Source: Cyanodermella asteris (lineage: Eukaryota; Ascomycota; Lecanoromycetes; Ostropales; Stictidaceae). From it: a stretch of DNA of 64,000 bases. The notes beneath the pieces are model-generated. The model made no database searches and was not told where the DNA came from. It saw only the letters and a program-made list of their open reading frames with translations. This document shows, piece after piece, positions 1 to 64,000 of the stretch. Location of the stretch: positions 124,001-188,000 of the forward strand of contig UYJD01000008.1 of the NCBI GenBank assembly GCA_900618795.1. The letters are read 5' to 3'. Both the position numbers and the translations under genes were made by a program. Each line of letters opens with the position of its first letter. Position 1 is the stretch's first letter.

Positions 1-38
1 GAAGCACCGCCAGTGCATGTCAGTGGGAGCCCATTTGA

Positions 39-407
39 GAGCCCTGTCAATCCGACAATCCTCGAAGGCGGCTCAGCCAGGGACTCGAGGAGCGATTTCG
101 CCCAGTAGGCTTCCAGTCATTGCGCCGCCCCCGCGACGAGACCACGATAGCAGCGCTGGACTCATGGCGGCTCGAGCAACCCACGATTGGGCCGTCCAAC
201 CTGTGGCGCTCCTGGTTGGCCTGTTTAAGGGAGGCGGCGTCGCTACTCGCAGAAGTCGATACGAGCGAGTTCGACAAGCAGTCGTTGCCGAAGGGAAAGG
301 ATATGTGGGGGGAGGAAGCTCTGACATGCTTCTGGCAAAGGTTGGAACGAGTTGATCGCCATGCTGAGCCGTTGTTGCAGCGAGACTGGCGTCCAATCGA
401 GGCGTGA
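39..407 (+). CDS. possible 3' exon of an unrecognised gene
   Basis: A frame is open from base 39 to a TGA at 405-407, about 122 codons, with a protein-like mix that includes Trp, Phe and charged residues (for example the stretch SNLWRSWLACLREAASLL). There is no convincing ATG at its head, so if real it is the last exon of a gene whose start lies left of the window or is not visible. I do not recognise the protein; a zinc-cluster regulator tail is only a guess. The support is weak and the frame could be chance. Confidence 0.2.
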   Translation, partial: EPCQSDNPRRRLSQGLEERFRPVGFQSLRRPRDETTIAALDSWRLEQPTIGPSNLWRSWLACLREAASLLAEVDTSEFDKQSLPKGKDMWGEEALTCFWQRLERVDRHAEPLLQRDWRPIEA

Positions 408-2613
408 TGCGGCGATAGCCCGATAGCGTTCGCGTTGATCCCTCGAAGCATGAGGAACATAAACAGGCTATAGGCCGGGCTGCGTCGAACGTGCCGGCGC
501 AGAAGCGCTTATCTCTGCCGCAGGCGATGCTTTGACTGTTTACCTGTCGTGTATGGCTTCATGGCCGCCATGGCTATATTGTGATGACCCGTGACGATGC
601 AGTCCTACGGTGACGAATAACATCGACTGCAGCTGCTGCAGCACGTCGGCAATGACGAGGCAGGGCCGGCTGTCCTCCCAGACGCCGCAGCTGGGTCTGC
701 GAGCAGATGGAGCCAGGCTGCATCGATCAGTCGTGGCCAGCTGGTCGGAGAGGTCGGAAGCCTCGAAGCGCACGGATACGTGAACGGATCAAACCCCCCT
801 GGCAATGACAATCTGAGCTCCGTTACGAGTACTGTCTTCCTTCTTGCGACGAGCAGCCCCGAGAAGACTCTACCTTGACTTCCTGCGCAAGGTCTTGCAT
901 AGACATTCGATCAGGCTCAGACACCGTTGGTTATAGAGACTCTTTCAGTAGATTTGTTGAGATGTGTATCGCACTTTTCATCGCCGACTTGACACATGCC
1001 ACAACTGGGTCGTACTAACCCCTTACTGCTCGTTGACCGAGCAGATGACACCATTGAACGATCGTGTCCGCCGCGTAGTACAACGGACACCCTGACTCTT
1101 GTCAGTTGTCAGTTGTCACGAAGCACACCACCATGCAGAGTTACACTGCGTCGAGTATGCGGCCCGCACGTGTCGGGCGGAGCTATGAATGCCGATCGGC
1201 TGCTTGAACTATGATCCGTTTGGTCACGCCCTGAACCTCTTCCATACTGTACCAAAAGAAGGCCGCCACGCCAGATCAAAGGCGACATCTAGCTGAGCGA
1301 AAATTGCCTGGTTTTCACTGCTCGCTTTGTAAGTTCAGCGCGCTTCGGCTGCGTAATTTGCGTCGTAACATGCTTCGTAGGTCGATCTCGAGGAGACTGT
1401 GCAGGCCGCGAACGGCAAGATTGATGGCAACGACATTATCAGATCGGGAAATGACCAGGGAGCGTGGAGAACTGGTACGTCGGCTCAATCGCCATTTCTG
1501 TAGCAGAATTAAGCGCAAAAAAGGCGCAATGTCCGTTGACTGGCGCCTCTGATAAGCTCGACCAGAGTATCAGGGTCACGCAAGACCTTTTAGCCGGTGA
1601 ACGAGGAGATCAAGAACAAAACTTCCGTGCATGCTCATCCCTTCTTGACGGACACACACGGTCACCTACCTACCTGAGTAGGTTCGGCAACACGTTGGCA
1701 AATAACATTGACCCGAGCAACGTGTTCAAGGGCTATTTGGCAGCGACGCATTCGCAAAACTAAAGTTAATGCTCTGTGCAGGACAATATCCGTGATACCC
1801 GTCTGAGGTCGTGTCGCATGAACGTGGTGCAGTGCTTTTCAAATTAGTGCTTGTTGGCTTGTGGCGCGATAAGCAAAGCGCTGTCACTGGTTGTTCAGGA
1901 CTCGGACTGAGACGGTGATACAGATGTGCTAATCAACTTAACTCACTGGACGGGATTGCGATTACTGAACGTTTTATATAAGCTGGTATGCTCAGAGTCG
2001 TTCTTGCAATCCTTTCACTCGCCTGTGCCGCCCGAGTGCTGCTGCCCGAACGCTGAGCTGAAGCTCGTCTCATTTGCGAAGTCTAGACAGGTGAAGATGT
2101 GGGCAGTCCCGCTCGAGAGGTTGCGGCCGACCCCCTGCTGCGATGCTCCGGCGCATTGATCGATTGAGGACACGGTCAGAATAGACAGAGCAAGCTGCGA
2201 TCTGTGCGAGCGGAAAGTCGAGATTGTTGTTGCGGCCTCGACTTACCGGATCAGGCAGGAAGTCGCGCTTCAAGTTTCCGCACCGAGAACAGCGTGTCTC
2301 CCTCGCCGCAAGTATTACGACGACTTGGCTACCGTATCTGCTCAATTGCATTGATTCGCTGGCTTCCTCTTGTGCGTTTCCACGCGTCAGGCAAGTAGGA
2401 ACGACCGTGGGCAAGATGTGAGCTACGCTGGACTGGGTTCTATTTGCTTTTGCAAAGGCATTGCCTTTACTAATCGGCCTCACTCCATTCGAGATCGTGT
2501 GCAGCTCAGCTTACCTCGGGGAGACTGATCTCGATGGTTCTTTCAGATGTGGACTCACCCATCCAAGTCTGATCAATTCGGAGGCCAATCGATGCTACTA
2601 GCTCCTGCCAATG
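408..2613. other. intergenic, no gene seen
   Basis: Short overlapping open frames occur on both strands, but none has a good start, intron pattern or recognisable motif. I see nothing I can support here. Confidence 0.6.
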
Positions 2614-3780
2614 TTACTCGGTGCGCTCAACCGCCCCCGCGAGGGCCATGACCATAGAGGTCGGAGTGTGTTGCAAACGATGAAGCGTTTTTCAAAGGAA
2701 TAGCAAATCCCTTGACCAGGATCTTTGAGTACTCAGATTCCATGGTGTCCTTGATATGGTTGACAATGGCGCAGCATTTATCATCGTCCCAATCATGAAG
2801 AATTGCTCGAAGATAATGCGCTCGTGCTCCCTGAATAGGCTGAGGTGTGAAGTCGTGCACTGTCGCCTCTATCTAATCATTGGGAACCACCCTTTCGATG
2901 GTGGTTGATAAATCCTGAAGGACTACTTGTCCAGGCAGGGCCGGAAAATGGTGCTTGTTTTCTTTTAGTTCATGGCCAGTTGATGCGCCTATTTCAACGA
3001 CAGTGACACCATCGTCTCCTGCAACCAGGCCTCGAAGCACGCGATTTCCGAAGGGGCAGGAATCCAGCCACGAGACATAGCCTGTACGTGCCGAGATCAT
3101 ATATTGCTCAAAATTCTCCTGTGCGTCAGGCCTGCTTCCTAGCTCACCGAAGAAGTCTGGCTTACTATAAGCGACATAGGATGGTAGGTGAGATGGGTCC
3201 GTCGGATTGCTGTACTTGGTCTCCCGCAAGTAGTGCCGAGTCGAATGCCTGGCCGGAGACAAGAGGTCATGGCTATGGAAAAGTTAGCACCAAGAGCGGA
3301 GGCCTGGCTCACGATTTTGCGCACAACAGCCTGATTCCAGCGCCACGCCCTCGTTTGCGAAGCAATGCGATAGCTTAGTGGCGCGATACACCACAACATC
3401 CGCTTCGTCGACCGCATACATGGACGCGAGGCCTCTCAAGATTCGACCGAGCAGCGCTTTGTCCGCCCCAACCAACGTACCAAGCTCGTCGATGGTCACA
3501 GGGTGGTCGGTCCTTTCGAGATGGGGGAAGATGCCAAGGTCAACCCCGATCTTAGTGAGGGAGCCATCGACAGGCTGTCACTGTATTTCCGGTGTACACG
3601 ATTAGACTGGAGACGAGGCCAATGAATCCTCAGAGGAGCCCACTTACAGCAAAGATGATCTGCTCCACGAGTTCTCCCGGATTCTGAAGTCCGATCGAAA
3701 GCTTGTGAGACGCCAGCGACAGCTCTCTTTGCAGTCGCCTTTGCTCCACTATCTCTGAGGATTGCTTCAAAGCGCTGCTG
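2614..3780 (-). pseudogene. decayed fungal O-methyltransferase (SAM-dependent, class I)
   Basis: Pieces in successive minus-strand frames match, in the right order, the fungal O-methyltransferases that act on secondary metabolites. There is a helical N-terminal segment ending near PGELVEQIIFA, a winged-helix dimerisation region (TIDELGTLVGADKALLGRIL), the substrate-side segment with RETKYSNPTDP, a SAM loop read as VVEIGASTGHE (usual form DVGGGxGH), then GARAHYLRAILHDWDDDKC with the catalytic-type His-Asp, and a final MALAGAVERTE. At least one intron (near 3600-3650) still looks normal. The gene is interrupted about three times, so it looks non-functional and moderately old. The neighbours give no sign of an intact metabolite cluster. 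Confidence 0.82.
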
Positions 3781-4709
3781 CGGCGTTCCACTTCGACAAC
3801 GAGACGGCTTTACGATGGACCCTTGTTTGCACTGAAATCCAATCTGGAGATTTTTCACTAGACTGAGTCCGAATCCACACAACTGAATGACTTGAACTTA
3901 CAAGAAATGTGCGTAGGATCGTAGCAGAACATATGCACCGGAATTGCTCACCTTGTAATGGCTGTTTCTACTTCTGCGCCAAACTATACCCTAAGCAACA
4001 ATGTAGCGCAACGGGCCTCAGGAAGTTTGGCTAAAAGCCCAGCGACACCATGCGGCGTCCAGGGATTAAGTAGAACTGCGGTAATCTCGACCACGCCGGG
4101 CAAGACGCTTCCCGCTCAGCAGCTGACTTCAGCTGGATAACCCTTCGACAACGACTTCAATGGCTGCGTGCAAGGCCTGTTTGCGGGCCCCTTACCCACC
4201 TGTAACATCGCGCGGCGGACGAATAGGCTATTGAGATACATTCAAAGCTCGATTAGGAGGTGTAGCACGAGGTGGGACGGTCCGCGTTAATTCGCTTGAC
4301 CACGTGTAGGATTAAGCATGTATCCAGACAAGAATCGACATCGGCTTTGTGAGACTTATGTACAATAGTATCTTAATCATAAAGTATATTGGCAAGCCGA
4401 CGACGAGACGGTCAAGTCAAGTCCGAGGGCATCCACATGTAGAGCGCCTCCGCCATATGAACCAGCTAGAATCATTCGAAGTGTCATGGGAGCTGACCAT
4501 TCTCACAGCCATCTCACTCTCAAAGCTATCAAATAGTCACGACAGCTCATACAACGACCTTGCTAGGGTGGCGACGAAAAGTGTGGAGTACCACGTAATG
4601 AGCCCACCTCAATTACCCGAGCGTTGCCTTTGATGGCCGGCCTCTCGCGCTAGGCTGGTGAATGGGCACTTCTGCGGGATAGCACGTCAGGGTGAGGCTT
4701 CTGCCAACC
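3781..4709. other. intergenic, no gene seen
   Basis: This stretch lies between the decayed methyltransferase and the 3' end of the deformylase gene. I see no coding exon, RNA gene or clear repeat. Confidence 0.6.
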
Positions 4710-5747
4710 TCAGTTGAACACCACCGTCTTCTGTCCGTTCAGGAACACGCGCCTCTCACTCCACCACTTGACAGCAGCAGCCAAGACCTGACTCTCAACA
4801 TTGCTACCCTCCTCGACCAGCTGCTTCGGATCCATACCATGATCTACCCTGGCCACCCTCTGCTCAATGATCGGACCCTCATCAAGATCCGCAGTGACAA
4901 AGTGTGCCGTTGCACCGATAATCTTGACACCCCTCTCATAAGCCTGATGATACGGCTTTGCGCCCTTGAAGCTCGGCAAGAAACTGTGGTGGATATTGAT
5001 GATCCGTCCACTCATCTCGGTGCAAAGCCGAGGGCTCAGCACTTGCATGTATCGCGCCAGCACGATCAGATCGATCTCGTTCTGCCTCACCAGGTCGAGG
5101 ATCTGCGTTTCCTGCGCCTCTTTGGTGTCCTTGGTCACCGGCAAGTGGTGGAAAGGGATGTCATAGGACTTGGCCAGAGCCTGGAATTCCGGGTGGTTTG
5201 ATACGATCAAGGGGATGCTGATTGGCAGTTGCCCGGTTTTGGCTCTGAAGAGGAGGTCGTTGAGGCAGTGGCCAATTTTGGAGACCATGATCAGGATGCG
5301 TGGCTTGTGTGTTTTGGGTACGATCTCGTAGTCGACGTTGAGCCTGGTTGCGAGTTCTTTGAATGGAGCATCGATGGAAGAGGTCGAGTCGGTATGTCCG
5401 AAATGGACTCGCATGAAGAACTTCTCTGATACCGGGTCGGAAAATTGCTGGAGGTCGAGGATGGTGAGGTTGGCGTTGGCAAGGATTCCTGAGACAGCAT
5501 GGACAATGCCAGATTTGTCCGGGCATGACAAGGTGAGAATGTGGTCCGACATGTTGAATGTGGCTTCGGGCACCTTTATCTTGGTGGAGGTCGCGAGAGT
5601 TCGAGGTCGGGACAGAAGACTGGTCGAGATATAGCTAGAGAGGCTGGTCCGGATGGCGGGTGCTGAGGTATACTGATACAGTAGACTAGCAATCGTTGAA
5701 CGTCGCTTTGCAGTGAAGAATACCCGGGCACCTACGCTGCAAAACAT
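4710..5747 (-). CDS. formyltetrahydrofolate deformylase (PurU family), probably mitochondrial
   Basis: The 345-residue protein would hydrolyse 10-formyl-THF to formate and THF, balancing the folate one-carbon pool. After an N-terminal leader comes an ACT domain (LTLSCPDKSGIVHAVSGIL), then the formyltransferase fold with the catalytic triad in NIHHSFLPSF (about N251 and H253) and LDEGPI (about D290). The start at 5747 is chosen because residues 1-54 (MFCSVGARVFFTAKRRST onward) are rich in Arg, Ser and hydrophobics with almost no acids, like a mitochondrial presequence. An in-frame ATG at 5552 (MSDHILTL) would give a leaderless form, and the frame also extends upstream to an ATG at 5885. No intron is needed. 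The length matches bacterial PurU plus a leader. Confidence 0.93.
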   Translation of the reverse strand: MFCSVGARVFFTAKRRSTIASLLYQYTSAPAIRTSLSSYISTSLLSRPRTLATSTKIKVPEATFNMSDHILTLSCPDKSGIVHAVSGILANANLTILDLQQFSDPVSEKFFMRVHFGHTDSTSSIDAPFKELATRLNVDYEIVPKTHKPRILIMVSKIGHCLNDLLFRAKTGQLPISIPLIVSNHPEFQALAKSYDIPFHHLPVTKDTKEAQETQILDLVRQNEIDLIVLARYMQVLSPRLCTEMSGRIINIHHSFLPSFKGAKPYHQAYERGVKIIGATAHFVTADLDEGPIIEQRVARVDHGMDPKQLVEEGSNVESQVLAAAVKWWSERRVFLNGQKTVVFN

Positions 5748-7601
5748 TGGGCGGAGATGCTGATCGAGCAGGATGCAGAATGACTCATCAACAACCTTGC
5801 TTGACGCTCTGAGTCTGTGTACTCGATGTGAAGAGCATTGATGATAAGGATGGTTCTGAATGAAAGCTTGTGCAATTTCAGGCATCCTCTATGCGTCCTT
5901 ACCACTGGTTGTGCACTCGATTTTGCAATCTCTAGTCGCGATATCGGGCATGCACGTGACCTCAATGCTGCACGTTTCGAACGTTGAGACATCGTATCGA
6001 TACATCGAAATATGGAATGATGGCCCCATGAGACGCTAGCACATGCTCAGAATTATTGTCGCCTTTACAGAAGTGGGGGACGGATGGTGGTGAACGTCGA
6101 GGGTCAAGTTGTAGATAAATTAGCAGCTAGAAAGTATCATTTGCCAGCCAGGGTGGCATAAGTCTTCGCGGAGGAACTTAGCTACTATCTAGTTATTCAG
6201 ATCCGTCGACATTACCGAATACGTCTAAGATCTGAATCGCCAAAGTGCATAGCTATGTTACTGCCCACTTATACATCTGCAGAGATGCCTATAGAAGTAG
6301 CAATCAAAGTGCGCAGGAAAGTAGGTGCGCGACGGCTTCAGTCGGGTCGCTTTGATCGTCCAGCTCGGAGCTGGGAGATTATCATTGGATATATATTTAA
6401 CTTTTGAAAGCTCGACTTATCAATCACATTCGGGGATATGGTTTAGGGGGTAAGGAAGATTCTACCGCATACTTCGCCTCCACTAATACTAATTCGCCGT
6501 TCAGTATAATGCTCCCTTCGCACTAGTCGTACGATTTGGGAGAGGTCCTGGGTTCGATTCCCAGTATCTCCAGCTTTTTGCTCATCAGATGCTCTGATGA
6601 AGTAGTCTCTACACATTTTGAATCGAGGTTGTGGTGCTGGGGCGATTTGGACGACCAAAAGCGTCTGAATGGCGTCAAAGTTTTTGCAGCGGCGGAACGT
6701 GAAGTGGTGCTGCCGAGCAGCGCACACAAGGCTTAGCAGGATGCGAAACGTCTGATCATGCAAGGGCGGCAGCAGCTCAGCAAGCTTCAACATCTCTCCC
6801 CGCGTCAGCCCACCAACTCAGAGAGTCATCATTTTCTCTCCAAATCGCTGCCGACGGGCTGCCTTCCCGAATGAGAGTCTTTCGGCCACCAGGCCTGCCC
6901 CAGCTTCGGATCTCGCCCTTCGGCTCTGATTCTATGTCCGCACACAGTCCAGCGGCGCGGTGGGGACGTTGGAAGAGTCGATCCAGAGCACCTCTACCAC
7001 CCGGTTCGAACCGACCTTGGCGAGCGATAAGATTGAAAATTGGCTGATCACATCATCTTCTTTGTGTTCCTGGCCGCCGGCCATTCGAGACTCTGACTCG
7101 TCGACCCTCCCACCCCTCACTTTTCTAGAGCATTTTCGTCGCAGCCCTCCGGAACCGCTACCAAACCTCTATTCCCAGGCCCTTGCTCGTGCCAGATCGT
7201 GACGTGGCAGCCAGTCGAATGACAGCTCTGATCCGAAGCACGCGAGACGCTATGAGTCTGCAGCTCAGTGCGCCGGTTCTGATAACACCCGGGACATTGC
7301 TCGATCAGGCTTCGTTGGCCAGGGATGCACTATTCTTGTACTGGCGCTTTTGTCTGTTCCCGGTCCGTCGAGCGGTCAAGGACTCCAGGCACATGCGCTC
7401 AAATCGTATATGTCATTGACTTGGTGACCCGTTGAGCTCCCTGATTCCCGAAACCTTAATCTCATACAGAGTCCTGACTTTCACGCTTGTATCTCTAAGC
7501 TATTTCTAATCCACGACAGTCTTCGCAGTTATATCTGCGCCGCCGTCAGGACATCCTTCGCGGCGTGGCTGCGCATTCATCAGACCCTCCAGGAAGTACC
7601 C
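5748..7601. other. intergenic between divergent genes, holding a tRNA-like locus
   Basis: This is the shared upstream region of the deformylase (minus) and the aldo/keto reductase (plus). It is AT-richer near 6000-6420. The only feature I can support is the interrupted tRNA-like gene at 6432-6572. The pyrimidine-rich stretch just before 7602 looks like the reductase leader. Confidence 0.6.
6432..6572 (+). tRNA. tRNA-Ala(CGC)-like gene, interrupted (probable relic)
   Basis: The 5' acceptor GGGGATA (6432-6438) pairs with TATCTCC (6565-6571) over seven bases with one G-U. An A-box-like TGGTTTAGGGGG follows the acceptor, a perfect B box GGTTCGATTCC sits in the T arm (CTGGG/CCCAG), and TTTTT follows at 6575-6579 as a Pol III stop. 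An anticodon stem CTCCC/GGGAG (6512-6516, 6538-6542) encloses a loop with anticodon CGC and a 14-nt intron-like insert containing GTACGA, nearly complementary to the anticodon loop. About 54 extra bases separate the D arm from the anticodon stem, where no intron is normal, and the D stem pairs poorly. I therefore think it is a broken tRNA gene. Confidence 0.45.
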
Positions 7602-8909
7602 ATGGCCTCAATATTGACCCCTCCACCCGATGAGGCTCTGTCTAACATTCTGCCGCCGCTGATTTTCGGCACGGCAACATTCAACACTCAGTACAACCCC
7701 GATCCCTACAAACTTCCCACTACTGAGTTGGTTCATGATGCTCTCAAAAGAGGCATTCGTGGATTCGACACATCGCCGTACTATGGCCCCTCGGAGGAAT
7801 TGCTCGGCCGAGCCCTCGACACCTCATTCGTCCACGAGAATTTTCCACGTGAGGACATTTTCATCCTCACAAAATGTGGGCGAATAAGTGGAAACCAGTT
7901 TGATTATTCCCGCGCTTGGGTGCGCCAATCTGTTCAGCGTAGTCTGAAGCGCTTGCACACCAATTACCTCGATGTCGTCTACTGTCACGATGTCGAATTT
8001 GTCTCCGCAGAAGAATGCCTTGAGGCTGTCGAAGAGCTACGTAGGATACGTGCTGAAACTGGTAGCATCAAGTATATTGGTATCAGCGGCTACCCTGTCG
8101 AGATCCTGTGCGAGCGAGCTGAAATGATCCTCGAGAAGACTGGACAGCCGCTTGACGTCGTCATGAGCTACGCCAACTACACTCTGCAGAATTCGGGTCT
8201 TCTCACCAAGGCACTGCAGAGATTGAAAGCCGCCAAGGTCGAAGTCGTACCCAATGCATCAGTGCTCGGCATGGGCCTGTTGAGAAGAAATGGCGTCCCC
8301 CAGGGTTCGCAAGGAGACTGGCATCCCGCTCCAGACGGTCTGCGCAAAGCAGTCACACAAGCTTCAGCTTATTGCGACGAGCACGATGATAAGCTCGAAA
8401 AAGTCGCCATCCGACATGCTCTAGAGAGCTGGCTTCAAGAAGGCTCAATAGCTGGCTCCCGCGGTGACCCCGCATCTGGCCTACCTTGGAAGCGCGAACA
8501 CGTTCAGCTCGGTCAGAGAAGGCTTGGCGTGTCAGTGATGGGCGTCAGCACAATGGAAGAATTGGAGGAGACGATGCGCGTGTGGCATAGTATTCTCGAC
8601 ACTCTTGGTGGTGGAGAAGTACTTGCTGCCATGACTGGACGGACTGATCGTGAATGGGGCATCAAGCGACGAAAAGAGGTCAGGGAGCGAGCGGCGGAAA
8701 TTCGGAAAATACTAGGTCCGTGGTACGACTACGCGTGGCCGTCCCCGGATGAGCAGTATCTGAAGGAGAGGGCTACAAAAGACGACGCCAGGAAGAATGC
8801 GGCCGTTATCACGAGCTACGCCGCTCAATTGGAGCATCGATTCAGTACACACCAGCTCCAAAGCTTCCACAGCAGCCGCAATACGTTGCTTTTTATTCGT
8901 GAGACGTAA
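7602..8909 (+). CDS. ARA2: aldo/keto reductase, D-arabinose 1-dehydrogenase (Ara2) type
   Basis: The 435-residue single-exon protein has a full AKR barrel. The catalytic tetrad is readable as D56 and Y61 (GFDTSPYYGPSEELLG), K91 (FILTKCGR) and H129 (DVVYCHDVEF). By family knowledge, Ara2-type enzymes oxidise D-arabinose to the lactone with NAD+, feeding D-erythroascorbic acid synthesis. The barrel ends near GPWYDYAWPSP, and about 60 further residues follow with no family match I know; the gene is longer than yeast Ara2 (about 335). The tail may be real or may reflect an unseen splice near the 3' end. The start is the ATG in the context ACCCATGGC at 7602. Confidence 0.88.
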   Translation: MASILTPPPDEALSNILPPLIFGTATFNTQYNPDPYKLPTTELVHDALKRGIRGFDTSPYYGPSEELLGRALDTSFVHENFPREDIFILTKCGRISGNQFDYSRAWVRQSVQRSLKRLHTNYLDVVYCHDVEFVSAEECLEAVEELRRIRAETGSIKYIGISGYPVEILCERAEMILEKTGQPLDVVMSYANYTLQNSGLLTKALQRLKAAKVEVVPNASVLGMGLLRRNGVPQGSQGDWHPAPDGLRKAVTQASAYCDEHDDKLEKVAIRHALESWLQEGSIAGSRGDPASGLPWKREHVQLGQRRLGVSVMGVSTMEELEETMRVWHSILDTLGGGEVLAAMTGRTDREWGIKRRKEVRERAAEIRKILGPWYDYAWPSPDEQYLKERATKDDARKNAAVITSYAAQLEHRFSTHQLQSFHSSRNTLLFIRET

Positions 8910-9881
8910 CTCAGAATCGACGCTCAAAGACAAGCTCGGAGCAACATTGTTAGCGTTAAACTGTCCACTGATAGAGATTCTGCGTTTAGTATTGCAAATT
9001 CGACGAGTGCTCATGCGCACGTCGCAAGGTCCGATTGCGGAGATCTTGCGACGCACGGCTGGGCACTTTTCGTTCACAGGAGGAACAACCAACCCGTACG
9101 AGGAGGAAGTGACAACCATTTTGGAGGCCTGAACCGACGAGCACAACCCGGTCGTAAACATGCTGTCCGGATGATCGCCTGTGAGAATCCGCTGAAGAGA
9201 CCTTGACCATGTCCGAGTATGTCCCCTTCCGGCATAGCTTCATGCTTTTCGACATTGGCTGCGTCAACCTCGGCTCATTTTCGATTATGGCAAGGCGTTT
9301 GCACGAAAGAGTCCACGGTTTCCTCGTGTCGCTCATCCCCCAGCACTTATGTGCATAGAGCCTTGAGTAGATGGCTTTGCTCATGGTCCGTGGCAGTGAC
9401 GTTGGTACTGACCCTCGCGTCTTCGTCCAAAGATTTTGGTAAGGTCGTTCCTGGGAGTGGCGAGTAAGGGGGCCGCCTTATTGCTTACTAATGGGTATAG
9501 CTCTTCCGATGTGACTTCACCACGCAGCTTACAGTGCTAGTCACCCTCAGCAAAGCTCGCAAGGGAAGCGACGAGCATCGCAGTGATCTGGACATAGTCC
9601 ACACGAGAAGAACCGCCCTGTTGAGTAGTTACTTGCGCCGTAAATCATTTGAGTATTCTAATTCTTGGGCCAACATTTTCAAACTAGCAGTCAAGTGTTC
9701 GTGCTTGCTCGTATATTTGATTGTCTTCCTTCACCCAGCTTGACATCGTGTGCAGCACTCAGATCCTGCTTTGGCTGCGAGACCTTTTTTCTGCGTTTCG
9801 CTCGAAGATTTCTCTGGGCCCTCTCTTGTTGGTCAGCCACATACTCGAATAGATTTGGACAGCGTACATGCCTTGGTTCTT
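8910..9881. other. intergenic, no gene seen
   Basis: Several short open frames exist on both strands, but none has conserved motifs or supported splice sites. I see nothing else. Confidence 0.6.
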
Positions 9882-10172
9882 TTAGGCTGCTATGGTACAG
9901 CGCTCACAGACACAGTGCTCACAGTCCATGCACTGATCGAAAAGGTTTGGCTGATAGGTGCAGGAACAACAGGTCCAGCGTCCATTGCGCTGCGATAGAA
10001 GACAATTTGACTTTCCACAGACAGATTGACTGCTGTACACATACGTTGCGTAGTGCTGGTCACACTTGATTCTTCTTCCTGAGCTGGACCTTCCCGCGTT
10101 GGCACAGTAGTTGATACCGCCAGTTGATCTCTCATGCCCACAACGATGACGAACTCGGCGTCGACTGCACAT
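9882..10172 (-). CDS. small Cys-rich protein, possible zinc-binding
   Basis: The 96-residue frame starts at the first ATG (MCSRRRVRHRCGHE). It holds about 14 Cys plus His in a zinc-ribbon or finger-like order: RHRCGHE near the start, then NYCANA, VCGKSNCLLS, WTCCSCTY and a dense C-terminal CMDCEHCVCERC. Uncharacterised small proteins with this CGH-start and WxCC centre are, as I recall, common in Dothideomycetes. There is no signal peptide or membrane segment, so it is probably intracellular. The gene stands alone in a gene-poor stretch. The regular cysteine spacing argues that it is real; no function can be assigned. Confidence 0.5.
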   Translation of the reverse strand: MCSRRRVRHRCGHERSTGGINYCANAGRSSSGRRIKCDQHYATYVYSSQSVCGKSNCLLSQRNGRWTCCSCTYQPNLFDQCMDCEHCVCERCTIAA

Positions 10173-10693
10173 GATTTTCAAAGTTTTTAGTCGCTAAATA
10201 GAGTGAAAAAAGACTGTCTGTGTAGATTGAAGCAGTACATTCAAGGTATCTTTTTATACTGAAATGCCAGCGCTTCGCATGACATACATAGGCAGACCTA
10301 CGGTTTGATTACGCGCCGTCCAGATCTCTACAATTCTGCGTTCTTGGAGCGTCCCTGTGTTCAACCAAAAGGTTGTTTTTCTCGCAACCATTCTTTGCAC
10401 CCAAACTCACCATTTCAGTAACTCAAGCGGCAAATACAGCCCTACGAGTGGGTTCTCTGGTTAAGCGCCCTGGAAACCAGACTCCGCCATTCAATTTTTT
10501 TTATATTTTTTTTTGCACTATGGGACTCACAGGCAGGCGCTAGAGGTATCAGCGGCTACCGTGGGCCTCGGATTGGCTGTCGGCTGTTTCAAGTGGCTCT
10601 AGTGCTGGCTGCCAAGACAACGACGACAGCTCAAAACTCTGTCAGCGGCGACTTTCTTTCCAGGTTCAAAAACGTCCATAACAGCTTTTTGTG
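10173..10693. other. intergenic upstream of the kinase-like gene
   Basis: This is an AT-rich stretch with T tracts near 10497-10515 and no coding signal. It probably carries the promoter of the gene starting at 10694. Confidence 0.5.
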
Positions 10694-11698
10694 ATGTCTC
10701 CTGGCAGCATGGCTACCGATGATCAAAAAATCTGGATACCACACGTCGTTATTGATATGAGCGTTGTGAATTCTTCTGCGTCAATCACAGTCATGTGCAA
10801 CTACATACGATTCTACATCGAGGTCGACGCCAAGGACTTGGAAGAAAATGCCGTCTGTGAAGAGTTTGTTTCTTTCTGCGAAGCAGATGATGGAGAAGAA
10901 GATCTCGAGGAGTGGGCGATCGCTCCCTGCTTGCCGATCATGAGCAAACTTGCTCAACTTGACACAAAACGAGTCTTCACACTCGAGAACTACTTCTGCC
11001 CGCCGACTTTCTTCCTACGCCTCAAAACCACCAGAGGCGCATTGGTTGCCGAGAAATTTCAAGAAGATCAAGACCAGTCAGCATACTTTCAACCTCGCCT
11101 GAGCCTTGCGGATGCCAGAACTGCCCAGCCCGAAATAAAAAGACTGCCTCAATTCTCAGCTTCCAAGTTCGACATAATTCCAAAAACTGATTCAGACGGA
11201 ATCGACTATTGCGAAGTACCAAGTCGGGTTCGGAAGAGAAGGTGTGGCGACTGTATGGCCTTTAAGGCCGCTGCTGATAGCGAGAGTCTTTTGAGAGAAG
11301 TTGGAGTATACTCCAGACTACGCGAAGCTCGTGGGCAAGCGCCTCATCACATACCCGATTTCCATGGTCTTGTCGTCTTAGGTGGCGAACTCTTGGGATT
11401 TGTGATTGAGTACATCAGTCATAAAGGGACCCTGCTTCATTGTGCTGCCAATGCTTCCCCAGAGGATCGAAAGAGATGGACTGAGCAGATTGCACAGGAT
11501 CTCGAATACCTGCATACACTGGGCCTGTCATGGGGTGATGTCAAACCCGACAATGTCCTTATAGATCTGGATGGGAACGCGCACATAATTGACTTCGGAG
11601 GAGGATTCAGCTCAAACTGGGTGGACATGGAGCTAGCTGGCACCCCGGCAGGTGATTTGCAAGGCTTTGTTAGACTGAAAGCCTTCCTCGGATGCTGA
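10694..11698 (+). CDS. fungal protein-kinase-like protein with short C-lobe
   Basis: The 334-residue single-exon protein has an acidic N-terminal region of unknown type (about residues 1-170) followed by a compact kinase-like domain. A Lys in MAFKAAAD could be the ATP lysine and REVGVYSRL supplies the C-helix Glu. VIEYIS is the hinge, and the catalytic loop reads LSWGDVKPDNVLID with Asp, Lys and Asn present. The metal site reads HIIDFGGG. The protein ends soon after (TPAGDLQGFVRLKAFLG), so most of the C-lobe is absent. I believe the same ending occurs in related fungal kinase-like proteins, so it may be the natural end. ATG 10694 is the first of the frame. The substrate is unknown. Confidence 0.82.
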   Translation: MSPGSMATDDQKIWIPHVVIDMSVVNSSASITVMCNYIRFYIEVDAKDLEENAVCEEFVSFCEADDGEEDLEEWAIAPCLPIMSKLAQLDTKRVFTLENYFCPPTFFLRLKTTRGALVAEKFQEDQDQSAYFQPRLSLADARTAQPEIKRLPQFSASKFDIIPKTDSDGIDYCEVPSRVRKRRCGDCMAFKAAADSESLLREVGVYSRLREARGQAPHHIPDFHGLVVLGGELLGFVIEYISHKGTLLHCAANASPEDRKRWTEQIAQDLEYLHTLGLSWGDVKPDNVLIDLDGNAHIIDFGGGFSSNWVDMELAGTPAGDLQGFVRLKAFLGC

Positions 11699-11840
11699 TG
11701 AAGAATTGTTCTCCAAGTACTTCCGGCATCCAAATAGCCTACGAGTCCTCGATACCCTGTATCTACCCTGTTGAATGACAATAGCTCTGTGACGTGACGG
11801 ATGATGGTAACATGATTGCTGCGACGACCGCCTTCAGTTA

Positions 11841-12107
11841 TCATGGTATGCAGATTCTTGAAGCGCGGTCAGTCCTTCTCGGTCTTGCGTCAAGACGTCC
11901 TCTCAATTTTGCAGTGATTGTGTGGGCTATGGATGGCAAGTCCTTTTCGCCTGCCCATAGTCTCGCCTGCCCATAATAAAGCCGAAGTAATGGGCATCGA
12001 GTCGAAATGACAGGTAGCAGCGCATTGACGTCTCGTAGCTTCAAACGTCCCAGTACCAACAGAAAAAGCTTCTTGGGAAGCGCGTCAAGCCGAATGCCGG
12101 GCGGCAT
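11841..12107 (-). CDS. F-box-like short ORF
   Basis: The 88-codon frame begins MPPGIRLDALPKKLFLLVLG and continues RLKLRDVNALLPV, which fits the F-box pattern (LPxxLxxxILxxLxxxDVxxLxxV). No substrate-binding repeats follow before the stop, so this is either a fragment or one exon of a larger gene. It lies between two kinase genes and points the opposite way. F-box proteins normally link substrates to Skp1 in SCF ubiquitin ligases; that role is only inferred. Confidence 0.38.
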   Translation of the reverse strand: MPPGIRLDALPKKLFLLVLGRLKLRDVNALLPVISTRCPLLRLYYGQARLWAGEKDLPSIAHTITAKLRGRLDARPRRTDRASRICIP

Positions 12108-12278
12108 CGTTAGATATTGCTTCTGAAATAGATGTGTCCGTTGTTGGGAGAGAGAATCCGTGTTGATGGCTGGGTTGCCCAGCCAAGGCGTGTCACGTGG
12201 AGTCACCCGCTGTTTGTGTCGCGAAACGCCTCGACTTCTTCCCTTTTACACCTCTACAACCTGCGCACTTGCCACACC

Positions 12279-14747
12279 ATGAGTCGATTATCTGACGACG
12301 ATTGTCTGATCATCAAGCGCTGCCCTCTTGGGCCAAGTGTTAGAGAATTACAGCTCTCACTGCAGGCAGCCACAGACTCCAACAATGACGATTCACAACA
12401 GACTATTGCTTTTTCCCAGGACGCAAAAGAGGAGGAGTCGTCCAAAGACGACACTGAAGAGCCGGGTAGATCTCAGAGGCTGACTTCTGAAGACAAGAAA
12501 GACGCCATTTTAAAACTCGTCGGTGCTCTTCAACTACACAAAGTGGCTGCAAAGCTGCGCTCGCCAGAGAGTGGAAGAATAGTTGGCGGCGAGCTCGCGA
12601 CGATTTACAGCGGCCTTCTCACGGGTGATATCGATACCGCACTTTCCTTCCCCCTTGTCATTTCGGTGCTACAGAAAGCATCCGACGCCGAAATATGGAC
12701 CAAGGTCCTGCAGCTCATCTCCTCCGCCACGAGCACCACTCGAAGGACCCCTCCACCCAGCAGCAGAACCTCCTTGCCCGGCACCCCGCGGGTCAATAGC
12801 TCAGCGTCGCACGAAGGCGCGGACCAGACGCGAGCCTTCCTGGACGCCGCCCTCCGTGACGAATTCCACAAGCGCATATACAAAGAAGTCGCAGGCTTCT
12901 TCGAGAAGTACTTTGATGGCAAGAGCTGGACACAACAGGGCAAGGATATCTACAATGCAGTCAAGCACGAGCATTCCAGCGGACGGTGGACGGCTTTCCC
13001 CAAGTACCCCACCGAGCGCAGCGTCTGGGAATGGGTTTCGCGGTTCCAAGAGAAGCATCTCACCAAGGCACGCTGCGCCTTCTTCACTACCAAGAAGAGC
13101 AGCGAGATGATGGGCATTGACACTGAGGGCCAGCTCGATCTTCTGGTCAAGCCCCGCGCCAGACACACCTCAGATCTCCACGACTGGGCGGATGTGCGGG
13201 CCGCTGGCGAACACACCGTATCAACAACGCAAGGCAAGTTCTTGCAGCTTGCAAGATACGCCCGCAACGTCTTCAAGGCACAGCCGCGCCGCCGGTTCAT
13301 GCACGGGTTCACATTTCGAGGGACTGCCATGGAGCTGTATGTCTTTGACAGGTCGGGAGCCTACAGCGCTGCGCCGTTTGACGTCCACGCGCAACCGGAG
13401 CGCTTCGTCCGGGCGCTCGCCGGCTACTGCATGATGAGCGATGAAGAGCTGGGCATGGACACATTCACCGAACGCGAGGGGACCAAGGAGTTTGTCACTG
13501 TGACGAACGAGACGGGGGAAAATATGCGAGTGGAGTTGGAGCAAGTACCCATTGCGAGGCAGTCAGCGGTGGTTTGCCGCGGCACCAGCTGCTACACGAC
13601 GATGGAGGGCACGCACGTGGCCAAATTCTCCTGGGTGGCTGCCGAAAAATGCCTCACCGAGCCGGATCTGCTGACTGCTGCCCGTGAGAAGAATGTCAAA
13701 GGCGTCGCGCAACTCATTGGGCGGAAGAGGGTCGCCAGCGTGGCTGCGCTCCGCGAGAATCTCACATTTGTCAAGAGAAGGACATTCAAGAGCCGGCAGG
13801 AGGATGCTGATACCCTCAACAAGTCCCAGTCTTTCCAGTCCTTCCCCAAGCCGGCTTCTGGACAAAAGAGGAAGTCGGTCCACGCAGACGAGAGCTTTTC
13901 CGCCAAGCGGTCGCGGTCGAGCAGTCAGGCGACACGGTTGATTCAAGCGCACAGTATCAACGACAGCTTCGACGAATCACAGGGCTCGCAAGTGCCCGAA
14001 GGCGAGGCACCTTTCACGAACCGCGTGTTGTCGTGTCTAGTGGTTAAGCCAGCCGGCAGGCCTCTCGACAGCTTTACGTCAGTCCCGGAGTTGCTCAGGG
14101 TGTTTCGTGACGCGATCAAGGCCCACCGCTCGCTTTTGTTGGATGGCAACATCCTACATCGAGATATATCGCAGAACAATATCATCATCACAGATCCGGC
14201 TGAGAACGGCGGCTTCTCTGGCATGCTCATCGACCTGGACCTCGCAACGCAGGTTGACGAAGATGGGAACAATGCGCGCACAAACAACCCGGGAATGACT
14301 GGTACGCTCAAGTTTATGGCGATCGAGGTGGTTGAGTTGGCGCTCCAGGGCTCACGGCGGGACCTCGCGCATACATATCGCCATGACTTGGAGTCATTTT
14401 TTTATGTCTTCTTGTCCATGTGCATCAATTATGGATGGGAAGGAAAAGCTCCGAAAACGGATCCTCTCAGACATTGGTATGTTGGTTCATACGAAAGTAT
14501 TGTACGAGCGAAGATTGGTGATATTGTGCTTGATGGTTTCGAGAAACTCATCTTGGCTAAATTTTCCCCAGCATTTCAGCAGTTGAAAGGACTCGCAATG
14601 GAGCTTAGAGACTTGCTTTTTCTGCGTGGCAGCAAGCTGCAAACCGGGATTCCTGTTGAGGAGCCATCTGTGCTCTATGACAGAATGATTGGCGCTTTTG
14701 ATCGCAGCCTAGAAGAGCACACAACAGCAAAAGTAGCGACTCAATGA
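12279..14747 (+). CDS. FunK1-type fungal protein kinase
   Basis: This is an 822-residue single-exon protein of the fungal-specific FunK1 family. The start at 12279 (CACCATGAG) follows a pyrimidine-rich leader; an upstream in-frame ATG at 12132 lies in poor context. The N-terminal third is charged and helical. The middle contains FunK1 hallmarks such as HGFTFRGTAMELYVFDRSG. A low-complexity Ser/Arg insert (KRSRSSSQATRL) precedes the C-lobe, which has LHRDISQNNIIIT (HRD near residue 627) and a modified metal motif LIDLDLA in place of DFG, then GTLKFMAIEVV and HDLESFFYVF. The catalytic residues are present, so activity is plausible. FunK1 kinases are expanded in many fungi; their substrates are poorly known. 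Confidence 0.92.
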   Translation: MSRLSDDDCLIIKRCPLGPSVRELQLSLQAATDSNNDDSQQTIAFSQDAKEEESSKDDTEEPGRSQRLTSEDKKDAILKLVGALQLHKVAAKLRSPESGRIVGGELATIYSGLLTGDIDTALSFPLVISVLQKASDAEIWTKVLQLISSATSTTRRTPPPSSRTSLPGTPRVNSSASHEGADQTRAFLDAALRDEFHKRIYKEVAGFFEKYFDGKSWTQQGKDIYNAVKHEHSSGRWTAFPKYPTERSVWEWVSRFQEKHLTKARCAFFTTKKSSEMMGIDTEGQLDLLVKPRARHTSDLHDWADVRAAGEHTVSTTQGKFLQLARYARNVFKAQPRRRFMHGFTFRGTAMELYVFDRSGAYSAAPFDVHAQPERFVRALAGYCMMSDEELGMDTFTEREGTKEFVTVTNETGENMRVELEQVPIARQSAVVCRGTSCYTTMEGTHVAKFSWVAAEKCLTEPDLLTAAREKNVKGVAQLIGRKRVASVAALRENLTFVKRRTFKSRQEDADTLNKSQSFQSFPKPASGQKRKSVHADESFSAKRSRSSSQATRLIQAHSINDSFDESQGSQVPEGEAPFTNRVLSCLVVKPAGRPLDSFTSVPELLRVFRDAIKAHRSLLLDGNILHRDISQNNIIITDPAENGGFSGMLIDLDLATQVDEDGNNARTNNPGMTGTLKFMAIEVVELALQGSRRDLAHTYRHDLESFFYVFLSMCINYGWEGKAPKTDPLRHWYVGSYESIVRAKIGDIVLDGFEKLILAKFSPAFQQLKGLAMELRDLLFLRGSKLQTGIPVEEPSVLYDRMIGAFDRSLEEHTTAKVATQ

Positions 14748-16039
14748 GGACATTTGTTTCGGCTTGTCGATCCTTGAAATGTTTGATGTCCACACTTTAG
14801 AGTGCAGCAGCTAACCCATTACACTCACAATATTGATGCGTAGGTCGGAATGCAATAGTAAATGGATCAAGCTTCCCCGCAACACGCAGCTTGAGGCGTC
14901 TGAACATATCGTACGGCCATCGTCTTGTCCTTCCCGTTTGCGCTTTCTTTCATGACCACGGATTTTCATGTGATGAGTGTGGCGCCAGATCTTCAACCAC
15001 TGCCTGGGCAAAAGTCCAACCATTTGTCGGCAGGTCATGCCACGTTCTTTCATTCAATCCCATATTTTGAACGCATGGCCGGCTCAAGGGCTCTTTTGCA
15101 CAAGTTTTTCTTGGCCTCTTTGGGCCACTATTGCGCTGAATGCTGCCGACAGCACGTGCCAAGATCAAGATGGGGCCTCTGTCGGATATTTTCGGGTCTG
15201 CGCGCATCGCAATAAGCGTTGGACACCACTGCAGATCATGTGGCACGCAAAGACCCCGCCAAGCCCCTCGAGTGCAATCTGCTCTTTGCCCGACATGACA
15301 CAATCCTCCAGGTCAGGCAATGTCGGGGATAGGACATATAGGCTATTTAGCCAACCGTTTTCTCTTCATATTTCGAGATCAGTGTAGCCTCGGTCATAGT
15401 CACAATCTGGATTGTGTACCGTCGCATTTCGCCTACTGGTCAACGAAATTTTCCGTTGAGATCGACGCATCGTTAGTGATATCCGCTTTCGCTGGCGATG
15501 GCGGTAAGTCTCGAGATGAGGTTAATTTGGAAATCATACTGATGGTCTGCAGAGGGGCGATGAAGCCCTCGCCGGGCATGAAGAGAAGGATATACCCAGT
15601 CATCGATTCCCGCCAACCGACAGCGACCGAACGATCTGGTTCAAGGGCTACTACATCTCAATCGTGAACCAAGAGACCGATGAGCAAGTCGCCTCTGAGA
15701 ACAACAATCCACCCAGCGGTGAATACGCAGCTTACAGAGTGCCGGCTCAGTTCACTTGTTATATTCGGGGGGCAAGCGTCTATTTCCAAGTCTAGGCAGA
15801 CATGGCCAGCTGCAAGCCCATACTGGTATTGATCATATAACCATCGTCGTGGCCACACCAAATTGTCAGGGAAACGTCCTGTTTGTCGCCCTGGGGAAAC
15901 AACGTAGCGATAGCACCTGTGGTATTCAGGTTCGGCTGCCCCCTTTCCCATTTCCACAGACGGCTGTTTTTAACAGCTTTTCGCAATGGCTCAGGTAGCA
16001 TTGAGATACAGGTGATTGGAGCATTGGTGTAGAGATCTT
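14748..16039. other. intergenic, no firm gene
   Basis: Open frames at 15658-15957 and 15792-16043 (minus) lie just beyond the 3' end of the next gene and could be downstream exons of it, but phases do not fit cleanly. Otherwise I see nothing. Confidence 0.5.
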
Positions 16040-16869
16040 TCATCTCTGTGTACGGTCAAAAATCTGATTTTCAAAGAGCAATGGAAATATACCTCGTTTC
16101 TCGTTTGAGGGTGGGTCGCGCGCTGGAACATCTTTTCCGCCTTCTTCCATACACCATCGAGGTCGCTTCCTGTTGTTTCTGCGCTCTTGTTTTGGACTCT
16201 CTAGACCTGATAGGCTTTAGCACGGCACCAGAGTTGGCTCACCTAATACGTACTTGCGATGAATGCACTGTAAGTTGAACAGTTTACTAAACAGTCCTCG
16301 TCCTCCCGCAGTAATCGAAGAGTGCGCAAGACTTCATCGGGCCATATCTGTGGCAATTCTGGCTCAATATCGACCAAGAGGCACTCAAAAATGTCTGAGG
16401 CCATCGATCCCACGGCCCATGTGGTCGGGGGAAAAGCCACAGCCCAGGAAATGATAGCATCAGGATGCAAATTGCTTATCTGCTCGCACCTTCTCCTTGT
16501 CGATTCTTTCCTGATTTTTACCTCTTCCGAATCAAATTTTGAGTCTTTTGGGCCACTGAAGATGGTGGTGATGTTCCTTCTGAACACTGCGGATTGTTTG
16601 GACAGACCTTTCGCGAATACCTCTCCTCTGCTGGTTTGAGCTTTTGCTCTGAGATCTCTGCTCTCTCGCCATGCGCGGTCCATTCTGTTCTTTCTCAGCG
16701 TGTCAGTATCGTTGACGAGGTTGCCGACGGAAGCCGATAACTTGGAACAGAGTTCTTGCAGAGTGTCCCATTGATCGTCTGTTGGATGTAGCCTTGGAAG
16801 TGTATTCCGCAGAGCCTGGGCCTTTCCGACCAGGTTTTTCATTTGGGTGAGGACTGTGGCGGTCGACAT
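16040..16869 (-). CDS. orphan protein, three-exon model, mostly helical
   Basis: Exon 1 (16254-16869) starts at MSTATVLTQMKNLVGKAQAL and encodes about 205 residues, strongly helical and charged. Donor GTACGT and acceptor CAACAG remove 16170-16253, joining to exon 2 (16093-16169: SDLDGVWKKAEKMFQRATH). A third junction with acceptor near 16046 then reaches a stop almost at once, giving about 232 residues. I do not recognise the family. The helical, coiled N-terminus resembles accessory domains seen beside fungal STAND and AAA proteins, but that is inference. The gene is divergent from the AAA gene, sharing a 567-bp upstream region. The 3' end is uncertain. Confidence 0.5.
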
Positions 16870-17436
16870 GGTGTCACGTGAGTGGTATAAGACAACGAGA
16901 GCGGAACGAGAGGCCTTGCTTGGCATAAGTACTTGTGTGGCGCGTCCTGCCGCAGAGCGGGGCAAGTTCCCAAAGTTGTGCGCAACATGAATTTCTACAG
17001 GGCCGCATAAGTCTGGAAAGCATAAGCTCCACTCTGTCGATGGAGGTTCAGCACTGAGGTTTGGCCTTGCGCCCGCGACCGTCAACTACTCTCCATGGCC
17101 AATCATCTACCTACCGGGGACACGGAACGTCTCACCTCGGTTCCGCACTAGTGCGTTAGCTGTCTCACTTCGGACAGCTACAACACAGAGTACATGAGAA
17201 GGTTGAGAAACGCGATGCACTAACCTTTCTGGCCCGAGTCAAGGCTTGTGGACCTCGCGTGTTTCCACTGGAATAATGTCCAGCACAACAGAAGCCCACT
17301 GCTGTGCTCGCAACAGACGACTTGCCGGTACCTCCAAGCTCCTTACGGGGCAAGATATAAATTGGCCAACATTTCCGGCGGTCCTGTTGGTTCAGCAAAT
17401 ATTTCAGTCTACATCAAACGATATCAATAATCCACG
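16870..17436. promoter_or_regulatory. shared upstream region of two divergent genes
   Basis: The 567 bp lie between the start of the orphan gene (minus) and the AAA ATPase (plus). A TATAAAT sequence lies near 17355, about 80 bp before the AAA start. No coding signal is seen. Co-regulation of the pair is possible but unproven. Confidence 0.4.
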
Positions 17437-19832
17437 ATGGCTGCCGTTTCTTCCGAACAGCTTTCGCATACTCCCCCTCACAGCCCTCGATTGTACCCAT
17501 CCGATCCAGTTGCACCTCTGCATATCGAGAAGGTCCTCATCGGACTGAATGCAGTCATCGATCGACTTGACAAATATCATTCTGCAAAATTGGACCCAAC
17601 TGGCAAAAGAGCCGTCGCATCGAAACTTGAGCACAGGAGCGTTGATGAGATGTATGCAAGTCTGCAGCTTGACCTTTCATAACTGACCCAAAACGCAGCT
17701 GGGACAACAAAGCATACAAATACAAGATCCAGGCCGATGTTGAAGACGCAACTATTGATGAGCTGGACGAATTCGCCTTCGTGATCAGGAATCGGACCGG
17801 TAGTTGTTTTCATATTGCAGGACTGTATCCAGCTGACCACCCTGACAGACCGGAAGTCTTTCCAGAAGACCGTCTTCCTGGACATCAAGTCCAGCCACGT
17901 TTGCAAGGCCCTGCAAGATGTCTTGAGGGGGGTCCGCGCCGTTTCTCTTGTAGAAGACAAGCCATCAGTGAGTTTCCACATCCTCGTTCTCAAAGACCAT
18001 ACTCACTTTGTCAGGTGGAACGAAACGTCCTCTTTCATTTCGAGCACGAAATTACTGCCTACCAGCATCAAGAAAGTGCCGCCCTACCGTTCAGAGGCCT
18101 GCGGGAGCTTGACCTGCTGCTCAATCACATTAAAAGCAGCTATGCGAGCACGGGAGCATCCCTCACCCCGCTCAAAGACGCGGGCTGCGTTACATACGAA
18201 CTCCTCTGGGCGCTCTTCAAGCCTAACGCTGTGGTATACACCACCTGTCCTGGCACCAACAAATCTCGTTGCCTAATCTTCGACCATGGCGAGGACATCA
18301 CCAGACGTGACGGCACCAAATACTGGCAACTCAACTGCCGCTATCTGGATTTCAATGGCACCAGGCTTTGCGAGATGTCCACAAAGCTCGCGATCGAGCC
18401 TTTCAAGGGAACTAAAATCATCAACTCGCTAGAAGTCTTTCCGCTTGAATTCCACACTCACTCTTCCTCAGTCAGATCTCGCCTAGTCCATCGCGGAAAG
18501 ATATTCAGATCGCTCATGGGCACACACCATCGCCACTGCGAAGGTGCAGCATTCACCAAAGACAAAGATGGCAATAAGATCAAGTTCACCGCTCATGAGA
18601 GAGTCATGATTGATGCATCATTCTTCCGCAAGATGCAGCCCGGCTACTTCAAACAGCAGGGCCTAGACGAGGATTGTTTCAGCTTTTGCGTTCCCGTGAG
18701 CTCGGAGGAACCCTCAAACAAGAGCCAGTCGGAGTCGGTCTTGTCTATCCCAGAGGCTCTGACTGACCAAGACTATTTGATCTGTTGTCCTACTGTGCCT
18801 GGATTCTGCTTCAGCACGAAGATTTGGGGTAAGGAGGCTCAATTTATTCGAGATCAGAGCTGACATCGGCTTAGGAGAGTTTGCCATTGACAACATCCGT
18901 GAAGTCGAATGGTCCCACCATCCATACAACTGCCTGTCGTTGCCAGCAGACCAGAAGCAGGTAATAATGGCTCTGGCTCAGCGTGCGAGTGCTGGTGATG
19001 CAAGCACGTTTGACGATTTCGTCGTAGGCAAGGGTCGTGGTCTGAATATACTTCTACAGTTTGTACCACTGTCGTTTTGTAGAGCGTTCACTGACCAGTG
19101 CAGTGGTAGCCCAGGGCTTGGCAAAACTCTGACAGCTGAAGCAGTTGCCGAGCATCTTCAAAGGCCTCTTTATTCGGTATGGTCTCTGTGTCTTGACATC
19201 AACCTTTACAGGCTGACATCTCCAAGATTGCGGCCAGTGAAATGGGTCTCGATGCCGCACAGCTGGACGCTGGTCTCTCCAAGATATTCACCATCGCGAA
19301 ACACTGGAATGCCATTCTTCTGCTCGACGAGGCTGATGTCTATCTTGAAAGACGCTCGAGCGCAAACCTAGTTCACAACAGCCTCGTCTCTGTGTTCCTT
19401 CGCCGGATGGAGTACTGTGAAGCTATCATGTTCCTGACAACAAACAGAGCGTCTCAATTTGACGAGGCGATCCTCAGCCGGATTCACCTGATGCTGAAGT
19501 ACAGCGCACTCGATCAAAATGCCAAAGCGTCGCTGTGGTGGAGCTTCTTGGGAAAAGCTCGCACATCACACGGAATTCCACAGGTGACGCCGAAGGAAGT
19601 CCGAAAGCTCGCTGGGAACAATCTCAATGGGCGACAGGTGAGCTGCGCAAAATCTTTGTGGTTAAAAGCTGACATCAAATAAATCAAGAACGTCGTTGCG
19701 ACTGCGCATGCTCTGGCGACATCGGAGGGTTCCATGGTGACGAATGCGCAGCTTGTGAAAGCATTGGAAGCTAACAAGGAGTTCATGCGCGAATTCACCA
19801 ATGCAGATGTGGCGGACAGCATCTATAGCTAG
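17437..19832 (+). CDS. AAA+ ATPase with N-terminal DUF7025-like region
   Basis: This is a multi-exon gene. Supported introns are 17652-17698, 17968-18014, 18829-18874, 19059-19103, 19177-19211 and 19638-19688; one near 17780-17815 is uncertain in phase. The N-terminal part matches the DUF7025 region of fungal AAA proteins (YTTCPGTNKSRCLIFDHGED, YLDFNGT). Splicing at 19059 yields Walker A as LLHGSPGLGKTLTAEAVAEH, followed by Walker B ILLLDEADVYLERR and sensor 1 FLTTNRASQFDEAILSRIH, then a lid helix and a C-terminal helix (TNAQLVKALEANKEFMREF). All ATPase motifs are intact, so activity is likely. Family members are large in number and mostly uncharacterised. No targeting signal is seen. Confidence 0.9.
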
Positions 19833-20145
19833 AACTTGATCTGCTGCTGTTCTTATAAGTCGAGCACAGCTATCCTGCAGATTTGTACATGTAGAATTGG
19901 GCTCTGAAAACAACAGAATGCGAATCTGCATCCAAGCCCACAAAAATGGTGTTTCGTAGCACGACCATCCAAACGAGCATGGAGACATTGCACTCGCACG
20001 CCTTTGAGTCAGCAGCCTCATCGCTCTCTACACAAGGATAAAAATTCGTCGCGTGAGGTCTCTATTTGGTGCTCGTGTAGTGTGTAACAATCTTGCGACG
20101 CCTAAAAGCCAAGGCGGCAGCGGTAGGCTTGTCATGTTGCAGGCC
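19833..20145. other. intergenic between converging genes
   Basis: This short spacer between the 3' ends of the AAA gene and the eEF1A-like gene has no coding signal. Confidence 0.5.
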
Positions 20146-21581
20146 CTATGCATATTGCTCCGAGCTTGACACATCCCGAGCCACCCAGAGAGGGTCTGCA
20201 AATCCATCCGGCAACACATTTGAGAAGTCGAGCGTGCCAGATGGCTGATTTTTCAGCATGGTAAGGAGCGTCGTATGTATGAAACTTCAGATCGCGGACA
20301 TTTGTCCTTCGGAAAGACCTACCAGGGACAGCTTCAATGTCCTCGCCCACAGTCAACTGACCACTGTGCAGCGTGCCAGCGATCAGCAACGTCGCCCATT
20401 TCGACTGCCTTCAGTGTTCGCTAGCGGATCTTGAATGTCTGGGTTATTGTGTGCGAGAGTCCCCCCGACGCCTCCCATTTCGGACGAAGGCTTGGATCCA
20501 GTGGAAACGGACGGTCGACAGATAACTACTTGGCCCAAGTCATGATCCGTCTGCACGACGAGCTTCAAAGCCCAGACGATTCGTTAGTGTAGCTGGCTGC
20601 TACACCTGGAAAGAGGCGGTTTGGATGACAATAAGCATGAAAAGTACACACCGAAAAACTCGTCAAAAGCCCGGCAATTTGGCAAGAGAGTGGCTTCGAT
20701 TGTCACATCTCTTCGTTTTGCGTCCGTCACAAGATTCATTCTGAGTTGGCAGTGAATGCACGGGTAAACGACAATCTCAGCCAATACATCGAAGCAGAAA
20801 CACTCGCCGCAATATCGTTTGCCTCGGACACCACTGGCTGCATTCAAGTTGCCGGTGCAAGGTCGCTGATGGAAGCATCAAGAACTTGCAGGAGAGATTG
20901 ATTTTCCACCTCTGAATCGGTAGCCACATCAGGCATCACGTTTTTGCCATTCAGAGCCGAGATTGGTAAAATCCTGCTCGATCAGTATTGACTGAAGAAA
21001 CCGAAGAGCTCACGTACATCAACTTTGACTCCGGAACACCTTGGAAGGTGTTTCTGGCAGCTCCTTCGATCTCTTGCAGTACAGCTGCATCCCAAGCGAC
21101 CAGGTCACTGAATATTGATCAGCTTCACTCCCAATGTGCCTACAGAGTTTATTCATACCATTTGTTCACCAAAGCGATGATAGATGTCTTGGTTGTCGGG
21201 TCAATCCCTGCTTGCGTCAAGGCGATGTGATCCTGGACCAGCTTCCAGTCTTTGCAGGCAACCGATGCGTCAATCAGATACAGCATGAGGTGTGCGTTCT
21301 TGATACTGGTGTCGACTTGCCAAAGACCGTGTTGGGACTCAAACTCCAATGGACGGCCCTTCGAAGACAAATGTCCCGCTATCTTATCGTATTCAACAAT
21401 TCCTCCTTTTGCCATAGATTCAAAGGTTGACAAGTCGATTCCAGCCTAAGTCTCTATCAGATGACACCATTTTCGTGGGGAGAGTACTTACAGCATACAA
21501 GAGTCGGCCCAGCAAGGTTGCTTTCCCGGACCCAGACAACCCGGCGAGTTCTATCGTGATGTGCTTTTTGCGGGTCGACAT
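20146..21581 (-). CDS. degenerate eEF1A-like GTPase-fold protein
   Basis: The minus strand reads MSTRKKHITIELAGLSGSGK, then intron 21446-21491, exon 21159-21445, intron 21108-21158, exon to about 21019, intron of 44 nt, and a further exon. The translation follows eEF1A: P-loop GLSGSGKAT (usual GHVDSGKST), LYLIDAS where eEF1A has VIDAPGHRD, NKCD where it has NKMD, and LPISALNGKNV where it has VPISGFNGDN. Near 20280-20390 GTLHSGQLTVGEDIEAVPG and VRDLKFH match the domain 2 barrel. Between them lies an unrelated Cys-containing stretch. The switch II His and Gly are gone, so elongation activity is very unlikely. The 3' exons do not join cleanly; the gene may be decaying or my model incomplete. Confidence 0.58.
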
Positions 21582-21984
21582 GCTTGTGTCGAGAGCTTAA
21601 GTCAACTAGAAGAGCAGAGGGTACGTTGCAAGACGGTTGTCCACGCCTGACATAATCCGTGGTTCCGGCCGCGCAGCATGCAAAGCGTAGTCGAGCGAAG
21701 CATTCAGCGATGTGCGTGGCTAAAGTTCGATCTTCAATTCAGACAGGGCGTTTAAATGACTCCGTCGTGAAGTGTTCGGTGCACACAGAGCAGGACCCTG
21801 AAGCCAGAGCTTCTACGTACTGGGTGCCAAGGGGCCGTTCCTTTGACTACTCAAGTGCCTCGCGCCAAGTTTTACCTTGCGAACGAAACGAGATACGCTT
21901 CAGCATCTGCGCTACCCTCGACCCTGCACCAGAGCCCAAAAGACTGCCGGAAGCGGAGACGTGCAAGATACGACAGAATCATCC
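21582..21984. promoter_or_regulatory. 403-bp head-to-head promoter region
   Basis: This is the only sequence between the start of the eEF1A-like gene (minus, 21581) and the NACHT/ankyrin gene (plus, 21985). A reading frame continues upstream of 21985 without an ATG in frame until that codon. The arrangement suggests a shared promoter. Confidence 0.45.
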
Positions 21985-24900
21985 ATGGAGCATCTCAAGT
22001 TGTTTCGGGAACGTCTGAGGTCACGCAGTCCTCGCATTTCCACTCGAGAGCCCAAGTCATCCCCAGATGCAACTGGCCGGTCTGCAGCCTCGAATCAACC
22101 ACTCCCACAGCGTCAGCGGCTCGGAATCGCACCATCTGCGGGCCATTATCAAAGAGCGGTATCTAGGACACAACCTACTGTTAATGGCGAGGCTGTTCTG
22201 GAGTCGCAATCGAGCTCGTTGGATGGGATCAATGATCACATGGATCTCTGGGACCAGGCTTTTGAGAACTTGCAGGCGCAGGAGCCTGGCGTGATTCACG
22301 ATTATGAGAAGTTCTTGATCCAGGAAAGCCTCACCAACGCAAGACGAACAGTAGCTGTTCTGGAAGACATCAAACCATATTCTGGAGTGGGGCGCTCGGA
22401 TCATTTGAAAAAAGTTCTGGCGAAGCAGCGCGATGCTTACGACCAGGGTCAATGGAAGGTCAAACTCGGTCGCAGAGAACTTGCGATACAGGACGTCATT
22501 CGAAAGATCGCAAGCTCAGTGATTGTTGCAAAGGACTTTATTGGAGCTGCTGCCAGTAACGAGCCTCACGCTGCATTAGCCTGGGCTGGAATAGCAGTTC
22601 TGCTATCCTTCCTCGTTGAATCCACAAAGCAAGAGTCGGAGGCCATCAATGGACTGGACAAGATAGGTAAGCTGCTTTTGCGGTATCGCGTATTGCAGAG
22701 AATATACCTGGACAACTTCGACAACGCTGACAACATGCCCAACGATGCAAGGGATATCTGGATTGACTGGCGGAAAAACACAATCGAATTGTATTGCAAG
22801 GTTCTGGGTTATCAGTTGCGCTTGGCAGATTATTACTGCCGCTCGGCCACTCGTCGCTTCGCCAGGAACCTTGCACAAGCAGATGACTGGAGAGCTCTTC
22901 TTGTCAAAATCGAAGATATATCGCAGGTGGGAGATCAATACGGAGCAACATTGAGAACACTTGACAGCGAAAATGTGGCTCGAATAAAGGCTGGCATCGA
23001 TGCCCAGAACGATCGTCTGGACGAAGTTCTGAAAAGATTGGACAGAGACGAGTGGGCTCGCCGCGCCGAAAGGATCGGATCTTGGCTCGAGAGGATGTTT
23101 GACCACCATGACGACAAGGTCCATGAGCAACTTAGGAATAGGAGGGTGAGCGCTGGGTGTGAAACCTGGCACAAGTTCATTTCCGTCGTACGGGACTGGC
23201 TAAGAGCCGGAGAGAGCAAGACTCTCTGGACAACCGCACCTCCCGGCACTGGGAAGTCGATGGCAGTATCGGCTACCATTGATTTTGTCGAAAAAAACCT
23301 GTTCAGCCTCGGGCTCGATGGTCTTGCATATGTGTATTTCCAATGGGACGAACAGTCGCAGCAGACTGTATCAGCGGTTGCCGCAAGCATTTTGCACAAG
23401 CTGCGTATCAGATCTGTTGCTCTAGCTCACTCGTTAGCAGCTCTCTATGACCACACCTCCAAGAAAACAACAATGCCCACTACACATGAGCTCCTCGACC
23501 AGATAGAATCATTGAAGGCTCCGCTATCAGATGCGAATTGCCACTTGTTACTTGTCTTCGATGGTCTGGATGAAGCCTTGCCAGAGACACAGGCGCTCGT
23601 GAGGGACTGGATAGGGTCCTTGAATCCATCAACTTTCCGAATCTTGGTTACTTCTCGCGATGGGTCTCCATTCACCCAGCTCCAAAATCCAGTCCAGATG
23701 ATGTTTCACAATCTGCGATCGGACCCAGACGAGTTACGTGCATTCATCTACGCAAAGCTTGTCAGCTCTCGGCCACACTTGCGAGAAGATCCCAAGCTTA
23801 CAGAAACCCTGACAATCAATATCGAGAAACAGTCCGGAGGACTTTTCTGGCAAGCATACATGCGCTTGGGCCATGTTTTACACGCAGGCAGTCAAGCCAA
23901 AAAGATGTTGAGAGCATCTCGTGAGGCAAGTGACAGTCTGAACGATGAGTACGTTAAGGCCATGGAGCAAATGAAATCTGCCCAGACCTACTCTCATCAA
24001 GAAGTGATCAGCACTCTGGCCTGGTTGACATTTGCGAAACGAACCTTGTCCTGTGATGAACTATCGACGGCTCTAGCTTATGATCACGATATTGGGACCT
24101 TCGATGATGATGACGGAGTCTGTCTGTCTGAAATTGCTAGTGTTTGCCGTGGCCTGATATCGATAGATCCGACATACCGTTCCATTCGATTATCCCATGA
24201 GACGATCCAAGGGTTTTTGCAAAACTTGACCGAAATCCAATGCGAGTTCCGAAAAATTTCTATGACTTGTCTTGCTGTCATCAAATCCCTGAAACCTGGC
24301 GGCCTTCCACACCCTAGCAATCTACAGGATCCCCTGGACCCTGATGAAGGACCTTTGCCATCTTCCATTTTCGGCTCGCTATTCGCCATTGAAGAGAATC
24401 ATTCAGGGCAGCACAACAGTCCGTCGGGTGCTCATTGCATCCTGGAGGACTATGCCCTGAGATTCTGGGCTGCTCATATTCGCGATTGCCAAATCCTTGA
24501 CCCTTCTCTGTTGGATGCAACTCTCGAGGCATATTGTTTGCTTGACCAACCCAATTGGGTAAGACTCGTCAACAGGCTGAATACTGAATCTATTGAAATG
24601 CCCTTAATGGATCCTTTGACAGCATCATGCTTTCATGGTCATGTGCATGTTTTGAAGTTCTTGCTAACAAAGCGACGTCATGAGGATGAGCAGATCCGGT
24701 CGGCTTTGTACTGGGCTGCTGCAAAAGGGCATTTAACATGCCTCGAGACCATTGAGCAATCAGTGAGCCCAGGAATACTTGTCACTGGACATGAGCGTTC
24801 TGGCTGTTCTCCCTTGGCTGGAGCTGCTGCTGGTGGTTTCAGCGATTGTGTCCAGTTTCTCCTCCGCAAAGGGATCTTCAACGCAAATGCCCAGAACGAG

Positions 24901-25953
24901 GAGAGCGATACACCATTGTGCCTAGCGCTCAAGAATCGACATGTCGAAACAGCATTGGAGCTACTTAACTGGCAACCGGCAGAAGCTTCAGACGTCAACA
25001 CCCAAGACTCCTCTGGCTGGTCTGCACTGTTCTGGGCCGTTGCCATGCATTCGACTGGCCTCGTATCTCATTTGCTAACCGAGACACGGGCTGACGTTTC
25101 TATCCGGGACTTCCAGGGTCGAAACCCCCTTTCGTGGGCTTGCGGATACGGTATGCCTGCTATCGTCGACTTGCTCCTCACAAACGGGCATTTTCAAGCA
25201 TCCCACAAAGATCAGGATGGTACGCCTTTGCTTATTCATGCCATCAGATCCGGAGATGTCCAAACACTGCGAAGACTATTGCATCATTACACAACCAATT
25301 TGCGCGGTCAGCCAGGCGAAGTCCAAGAAGTCATAATGGCTTGTGACTGTGCCGGCCGCAATGCGATCTCCTGGTCTGCTCAGTCCAGAAACCCCGAACT
25401 CCTCAGGCTCCTTCTCGAACTGGATCCAGATGGTGCCTCACAAGCAGACAATGACGGATGGCTGCCGATCGCATGGACACTTGAGCCGCCAGGGTATATT
25501 GACAACGCTATCCAGCTGATACCCCATTCCAAGGCCAGAATCAATGACTGTGACTATTCAGGCAGCTCACTGTTGCATCTTGCCGTCAAATGGAGCAATG
25601 CAGAGATGATACACCTTCTGTTGAACGAGGCTCTGGTTGACGTTAATTTAAAGGATATGTCTGGTCGGACGGCCTTGTCCCACGCTGCATCACGTGGCTC
25701 TGTCGAGATTGTGGGCCTGATGCTTACTTGTCGTGATGTCGAGATAGACGCCATGGATGTCTCTGGACGCACCGCACTCTCATTTGCTATATCAGGTGGG
25801 TTTTTGGACGTTGTGCAAGTCTTGGTCAACCTCGGACGTGCAAGTACGTCGACTGTAGACTTCAATGGATTGACGCTTGTCCAACAAGCCCAGTGCGCCT
25901 CACAAGACGACATTGTGGAGTACTTCAAGAGCAGAGCCATGGACACAGCGTGA
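21985..25953 (+). CDS. STAND NTPase: NACHT_N - NACHT - ankyrin repeats
   Basis: This is a 1,322-residue single-exon fungal NOD-like protein. Residues about 1-70 are basic and Ser-rich (MEHLKLFRERLRSRSPR). About 75-290 match the NACHT_N (NWD) helical domain (LWDQAFENLQAQEPGVIHDY; VIVAKDFIGAAASNEPHAAL). The NACHT core has Walker A APPGTGKSMAV near 417-426, Walker B HLLLVFDGLDEALP near 518-531, and a sensor-like FRILVTSRDGSP. A winged-helix-like segment (TLAWLTFAKRTLSCDELSTAL) follows. From about 875 to 1310 there are roughly ten to twelve ankyrin repeats (GRTALSHAASRGSVEIVGLML; GRTALSFAISGGFLDVVQVLV). All ATP-binding residues are present. Such proteins sense self/non-self or stress signals in fungi; the ligand is unknown. 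ATG 21985 is the first in frame. Confidence 0.94.
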   Translation: MEHLKLFRERLRSRSPRISTREPKSSPDATGRSAASNQPLPQRQRLGIAPSAGHYQRAVSRTQPTVNGEAVLESQSSSLDGINDHMDLWDQAFENLQAQEPGVIHDYEKFLIQESLTNARRTVAVLEDIKPYSGVGRSDHLKKVLAKQRDAYDQGQWKVKLGRRELAIQDVIRKIASSVIVAKDFIGAAASNEPHAALAWAGIAVLLSFLVESTKQESEAINGLDKIGKLLLRYRVLQRIYLDNFDNADNMPNDARDIWIDWRKNTIELYCKVLGYQLRLADYYCRSATRRFARNLAQADDWRALLVKIEDISQVGDQYGATLRTLDSENVARIKAGIDAQNDRLDEVLKRLDRDEWARRAERIGSWLERMFDHHDDKVHEQLRNRRVSAGCETWHKFISVVRDWLRAGESKTLWTTAPPGTGKSMAVSATIDFVEKNLFSLGLDGLAYVYFQWDEQSQQTVSAVAASILHKLRIRSVALAHSLAALYDHTSKKTTMPTTHELLDQIESLKAPLSDANCHLLLVFDGLDEALPETQALVRDWIGSLNPSTFRILVTSRDGSPFTQLQNPVQMMFHNLRSDPDELRAFIYAKLVSSRPHLREDPKLTETLTINIEKQSGGLFWQAYMRLGHVLHAGSQAKKMLRASREASDSLNDEYVKAMEQMKSAQTYSHQEVISTLAWLTFAKRTLSCDELSTALAYDHDIGTFDDDDGVCLSEIASVCRGLISIDPTYRSIRLSHETIQGFLQNLTEIQCEFRKISMTCLAVIKSLKPGGLPHPSNLQDPLDPDEGPLPSSIFGSLFAIEENHSGQHNSPSGAHCILEDYALRFWAAHIRDCQILDPSLLDATLEAYCLLDQPNWVRLVNRLNTESIEMPLMDPLTASCFHGHVHVLKFLLTKRRHEDEQIRSALYWAAAKGHLTCLETIEQSVSPGILVTGHERSGCSPLAGAAAGGFSDCVQFLLRKGIFNANAQNEESDTPLCLALKNRHVETALELLNWQPAEASDVNTQDSSGWSALFWAVAMHSTGLVSHLLTETRADVSIRDFQGRNPLSWACGYGMPAIVDLLLTNGHFQASHKDQDGTPLLIHAIRSGDVQTLRRLLHHYTTNLRGQPGEVQEVIMACDCAGRNAISWSAQSRNPELLRLLLELDPDGASQADNDGWLPIAWTLEPPGYIDNAIQLIPHSKARINDCDYSGSSLLHLAVKWSNAEMIHLLLNEALVDVNLKDMSGRTALSHAASRGSVEIVGLMLTCRDVEIDAMDVSGRTALSFAISGGFLDVVQVLVNLGRASTSTVDFNGLTLVQQAQCASQDDIVEYFKSRAMDTA

Positions 25954-26160
25954 TCAAAACCCCAAGTTAGTAGCGAGAGTTGTGATTGGATCGAACTCGG
26001 ACTGCTTCTGGCTTAGTATAGCTTCATTATCGAAGCCCAAATTGATAGAGTCCACCGTTACTTCTTCAACTTTAGTCACTCCGTAATAAAGGACAACCGA
26101 AGTCCAAAGGCCGTTCTCAGAAAGTGCCCTATCGCGAAGTCTTTCGAAAATGTCAGTCAC
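25954..26160 (-). other. coding-like fragment abutting the NACHT/ankyrin stop
   Basis: A 68-codon minus frame (IFERLRDRALSENGLWTSVV; EFDPITTLATNLGF at the end) has protein-like content but no ATG, so it would be a last exon. Its TGA stop and the TGA of the NACHT gene form the palindrome TGATCA. No gene model joins it cleanly to anything upstream. Confidence 0.25.
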
Positions 26161-26261
26161 ATTAAATAACCATTTCGTCGAGTCTTCTATTTGCCTACGA
26201 CGTGTTCGTCATTTTCGTGGACGAGTTCTAGCTGCTCGGACCGCATCTGGCGTGGTGCTCT

Positions 26262-26584
26262 CAGACGCATGAATCCCACAACAGTTGCAGAACATGACCC
26301 TCCTGATTTTTTCAGACACAAGAAGATACAGTCACCTACATACGGCTGTAACGCGGACTTTTGATCTGTTCGTGCCTCGAATCTCTCCAGCCTCTTCAGC
26401 TGTAGGTCCCAGGTATACGGGTACGGCAAACAGATCCCCAACACAGAATTGATTCCAGTGTTGTCGCGTCTGTACTCTTCTGGCGGCACTGTCAGATGTA
26501 TTAGATCGAGGCCAATCCGTCGGGTCAGATGCGGATCTTCTACAGCACGGCCTCGAGGTCCACAACGGTGTTAGAAGCCGTCAT
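26262..26584 (-). CDS. possible small spliced gene, unrecognised
   Basis: ATG at 26584 begins MTASNTVVDLEAV. A GTAGAA donor and GACAG acceptor about 55 nt apart join it in phase to LAARRVQTRQHWNQFCVGDL, and a GTATGT donor with AATCAG acceptor leads to a stop near 26262, giving about 75 residues. The splice signals are reasonable and the middle exon is protein-like, but I know no family. An alternative frame in the same exon (PPEEYRRDNTGINSVLGICL) is also open, so the frame choice is uncertain. Confidence 0.3.
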
Positions 26585-26978
26585 GGGTGAGGTTTGATCT
26601 GAATGGAGGAGACAAGGGTCAATCACAAAGATATATCTGCAAGTTTTAAAGGTAGATGGCTGACTGTTTATAAAAATCCGTCAAGATTTGCCCGTCGGTC
26701 GGGACGCGACCTAATGATCAGCGACGCTGCAAGCCATACTCCAGAGAGCTGACGACCTTGATCTGCATGCCCGCAATCACTTCGCTGCCTTGAAGAGATT
26801 TCTGCCATATTCCCATGCAATTGATCATCCCGCACCAGTTAGCGTCGATTAACATCGGTTCCGACGACTTCAGTGAACTTGAGCACCTATGCTAGGTCAT
26901 TGTAGCTCTTCGCAGTGGAGAGCGCGTAGAGATGTCGAACAACAACCTCTTGAGGGTTTGGCAGGATAGTAGGATACG

Positions 26979-27074
26979 GTATCGCATCGAGCAGCAGCTC
27001 CACAGGATCGCGGTTTGCAGTTGTGGCTGCTAAGAGATGTGGTGTATGACTTCAGTAGGAAGGTGAAGTAGATG
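26979..27074 (-). pseudogene. F-box relic 2
   Basis: The minus strand reads HLLHLPTEVIHHIS, a stop, then QPQLQTAILWSCCSM, which parallels the neighbouring copy at 27104-27298 (LLDLPPEVIELIADLLSLQ, AAINWSCCSK). An in-frame stop inside the F-box helix and a frame change downstream (near 26950, where VVVRHLYALSTAKSYNDLA is in another frame) show it is broken. Confidence 0.4.
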
Positions 27075-27103
27075 CAACAGGGTTTTTGTCAGCATTCGGA
27101 TTG

Positions 27104-27298
27104 TCAGCCTTGGCGCTTCGTGGCTAGGAGCGCTGAGCCCGAAGACCGTTCATCGTCACCGGACGATAGCGTCCTGAAGACTCGGCGAGGTAGTGAGAGT
27201 CGGCACCACTTGGAGCAGCAGCTCCAGTTGATTGCGGCTTGCAGAGATAACAGGTCGGCGATGAGCTCTATGACTTCTGGCGGGAGATCAAGTAGCTG
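27104..27298 (-). pseudogene. F-box fragment 1
   Basis: A 64-codon open frame reads QLLDLPPEVIELIADLLSLQ followed by AAINWSCCSKWCRLSLPRRV, an F-box-like helix bundle, then a low-complexity tail and stop. There is no ATG upstream in frame, and no C-terminal domain. It is about 30 bases upstream, in gene direction, of a second broken copy, so the two are a tandem duplicate. It could be an exon of a live gene, but I think it is a relic. Confidence 0.4.
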
Positions 27299-28497
27299 AA
27301 ACGGCAGCCAGCCTTCGACGCTTCCAGCCTGGCGGAGAAGAGATCATTGGCTCCCAGCCTTCATGCGTTCGCGGAAACGGTCACCAGGGTGAAACGCGGC
27401 GGGAGCAGCTGCGAACCAATCGCTTTGACATGCTCACCAAGGATGGTGTGTGACCTTTTCCCGAAGTAAGTTACGACTAAATAGAAGACGCTAACCATGC
27501 CGAGATCTTCTGTCAGCAGTCTTCTGGCGTAAATAACACACGTGATCTGTGGTCGCCGGGACGGCCGGTCGAAAAGGGCGCAGAAAGCGGCGCCAGCGTA
27601 CGCTGAAAACGGCTCCCATTTCACCCTCACCTGTCGCATTGCCGTTGAACAGTCCTGGTAGTGACACATTTGCCGACGAACGTACATAATTAACAGTAAT
27701 GACGGCTCCCGAGCCCGATCGCAATGAATTAAGCACAAGCAGCACAGCTTTCTTTGAACTTCAAGCTTTGTCGGTGTTGTTTTGCATGCGATGTGCAAAG
27801 CCGGAACAGCCCAGTTCAGCCAACAGCATGTAACTTTGCCCAAATCTTTTCGCAAGATTGCAAGACAGATGACATGCTTCCTCGGAATTTGTTCTCAAGA
27901 AGTGTCCCACCATTATGCAACCTTTCCAGGACACGCAGATTGAATGCTGTCTTCCTCGCATTAAAACCGTAAATTTATGGGTCAACCATTTTGGCAACAA
28001 ATACCAAGTCTTTTTGCGTCCAGTGAGCCCGTAGACCATCTCGGGTCGCCGTTGCCGGGACGTTCAGCCAGAATATGACCCGACTCATGAATGTCTAATC
28101 AGTACCGGCCCGAAATGAGGGCACGCCCACAGGTGAGTCGTCAAACGCGTAAGGCTCAACGGGTTGCCGGGCTCCCGATGTGAAGCCACACGGATTCGCA
28201 GGTACCGAGCCACAGACGCCACTGGAAGCCACGTGACGCATAGATTCAGTCCACTCGGAAGGGCAGAGGCCGGCATCGACTGAGGGCCTGATCTCTCGGT
28301 CGACGGCTTCGACGGGAGACCCTGTTCAGCCTGTCCGCACGCTTGCCCCAATCCGTCCTGCCCCAAACAGCTTCATAATTTATTTTCCCGCCGCTCTTTC
28401 GTCCACCACTCCGTTACACACACCCTCATACCATTTCTGCCCTCACAGCTGCGTCCTGCTCGTTGTCCTTCGTTTCTCCCATCGCCATCGCGTCACA
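27299..28497. other. intergenic upstream of ERG25
   Basis: There is no gene signal. The last 130 bp before 28498 are pyrimidine-rich, as expected for the leader of a well-expressed gene, and contain no ATG close to the start. Confidence 0.55.
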
Positions 28498-29465
28498 ATG
28501 GCTGCTGTACTGTGCGTATACGCCCCTGCGCGACAGGTACCCTCATACTGACATTCTTCGACAGGGGCAACTCAACTCTCTGGACGCCAGATCAGGTTGA
28601 TACCTACTGGGGCGCCTTCAACGACATTTCCGCCTACAACGTCCACCTCAATGTCTTCGAACGCCTCTGGGCCGCATGGTACGCCTACATGGACAACGAT
28701 ATCCTCGCCACCGGCATCATGTCCTTCGTTATGCACGAACTCGTCTACTTCGGCCGCTCGCTCCCCTGGATAATCATCGACCGTATCCCATTCTTCAACA
28801 AGTACAAGATTCAGGCACAAAAGATTCCCACGGCAGAAGAACAGTGGGCTTGCGCGAAGCTCGTCCTCCTCTCCCACTTCACCGTCGAGCTCCCCCAGAT
28901 CTACCTTTTCCACCCCATGGCACAGTATTTTGGAATGGATCATGGCGTCCCGTTCCCCAGTCTCACCAAGATTGCGATGCAGGTGGCGATTTTCTTCGTG
29001 ATTGAGGATACGTGGCACTACTGGACACACCGCGCCATGCACTGGGGCCCGCTCTACAAAAACATTCACAAGATCCACCACCAGTACTCTGCACCCTTCG
29101 GTCTTGCCGCCGAGTACGCGTCACCCATCGAGGTCATGGTTTTGGGTCTCGGTTCTGTCGGCACACCGATCCTGTGGACTATGATCACACACGACTTCCA
29201 CATCCTGACAATGTACATTTGGATCGTCTTGCGCCTCTTCCAGGCCATCGACGCACACTCTGGCTACGAGTTCCCCTGGTCGCTGCACCACTTCCTCCCC
29301 TTCTGGGCTGGTGCCGATCACCACGACACACATCACGAGCGTTTCATCGGCAACTACTCGAGCAGCTTCAGATGGTGGGACTACGTTTTGGACACCGAGA
29401 GCGGTCCTGAGGCTGCTGCCCGCAGACGTGAGAGGAAAATCGCCAAGGTCAAGAAGGCCCAATAA
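28498..29465 (+). CDS. ERG25: C-4 methylsterol oxidase, ERG25
   Basis: The first coding exon is only 14 nt (28498-28511, MAAVL), followed by a 53-nt intron (28512-28564) and one long exon, giving 304 residues. The protein is an ER membrane di-iron oxygenase that starts removal of the C-4 methyl groups of ergosterol precursors. The three His clusters are clear: HRAMH, HKIHH and HHDTHH, with an additional LHH before the last. Family segments NVHLNVFERLWAAWYAYM and WWDYVLDTE are present, as are hydrophobic segments (LATGIMSFVMHELVYFG; MQVAIFFVIEDTWHYW). There is a Lys-rich C-terminus (KIAKVKKAQ). The context CACAATGG supports the start. It is a housekeeping gene with strong pyrimidine-rich leader. 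Confidence 0.96.
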
Positions 29466-29839
29466 GCGCGAGGGAGATGTGGATATACGTTCGGAGCACA
29501 GTGTGGTGCCATTTATGGGAGCTCTCAGCAGTGCTGGATTCGCTGTACATACACGGAGTTTGTGGGCTTGGAAGTGGCGTCAATGAGCGATTGCATATTA
29601 AAGACTCAGGATTGTGAGCAATTCTTAATGACGCGGTGTGCGACGAAAGGGATGGCTGCACACAACAGAACATGAATAGATCAGCTGCAGAAAGGATTTT
29701 TACCCAAAGTCAGTCGATTGTCATTAGCCCTATTCCAATATCCGCCTCGCCATTTGGAACGTCTCGGCGGCACTACAAAATCACACCATAGGATAATGAG
29801 AAAGCTATCCGTGTTCATCAATCCTGCGAGGGTAACGAC
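29466..29839. other. intergenic between converging 3' ends
   Basis: This spacer carries the 3' regions of ERG25 and of the flavoprotein gene. No other feature is seen. Confidence 0.55.
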
Positions 29840-33524
<3,685 letters not shown>

Positions 33525-34255
33525 ATGCCGCACGAACGCACACAGGAAGCAGAATGGTGGTTCGAAGCTGTATATCAGGCCATTCAGGAGGTACCTTATG
33601 GCAAAGTGACAAGCTACGGACATATTGCCATGCTTCTTGGTGAACGTAGGTAATAATCGTTTTGCTGAGATTCAAGTTTAAAAGCACCCCTGTACGAATA
33701 GCTCCTGGAATAATATGTGCGTGACCACAAGAGCTATGTTTAGTTGTTGATTCCATTTTCGACTCGTTCTGACAGCAGTGCTGTTCCTGCGCATGCTCAA
33801 AGTCGGATTGCTGATGATACGATGCAGCGAAACGGCCCCGCCAGGTCGGGATTTGCTTGAAACAGCTACCGAAGCATAATGAGGGGCAACACAGATATCA
33901 CGACGCGAATGTGCCCTGGCAAAGAGTCATAAACTCTAAAGGCCAGATATCGCCTAGGTACGAACGCAAGCCCTCCCACAATCCGCTGACCGAATCAAGA
34001 TACTGATAGGTTTGCCTATATTACAGAGGTCCAGGAAGTGCACAACGTCAAGCCACAGCTCTCCGGCGAGAGCATGTAGAGGTCACGAGGAATGCAATGG
34101 GCGAGCACTGTGTTGATTTCAGCGTGTACGGATGGTTTCCGAGCTTCTTACCTAGTCAGTACGAGGAAGAGGCTGAAGACGGAGATGAGGAAGCAGAGCA
34201 GAATGAAGATGGCGTAGAGAATGGTAATCGGGGTGAAAGTCGAGCATCAGGGTGA
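33525..34255 (+). CDS. atl1: alkyltransferase-like protein (Atl1) with acidic tail
   Basis: Three exons (33525-33645, 33828-33957, 34027-34255) give 159 residues with all phases consistent. The MGMT-type DNA-binding core reads VPYGKVTSYGHIAMLLGEP, then RQVGICLKQLP, and the former active-site motif is VPWQRVINSKGQISPRG: Trp replaces the alkyl-acceptor Cys of PCHR, which defines alkyltransferase-like proteins. By family knowledge these bind O6-alkylguanine, bend DNA and recruit nucleotide excision repair without transferring the alkyl group. After the core comes a non-conserved tail of about 50 residues, strongly acidic (EEEAEDGDEEAEQNEDG). Fission yeast Atl1 is about 108 residues and lacks such a tail, as I recall. 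Confidence 0.93.
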
Positions 34256-35253
34256 GGCACCGCTACCGTGCTCTGATGCTGTGCAAGGTCAGTCGCAGCA
34301 AGGGGTCAGCCGACTGTGGTAGACCGTCGAGATGAAGCCAAAGCAGGCCGATAAGGAGACGGGCTTGGCAGTCATAATAATAAATGCAGGCAATTAAGCG
34401 TGTGGGTCTGGCAGCCGACCTGGCCCAATCAGCGCGACGAGACAGGCAGCCCAGCAGGCAGTGTGACGGAGGTTTGAACACGGTGCGGTCTTTGCCGCAT
34501 GGAGCGTGCCCGTCCTGACGGATTGACGCCGTTTAGGGGTCGTTGGCTGGTCTTGCTGAAGTCTTGGAAGGTTGGCACCGTCGTTGCTCGCCCACGTCGC
34601 ACTCGAGGCAGAGGAAAAAGTCCTTCGCGGTTTGTGGTCTCTGAGCCTGAGGCCAGATTGTGCCAATTTACCCTCGCGGTATCCGCCTTTTGTGTTCTCT
34701 CAACAGCTGTTTCCTGACGCGATCACTGAAAGCCGAACAACGACGCCGGCGACGACCCCTGCAAACCGTTAGCACTCAATCTCGGCACTGTCTCTGGCTG
34801 TGTGGCACCGTCGATCGAACGGCCACCGACTCACTGATAAGGCGAGATCGCTGAAGGGAGAAAGTGGGTGAGATTGTCGCTAGACCGCAAATTGCAGCGC
34901 TGCATCCCTTCGTTATTTCACTCGCCTCGCTTGGCCGCAGCGCACCGCCAGTCAGCAGCAGCCGGCGAGCAGCACCAGCACCAACGCCCACACCGCACCG
35001 GCTGCTTTATCTTACCAACTATACCACACTAGACTCGGTCGAGCCTGCAGACGCCAGCTGTCGAGATACGCACACCATCCTTCTTCTGCCTTGCTCGCTC
35101 TTCGCAACTTCTTCGTTTTATCCCGCGCGTGTGCAGGGTAGCCGCTGGTCTCTCCCTCGTATCGCGCAACGGAAAAAGAACACCTCGTGATTGACCCTTC
35201 CTCCACGCTCGCTCCTCACCTTTTTTTTTTATATCCACTCCTTCCAATTTTAA
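34256..35253. other. intergenic, upstream of the mannosyltransferase
   Basis: No gene is supported. From 34861 on there is not a single ATG on the plus strand until 35587, typical of a long transcribed leader. A run of T lies at about 35221-35230. Confidence 0.55.
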
Positions 35254-35586
35254 GCCGCAGGCTCCTTGCCTGTTTCCGACACGCTGGCGACCAGATCTTC
35301 TTCCCGGCACAAACCGTCCGCCTCGACGACCACCGCCGAGTACGACTCGCCATCTCCATCTCATCGACGACGCTCTTCCCGCGGTGCTTCAGCTCACGGC
35401 TCACATCGATTGGCCTCCGTCAAGGCCGCAGCGCCCGACGACGACGCCGGCCCTACTGCTTCTGGCTCGCGTGGATACGCATATAATCCCGCCGCCAGCT
35501 CCCACCTGCCCCTGCCTAACATTGGCGAGGGCCCTCCCTCTCCCAGTCCCGGTCGCAGCAACAATAACAGTCACAGCGGCACGCCA
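35254..35586 (+). promoter_or_regulatory. ATG-free leader, open in frame with MNN10
   Basis: After an in-frame TAA at 35251 this leader has no stop in the frame of the downstream gene and no ATG in any frame. Its in-frame translation is Ser/Pro-rich (SSSRHKPSASTTTAEYDSPS), like the N-terminus of the annotated protein. It may be ordinary 5' UTR, or an N-terminal extension made from a near-cognate start. Confidence 0.45.
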
Positions 35587-37175
35587 ATGTCGCTCTCCCG
35601 CGAACCATCGCCCTTAAGAGGTGGTGGATGGTCGAGTCCAGGGCTGGCCGACGGCTCCTTCAGCGGTCGCGCCTCCCCCAGCAAGGGCTACAATGATTCG
35701 AATGGGGTGACTTGGGCCACAGCCAAAGCAAAGAGCGAAGCTGTCAGCAACAGCGGATTCTCCACGCGAGGCCAAGGCTTCTTCTCTAGGCATGTTCGGC
35801 GAATCAGCGAGAGCCTGCCCAGCATGCTCAGTCCTTCCACCTACGGTAATCACAGAGGACGAAGACGCACGTATTCCGATAAGGAAAAGCTGGGCAGAGG
35901 GTCATGGGGCTCGGGGCGAGGCAACATCGTTGACAAGGTCAGGACGTATGTTGGTGGCATGGGTCGCAGGATGCGCATGAGAATTCTGCTGGTCTTGATT
36001 CTCGTGTTGAGCTTTGTTCTCTTCTGGACAACTCGTAAGTGCTTCAGTCCATATGACAGAGAGCGAGAAGCTGACATTTCTAGCTCTTCATCGTTTGTGG
36101 AGACGTGCATCATTCCTCGGCGGTGGCAGCAAGTATGTAATCGTCTTGGCTGCAAACTACGGCGGAGGTGTGATGGACTGGAAAGGTCCCCGTGAATGGG
36201 CCATCGAAAGAGACAGCGTTCGGAACAAGAAGAGATATGCCCAAAAATGGGGCTATGACCTCGAGATCGTTGACATGAGCACGAAGAAGCGCTATGCCCA
36301 CGAGTGGCGTGAGAGCTGGGAGAAAGTCGACACCATGCGGAACTGCATGCGCAAGTACCCCCATGCCGAATGGTGAGTGACAATTCTCAGTCTGCAGCGA
36401 TCCCAGCTGACCCTTTAGGTTTTGGTGGCTCGATCTGAACACCTTCATTATGGAGCCAACTCTGTCCCTGCAGCACCAGATCTTCAACAACCTCAACGCC
36501 CACACTTACCGTGACATTAATGTTTGGAACCCGCTGAATCTCTCACACCCCTTCACCGACCCCAATCTCGATGCCATTTCTCTCTCGCCTACTGGCGACA
36601 ACAAGACTTCTTCTATCGACATGCTCATCCCCCAAGACTGCTCTGGCTTCAACCTGGGTTCGTTCTTTTTGCGACGCAGTGCGTGGACCGATCGTCTGCT
36701 AGATGTCTGGTGGGACCCGGTCGCCTACGAGCAGAAGCATATGGAATGGGAGCACAAGGAGCAGGATGCCTTGGAGCATCTCTACACGAACCAGCCATGG
36801 ATCCGCAGCCACGTCGCCTTCATTGAGCAACGCCGCATCAACAGTTTCCCCGAGGGAGCCTGCGGCGAGCACGGCAAGAGCGAACGCTTCCATTATCACG
36901 AGGAAGACAGGGACTTCCTCGTCAACATGGCAGGGTGCGAATGGGGCCGTGACTGCTGGGGAGAGATGTACAACTTTAGGGAGTTGTCAAACAAGTTGAA
37001 CCGCAACATTTTCCAGAAGATCCGGGATGGCATACGCGATCTGTGGAACTGGAGAGAGATCAGAGACCGAAAGCGACGCGAGGAGGAAGACCGCAGGAGA
37101 CGGGAAGAAGAAGACCGAAGGAGGAGAGAGGAGGAAGAAGCCAAGAGAAAGCAGGAAGAAGCTGGCAAGGCATGA
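35587..37175 (+). CDS. MNN10: alpha-1,6-mannosyltransferase, GT34 family (Mnn10-like)
   Basis: Exons 35587-36034, 36084-36372 and 36419-37175 give 497 residues. The topology is that of a type II Golgi protein: a Ser-rich cytosolic tail with SLSREPSPLRGGGWSSPGL at the start, one membrane anchor (ILLVLILVLSFVLFWTT, about residues 132-149), then the lumenal GT34 domain. Domain landmarks are YVIVLAANYGGGVMDWKG, NKKRYAQKWGYDLEIVD, HAEWFWWLDLNTFIMEP (sugar-nucleotide/metal region, DLN in place of DxD), and CSGFNLGSFFLRRS. By family knowledge Mnn10 works in the M-Pol II complex extending the cell-wall mannan backbone. The C-terminus is an unusual KR/EE-rich coiled stretch of about 40 residues (RRREEEDRRRREEEEAKRKQ). 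ATG 35587 is the first ATG in the leader. Confidence 0.95.
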
Positions 37176-37864
37176 TCACCCCAAATTTTTACATTCACTG
37201 GCGGAACGGTGTTTTCTCGGCGTTCTGGACTACGACCGCACATTTACACTTGAATATGCATTTCGGCCGAGCAGCATGCATGACCGATGGCGCTTTTGGC
37301 GATACATTGTTGACAAACATTACGACTGCAAGATAGATGCGGGGAAGGGAAAGGGTTTCGTTGTGTTGAGCTGGTAAGGGATATTCAGATTTGGTGCAGA
37401 CACGATGGATGCGGCTTTTTCGAAAAGACATATGACAGCTCAGACAGCTGGCTGGCCTTTGGGGGAGTGGCTACAGTGTACCATACCACACTTTGCATGT
37501 CAGAGAGCCGCAAGGCTTCGGGCACTTTTTACATTCGCATGTTCTAGCTTGCAGACTCGCATCTGCGTTAATGCAATTGATTTGCTACCCTACCGCTTGC
37601 AATCCTCGTGACTGATTGTGGTGATGTCGGTCTTGTCTCGTGGATCGGCCGGACAGACCGCGTTACAGTGCATGTAGTAGGACCAAAGGCTTCGATATGA
37701 GCACAGCAGCTCAGGATCGGAAATCAAAGAATGGTGCTTTGAACAGTCCAGCAAAATGGTTGCCCGCACTCGAAGCTCGGCTGAGCAGTCCGTCACCCGC
37801 ATTTGACCCTCCAAAATTTATTTTCTGGCGTTTACAAAAAGAACTGAAGTGTCACTCCACAGCC
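37176..37864. other. intergenic between same-strand genes
   Basis: Contains the 3' region of the mannosyltransferase gene and the promoter of the next. No further feature is seen. Confidence 0.55.
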
Positions 37865-40266
37865 ATGGCGAAGAAGCGGACTCGAGAAACGAGTGCCTTG
37901 GCTCCCACAGAGGAGCGCCCAGCTAAGAAACCCCAGAAAGCAACAGAGCGACCTGGTGTTGCGCATAACCGCGAGTTCTGGGAATCTCACTTCGGCGAGG
38001 AGCTCTTCTCCAAACAGAACGTCACCAATCATACCACTCAATATGCAAAATCGCGCCCGTGAGTGCTGATGCTCATATCTGTCTATATACAACCACGCAG
38101 GCTAGCTGACTACTTCCTAGCTACAAGCACGGAGTCATCGACGGCCTCATCAACGATGAGCTCCTCCGGGGCGTACGCAGCGAGGTCCTCTCTGAAATTC
38201 ACTACACACAAAAAGAGACGGACATATACAAGATCCATCAATCTGGCGACCTTGCAAACCTAGACGGTCTCGACGATGCATCGCTCCGCAAGCTTCCGAA
38301 CCTGCTCAAACTCCGCAATGCGCTTTACTCGCCAGTCTTCCGAGAGTACTTGGAGACGGTCACCGGAAGTGGCAAGCTCTCAGGCGAGAAGACAGACATG
38401 GCAATCAACATATACACGCCTGGATCGCATCTACTTTGCCATGACGATGTCATCGGGAGCCGGCGCATTAGCTACATTCTGTACCTGACTGATCCGGATG
38501 ATCCGTGGAAAGCGCAGTGGGGTGGTGCGCTCAGGCTCTATCCGACGAAGGAGTTTAAGAAGAAGGGCGAGGTTTCGCATGTTCCGCAGCCAGATCCGAT
38601 AAAGATAATATACCCAGCATGGAACCAGCTCAGCTTCTTCGCAGTGCAGCCAGGGCTGAGCTTCCACGATGTGGGCGAGGTCTACGAGAACAAGAAAGAG
38701 CTGAAGAATGGGCAGCCAATGCGAGTTGCTATCAGCGGGTGGTTTCACATCCCCCAACAGAATGAAGCTGGTTTTATCGATGGTGAAGCTGAGGCATTAC
38801 AAAAGCAGAGTAGCCTGACGACTTTGCAGAGCAGCGATGAACGATTCGATTATCCGCGACCGCGACCCACAGCCTATCCCGAGTATGATCCAGACACACC
38901 CAATAAAAAGTTCCGACCCCGCGTCAACCGCAACAGTGCCCAAATCGAGGAGGACAAGCAGCGCGAAGCTGAGGTAGAGAAACGAAAAGCCATATACGCG
39001 GCCTTTCAGCGGGGCGAGGAGGATTCCGAGCACGATGTCCTGACAGAAGAGGAGGCTGGCTTCCTCTGCAAATACATCAACCCAATGTTCCTTGCTCCCG
39101 ATCAAGCCGAGGAAATGCAAGAAGCTTTCCACGACAATGGCCAGATCGTCATTGAGAAATTTCTGCATCCCAAGTTCGCTCGCGCAATTGAGCATTATAT
39201 TGGACAGCATTTCCCGCACACGATGTCTGAAAACACCAACAAGATCGAAGATGATTTTGTCTGGAAGGTTGCAAAGCCGCCACACAAGCACAAGTACCTC
39301 GTTATGGACGATGACTCGTCCTCGCCCGGCGGCGCAAATTTGAGTCTGAAGAACCAGACCCCAGTCGCTCAGAACGAGGTTAAACATTTGCTCACCAACG
39401 TGTTCAACAGTCTGCCATTTCGAAAGTGGCTGCAAATCATCACGGGGTTGATCTTTAAGTCGCATGATATGCGAATCCGCCGGTTCCGCCGAGGTCAAGA
39501 CTACCAGCTCGCAAAGCTCTACACAGAGAAGGAAGGTCGGGTCGAGATTACACTGGGCTTGACTACAGGTGGTAAGTGGGAAGCGCTGCCCGAGGAAGAC
39601 GAAGCAGAAGAAGGCGAAGCAGGTCAGACGGGTTCAGCCAAGAAGACCGGTCAGAAGGGCGAGAACGGCATTGCGAAGAACGGAGCAGTCAGTGGATCCG
39701 TCAACGGGGCGGCAAAGTCTCATGTTGCGAAATCCAGCAAAGCCAAACCGATCGTGGAGTTTGAACCTCTTTCAACGGAGTCAGCGTCCGAGGAAACCAA
39801 TAATGGAGGCTACGAGATGTTCATCCGTGGCGACGAGGATGAGGACGACGATCTTCCAGAAGACAAGAAAGCGCAAGCCAAGGGTCAGAAAGGTCATTCG
39901 CACCTGGACGTCACCGGCAAGCAGCGCAAGAAGGCCGATCCTGCAGTATACCAGGCTGCGGCCGATGATGATGACGATGGGATACTGCTGAACATGGCTG
40001 CGGGCTTCAATCGCATGAGCATCGTGCTCAGAGATCAAGGGACAATGAGGTTCGTCAAATATGTTAGTGAGAGGAGCGATGCCGATCGTTGGGACCTGAC
40101 AGGAGAGTGGGAAGTTGATTGGGAGAGGAGTGGGAAGGTGCACGGCTGGGATGAAGAAGGGGAAGACGACGCAGGTGACGACGATGAGACGGCGGAAAAC
40201 GGCGTTGACTATGAAGAAATTGTTGACGATGAGGACGAGGATGAACTTGACGACGCCGACCAATAA
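37865..40266 (+). CDS. TPA1: prolyl 3,4-dihydroxylase, Tpa1/Ofd1 family
   Basis: Exon 1 (37865-38058) and exon 2 (38121-40266) give 779 residues. The N-terminal 2OG-Fe(II) domain has iron ligands H172 and D174 (LLCHDDVIGS) and H247 (GLSFHDVGE), and a 2-oxoglutarate Arg near 266 (MRVAISGWFH). The second, non-catalytic Ofd1 C-terminal domain follows at about 300-480 and 660-740 (RRFRRGQDYQLAKLY; NRMSIVLRDQGTMRFVKYVS). By family knowledge these nuclear enzymes hydroxylate ribosomal protein uS12 and, in fission yeast, control Sre1 stability with oxygen. The protein is larger than yeast Tpa1 (about 644) because of a low-complexity Lys/Glu/Gly insert of about 130 residues inside the second domain and an acidic C-terminus. 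A basic N-terminus (KKRTRE, AKKPQK) may be an NLS. Confidence 0.95.
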
Positions 40267-41308
40267 CGTACAGTCGTTGAAGATGCTGCGATTGGGCCCG
40301 TTTCTTCAGGCCCTTGGGCTCTGATTATGACGATTGCCCATCTCGGCTGCTGCACGGACTTTACAGGGAACTGCCACATCTGAGGCGATAAAAATGATTG
40401 TACATAGCAGGAGCGATTGCTTGAGAACCATGTTGAGCGTTCTCGGATGCGTAGAAACAATATTTACGAATTCCCTTGGCTCCCTTCTCCTTGCCCGTTT
40501 CTTTTGTTGCTTCGTGTATTTGTCAAACTCTACATGGATGTTCAAAAACATTGAGGACAGCAATCATGCACCGAACGTGCCGGAAACTAATAAGCACTAA
40601 TGCAGCGCAACCCACAGGATATCCCCAAGCGACGCGCAAGCACTAAGAAAAAAAGATTCGGGGCTAAGGTTGACGTGTTCCGCTATTGAAGCCGCCTGGA
40701 ACAACCTCAGCAAACTCCGGGAGTGGATGCTGGCACATCACAATGGCAGTGCTTGCAATCAGCTTGACTACATTGGACTTCCTTTCCACGACATGATTGC
40801 GAGCAGCACGAATTGGATTGTCATGCCAATATCAAGCGATCCGAGAGCCCGCCATGCCTACATATGCTTTGTGAGACCCTCTTGAGCCTGCCAGACAAGT
40901 TCACAAAGGCAGGGAGAAATTACGAGTGTGACTGCGCATCCTAGCTTTGTTCGAACAGTGTATTTGCGAAATATTGACCGTCACATGTATAAGAGCATAT
41001 CTGCGCCACATGGGCTGCAGTCACGACTTCATCAGACTGACGGACGGAGCTTTCATCACACTTACGGACGGAATCTTCACTTTCAGTGCTTCCCGGGTGA
41101 GCAGGTATGACAGGCAATGACAGGCCGTGCTGGCAATGTTTTCCTCAGCCCAACACGCTTCAGTCGTCAGTACGTGACGCAGACAGGTTTCGATAAGCTC
41201 TTCGGCTGGCTTTGATACATAGCCATCTCTGCGCGCATTCGGAGGAAACTCTTCGCAAATGCCAGACCCTTTCATCGACCCGAAATAACGAGACGTGTGA
41301 CAGCAACC
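40267..41308. other. intergenic upstream of the tandem family
   Basis: No firm gene. An open frame at 40670-40885 (AIEAAWNNLSKLREWML, later HAYICFVRPS) has a faint likeness to the N-terminal domain of the tandem family that starts at 41309 and might be another relic copy; support is weak. Confidence 0.45.
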
Positions 41309-42386
41309 ATGTCCGAAACTGTTCGTGAGACGACAACGGATGATCGAGCGGAATATTGGAACCAAATGGATATTATAGTGAACAGTCTCTTATCCTCCAG
41401 CTATGGACGCCTCACGAATGACTACAGGTCTTCGATAGAACCATTGTATGAGCTTCTGCCGCACGCACTTGCAGGCCATGTCATGGGCATGGCTCGCCTC
41501 CCATCAGCAGGGCATGACAGTCTCATTTGGCCAGCGGGATGGGACGACGGAGACGCAGATATGTCTGGACACATCGAAATCACATACTCGATGCCTTTGA
41601 ACCACGTCTTCGTGATCAGATTGAAGCCGGTGAGTATTTCCTCTTGAGATTTCTGAATCGAGCGCGTGCTGACTTTGATCGTCGTCGAAGGGTTCTACGC
41701 ACGTTGACCTGACTCGATTGCGTCCTCACAACCGACCGCCGGAAGATCAAGCTCTAATTTCAGACCCAAATGATAACACCACAGCACATCCACAATCTGA
41801 AGCGGCACCGGATCCGCTTGTGTGCACTGACGGCTGCTGCCAACGGCACAATCGTTGCTTGCGACCTGCGTCCCCTTCGTGGCTTCTTGCGAATGAGTCT
41901 TCCCATCTGCAGGCAACGTGTCAACCATGTGCAGATTACAGTTCACCAAGGACCATACTCCACGAAGCACGCCACGAGGCACCGCCTGCCAATATTCCGG
42001 CCTCAATATACTGCCGCAACAATCGCAGCTCCACGTACAGAGCCCAACTGGAGGGCTACGTCACCTCACCCGGCCCAAACGCTTCGCGCACTGAGCAACG
42101 CGAGATCAGACGCATCAACATCTCGACTGCCAGAGCCCGCCTTGAAGGCTACAACGAATCTCCTTCTCAAAGTCCCTCGTTCGTTCCAGGCGGCATGGCT
42201 CGCGGTCAATCTGCTATGCAAGCGCCGGCGGGTGGGGAGAATGTGCAGTCATTTGGAACCAGGCCAGATTCCCTCCTTTCGCTGCTCAGGCCGCGCCGTC
42301 GTGGATCGCCGACAACGAGAGCTTACCTTGAGGGATATTGTCCTCCGCCGGAGCGCTGGCGGGACCAAGATGATGTAGCACGCTGA
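41309..42386 (+). CDS. tandem family copy A, LEGY-repeat protein of unknown function
   Basis: Exon 1 (41309-41629, 107 codons) and exon 2 (41691-42386) give 338 residues. I do not recognise the family. The N-terminal domain is helical, then GMARLPSAGHDSLIWPAGWD, and ends with YSMPLNHVFVIRLKP exactly at the splice junction, matching the equivalent sites of copies B-D. The tail is disordered and has three copies of a motif: YRAQLEGYVTSPGPN (L227), ARARLEGYNESPSQS (L258) and TRAYLEGYCPPPERW (L320). A Cys cluster lies between (CTDGCCQRHNRC; CQPC). Copy A lacks the first intron of B-D, yet its first exon, 321 nt, equals exon 1 plus exon 2 of copy D. There is no signal peptide or membrane segment. 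Confidence 0.72.
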
Positions 42387-42855
42387 TCGATGGAATGCAG
42401 TAGTCGCAGCCAGTGATATCGAGAGATTGATTTGAGTGGAAGAGGCTCGCAGCTCTTGGATCGATAGCGAGTCGTTTCCAATGTTTGACTACAATTCACA
42501 TGACTAGGTATCGCCGGACATCTAACAGGTCGTCGCATGGAAGACACAGACTACTTATCGACAAATGTCAAGGCAGCAGTTTTGGGAGGCTGGGCCATGT
42601 CATCGGTGAAGAATCCTCCCTGACTCCGGCCACTGGGTGTTGCTCAGCAATAGCGCCTGTGAAGACACATGGGACGATTTCTAAATGATATGAGTCCACG
42701 CAACATTCGCAGGCGCGCGTTCTGGTGAATCACGAGAGGTGGTGTGCGTTCCTTTCCCTAATAAATGTCCTCTCTTTCATGTTCTGTCTTTAAGTGACAA
42801 TCCAGTACAATTCATCTCCACCAACCCGAATTATCAACACAATCAAGAACCAAAA
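42387..42855. other. spacer between tandem copies A and B
   Basis: Promoter and 3' sequence only; no coding exon seen. Confidence 0.5.
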
Positions 42856-43906
42856 ATGAATGACGCCATACAGAATTGGATTGTGGCAGTCGGGTCGGCT
42901 TGGGAGATTGAAGACAGCTTGAGTAGGTGAACCTCCTTCGAAATGTCCTCTTCGTTGCCTTTCGCGGTGATTGAATGACTTGATGCAGTGAGTAGATGTA
43001 CCCCGGACAACGAAGCTGAAATAGCGAAAGCCATTCAAAAAATTCGCAATGAAATAGTGGCGCTGCAATCAAAAATCGGGGTTGGCCTTGCCGTCATGCT
43101 ACCGCATTTTTCCGGCCAGGACCTTGCAAAAATTGTCATGGATAGTCAAACCAAAAAGGACGGAGTCCAGTTTGTCTACCGCTCCATATCGCTGCCACTC
43201 GGACATGGGCTAATAATCCGCACCACCGAAGTAAGCCGAAGACCCTTTTCGGGTAAACACCATCAAAGAGGCCTTTTGCTGATTTTTGTGCTAGCCCCCA
43301 GGAAGTCATGAAAAATACAAAGGGCTACCTGACAGCGTGAGTCGAAGATCGTCAATGTCAGATCTGATTGACCTCCACTCGCAAGACAGCGGCATCTCAC
43401 TCTCGGGACTGATTGGGGACGATTGCGACAAGACGAACCCGCATATTCGGCAACAAGCACAGCAAATGTCGGCATCTCTGCTAGACACTGACATTTTGGA
43501 GAATCTCGGAGAATGGCAAAGAGCCCGTCCGTTCGATCCGCCCAGTCTACACAAGTCAGAAGGCATCAAGAAACAATGCGTGGAGGACTCGCGCTCACCA
43601 GTCTACGAAGCTCCAAAGCCCCGAGCTAACCACAGTAGGGCCACGACCAGGGCTTGCATCGAAGGATATGGTACAAATTCGCACCGACTGAGCGCTGCGA
43701 AGAATGGCAGCGACCATGTCAGGGTGAGTCCTCTTAACGTCCCCGTCAAGCCTTTGAGAACACAATACCATAACTCGTTGGGTCCGAAGGCCAGGCATTT
43801 GCTCGGAGAAGACTATGTTCCCCCACCCGTGGCCGATAGGCGCTCCTCACGAATTGAGCCCGCGATGCCTTCGAAACTACGTGTTTGGCTCGGGAAATTT
43901 CTGTGA
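42856..43906 (+). CDS. tandem family copy B, unknown function
   Basis: Exons 42856-42922 (67 nt), 42989-43230 (242 nt) and 43295-43906 give 306 residues, all phases consistent. It begins MNDAIQNWIVAVGSAWEIED, close to copy C (MNDVIENWITAVATALRIEE). Exon 2 carries a helix (EIAKAIQKIRNEIVALQSKI), LPHFSGQDL and ends SISLPLGHGLIIRTTE. Exon 3 is disordered, with RRSSMSDLIDLHSQDSGISL, SASLLDTDIL, then the LEGY-type motif TTRACIEGYGTN (shared with copy A) and KARHLLGEDYVPPP, and a basic end PSKLRVWLGKFL. It thus combines the DLIDL motif of C/D with the LEGY motif of A. No known domain; probably cytosolic or nuclear. Confidence 0.75.
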
Positions 43907-44513
43907 TTTCGCGCCTTTACGAGAGAATGACAGTCTCACCTGGCTGTTAAAACTCCATTCATCAGATTAAGGATATCCAAAAGCATAATAGATGATTTGC
44001 AAAGAATGTATGGGCAGCAGAAGCGAAGCTGCAAGCTCGGTGGTTGCGAAGGCAGAGAAAAGGTATCTTCAATTTATTACGACTGTTTGAGCCAGCCTCA
44101 TTCAAGATAGCGGGCCATATCGTCCTCACTTGGTAGCAGCATCAGAAGAATGAGATGGTAGTCATCGTCGAATATCGTGTCTGAGTCCATATTGAGACCT
44201 TCGTCCATATGTGTCAATAAAAAGTTCATAGAGCCTAGAGAACCTTTCCAAAGCCTTGCTTAAAGTGCGTGAAACGCTTTGCGAATTGTTATAATTGATA
44301 TGAATCAATAGCAGTGAAGTAGGTGCATGGGCCTGGTATAAATACGAGTCTCAGTCTTGCCAGGCTTACCTGGAGGTGAAGGGTAAGAGCTCGCCCTGCT
44401 TCCGTTGCAGTGATAAATATCCCCGCCTTCATGCTCTTTTGTTATTCCTCCCTCACAGCGTGACGAAGGAACACAGCAGCGCGTGACTGTCATTAAAATC
44501 ACAAGCTTTGAGA
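43907..44513. other. spacer between tandem copies B and C
   Basis: No coding exon seen. The stretch is AT-rich around 43950-44300. Confidence 0.5.
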
Positions 44514-45245
44514 ATGAACGACGTTATCGAGAATTGGATCACAGCAGTTGCGACAGCGCTACGTATCGAGGAGAGTATTGGTAAGTCACGCATCGAGCGA
44601 CTCCCTTTGTTACTTCAGCGCATGATTTGACCTGCCCTAGCGAACGGACGCACCAAGGATAACGAAGTTGCTGTTGACAAAGGCATTGACAAACTTCGCG
44701 AAGAGCTTGTGTTGCTGCAGTCGAAAATTGCAGCAGGTCTTGTTACTGTGTTTCCTCACTTTCCGGAAGAAGATCTCGCGAACATTGATAGCTGGGAAAG
44801 CTACGAAGAAGATGACGTCGACTTTGAGAACCGCTATGTACCCCTACCACTGGGGCATGGCTTGATCCTTCGCACGAAAGTGGTACGTTGGAAATCGATG
44901 GAAAATTTGTCATGAACGTCGCTGACACGGTGGTCTACCTAGCAGCGCAACGGCATCTCATCAAGATCGGCTCGAGTGTCTGAACACAAAGAGGGATTGG
45001 AAATTTCCAACGGGAAGAATCCGATTCGAGAGTCCAGCATCTCGGACCTGATCGATCTGCGGTCTCCGAGCAATTGCTCATCGTTCACGCTGGTTGAAGA
45101 CACCACGCCAAATCTAAGCGGAGAACGAGCCCCGCAGCAGATCTCAGCATCCTTACTCGATGAAGATATTATGGAAGACGTCAAAACTGTGGCCTTGTGC
45201 CCCACATCGGCCGACCAGTCGCAAGCCGAGTCACAATACCTCTGA
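44514..45245 (+). CDS. tandem family copy C, short tail
   Basis: Exons 44514-44580 (67 nt), 44641-44882 (242 nt) and 44946-45245 give 202 residues. Exon lengths 1 and 2 are identical to copy B, and the protein aligns along its whole length: MNDVIENWITAVATALRIEE, KGIDKLREELVLLQSKIAAG, FPHFPEEDL, YVPLPLGHGLILRTKV, then SSISDLIDLRSPS and QQISASLLDEDIMEDV. It stops soon after, without the LEGY-type motifs of A and B. The last acceptor is a tandem CTAGCAG, so splicing at 44942 or 44945 would add or drop one Gln. Function unknown. Confidence 0.74.
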
Positions 45246-46146
45246 AAGCTGCCTCGAGCTCGACTATCCCGCCTATTTAACTGGAGACGTTGTAGTGGGA
45301 ATCACGATGCCGGTCCAGGTCCTAACATCATAGGTGGGGGAGATCACGAAAGCAACCACGCAGTCACCATAAACAAATGAAACAGAAAAGCCCAAGCAAT
45401 GGCTGACAAAAGAGTCAATTCCTGTCTGTGTGTGTTTCTATCAAGCTGTCGCCCTAGAAGAAAGAGAAGAAAAGAGTAAGAAACCCGTGCGGGGTGAGTC
45501 AGCACGCTACGCTAGAGTCTGCCCAAAAAGGGCAATATGCTAATGAAGGCCTGCGATCACCACGACAACACCAGATCTGCAGCGTTCGCAGAGCTGATCC
45601 TGAGTGGCGTGAACGAGGCCCGAGAAGGGGGTCAGGAAGAAGTCACGATTACTCATTTGTCCTAATAGAACGGCATTGAAAATTGGATGCGGGAGCGTTT
45701 GCCTTCCCTGAGCCCAAAAGTGACCAGTTGCAAGACCAAGGATTGAATGAGCTTCGCCGGCCAGAGTCTATAATACAACAGCTTGGTAAATTTAATTCGT
45801 GCTTCACAAGCCCATGATTTACCATCGTGCATCCTAATTAGAGCATCGCTGGAGTATTTGGTCGGGGATGGGGAACCGCTTGGTGAAGCTCAGAGGTGCA
45901 TTTGAGCGACACCGGCGAGCTTCTTCACACAAATGAAGTAAATATGATCTCCTTTGCCTCATTCAGGTGCCCGGGCGTAGCCTGTAAGTGAAGGGACCTT
46001 CAACCAGCGAGTCCAAGCGAATGTCGTGGATTCGGCTGCGCTCCAGAACGCGATAACTGCTCGTCTCACATCACTCTACACGCCCACTGTTATTCCACAT
46101 TCTGAAGCCCGACCGTCTTTGACATTCGAGTGCTGCCATCTCCAAA
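45246..46146. other. spacer between copies C and D, with a relic copy
   Basis: Apart from the relic at about 45667-45790 no gene is seen. Confidence 0.5.
45667..45790 (+). pseudogene. relic of a fifth tandem-family copy
   Basis: The bases from 45669 read NGIENWMRERLPSL, matching the start of copies B and C (NDAIQNWIVAVGSAW), but the ATG is lost. From 45734 the frame reads DQGLNELRRPESIIQQL against DKGIDKLREELVLLQSKI of copy C. The spacing between the two parts is shorter than in intact copies, and nothing after about 45790 can be aligned with confidence. I read it as an old, truncated duplicate. Confidence 0.4.
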
Positions 46147-47025
46147 ATGTGTGACGGAACCACCAATTCGCTGCGAACGGTTGCCCAGACTTTGAAGGTG
46201 GTGGATAGTCTTTGTAAGTATCGTGAAGCTGGATGAAGCATCGATCCTTGTCCAATCTGAGTGTTTTCTGATAAGGATAAACAGTGGAAGCTCGCCATGA
46301 TAGTGGAAACAAGCAAATCATCGACACAGCAGCTGCGTATCTGAAAGAGGAGGTACTCGACATCGGAAAATACATCAAGAATGGACGAGTCGTTGTTCTG
46401 GGACGAGTCCCGCATCCGGTTGGCATTGACGACTCCTGGCCTGACGGCTGGGATAAGCACAAAGAAACACAGTATTGCTTTTTGGACCGTGTGTTGTGGC
46501 TCCCGCTCGGACACTCGTTCATTTTCCGAGTCAAAGTGGTCAGTTTCGCCTACAATTTTAGTTCTCTTATGTAATGCTGACTTGTCGCTCGCGCCGTAGG
46601 GAAAAGGATGCCAGGCCATCAAAGTCCAACCCGTCGAAGTGGCGGACGATGAGAATGAGTGGATCGATTTGGAGGCCTCCCAAGACTCTCCGGCTGCTTG
46701 GCCAGGGTTGTTCGGGGACCTCGTCAACTTGGATACTCCACCCCACTCACCGAGTTCCAATGCCCTCAAAGACAACGACCTGATAGTTATGGAGAGCTCG
46801 AAGCCCCTGTTGACGCCGAAGACATCAAATGAAGACGTCATTGATCTGAACACTCCGAAGCGATCATCGCCAACGCTGGTACACGAGACTTTCATCGACC
46901 GGAGGGGCCCAAATCGGAGCTCAGTCCATCATGGAATGTACGAGGAGACTCTGATTGAGCAGAGCAGCCAAGTCCGCGCTTCACACGAAAAGGCTATGCA
47001 CAAGGCGACGCTGATCGAACTGTAA
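46147..47025 (+). CDS. tandem family copy D, TLIDLNSPKR-repeat protein (frame resumes after stop)
   Basis: Exons 46147-46213 (67 nt), 46285-46538 (254 nt) and 46600-47025 give 248 residues. The first exon has the same length and end phase as B and C. The N-terminal domain contains GRVPHPVGIDDSWPDGWD, shared with copy A, and ends WLPLGHSFIFRVKV at the splice site. The tail has repeated motifs: DLVNLDTPPHSPS, DVIDLNTPKRSSP, EETLIEQSS and ATLIEL followed by TAA (47023-47025). The same frame then continues for 106 codons to 47343 with SPKRILARTPTKKETLIDLN and more of the same kind. The TAA therefore sits inside a repeat where Asn is expected, so the annotated end is probably a recent truncation or a read-through site. 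Confidence 0.72.
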
Positions 47026-47343
47026 AGTCCAAAGCGCATCTTAGCTCGGACTCCAACCAAAAAAGAAACTTTGATCGATTTAAACAGTCCAAAGAGGCCG
47101 AAAAGCTCAGAGCCAGAAGTGGGAAATGGAACAAGAAGCCGTCAAAATTCTTGGAGCACTTCAGATGGCCAAGAAATAAGCGTGCGACGGCCAACCCAAG
47201 AGGAAAACAACGCTAGGCCGAGCCAGCAACGAAAATGGAGCCCACTCGACCCTTACGTGAAGATTAAGTCCACAACACCTGTCTTGCGTTCGATGAGCAA
47301 ACATACGCCCAATTTCAGTCGGCCAATGACGCGAGGGGCCTAG
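47026..47343 (+). other. in-frame continuation of copy D beyond its stop
   Basis: This frame stays open for 106 codons directly after the TAA and keeps the composition and motif of copy D (TLIDLNSPKRPK; ending SKHTPNFSRPMTRGA). It would be the former C-terminus of the protein. Confidence 0.6.
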
Positions 47344-48001
47344 GCTATCCTGGAAATTCGGACTTGCCACTTGAAGTCTGTATCTTTCCGCACCGCTTGA
47401 GTGGGAGTCGAGCCTGTGGCTGGAATTGGCACATTGGATCGAGTTTGGGCAAATCTTCAAGCTACATACTCAAGTTACATGAATACTTGTTGGTTGCCAG
47501 AAGTTTTATGAAGAAGTGAGTTGGCATGCGGTCGTCTTGGCAGTAGAAGACATGACATGCGATTACATACAGACTTGGACGTTGCAAAGGCCTGGATACC
47601 TAGCCAACAAGCATGTAATACAATACAAAAAATCCGCACCAAACGTTCCAAAAGGTAGCATGCATGTAGTAATCGAAGTTGAAGCCTCGTGTGTCGAACA
47701 CGACTTGTCAGTGCACAACATCAGTGATGCATCGAACAGTACAAGCAAAACCTGTTTGAAAGAAACATCTGATTACTATTTACAGCTCTAACAAGCGAAA
47801 GTAAAGGGAGTGAACTGAACCGATTTTGTCAGACAGCAAATTGGTCCTCCTCATTCAGTCATTGCAATTCGTTGCGTGGCCAATCTTCGAAAGCGTACAG
47901 TGAGGAAACATGCCGGTCATTTGCTGTGATCGTCAAAGAGCGTATCCTGGCACATACTCAAGATAATGGTCGTATCCAGAAGTTCGTCGTGAAGTCAGTC
48001 C
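47344..48001. other. intergenic between converging genes
   Basis: An open frame at 47516-47791 lacks an ATG and any family likeness. No supported feature. Confidence 0.5.
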
Positions 48002-49845
48002 TCAGAAGTCCCAGTTGTCATTCCTCTTCTGGCCACCACGTCCGCGAGTAGCGTAGTTGGGGACGTCCTCCTCGTCAGCACTCTCATCGCCAATGCCCCA
48101 GCCGCGTCCGCCAGTGCGACCGCCCATACCATTGCCGGCGGTCTTGTAGATCTTCTTGACTTCAGTGGGCTCATCATCGCCACCCAAACTCCAACTAGGT
48201 TGTCCGGCGCCCTTGCGGGCGATGGTTCGGTTTTCCTTGCCACCTGGGGCGGTACGAGGACCCGCCGGGCTCACATCAGTCGCCTCCCAGTTCGCCTGCA
48301 TTGTGCTGACAGCCTTTGCGTGGCCACCCGTTTGGCGGTTGCCCTGCTGCTCACTAAGAATCGGGCCGTCGTCTTGGATCTCGAAATGAGGGTCAAAGTC
48401 CTTGTGCCGGCTCTTGTTGTCGACGGTAGTACTTTGTGGTTTCTTCAACGCAGCGCGTGGGTTGGACTGAATGTCATCGCCTGCACGAGGTGTCGCATCG
48501 TCCGTCATCCGCCAATGAGCACCGAAATCGTTCTGACGATCCTTCACGTTTGCGATACCGGTGTCAGCACCTGTTGGAGTCGCTGGAACACCGTTCTCGT
48601 CGTACAAGTTTTTGTAGAGGCCGGCGTTCTGGTTCATGCTGCCGACGCCACGCGGGTGGCCTCGGGGCTTGTTGACGGCTGGTTCGCCATTGTCCCGGAG
48701 TTCAAATTGAGATTGCTGATCTCTGCGTGGCTGGTGAACTGCGGGCTTGCGGGCCGATGGAGAATGCCCCTCGGTATCGTCTTCAAAGTTGAAGTTGCGC
48801 TGATCCTGAGGACGTCCCCGGGAACCAGGCTTGATTGGGGTGACAAAGTCTTCAAAGTCCCACTGCGAGGCGTGCTTGGAGCGGGTAGAGCGCTTGATAG
48901 GCTCTGCAATCTGGACGTCCGCGGGGAGATCAGTGCCGTCGCTGAACTCGAAATGTTGGTACTTTGTCTCGTTGCGAGCTTTTACGGGAGAAGCGTCACG
49001 CTCATCGGCGCCCTCGGGGCTGAGAATTCGTGATTCAAGATAGTTCTTGCCAGCACCAGTCTTGCCTCTGCCCTTACTAGGGGACACAGCACGCTCTGGG
49101 TGGTCGTTCTGCTCGACGAACAGTTCGCCGTAGTCACGAGGCGCTGGTGCGGCAGATGCGCCAGCACGAGGCGCCTTGACCTTTTCTGTCTCCGGCTCTT
49201 CGTCGATGTTTCGCGGAGCAAAGAGCTCAAGGCTGGCTTTGGGATCCCTCATAGCATTTGATGATGCTTTGGGTCGGCTAGGGATCGATGCATCTGCGCT
49301 AGTTGACCCCCGTGGCGCGGCAGCGGCACTCCGTTGAATGAGACGAGTGTGATCCTTTCCATCTCTTATCGGCCAGTTCTTGCTGCGGGCACCAATGACT
49401 TCAACAGACTTGAGCAACGAGCCCTGGTCCCAAGATATGCGGACTTGTTTAATCTTTTGTTGCGAATCGAACTGAACGATGTGGACCTACGAGTGTTAGC
49501 TTCAATGGCATCCTCCTAGCACAGGGACAAACATACAATCGGTAGGTTGACAACCTGATCGGCGAGGAAATTGTCGTCCAGACCGGGTAGATATGCACCG
49601 CCGCCTTGAACGAACTCGATAGAGGTGTCGACTTCCAAGCAAAGTGCGTGGCTACCCTCGATGGCGTGGATGACATCCTCTCGCTTCCTCTTCAAGAGCT
49701 TCTGCTCTCGAACAAAGTGCTTCAGAATCGCGTCCGGACCGGTGATGGAAGTGAGCGTGGTGACATAGTTAATGGCAGCATCTTCGGCTAGCTTGTCGGC
49801 CGACGGACAGGCGAGGAAATCCTGGTAGATCTGTGCAAGCGTCAT
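48002..49845 (-). CDS. NTF2-like domain protein with aromatic-acidic repeat tail
   Basis: Exon 1 (49537-49845) and exon 2 (48002-49486), separated by a 50-nt intron, give 597 residues. The first 150 residues form an NTF2-like fold: MTLAQIYQDFLACPSADKLA, a helical middle, AYLPGLDDNFLADQVVNLPI, then strands VHIVQFDSQQKIKQVRISWD and the ENGSLLK-like GSLLKSVEVIG. The rest is disordered and basic, with a motif of an aromatic followed by acids repeated about nine times: HFEFSDG, WDFEDFVTP, NFNFEDD, QFELRDNG, HWRMTDDA, HFEIQDDG, NWEATDVS, WGIGDES and the terminal NWDF. A Gly/Arg patch (GGRTGGRGWG) is near the end. The family is fungal and, to my knowledge, unstudied; RNA or transport roles are guesses. 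Confidence 0.85.
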
Positions 49846-50768
49846 GGTGGACGCGGGCGAGGTTGGCGTGTATGCAATCTTAGCTGTGTGTGACGACCGT
49901 GCGATAGTCTTTCGAAGCGAAGTGAAGCTGCTGCAAGCCGTGGACAGCACCGTGGGAGTAGGCGGATGGTTGACGGGGCCAGGGGTCGAAGAAGGTGGAT
50001 GGCAGGAGATGGGATGGAGATGTAAACAAAGCGGTGTTTTGGAAATTGGCTGCTGCAGTGCTGTTGGCCGATGCTTCAACTCCGACGCGCCCCTTCCCCT
50101 TACTCGACCCTTGCCGCAAATGAAACAGCACTAGCAAAGAGCCTAATCCTGTTCCTAATAACTTCAAATCCTCGTCACATGCATCACAGCTTCACTATTC
50201 ACGATCCTGAATAGCTCGGAGGAGCAACTTGAGCCTCATCATGAACCCAAGCTACTTGTGGGGCGGCTCAACAGTGGCGGACGGCACCCCAGAAGCCAAT
50301 CTGCTGCTAAGTTATCGATAGGCCCGTGGAAAATGAGACATTCCCAATCCGGCCAATAAGCTTTCAAAAGGGCCTCGCCATCGCTGACGAATGAGCTCAC
50401 GATGCCGTTGCGTGTCTGAACGACACGTTGGTCCAAGAATATATTCCCACTGTCTGCGTTGTTTACTTTCGGATAAATCCCCAAATTCCACATCCCTCGG
50501 TTGCAGGGATGCGAGATGACCACCGATATCTACGCTGCACCGTCTAGAAATGTACGAAAAAGTTGATTGCCATCCTGTAAAGTGTCCAGCGAGGGCCAAG
50601 GATGAGAGTCTACGCGAAAGCCTTGACTTCTTTAAAGCGAACGTGGTTTGTCAAGCCTGGAAGGGGGAGCAATGTTCTTGATGGATTCCGTTCAGCGAAT
50701 CTTCCCAAATGTAGCCAGCTACTGCTATGGAATGAATGTCAGCATGCCTGTCTGTTGAGCGCAGCTTC
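49846..50768. other. intergenic between same-strand genes
   Basis: Promoter of the NTF2-like gene and 3' region of HPM1. No other feature seen. Confidence 0.5.
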
Positions 50769-52129
50769 TCAGCTCGGACGAAACTTGATCTCTCCAATCC
50801 ATCTTCCAACTCCGCCGTTGGTCTCCCACTCCCTCCACACTGCTGCTTCTCTTGGTAGTCTTCTGCACAATTCGTCCACTCCACCGCCAACGCCAAAGTA
50901 TATCCTCTTAGCAGCAACGATCGCTCTGCTTTGATCGCCAGACGTAGGCCCCATCAAATCGAGCATCGTTTGTATGAACGCATCCAGGCTTTCTGGACTG
51001 TATATTGTTTCACTCGCCATGACACTCATTCTTCTTCCGCTCGTGGTCGTTGAAAGTTGAACGTCGCCTGAAGAGGAGATGGGCAAAAAGGATCTGCCCA
51101 AGGATATGAAATCCAAACCCCAAGCACCGGCAACAAAAGCGAGCTTGATGCCAAGAGTTTCCATGTCGTGAGTAAATGATTTCTTGAGCTCGTCTGTGAG
51201 CTCCAGGTACCCTTCCACCAGCGGGTCGTCATCGTCAGGGTTGGGCAAGGGTGCTTTCCCATTTCTTCGCAAAATCTGCTGAGAGGTAAAGTACCAGGTC
51301 AGGAAGATGTTCGGAAATGTGCTCATCCGGAGAACCGCCTCGTTGTAGTCCGCGACAACCAACACATTCCCGCCGTGCCCGCCAATCTCGCCACTCCCCG
51401 TAGCAGTCGTAGCTCCACCTGTATCTATTCGCGATCTCAACAGTCGATCCAAGACGACACAACTTGCCAGCCCCGTCCCGGCGCCCAGCTCCAAGAAGTC
51501 TTGACCCTCTGCCCAGCTTCCACCCTGTAACATCCCGTCGGGGTCTGATTCGTCATGTTCTCCCTTCTCGAGCATCCACCATGCGAGGTCATTACTGCAT
51601 TCCCACGTTTTGAAGCCGCCTTCGTAGATGCCCGAACTCAGGTCTCCGCTTGACGAAAGCCCAGCTTCAAGGACTTGGTCGACGTTGTCTGGGTCTGCAG
51701 TCGACATGATCTGAGCGCGGACATCGTGGAGGTCTCGGCGAGGGTAGCTGTGCTCCGTGTAGGTCCCAGGACCGTAGTCTGCGGGTATGGTATGTGTGTG
51801 GAATGAAAGAGACGAAGGAAGGGTTGAGAGCTGAAAGAGTAAGTGCGAGGACGGTAATAATGCGGGCAAGAGTCGAGCCAATGAACAGGAGACCTGCAGG
51901 GTGTAGAAATCCGTGTAGCTAGACCGAAATGGGGTCTGATTGCAAGCACCACGGAAGGACGGTTGCTTACCAGATCTTGAACATCGATTTTGAATGGCTT
52001 CAATATATCGGGATCTGTTCTCTCGGCTTTGCACTGACTATGCTGAGTCTCGGTACCATCTACTTCCATCTGAGTGTTGTCCTCATCATCCTCGATATCA
52101 TTTCCGCCGAATCCAAAGCTAAAAGACAT
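50769..52129 (-). CDS. HPM1: protein-histidine N-methyltransferase, Hpm1/METTL18 family
   Basis: Exon 1 (51971-52129) and exon 2 (50769-51830) give 406 residues. The acceptor at 51831 (TTTCAG) is chosen because it keeps phase and restores the family segment DLLSTLPSSLSFHTHTIP; a nearer CCGCAG would shift the frame. The N-terminus MSFSFGFGGNDIEDDED matches yeast Hpm1. YPRRDLHDVRAQIM is followed by KTWECSNDLAWWM, the SAM-binding loop FLELGAGTGLASCV, and post-I acid loop LVVADYNEAVL. By family knowledge Hpm1 methylates a histidine on ribosomal protein uL3, affecting 60S assembly. The 140-nt intron is longer than most others here. Confidence 0.94.
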
Positions 52130-53214
52130 CGTACGTGCTTTTGTCACCTGAATACGACCCAAACCGTCCCGCTTCCATAAACCGCGTAGCTTGCTCGCTG
52201 TGCCCACTATGCGAGAGGTCAAAGAATTTCAGGACAGGTTTCGCAGTCGAGCATGTACTGTTATCACCAAATACGCATTGCGCGTTCATTGAGGTGTTTT
52301 GCCGAATTTGAATTATCGATTCTCAATCTCTGAAAGCGGGTCCCTGAACCAATCAGACCAAAGTCGGTCCCAGAATCCGCACCACGTATCTGAGAAAAGT
52401 CTATTGTACCACTCAAAACTTTATACAAATTATGCAAATCAATTTCGCCATAGCTCGTCTGGGTTGCCTCCATGTTCAACTCCGCAACGCGATCGTGACC
52501 GCGGGACAATCATATTGTGCGTATCAACCCAAACTTGAGCCCGGGAGAATTCCGGGAAAGGGAATCCAGCGCAACAAAGAAAATCCAGCAGCGACCCTCA
52601 ATCAACAACGTGGACGATCATGCCCAAGCATCTAGATACACATTTGACTGAAACTGTGATATACCGGCATTTCACGAACGGCCATTCGTAAGACTGCATC
52701 TATCTTGCAACCCTGGTGCAAATTCGCTCAGCGTTATCCCGCCTTGAGCCCATCACGTCGCGATCACTAAGTACTTACCTATGCAAGCTGACTTCCTCAA
52801 TCCCCACACGACAACATCTCACAATACATCAGTCCACGCTCAGCACAATTCGCCTCCCCAGGCAATCCAACGACCAACCACGAAAGAACCGGCTGCCAAG
52901 TGGACGAGACCACGCGGACGGCCGACTGCTCATGGCCCCCAATAACGAGCTGACCAGCTGCCGGTCCATACTCGATTTGTACTTCACGGCAAGCAAGCAG
53001 CCACCTCCTCAGCACACATAGATTCTTCTCTCCACTCCCCTCTCCATACTCGCCTCTACGAATCTACGAGTCTCCGGCTCTCCGGCTTTCCCCATCCTCC
53101 CGCCTTCCCCAACAAAGGCCAAAAGGCAAAAAATTCTGAGCTAACGGGGAAAAAGTCAAACCACTCCGGTACATATAGCGCGCGGCTACCGTATATACAG
53201 TACGTATGTACAAA

Positions 53215-53261
53215 GGTCGGGGTCGGGGTCGAAGTCGAGGTCAAGGCCAAGGTCAAGGCCG
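53215..53261 (+). repeat. hexamer array, GGTCGG / GGTCAA
   Basis: Eight imperfect copies of a six-base unit run from GGTCGG through GGTCGA to GGTCAA and GGCCAA. It is a simple microsatellite in the long spacer upstream of HPM1. Confidence 0.75.
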
Positions 53262-53458
53262 CCCGACCGTCTCTGCGGCCCGCGGCGGCGTCTATCATCG
53301 TCCTCCAGACACCGATATCAAAGGTACACGGTTGATGGTTGATGGTTGATCCCTGACAATGAAGTGAGAGGCTGGCCCTTTGCTGAGCAACCCTACCTGA
53401 TCTGATCTAGTACGAGGCAAGCCGCGGACAGCAAGTCGCGGACAGCAAAGGGGGAGGG

Positions 53459-53473
53459 TGTGTGTGTGTGTGT
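53459..53473 (+). repeat. GT dinucleotide run
   Basis: About seven uninterrupted GT units; a short microsatellite. Confidence 0.7.
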
Positions 53474-54830
53474 CGAATATGTGCTTCATGGCTCACGTTG
53501 TTTGCGGCCGGAGAGGAAGCTTGATGCAACCATCCCTGACCGAGTAGGCTCGTAAGCCAAATTATGGGGGCGAGATTCGGTTTCGAGCATCAGCTTGCAG
53601 CACGCCTCTGCAGATCCTTGGTGCCTTAGCTCAGCTCAGCTGAAAGGAGCGCCTGGCTTGATACCCATGTACGACGGATTATCTTGTGGCGGTCTTCGGA
53701 TGAGTGACTGGTTGAAGGGTCAGTCAGCTCAGCGCGAGCTGACCCTACTCGGGTCACCGGCAAATGTGAAATTGCGATCGCGATTGTGATGGAATGGCAA
53801 GAAAGACGAGCACCGAAATCAGCAAACAAGATGCAGCAGCTTGGGAACGAAGTATAGATTCGCCTCGAAAAAAAAATAGTGCGAAGCTTGAGCTAGAGAA
53901 ACGAGCCTGATCTGATCGACTCTACTGTGAAACATTAGGAGAAAACAAAGTACAACCACCTTCACGCGGAATTGCCGGCGGAAGACGAGACAAACAGGAC
54001 TGGCTGCTTTGCCTCCTTTGGTGTACCCGCAGGCCCAATCGCTTTTCATCATTGTGTGTCCTCCGTACCCAGCCGCAACCACATAAAACACCAATACACC
54101 GCGCTTCGGATGCAAATCATTACGTGCACAGCGCTCCCATACTGTAAAGGTTCAGTAGTCCGTCGCTGTTCTTCGTATGATCGCTCCGCTTTCAGTCGTT
54201 TGCTTTCTCGTCTCATGCCTCCCCACCCCGCTTTTGAAAATTCCGTGCGCGGAAGCCAGGCCGTTGCCACCCAAAGAACGTAAGGAAATATGCTCGTCGT
54301 GAGCCAATGAAATTTGCAGATCATCCGTTAAGATGTGGTGTCCGTGAATGCCGAACCGTATCTCCATGCCCACCAGCTGCTCTGTTCAGCTCGGTCAAAT
54401 CGCGTGGACATGAAATCATTGCTGTGCGGAATCGCATTCGGATTCGGATTCATTCGAAAGTTGAGCTGATAATTCAAGGAAATAATGTCGTGTGTGATGC
54501 CGTGTGTGAATTGCATGACCAGGCCGTCTGGCCGGCTGCATCGGTCGGTAAAAATACAAACAATCCGGAAACGCCATGCCGGGGTATAATAAGTCGCACT
54601 TGGGAAGCTGCTTTTGATCTAGCTCATTTCCATGATCTGAGCTATTGAATTGTCATGTCCTTTTTTGCATGACTCGATGAAGATAGGACCACGATCGCTC
54701 TGCCTTGTCCGGGGAGAAGGTTTGCTTGTGATGAACGATGGAGTTGATGTTTTGGAAACATTGTACCTGACGCGGACCACAGAGAATAGGTACATATGGT
54801 TGGACGCTTTCAGCGCAAGAAGTTGCCATC

Positions 54831-56465
54831 CTAGTGCGAGTACCTGACACCCTCCATAGAGCTGCTTGGTGGAGGTGCGCTGCCCAGTGGGGGCAAGCTC
54901 CTATCAGCGCCAAGCCTGTCGACTCCCAAAAGTGGTGCAGGCGCTGGTGGAGGGACGTAATTCTGAGGAACACCAGGGTAGCCCGCAGGTGGAGGGCCTT
55001 GCTGGCCCACGGGAGGCGGCAGAGGCGCGTGGTGGGAAGGCTGTGGAGGCGGTGCGCCGACACCTGCTGCAGAAGGCGTACCTTGTCGAAGCATGGCCAA
55101 TTCGTGCTGCAGCCTTTGATTCTCCTGAGCGAGTTGCATTTCGCGACTTTTGGCAAGCTCAAATTCCGACAGAGTCTGTCGAAGCTGACGATCGTACTGT
55201 CCGCCAGCTGCTTGCTGGTGCTCGAGATGCTTGATGTAGTCGGAGGCTTTAGACAGGATCTCCCATTTGCTGGACTTTGAGCCTTGCGAGCTGGGGATCT
55301 GAGATCTCAAGTTTTCAAAGAGATCCTTCATCTCACTGCGGCGTTTGCGCTCAGCCATCTTGTGCGACACGCGGAGGGCGGGTGTACGGCTGTAAGGGGT
55401 CGTGCCTTCGTCGTTTGTCATGTTATCGTCCTCCATGACATCGCTCATTGCAGCACTGTTGCGAAGACTGTGATGGTGGGCCGAGACACTGTCGTCCAGG
55501 CGGTGCTGGCCCGGAGGCAGATGCGAGTCAGTGGTCATGACACTGCTGGCCAGGGAAGTGTGGCCGCTGCCTCTGCGTGCCATTACGCTGCTTAGCCTCA
55601 CGTCCTCGGTACTGTGACCGCTACCACGGCTACTAAGTGCTCTGTTTGGAGGCAGAGCACCCGGCTCCATGCCCTCGACATCCGGAAAAGCATACGCCTG
55701 GCCCTTGATGGGCTCGTTACCGCTGACAATCTCGCGGCGTGGAATGCTGCCGATGGGTGGTGCCTGTCTTGCGCCGGTTCCTGGACGTCCGTCATTTGCG
55801 GCGTACGAAGTAGGAGGCGAGCGCTGCAAGTGTGCCGTCGAGCGCGAAGTGCGCAACGAGTGGTTTGGGATACCGCGCTGCTGGTTGAGGCTCTGCGTCA
55901 AAGACGTATGCGAATGATTTGCGCTTTGAGTGGTATATGGAGAATTGACACCATTCAGGTGCAGCTGGTGGACTCCATTGTTGAGAGCACTGCCAATGCT
56001 GCTTCGTCGTGACTCCCGCCCGGGAAACCTGTCCAACTCTTCTTTGCCGGGCTCATGCGCCGAATTCAGAGACGGGAGGGCATTGTATCGCGGACCTTCG
56101 ATTGGCGGCGACGAAAGTGGGCCCTGGGATGATCGGTCGACTGAATAATCAGCAGAGGCGTGCGCGTTCGAATGGTAGCCGCTTGCACTTGACAGCTGAG
56201 AGCCGCGGTTCGGCGTCATGCAGTAAGAATTGGTGGTCGAAGACAAGTAGTTCGAATTACGGTCCGAGTAGGTCGAGGACCGCACGCTCTCGGACTGTGA
56301 TGACCAGGCGCCCGAGTCTCGGCCATGAGTGCTGGTCGGTGAAGGGGCCGAATTGCCTGAAGGAAGATTGCTCGTCAACGCAGCTATGGGCGGGAGAACG
56401 TTGGCTCTTTGCCCTGCGGGAGGAGATGAGCCATTCTCCCAGGGCCGGGATGACGTTGTCGCCAT
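54831..56465 (-). CDS. bHLH leucine-zipper transcription factor (Max/Myc-like)
   Basis: The 544-residue single-exon protein has a Ser/Gly-rich disordered N-terminal half and a bHLH at about 366-418: VSHKMAERKRRSEM with H, E and R at the E-box-reading positions, helix 1 LFENLRSQIPSS, the loop GSKSSKWE, and helix 2 ILSKASDYIKHLEHQQAA. A zipper-like coiled coil follows (LRQTLSEFELAKSREMQLAQ, then ENQRLQHELAML). The C-terminus is Pro-rich (PPPQPSHHAPLPPPVGQQ). It should bind CACGTG-type sites as a dimer in the nucleus. Filamentous fungi have several such factors and I cannot assign this one to a named gene. ATG 56465 is the first of the frame. It is flanked by unusually large non-coding regions. 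Confidence 0.93.
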   Translation of the reverse strand: MATTSSRPWENGSSPPAGQRANVLPPIAALTSNLPSGNSAPSPTSTHGRDSGAWSSQSESVRSSTYSDRNSNYLSSTTNSYCMTPNRGSQLSSASGYHSNAHASADYSVDRSSQGPLSSPPIEGPRYNALPSLNSAHEPGKEELDRFPGRESRRSSIGSALNNGVHQLHLNGVNSPYTTQSANHSHTSLTQSLNQQRGIPNHSLRTSRSTAHLQRSPPTSYAANDGRPGTGARQAPPIGSIPRREIVSGNEPIKGQAYAFPDVEGMEPGALPPNRALSSRGSGHSTEDVRLSSVMARRGSGHTSLASSVMTTDSHLPPGQHRLDDSVSAHHHSLRNSAAMSDVMEDDNMTNDEGTTPYSRTPALRVSHKMAERKRRSEMKDLFENLRSQIPSSQGSKSSKWEILSKASDYIKHLEHQQAAGGQYDRQLRQTLSEFELAKSREMQLAQENQRLQHELAMLRQGTPSAAGVGAPPPQPSHHAPLPPPVGQQGPPPAGYPGVPQNYVPPPAPAPLLGVDRLGADRSLPPLGSAPPPSSSMEGVRYSH

Positions 56466-57903
56466 GGTGAGTGGAAGAGTCGAAGCTATACCAGCACGAT
56501 GATGGATCGCTCGGGCTCTGGCACAGACAGGGTTGACAGTCGAGAAGATCTAACGCCTCGAGAGGTCGCCCTGGTGGTTAATTCACAATGGTCAAGACAA
56601 GAAATCTTGCAGTTGTGCTGGCTCGATCGCCTTGGGCAATCTAGAGGAAGATTTGCTGCACACAAGACGGTGGACGAAGGTCAGTCGTACAGGTGCGGCG
56701 ACGGGAGGGTAAAGTCGGTCGACTCGCGTGGAAAGCGTTGGCCGCCGGGAGTGAGCGAGTTGCAACGGTTGCTTCACAGACCTGTAGGTGGAGCTATCTC
56801 GGCGACGACTGCAACGTCGGTCTTGTGGCGAGCAGCGATCGAGTGGTCAATCGACGGAAGTGCTGACGGGGTCAAACGATGCAACTCCGGCGGGCCCCGA
56901 GTAAGCACAGTGCAGATTTTCTGCAGTATGGGGAAGTCCTTGGAAGATTGAAGAATTGTGCGCAGTACGAACTCTTTGAGGGGCGGTGTTGAGGCTGAAT
57001 GCAGAGTCGACGATGCGGACGGACAGCAGTCTGGTGGTGAGCCGGTGTAAGAGATGAAGCGAAGAGGCTGGAAAGGCAGCGAAAAGGGACGAAGTGGAAT
57101 CAAGCTATTGCACAGCAAGACTCGACTTTGGCGCACGGGGATGGCGAGCTGGCGTGGTTAAGCTGGAGAGCAAGAGGGTAGCAATGGAGGTGATGGAAGG
57201 ATAGAAGGCGGCGGGCCGAATGGTTGGACGGGTGTATAGAGGAAGCTAGGGTTATTGGGCAGCGTCCGCAAGTGAGTGAGCGAGCAGGGGCGACGGCGAG
57301 CAGGCTCAGCGGCAGGGAAGATCGATGCCTTTTGGGTGCTGTGACCGGGACGGGGGTGGACGGGGAGCCAGAAGGAGGTGGGAAAAGGGACGCTGATGAG
57401 CAGAGCAGAGGATGCGACGCAGCAGAGTTCACTCGAGTTCCCACCCAGCAGCACTGACTTTCTGCTCCCATGTGCCATCCTGTGCGCTCATGCCTGCGCC
57501 AGCATCCTCCAGCTGCCGCAAATCCCTCCATCTCTGCGTCGGATCGCCAGCTGGGCGGCTCGCGCTGCCATTGGGTGTGCCATGCACTGCAGCCAAATCT
57601 GAGACTGGGCCTCTACAAGACACTCTGCACGCGTCGCCATTCCGACACCACTCCCTTTCGCCCTGTGATATATCACCCGAGTACCTCTCCTGCCAATCTT
57701 CGCCGCTACGCCCAGGAACCTGACACTGAGCATGTCTGGAAATGCCTTGTCGATCGACGAGCAAGACTCGACCTCGAACTCCCTCGCCTTGCCTGCTTTG
57801 CTCTGTTCGATGGTCCAGCCTCGCTCTGCCTGTCAGCTTCCTATCTTTATCACCTTTGTCAGCCGCAACGACTGGCAGAGACTCGCCCACCAAACGCCGG
57901 CCC

Positions 57904-57943
57904 TGACCCTCGCTGACCCTCGCTGACCCTCGCTGACCCTCGC
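57904..57943 (+). repeat. decamer array (GACCCTCGCT), four copies
   Basis: Four nearly perfect head-to-tail copies of a 10-bp unit lie about 1.4 kb upstream of the bHLH start. Confidence 0.85.
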
Positions 57944-59787
57944 CTTGACCTCCGCCGTGACCCTACACTTTGCGACGCGCACCAACAATCAAGGGATCCT
58001 TTCTGCCGGGCTTCCGGAGACATGCTGCACCTGTCGCCCACCACTGCTGGGGCACGACGCCATCAAACTCTGCCCTTGCATCAGGCAGGGTAATTCTGCA
58101 GCCGGCTGTGGTCTCAGCTCAAACTCCGGCTCATTATGGCCCTTGACGGGCACCTGGGTACAGTATTCTCTGCACGCAACATTGCATCGTCCAGCACGCT
58201 CTTGCACGGCAGACATGGGACGACACGGTGCCCATTGGACAGAAAGAACAAGACACGGACGAGACATGGACGGCGGCCTGCGCACGGCGCCGCCACAAGT
58301 ACTGTAATCCAACATGATATCTGGCGCTGGCGTGTGAAACGTTTCACTGTGGCACACACCGAAAGCCTGATCGCAGCGCACGCTCCTCTGCCGGCTGGGC
58401 GCGGCGGCGCACTCATCATTCGTGCCAGTCGGATCAGGAACCAAACTATCGCTCCTCCATAGCACGTGTCCTCCCGGCAGACGTGGCTGCAGCCCGCTGC
58501 GCGTTGTCTCGTCGCCAATGCTTGCTGCCCTGAGTCGCTGTAGCCGTGACATGGAACGTTGTAACAAGTCATGTGGTCATAGGAACGCGGTGCACGAGTA
58601 TTCATGTTCTGGAGCCTTCGCTCAAGCATGGCCGGCTCCAGGTGCCCGACCGTGGCGACAGATACCCTCGCACTTGTCTCCCGTGCTGAAGACCAGCGGC
58701 CAATTGGCAAGCAGCACTGACGAGGGGGAGACGGCAATCTGGCTGCGCACGCGGTCGTGACGGTCGATACGGCGTGCCGGTCAGCACGACAGCCCAGGGC
58801 AGAACCAAGGAGAACACAGTTGCAGCCGATCAGACGGCGGCAGGAGGCGGGCATCCCAGAGCATCGGTGGCTGCTCCTCTTTTGTTAGTCGCAGCGAGGA
58901 TCCTGAGCGACGGCGAGCAAAGGCGGCGAGCCGTGTGCGGGCAGTGCTGCCACGTGAAGAAAACGAGTTTGCCAGGGGAGGCGTGTCTCGCTGCTAGCCT
59001 CTTTGAGCCCTGCTGCGCTGATGCTTTGGCCGCGTGCTTGCTGCCGTGCTTTGAGCCTCTGAGCCGTGGCCGGCGTCGCATCGATGGTCTGAGGCGCCCC
59101 GGCTGATCTAGCTGCGAACGGCATGGGCCACTCACGCCAGTTCCTCATCCTCCACTCACACGCCCCATGCCGTCTCCCCCCACAGGCTCTCGACCTCTGT
59201 GGCTACTCCGAACCAGCCGGCGGGCCGGTCTGCGCTGCTCCATGCTGCACCCTGGCGCGCGGAATCTCGTCGAGGCGTGGCATCCTTTTAGCGGGCTCCA
59301 CAATCCAACAGCGCTGCCGATGCCATTTCTGGCACGCGAGGTTTCAAGCGAACTTGCTGTGATAACTGGTCAAGCAAGATATCGCGCGTGTAGACTGGCG
59401 TTTCGAACGATTGCGCACGAGAGCGAGATGCCATCACCGGACAACCTAATACAAAGTTTCAGTCTCAAGATCCGACCAGGCTTGATGAAAGCCGAACTCA
59501 CGGTACAGGAGGCATAATAACCAGCGTGGATATTAAAGCTAGCAGTATGGAGCAGGGCTTCGCCATCTATAACAGCACGTCGGTATCTTAGAATCAAATG
59601 ACGAGCCTCCGGTACCATTTCTCACGGAGCTTGGGGATCAGTGATGTTAGCTGCCCCGTCAATACATACCATTTTTTCTGCCCTCCAGCACAAAGAGTCT
59701 CAGATTTCCTGCAGTGTGAGTAGTTCATCGCTTGCTGCGCCTTCAATAATGGTGTTGTGCAGGCATGTCTGCCTAACTCATCGCTGC

Positions 59788-59821
59788 TCTTCTTCTTCTT
59801 CTTCTTCTTCTTCTTCTTCTT
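59788..59821 (+). repeat. TTC/GAA trinucleotide run
   Basis: About eleven uninterrupted TTC units, a microsatellite. On the minus strand it produces a poly-Lys string inside a spurious open frame. Confidence 0.9.
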
Positions 59822-62800
59822 GCGCCAATAATAGACCCAGTCGCCGTTGAAAGTTCTGTAGGGATCTGCCTCCTTGCGTAACGATTCCTGGCCTGTTGGG
59901 TTGCTATCGCTTGGCAGACTCACTGCGGCGTGTGATCGTTGACTTGACGTGATCAAGGCGCGACCGAACGGGTCCAAGGGCTGAGCCGTGTCTCTGCAAC
60001 CTTGGACGATCGTTCAGCATGATAAGACAGATGAAAGCAAGACCCGGGCAACAGCGTGCCAATCGCATTCGATCCGGGCTGTCAGGTCTCCGTCTCTTGT
60101 CTACCCGCCGGCTGAAGGCCAAAAATGGACCTTGAGCTGCCTGTTCATTTTTTTAGCCCGGTCACGACGGCGAGTTCTTGACTTGGTGGTCCCGAAGCCG
60201 GGGTAATGTCCTGATAGCCGGGCCGGTCTGCACGCACCGAGGATGTCCCCGGGTCATCACTGCAGTGCGACACAACCCATGTCGGCTTCGACGCTCTGGC
60301 AGCACGTCTCTGGGTTGGATATGGCGGGCGCCACAAAAGTCTTCATGTGTGCCGCCATCCTTGACTCGGGATAGGGTATCCGCTTTTCAAGAATAGCAAG
60401 ATTACTAGTCCGGGATGGGATTAGCTGATTGAGGCCATGTGCGACCGTTGACACTGCGCCTCCACCCTTTGTCGCGAGTCGTGCACCGTCTGGCGTGTCT
60501 TTGGTCGCAACTCGAAGACGGCCCAGTGCGTGAAGAAGTTGGGGGAGTAGTCCGCTCAGCGATCCCTCAATCCTCATGCGTACTGGGGTATAGCGCTGCA
60601 GGTACGACGTAATCCAAGGTGCAGCAATAAGAATGGGTCCAGATACGATTGTCGCGACGCTGGTGCTTATGCTTGGCCGCTAGAGTTGCAGCGGCGTGTA
60701 CCGTGGTTTCGTGGTTCTGTGCATGCTGGAATCACGTTTCGGTTCGCTGGCCAGAGGGAAGGATGATTATAGCTCCAAAGGTACTCACTTGCAAACGTCG
60801 TCATAAATGCTAAAAGCGAGCTTAAACAGCATCACGAGTCCAAGTGTGCAAGAGCCCGCCTCGACACGTATTGCGTGGGGCCGTGGGCGCCGACGATTCC
60901 TACCTCAGATAACTCCCCTCTGAAACGCACACTTTGTATGTTGCAAATAAGGAGGGAATACCACAGCAGGTGGAGCGAGACAGCAGAACAGCAGCGTGGC
61001 GGTGTGACAGGAACGAGAGACGCAGCCGCCAGCGCGCCTTCCTTGCTTCGCGGGCGTGCCTGCCTGCAGTGCAAAACTTCAATTTCGATTTTGCCGCCTC
61101 ACCATCGAAGCTCAGATGCAGACTTCGCCAATTCGCACCTCGTTGCATTTCTCAAATATCTCTGCTGGCTACAAGCTCATACCGTCTCAAAGCTCCCGTG
61201 TGGCCTCGATTTGCTCTGCTATTTGTGTATTACTAACATGGACCTTATTTTGCTGTGGCACTCCACACGAGAATGGCAAGATGGGCATCCTGCTTCTGTG
61301 TCTGATGCACTTTTCCATTTGCCGTCCGAGGATCATCCCAAGCGATCCAGGTAACACTGCGCCTGCAGACATCCCCGTAAATGTACCCACAAAATGCATT
61401 TCCCGTTCAGATCAATCATCCATCGCTTTTTCGAGCTGTACAAGGTCTTTGTGTCGACTTTCCCCCGACATTTTCTGCGCAGGGGGGTTCCAACATGAGC
61501 AATTTCTACCGACCGAGGATTTGGCCAGATGACTGCCGAAGTGATACAGGACAACCACCACCACCGTGGCGTTCATGAAACAGGTCCTTTGAGACCATCA
61601 GGTCTCCCGCGGTACCTCTCTCCGGACCATTGAGCCTCGTCCGTGGGTTTGGATACGTCGCTTATTCGTGCCTGAGAATCATGTCAGGCACCGATTCCAT
61701 GACCCACTCTTACTCCACAGTATTGACAGCTGCCAAGTCCATCATTCTGTTGCCGCAATACCCCTAGGAGAGGTCAGTACCGAAGCAACTTTAGTCCGTA
61801 TGTTCCAGACATTCGGATTGAACCTTCTGCAAGGCCCTTATCACCAGACACTAGCAAGTCCAAACCATGTATTTAGTTTTGGCGACCACAAAAGTATAGT
61901 AATCACCACATCTACAACCGGCTTCGATCCTACTGTTTTTTAATGATGGAAAGCCAGAGCGAGAGGAACGCGAACGAATTTGTGGTATGTAAGTAAGTAC
62001 CTTGACCGCGAGCCTTCTCCCGAACCCCAGCCATTCATTCCGCGTGGAGGACCCCTCCGATAGACGCTGGCAGCGGTGTGTTCGAGCGTACGCGCTGACT
62101 GCCATGATGATGAAGAATTCTCGCCAGGGCAACTGCTGCTGCAGAGCAAAGCCTGAGACTCTCAAATTCACACCGCTTCTCTCTTCGCATGCCTTGCCAG
62201 GTGACAAAGCAGTCCAAAGTCACCCGGCAGTCAAGCCGCATTCGAAACAGCCAAGCGACACCGAACACATGAGCGGTAACGAGTGGATCCGAGCGCAAGC
62301 TACCGCTCTCGAAAGCCGTGTTCTCGATTCTCGGAGCAAGTTGGTCTGACAGCCGCGGATGCCGACATCGATGCTCACCAGAGCCGGAGCTGCGCAGTGC
62401 TTTCTGACAGGTGCATCACGATGATCGTGCAGATCGGAGCGCCTCGCAGTGTTGCACCCGAATAATGGGAATTCTGTCAGCTTCTGTCGGACTTCGGGTC
62501 TGTTAGTTGTGATTTGATTTTGCGCAAAAAGGGGAGCACGTGTTGGCCCGGCATCGCGAGTCTGTATTACCCTGCGACATGCCGATGTACAGCTCCTGCT
62601 TCGGGCATATATTCTGTCACGTATGACCGACGGGTAGTACCTCATATCCTCCCTTCGTCCAGTGTTTTGTCCGTCGATATGTTTGTGGCACCACCATTTG
62701 TATTCTTGAATGCGTTTTTGGTAACACATGCAACTAAAATGTGGCATTCGACTGTCGCAGACGGACAAAGCCGATACCCAAATACTTGACCGAGCAGGCT

Positions 62801-62987
62801 CATGATGCAAGTGCAGGAGCCGTTGTGACGGTCGACCACTTTTCAACATACGGCCTTTTGCGGCTGTCTTGTTGAAGAACATCGCGAAAATATCGCTAAA
62901 TGACCCCGTTTAACGACAAGATCAGAACTTTATTCAGCTGATGACCTTCGCGGATACCGAGCGATTGATAGCTCTCAACGTTCCTCA

Positions 62988-64000
62988 TCAATATTTATAG
63001 AATCTCTCACCGCCCGTTCTTCGAATCTCCCAGTTCTTGGCCTTGTAGTAGAAGATCAGTCCGATGCACCCAACCGCCACGAAGAACAACAACGCTGCAT
63101 TTGTCCAATGCCCTGTCGGATACCCTCTGGTGACTTCATCCGCCTTGTAAATCCAAACACCCACAATCTGCCCCGGTGCCCCGAATGAGACGTTCATCGC
63201 GATGGCGAGCCCCACAGCCGCAGTAGTGAACATATTCGACGAGAGCCAGCCTAAAAGAGGCGGAATACAAGCAAACGACCCCGCAGCCGCCACAATCAAG
63301 CACCCATATCTCTGCGCATACGCATTTGGAGGCAAAGTCGCCGAAGCCACAAAACCGGCAGCCCCAATCGTTGAAAAGATAGCCGAATGCAAGCCCCGAG
63401 CATTAAAGTGATCCGCGCTCCAAGCAGCAAACAGCGTAACGACATATGCCACCGCGTACGGCGGGACAGTGAACAGCTGCGCCGACAAACCGCTATATCC
63501 CAGGCCGGCGGTGATGGTTGGCGTGAAGAGCGAGAGCGAGGAGAACGGCGTCGAGATGCCGAAGTAGACGGCATAGTGGGCGTACAGTCTCCAGTCGGTC
63601 AAAGTAGCTTTCGCGTCGGCCCAGCTCATGGATGGGCTGTTGCCGTGGGAGCCTTCGGTTCGTAGGCGGGCGCTGGCGAGAGATTTCTCCGTGGTATTTA
63701 GCCAGTGGGCTGTTTCGGGGTAGTCGGGAAGCAGGAAGAGGGTTGCTAGGCCGGAGAGGATGGAGGGGAGGCCTTCGAGGATGAAGAGCCAGCGCCAGGC
63801 GGAGAGTCCGGAGGTGCCGTTCTGGAGATGAGTTAGTATATCGGCTCTGATATTCTGTTGTTCGAGCCTACCATGTGCCCGACGCCATACGCGATGGCGC
63901 CGCCGAAAGCACCGGCCAGAGTGGCTGATGCTAGGATGAGAGCAACTCGAATTGAACGCTCGTCTTGTCGGTACCAAAATGTAAGGTAGTCTAGTGCTTG
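62988..64000 (-). CDS. MFS transporter, Dal5 / anion:cation symporter family (5' end outside window)
   Basis: Exon 62988-63821 and an upstream exon from 63872 beyond the window edge are joined across a 50-nt intron (63822-63871). The visible C-terminal part has about 320 residues. ERSIRVALILASATLAGAFG leads through GGAIAYGVGHM into NGTSGLSAWRWLFILEGLPS, the Dal5-family signature around TM5-TM6, followed by FLLPDYPETAHWL. The six C-terminal helices follow (for example LGYSGLSAQLFTVPPYAVAY and NAALLFFVAVGCIGLIFYYK). By family knowledge members import allantoate, nicotinate-type vitamins or other organic anions across the plasma membrane; the substrate cannot be told from this part. The protein ends KNWEIRRTGGERFYKY. 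Confidence 0.93.
   Translation of the reverse strand, partial: STRLPYILVPTRRAFNSSCSHPSISHSGRCFRRRHRVWRRAHGRLEQQNIRADILTHLQNGTSGLSAWRWLFILEGLPSILSGLATLFLLPDYPETAHWLNTTEKSLASARLRTEGSHGNSPSMSWADAKATLTDWRLYAHYAVYFGISTPFSSLSLFTPTITAGLGYSGLSAQLFTVPPYAVAYVVTLFAAWSADHFNARGLHSAIFSTIGAAGFVASATLPPNAYAQRYGCLIVAAAGSFACIPPLLGWLSSNMFTTAAVGLAIAMNVSFGAPGQIVGVWIYKADEVTRGYPTGHWTNAALLFFVAVGCIGLIFYYKAKNWEIRRTGGERFYKY

Follow-up and report, generated by a model that had tools for sequence, protein, structure and literature searches.

Four predicted genes, all starting with an ATG on the forward strand of the window (the whole 64,000-nt stretch of DNA analysed), at 41309 (A), 42856 (B), 44514 (C) and 46147 (D), are tandem paralogues whose intron positions are conserved. 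Although genuine, the family has the look of an ordinary one, of unknown function. It offers a clean case of an old tandem array in which intron positions have outlasted sequence similarity. Its gene models can be tested, and they concern proteins that automatic annotation could not connect through any domain.

Gene models and exon layout

The sequence-only reading had placed four same-strand genes at these starts, and all four ATG starts were confirmed. The exons of the models, with the intron of A, are as follows.

41309..41629, forward strand: gene A, exon 1; 321 nt, the entire N-terminal domain (107 residues) with no internal intron
41630..41690, forward strand: gene A, intron; 61 nt, phase 0; GTGAGT, CTGAC at -22, acceptor AAG
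41691..42386, forward strand: gene A, last exon; tail of flexible type, carrying HVDL and RxxLEGY three times; protein of 338 aa
42856..42922, forward strand: gene B, exon 1; 67 nt
42989..43230, forward strand: gene B, exon 2; 242 nt; domain, terminating in PLGHGLIIR-TTE
43295..43906, forward strand: gene B, exon 3; tail containing LIDL, SASLLDxDI and a single RACIEGY; protein of 306 aa
44514..44580, forward strand: gene C, exon 1; 67 nt
44641..44882, forward strand: gene C, exon 2; 242 nt; domain, region of the better of two structure models
44943..45245, forward strand: gene C, exon 3; tail short, containing LIDL and SASLLDxDI; protein of 203 aa
46147..46213, forward strand: gene D, exon 1; 67 nt
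46285..46538, forward strand: gene D, exon 2; 254 nt; domain
46600..47025, forward strand: gene D, exon 3 in the straight reading, stopping at TAA 47023-47025; 248 aa

The claimed 67-nt first exons ending in the same phase (phase 1) are present in B, C and D, the second exons of B and C are indeed 242 nt long (254 nt in D), and the first exon of A equals exons 1 and 2 of D (321 = 67 + 254 nt). This equality reflects collinearity, since BLASTP aligns residues 44-108 of A with residues 44-108 of D over 65 columns with no gap or offset. In the models, which were read from sequence, a phase-1 intron follows codon 22 in B, C and D and is absent from A, while a phase-0 intron lies behind the domain in all four genes, three residues past a shared motif. 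The splice site after this motif was described correctly; its wording as PLxHxxxIR was not, and PLxHxxxxR fits (IR only in A and B, LR in C, FR in D).

All seven introns are GT-AG and 60-71 nt long, and each contains a branch-point-like YTRAY starting 9-23 nt before the intron end. For exon 3 of B the acceptor at 43294 is in frame, and the alternative at 43301 would lead to a stop after 12 codons. Under the strict intron rule, 44943-45250 contains no intron candidate that would extend the tail of C.

Paralogy of the four genes

BLASTP links B with C (E = 6e-39), C with D (8e-12), B with D (2e-8) and A with D (2e-6), A being connected to the other copies chiefly via D; in a tblastn search of the window, A found itself and D (E = 0.003), with the remainder at E of at least 0.74. 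The observed score of the N-terminal domains was equalled by none of 500 shuffles, all of which preserve single-letter composition only, for A-D, B-C, B-D and C-D, and by 21 and 25 of 500 for the weaker pairs A-B and A-C. For whole proteins, A-B was reached by one of 500 shuffles (BLASTP E = 0.10), and A-C was not above chance (178 of 500). The predicted exon frame scored highest among 36 frame combinations in all six pairs, with narrow margins for A-B (34 vs 32) and A-C (34 vs 33). The domain is better conserved than the tail in B-C, B-D, C-D and A-D. An antisense reading was rejected: a 274-aa minus-strand open reading frame overlaps D, and the sense frame scores best for exon 2 in the three pairs involving D. 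The earlier claim of a tandem family with a shared exon layout is supported by BLASTP, by the shuffles, and by the intron positions and phases.

The N-terminal domain and searches for relatives

The domain comprises about 105 residues, is encoded ahead of the phase-0 intron and contains PLxHxxxxR as an invariant strand. Structure prediction, which the sequence-only reading had suggested as a check, gave a usable model for exon 2 of C (80 residues; mean pLDDT 78.2, pTM 0.57, order H-H-E-H-E-E) and a poor one headed by A (pLDDT 58.6), unfit for a fold search. From the model, built on four sequences, the domain is likeliest to be a small alpha/beta fold of helices and three strands. The share of disorder-promoting residues is 0.40-0.48 in the domains vs 0.55-0.59 in the tails.

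Pfam gave no match at E 10 for whole A, B and C and for D up to its stop, and none at E 1 for single exons; NCBIfam gave none for the four N-terminal domains, and in PHROGs nothing matched the four-row alignment A3, which covers the domain without its exon 1 part. One of the four A3 rows matched PDLC00816 in PADLOC (E = 0.0065), which we took as chance. The best PDB sequence in the profile search, fission-yeast RPB11 (E = 0.065), and the alpha-synuclein rows (E = 0.38-1.9) were likewise set aside, the other PDB sequence matches having E of 0.3 or worse. Against solved structures, Foldseek with the model of C exon 2 gave a best E of 0.14 and none of 586 matches at or below 0.001; by fold, neither PDB nor BFVD yielded a credible match. 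Scans of the viral_contigs (four), genome_contigs (one) and phages (one) collections found no relative; stretches matching a search pattern numbered 2, 2, 7, 5 and 336 in five scans, and all failed confirmation. As these collections are viral and prokaryotic, this says little about fungi. The statement that no domain or family can be named holds for the libraries searched (Pfam, NCBIfam, PHROGs, PADLOC, PDB, BFVD), none of which is a fungal proteome set. A word search of open-access articles showed no paper on this family among the matches listed.

Filamentous fungi have lineage-restricted tandem multigene families without a Pfam domain. A-D resemble such orphan families in being local same-strand paralogues with no recognised domain, low identity and conserved introns, and we found no feature that distinguishes A-D from them.

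Divergence and extent of the array

The array had been interpreted as a case of rapid divergence after local duplication. This was not borne out. For B and C we observe dN of 0.397 with dS off scale, and an excess of third-position differences (35, 28 and 64 by codon position; p 0.0002). Such values (dN 0.40, saturated dS) are the pattern expected of old copies under purifying selection, and the constraint on B and C is seen in both the domain and the tail. Conserved introns together with low protein identity are the usual picture for old duplicates. Domain dS fell outside the range of the formula in four of the six pairs and was 1.5 and 2.1 in the remaining two. In the proposed comparison of dN and dS among the copies, B and C are constrained, and constraint on A and D was demonstrated neither by pN/pS for A-C (0.599 and 0.651) nor by codon-position tests for B-D (p 0.34) and A-D (59, 50, 71; p 0.16, no clear third-position excess). 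Nothing points to recent copying or gene conversion: the longest repeats found within 40200-48000 measure 23 nt (78-83%), and none of A, B, C and D is touched by a tandem repeat array.

A gene relic had also been placed between C and D, and this stretch (45250-46146) proved indistinguishable from shuffled sequence. In translated alignment 95, 47 and 40 of 100 shuffles scored at least as high against B, C and D; the DNA scores against B, C, D and A were 21, 21, 22 and 26, with shuffle maxima of 26, 27, 32 and 29. With frameshifts and introns permitted, the score was reached by 63, 25 and 37 of 100 shuffles for B, C and D, respectively, and against C 19 of 43 other stretches of the window scored equally high; gene B, the positive control for this alignment, scored 244 vs 41. 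The translated test with B, C and D as queries revealed no extra copy in the spacers 40267-41308, 42387-42855, 43907-44513 and 47344-48000, the lowest shuffle counts out of 100 being 10 for B in 40267-41308, 14 for B in 47344-48000 and 16 for D in 43907-44513.

The end of gene D

Gene D had been assigned an end at 47343, but its frame is not open that far: an in-frame TAA occurs at 47023-47025, within a repeat unit that is open on either side, and hence an end at 47343 requires read-through or a further intron. Past this TAA, 105 codons are open, a length reached in 6 of 2000 shuffles. The candidate features are as follows.

47022..47087, forward strand: candidate additional intron of D; in frame, 66 nt; GTAAAG, TTGAT at -17, AAACAG; would excise the TAA
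47088..47343, forward strand: candidate final exon of D; frame unchanged and open until TAG 47341-47343; 332 aa if spliced so

The candidate donor is weaker, and it lacks the +5 G present in all seven family introns. In-frame introns of this kind span 123 of 2035 stop triplets on the plus strand of the window and 126 of 1957 on the minus strand; the rule applied accepts the seven introns of the family and had been loosened so as to take in the D candidate. We set aside three other introns that would run from the donor GTACGA (46938) to acceptors 47027, 47087 or 47096 (90, 150 and 159 nt); these introns would be in frame, but are longer than those of the family.

C-terminal tails and their motifs

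The tails comprise 231, 203, 100 and 247 residues in A, B, C and D, respectively, and are copy-specific: RxxLEGY repeats occur in A and one in B, C is shorter, and D carries (I/V)DL and (S/T)PKR repeats. A SASLLDxDI block is common to B and C. Tail similarity exceeds shuffles for B-C (0 of 500) and B-D (2 of 500), and the tail of A is not above shuffles against C (343 of 500) or D (352 of 500), nor are its first 60 residues (454 and 371 of 500).

Every tail has an (I/V)DL motif inside its first 37 residues. In the MAFFT alignment those of B, C and D share one column and the VDL of A lies three columns off; the pairwise A-B alignment likewise leaves the motifs unmatched, and the pairwise C-D alignment places LIDL of C opposite a different site of D. 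The four tails contain six [VI]DL vs 0.34 in shuffles (none of 2000 had as many), counting the third copy of D, which is translated by neither gene model because it lies past the TAA and within the candidate intron. There are four [VIL][VIL]DL (one untranslated, in D) vs 0.11 in shuffles, and 22 SP/TP sites vs 12.85 (7 of 2000 as many). SUMO-interaction motifs (SIMs) have an aliphatic core with acidic residues or Ser/Thr close by, in disordered sequence; a broad pattern for them is not clearly enriched (7 vs 3.38; 102 of 2000 as many). The excess of motifs owes part to common descent, given the similarity of the B-C and B-D tails. Hydropathy, the only measure applied here, suggests no membrane segment (top 19-residue values of 0.77-1.45 in A-D) and no signal peptide (top 11-residue means of 0.87-1.42 in windows that begin no later than residue 30).

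Possible function and alternative explanations

We tentatively propose, as a possible but doubtful reading, that the genes are an old tandem array encoding intracellular adaptor proteins, probably in a filamentous ascomycete, with SUMO the most specific candidate partner of the tail and with at least B and C under purifying selection. Each of the four old duplicates would encode an intracellular protein with an N-terminal domain, binding a partner or itself, and a flexible tail whose short linear motif would dock a second protein, the tails having been remodelled copy by copy. SUMO is put forward as this second protein since DLIDLxS and DVIDLNT are akin to SIMs of the VIDLT type; that they act as SIMs is a guess. 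VIDLT is given as the SIM core of PIAS1 in PMC3901395, and A-D are similar to multi-SIM proteins such as RNF4, and to PIAS1, in having (V/L)-I-D-L in a flexible tail; D has two translated [VI]DL. Unlike RNF4 and PIAS1, A-D contain no RING or SP-RING by Pfam, two of the six motifs, in A (HVDL) and in the first copy of D (WIDL), lack the first aliphatic residue of the core, and SUMO binding is putative here. If the tail motif does bind SUMO, the family would add one more adaptor family to the SUMO pathway. To our knowledge, few readers of this pathway are known in filamentous fungi.

It is quite plausible, if short of probable, that the family is equally old, that its tail motifs reflect shared ancestry or chance with no common ligand, and that function resides in the N-terminal domain alone, for example as a small regulatory or RNA/protein-binding domain. 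If so, the tails would be expected to differ as they do in length and repeats, the VDL of A could well lie outside the column of the other copies in a tail whose similarity to C or D stays within the range of shuffles, and the domain would be the better conserved part, as in B-C, B-D, C-D and A-D; the aligned (I/V)DL of B, C and D, SASLLDxDI in B and C, and the B-C and B-D tail similarity argue against this. We consider it unlikely that the array is partly decayed, with B and C as working genes, D as a pseudogene and A perhaps drifted beyond function. The TAA of D and the long open frame beyond it, the marginal similarity of A to B and C, and the A-D differences by codon position are consistent with decay; on the other hand, A, B and C have open exons, and the candidate 66-nt intron, despite its donor, could excise the stop of D.

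A rapidly evolving family under diversifying selection, of the incompatibility, host-interaction or secreted effector type, would agree with the sequence-only reading of rapid divergence and would combine low protein identity with a tandem array, as observed, and might leave copies such as A and D with no demonstrable constraint; a NACHT-ankyrin gene, a FunK1-type kinase and a DUF7025/AAA gene also occur elsewhere in the window. We nevertheless regard it as quite unlikely: B and C are constrained in domain and tail, no secretion signal is suggested by hydropathy, the proteins A to D have 8, 4, 2 and 3 cysteines, and the NACHT gene is about 15 kb distant.

An extension of the adaptor reading, which we hold to be very unlikely, is that the proteins are new fungal adaptors reading SUMO via tail motifs of the (L/V)IDL(S/T)P type, with the copies tuned by repeat gain and loss, and that the stop-bearing repeat of D is turning into an intron, splicing choosing between the 248- and 332-residue forms. 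If the candidate intron did arise in this way, it would be a minor example of intron birth.

Gene models and paralogy of the array

The four genes of the array (A–D) and the gene preceding them are arranged as follows.

38350-40266: Ofd1-type 2-oxoglutarate oxygenase gene (PF10637, E 1e-72), directly upstream of the array
41309 (+): start codon of A; first exon of 321 nt
42856 (+): start codon of B; first two exons of 67 and 242 nt
44514 (+): start codon of C; first two exons of 67 and 242 nt
46147 (+): start codon of D; first two exons of 67 and 254 nt

When the genes were rebuilt from the sequence, the starts, exon lengths and phases proposed earlier proved correct for the predicted models. 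In these models all seven introns have GT-AG borders, are 60-71 nt long, and carry a YTRAY branch-point-like motif starting 9-23 nt upstream of the intron end. The phase-1 intron is absent from A, and residues 44 to 108 of A and D align without an offset; hence the single 321-nt exon of A would correspond to exons 1 and 2 of D.

Judged from their protein sequences, A–D form one family, and the tandem family proposed by the sequence-only reading is borne out by BLASTP, shuffles and frame controls. BLASTP matches were obtained for B-C (E 6e-39, 43% identity, 188 columns), C-D (8e-12, 26%, 207), B-D (1.6e-8, 29%, 177) and A-D (2.4e-6, 26%, 65). For the N-terminal domain, encoded before the phase-0 intron, none of 500 shuffles reached the observed score in these four pairs, vs 21/500 for A-B and 25/500 for A-C; for whole proteins the latter values were 1/500 and 178/500. 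Thus, A belongs to the family mainly through D. In six-frame controls the predicted frame came out best in all six pairs, with a narrow margin for A-B and A-C. Residues invariant across A–D are one G, one P, and the P-L-x-H-x-x-x-x-R strand.

A further copy, a relic between C and D, had also been suggested, but the stretch 45250-46146 did not stand out from shuffled sequence when compared with B, C or D (its score was equalled or beaten by 95, 47 and 40 of 100 shuffles, and by 63, 25 and 37 with frameshifts and introns allowed). Under the latter setting, 19 of 43 other stretches of the window scored equally high against C.

The proteins were also described as unrecognised, and no credible match was found in Pfam, NCBIfam, PHROGs, PADLOC, PDB, BFVD, or the viral, phage and prokaryotic contig scans. 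As fungal proteomes were not among these libraries, "unrecognised" here means lacking a curated domain. Old fungal paralogues in tandem without a named domain are a familiar kind of family, and the interest of the array is modest.

Tempo of divergence

The proposed rapid divergence is not supported. By the Nei-Gojobori method, the domains of B and C differ by dN 0.397 and their tails (the last-exon part) by dN 0.622, with dS past saturation in both. Differences at codon positions 1, 2 and 3 number 35, 28 and 64 in the domain (p 0.0002) and 46, 27 and 61 in the tail (p 0.0015). Given the saturated dS with lower dN and the third-position excess, B and C have been under long-lasting purifying selection. 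For the remaining pairs, domain dN is 0.77-1.38, and dS is saturated or above 1.5. The codon-position test, applied to B/C, C-D, B-D and A-D and leaving out A-B and A-C, gave a weaker excess for C-D (54, 44, 72; p 0.03) and no clear one for B-D (p 0.34) or A-D (p 0.16). The selection signal of A and D has faded beyond judging. Repeats shared by parts of the region reach 23 nt at most.

The stop codon in gene D

Gene D is not open through to its claimed end, as TAA at 47023 breaks the frame. Past it, 105 further codons are open in frame, a length attained in 6/2000 shuffles, and the stop sits within a repeat unit, TLIEL-stop-SPKR adjoining TLIDLNSPKR. D may be truncated at 248 aa or spliced to 332 aa; alternatively, the stop may reflect a recent nonsense mutation or a sequencing error.

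Splicing would use a candidate in-frame intron, 47022-47087 (66 nt), which would remove the stop. Its donor, GTAAAG, has no G at +5, a residue present in all seven family introns, and it failed the strict intron rule tried first, as did the A intron (AAG acceptor) and the second D intron (GTC donor). A looser rule was written post hoc so that all eight pass; under it, in-frame introns span 123/2035 and 126/1957 stop triplets on the two strands. Support for the candidate intron is thus weak to moderate.

Domain, tails and possible function

AlphaFold2, run on C exon 2 (80 residues) heading the four-row alignment, gave mean pLDDT 78.2 and pTM 0.57, with a predicted element order H-H-E-H-E-E; the A-headed model was poor (mean pLDDT 58.6). 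Foldseek searches with the C exon 2 model gave nothing significant, the best E values being 0.14 for PDB and 0.07 for BFVD.

Disorder-promoting residues make up 0.55-0.59 of the tails vs 0.40-0.48 of the domains. The tails contain six [VI]DL (shuffle mean 0.34; 0/2000 reach six), one among the first 37 residues of each and two extra in D, the last untranslated in either D model; 11 other window ORFs (~6,900 residues) contain three. RxxLEGY occurs three times in the A tail (41691-42386), with one RxxIEGY form, RACIEGY, in the B tail (43295-43906); RxxLEGY averaged 0.00 in 2000 shuffles and was absent from the 11 ORFs. B and C share SASLLDxDI.

Hydropathy suggests neither a signal peptide nor a membrane segment in A–D. 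Combined with a small folded domain followed by a tail of linear motifs, this would be the layout of an intracellular adaptor, a role we consider possible but doubtful. The (L/V)IDL(S/T) core of the tails resembles, and only resembles, the VIDLT core that PMC3901395 gives for the SUMO-interaction motif of PIAS1. Two of the six [VI]DL lack the first aliphatic residue of a VIDLT-type core. In the MAFFT alignment the first [VI]DL falls in the same column for B, C and D, and that of A is out of register by three columns. Enrichment of the broad SIM pattern is not clear (102/2000 shuffles reach the observed count). A putative SUMO reading joined with intron birth in D is, as a whole, very improbable.

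Other features of the window

The window (64 kb, G+C 53%) also contains the following. Together with the Ofd1-type oxygenase gene, the kinase and NACHT-ankyrin genes listed here make a filamentous ascomycete the probable source.

12132-14744 (+): FunK1-type fungal protein kinase gene (PF17667, E 3.5e-117)
17673-19679 (+): DUF7025, then AAA ATPase pieces
21847-25950 (+): 1368-codon open frame for a fungal NLR-like protein (NACHT_N, NPHP3-type NTPase, ankyrin repeats)
41027-41079: short tandem repeat just 5' of A, 24 nt x 2.2 copies
57903-57943: 4.1 perfect tandem copies of the 10-nt unit CTGACCCTCG
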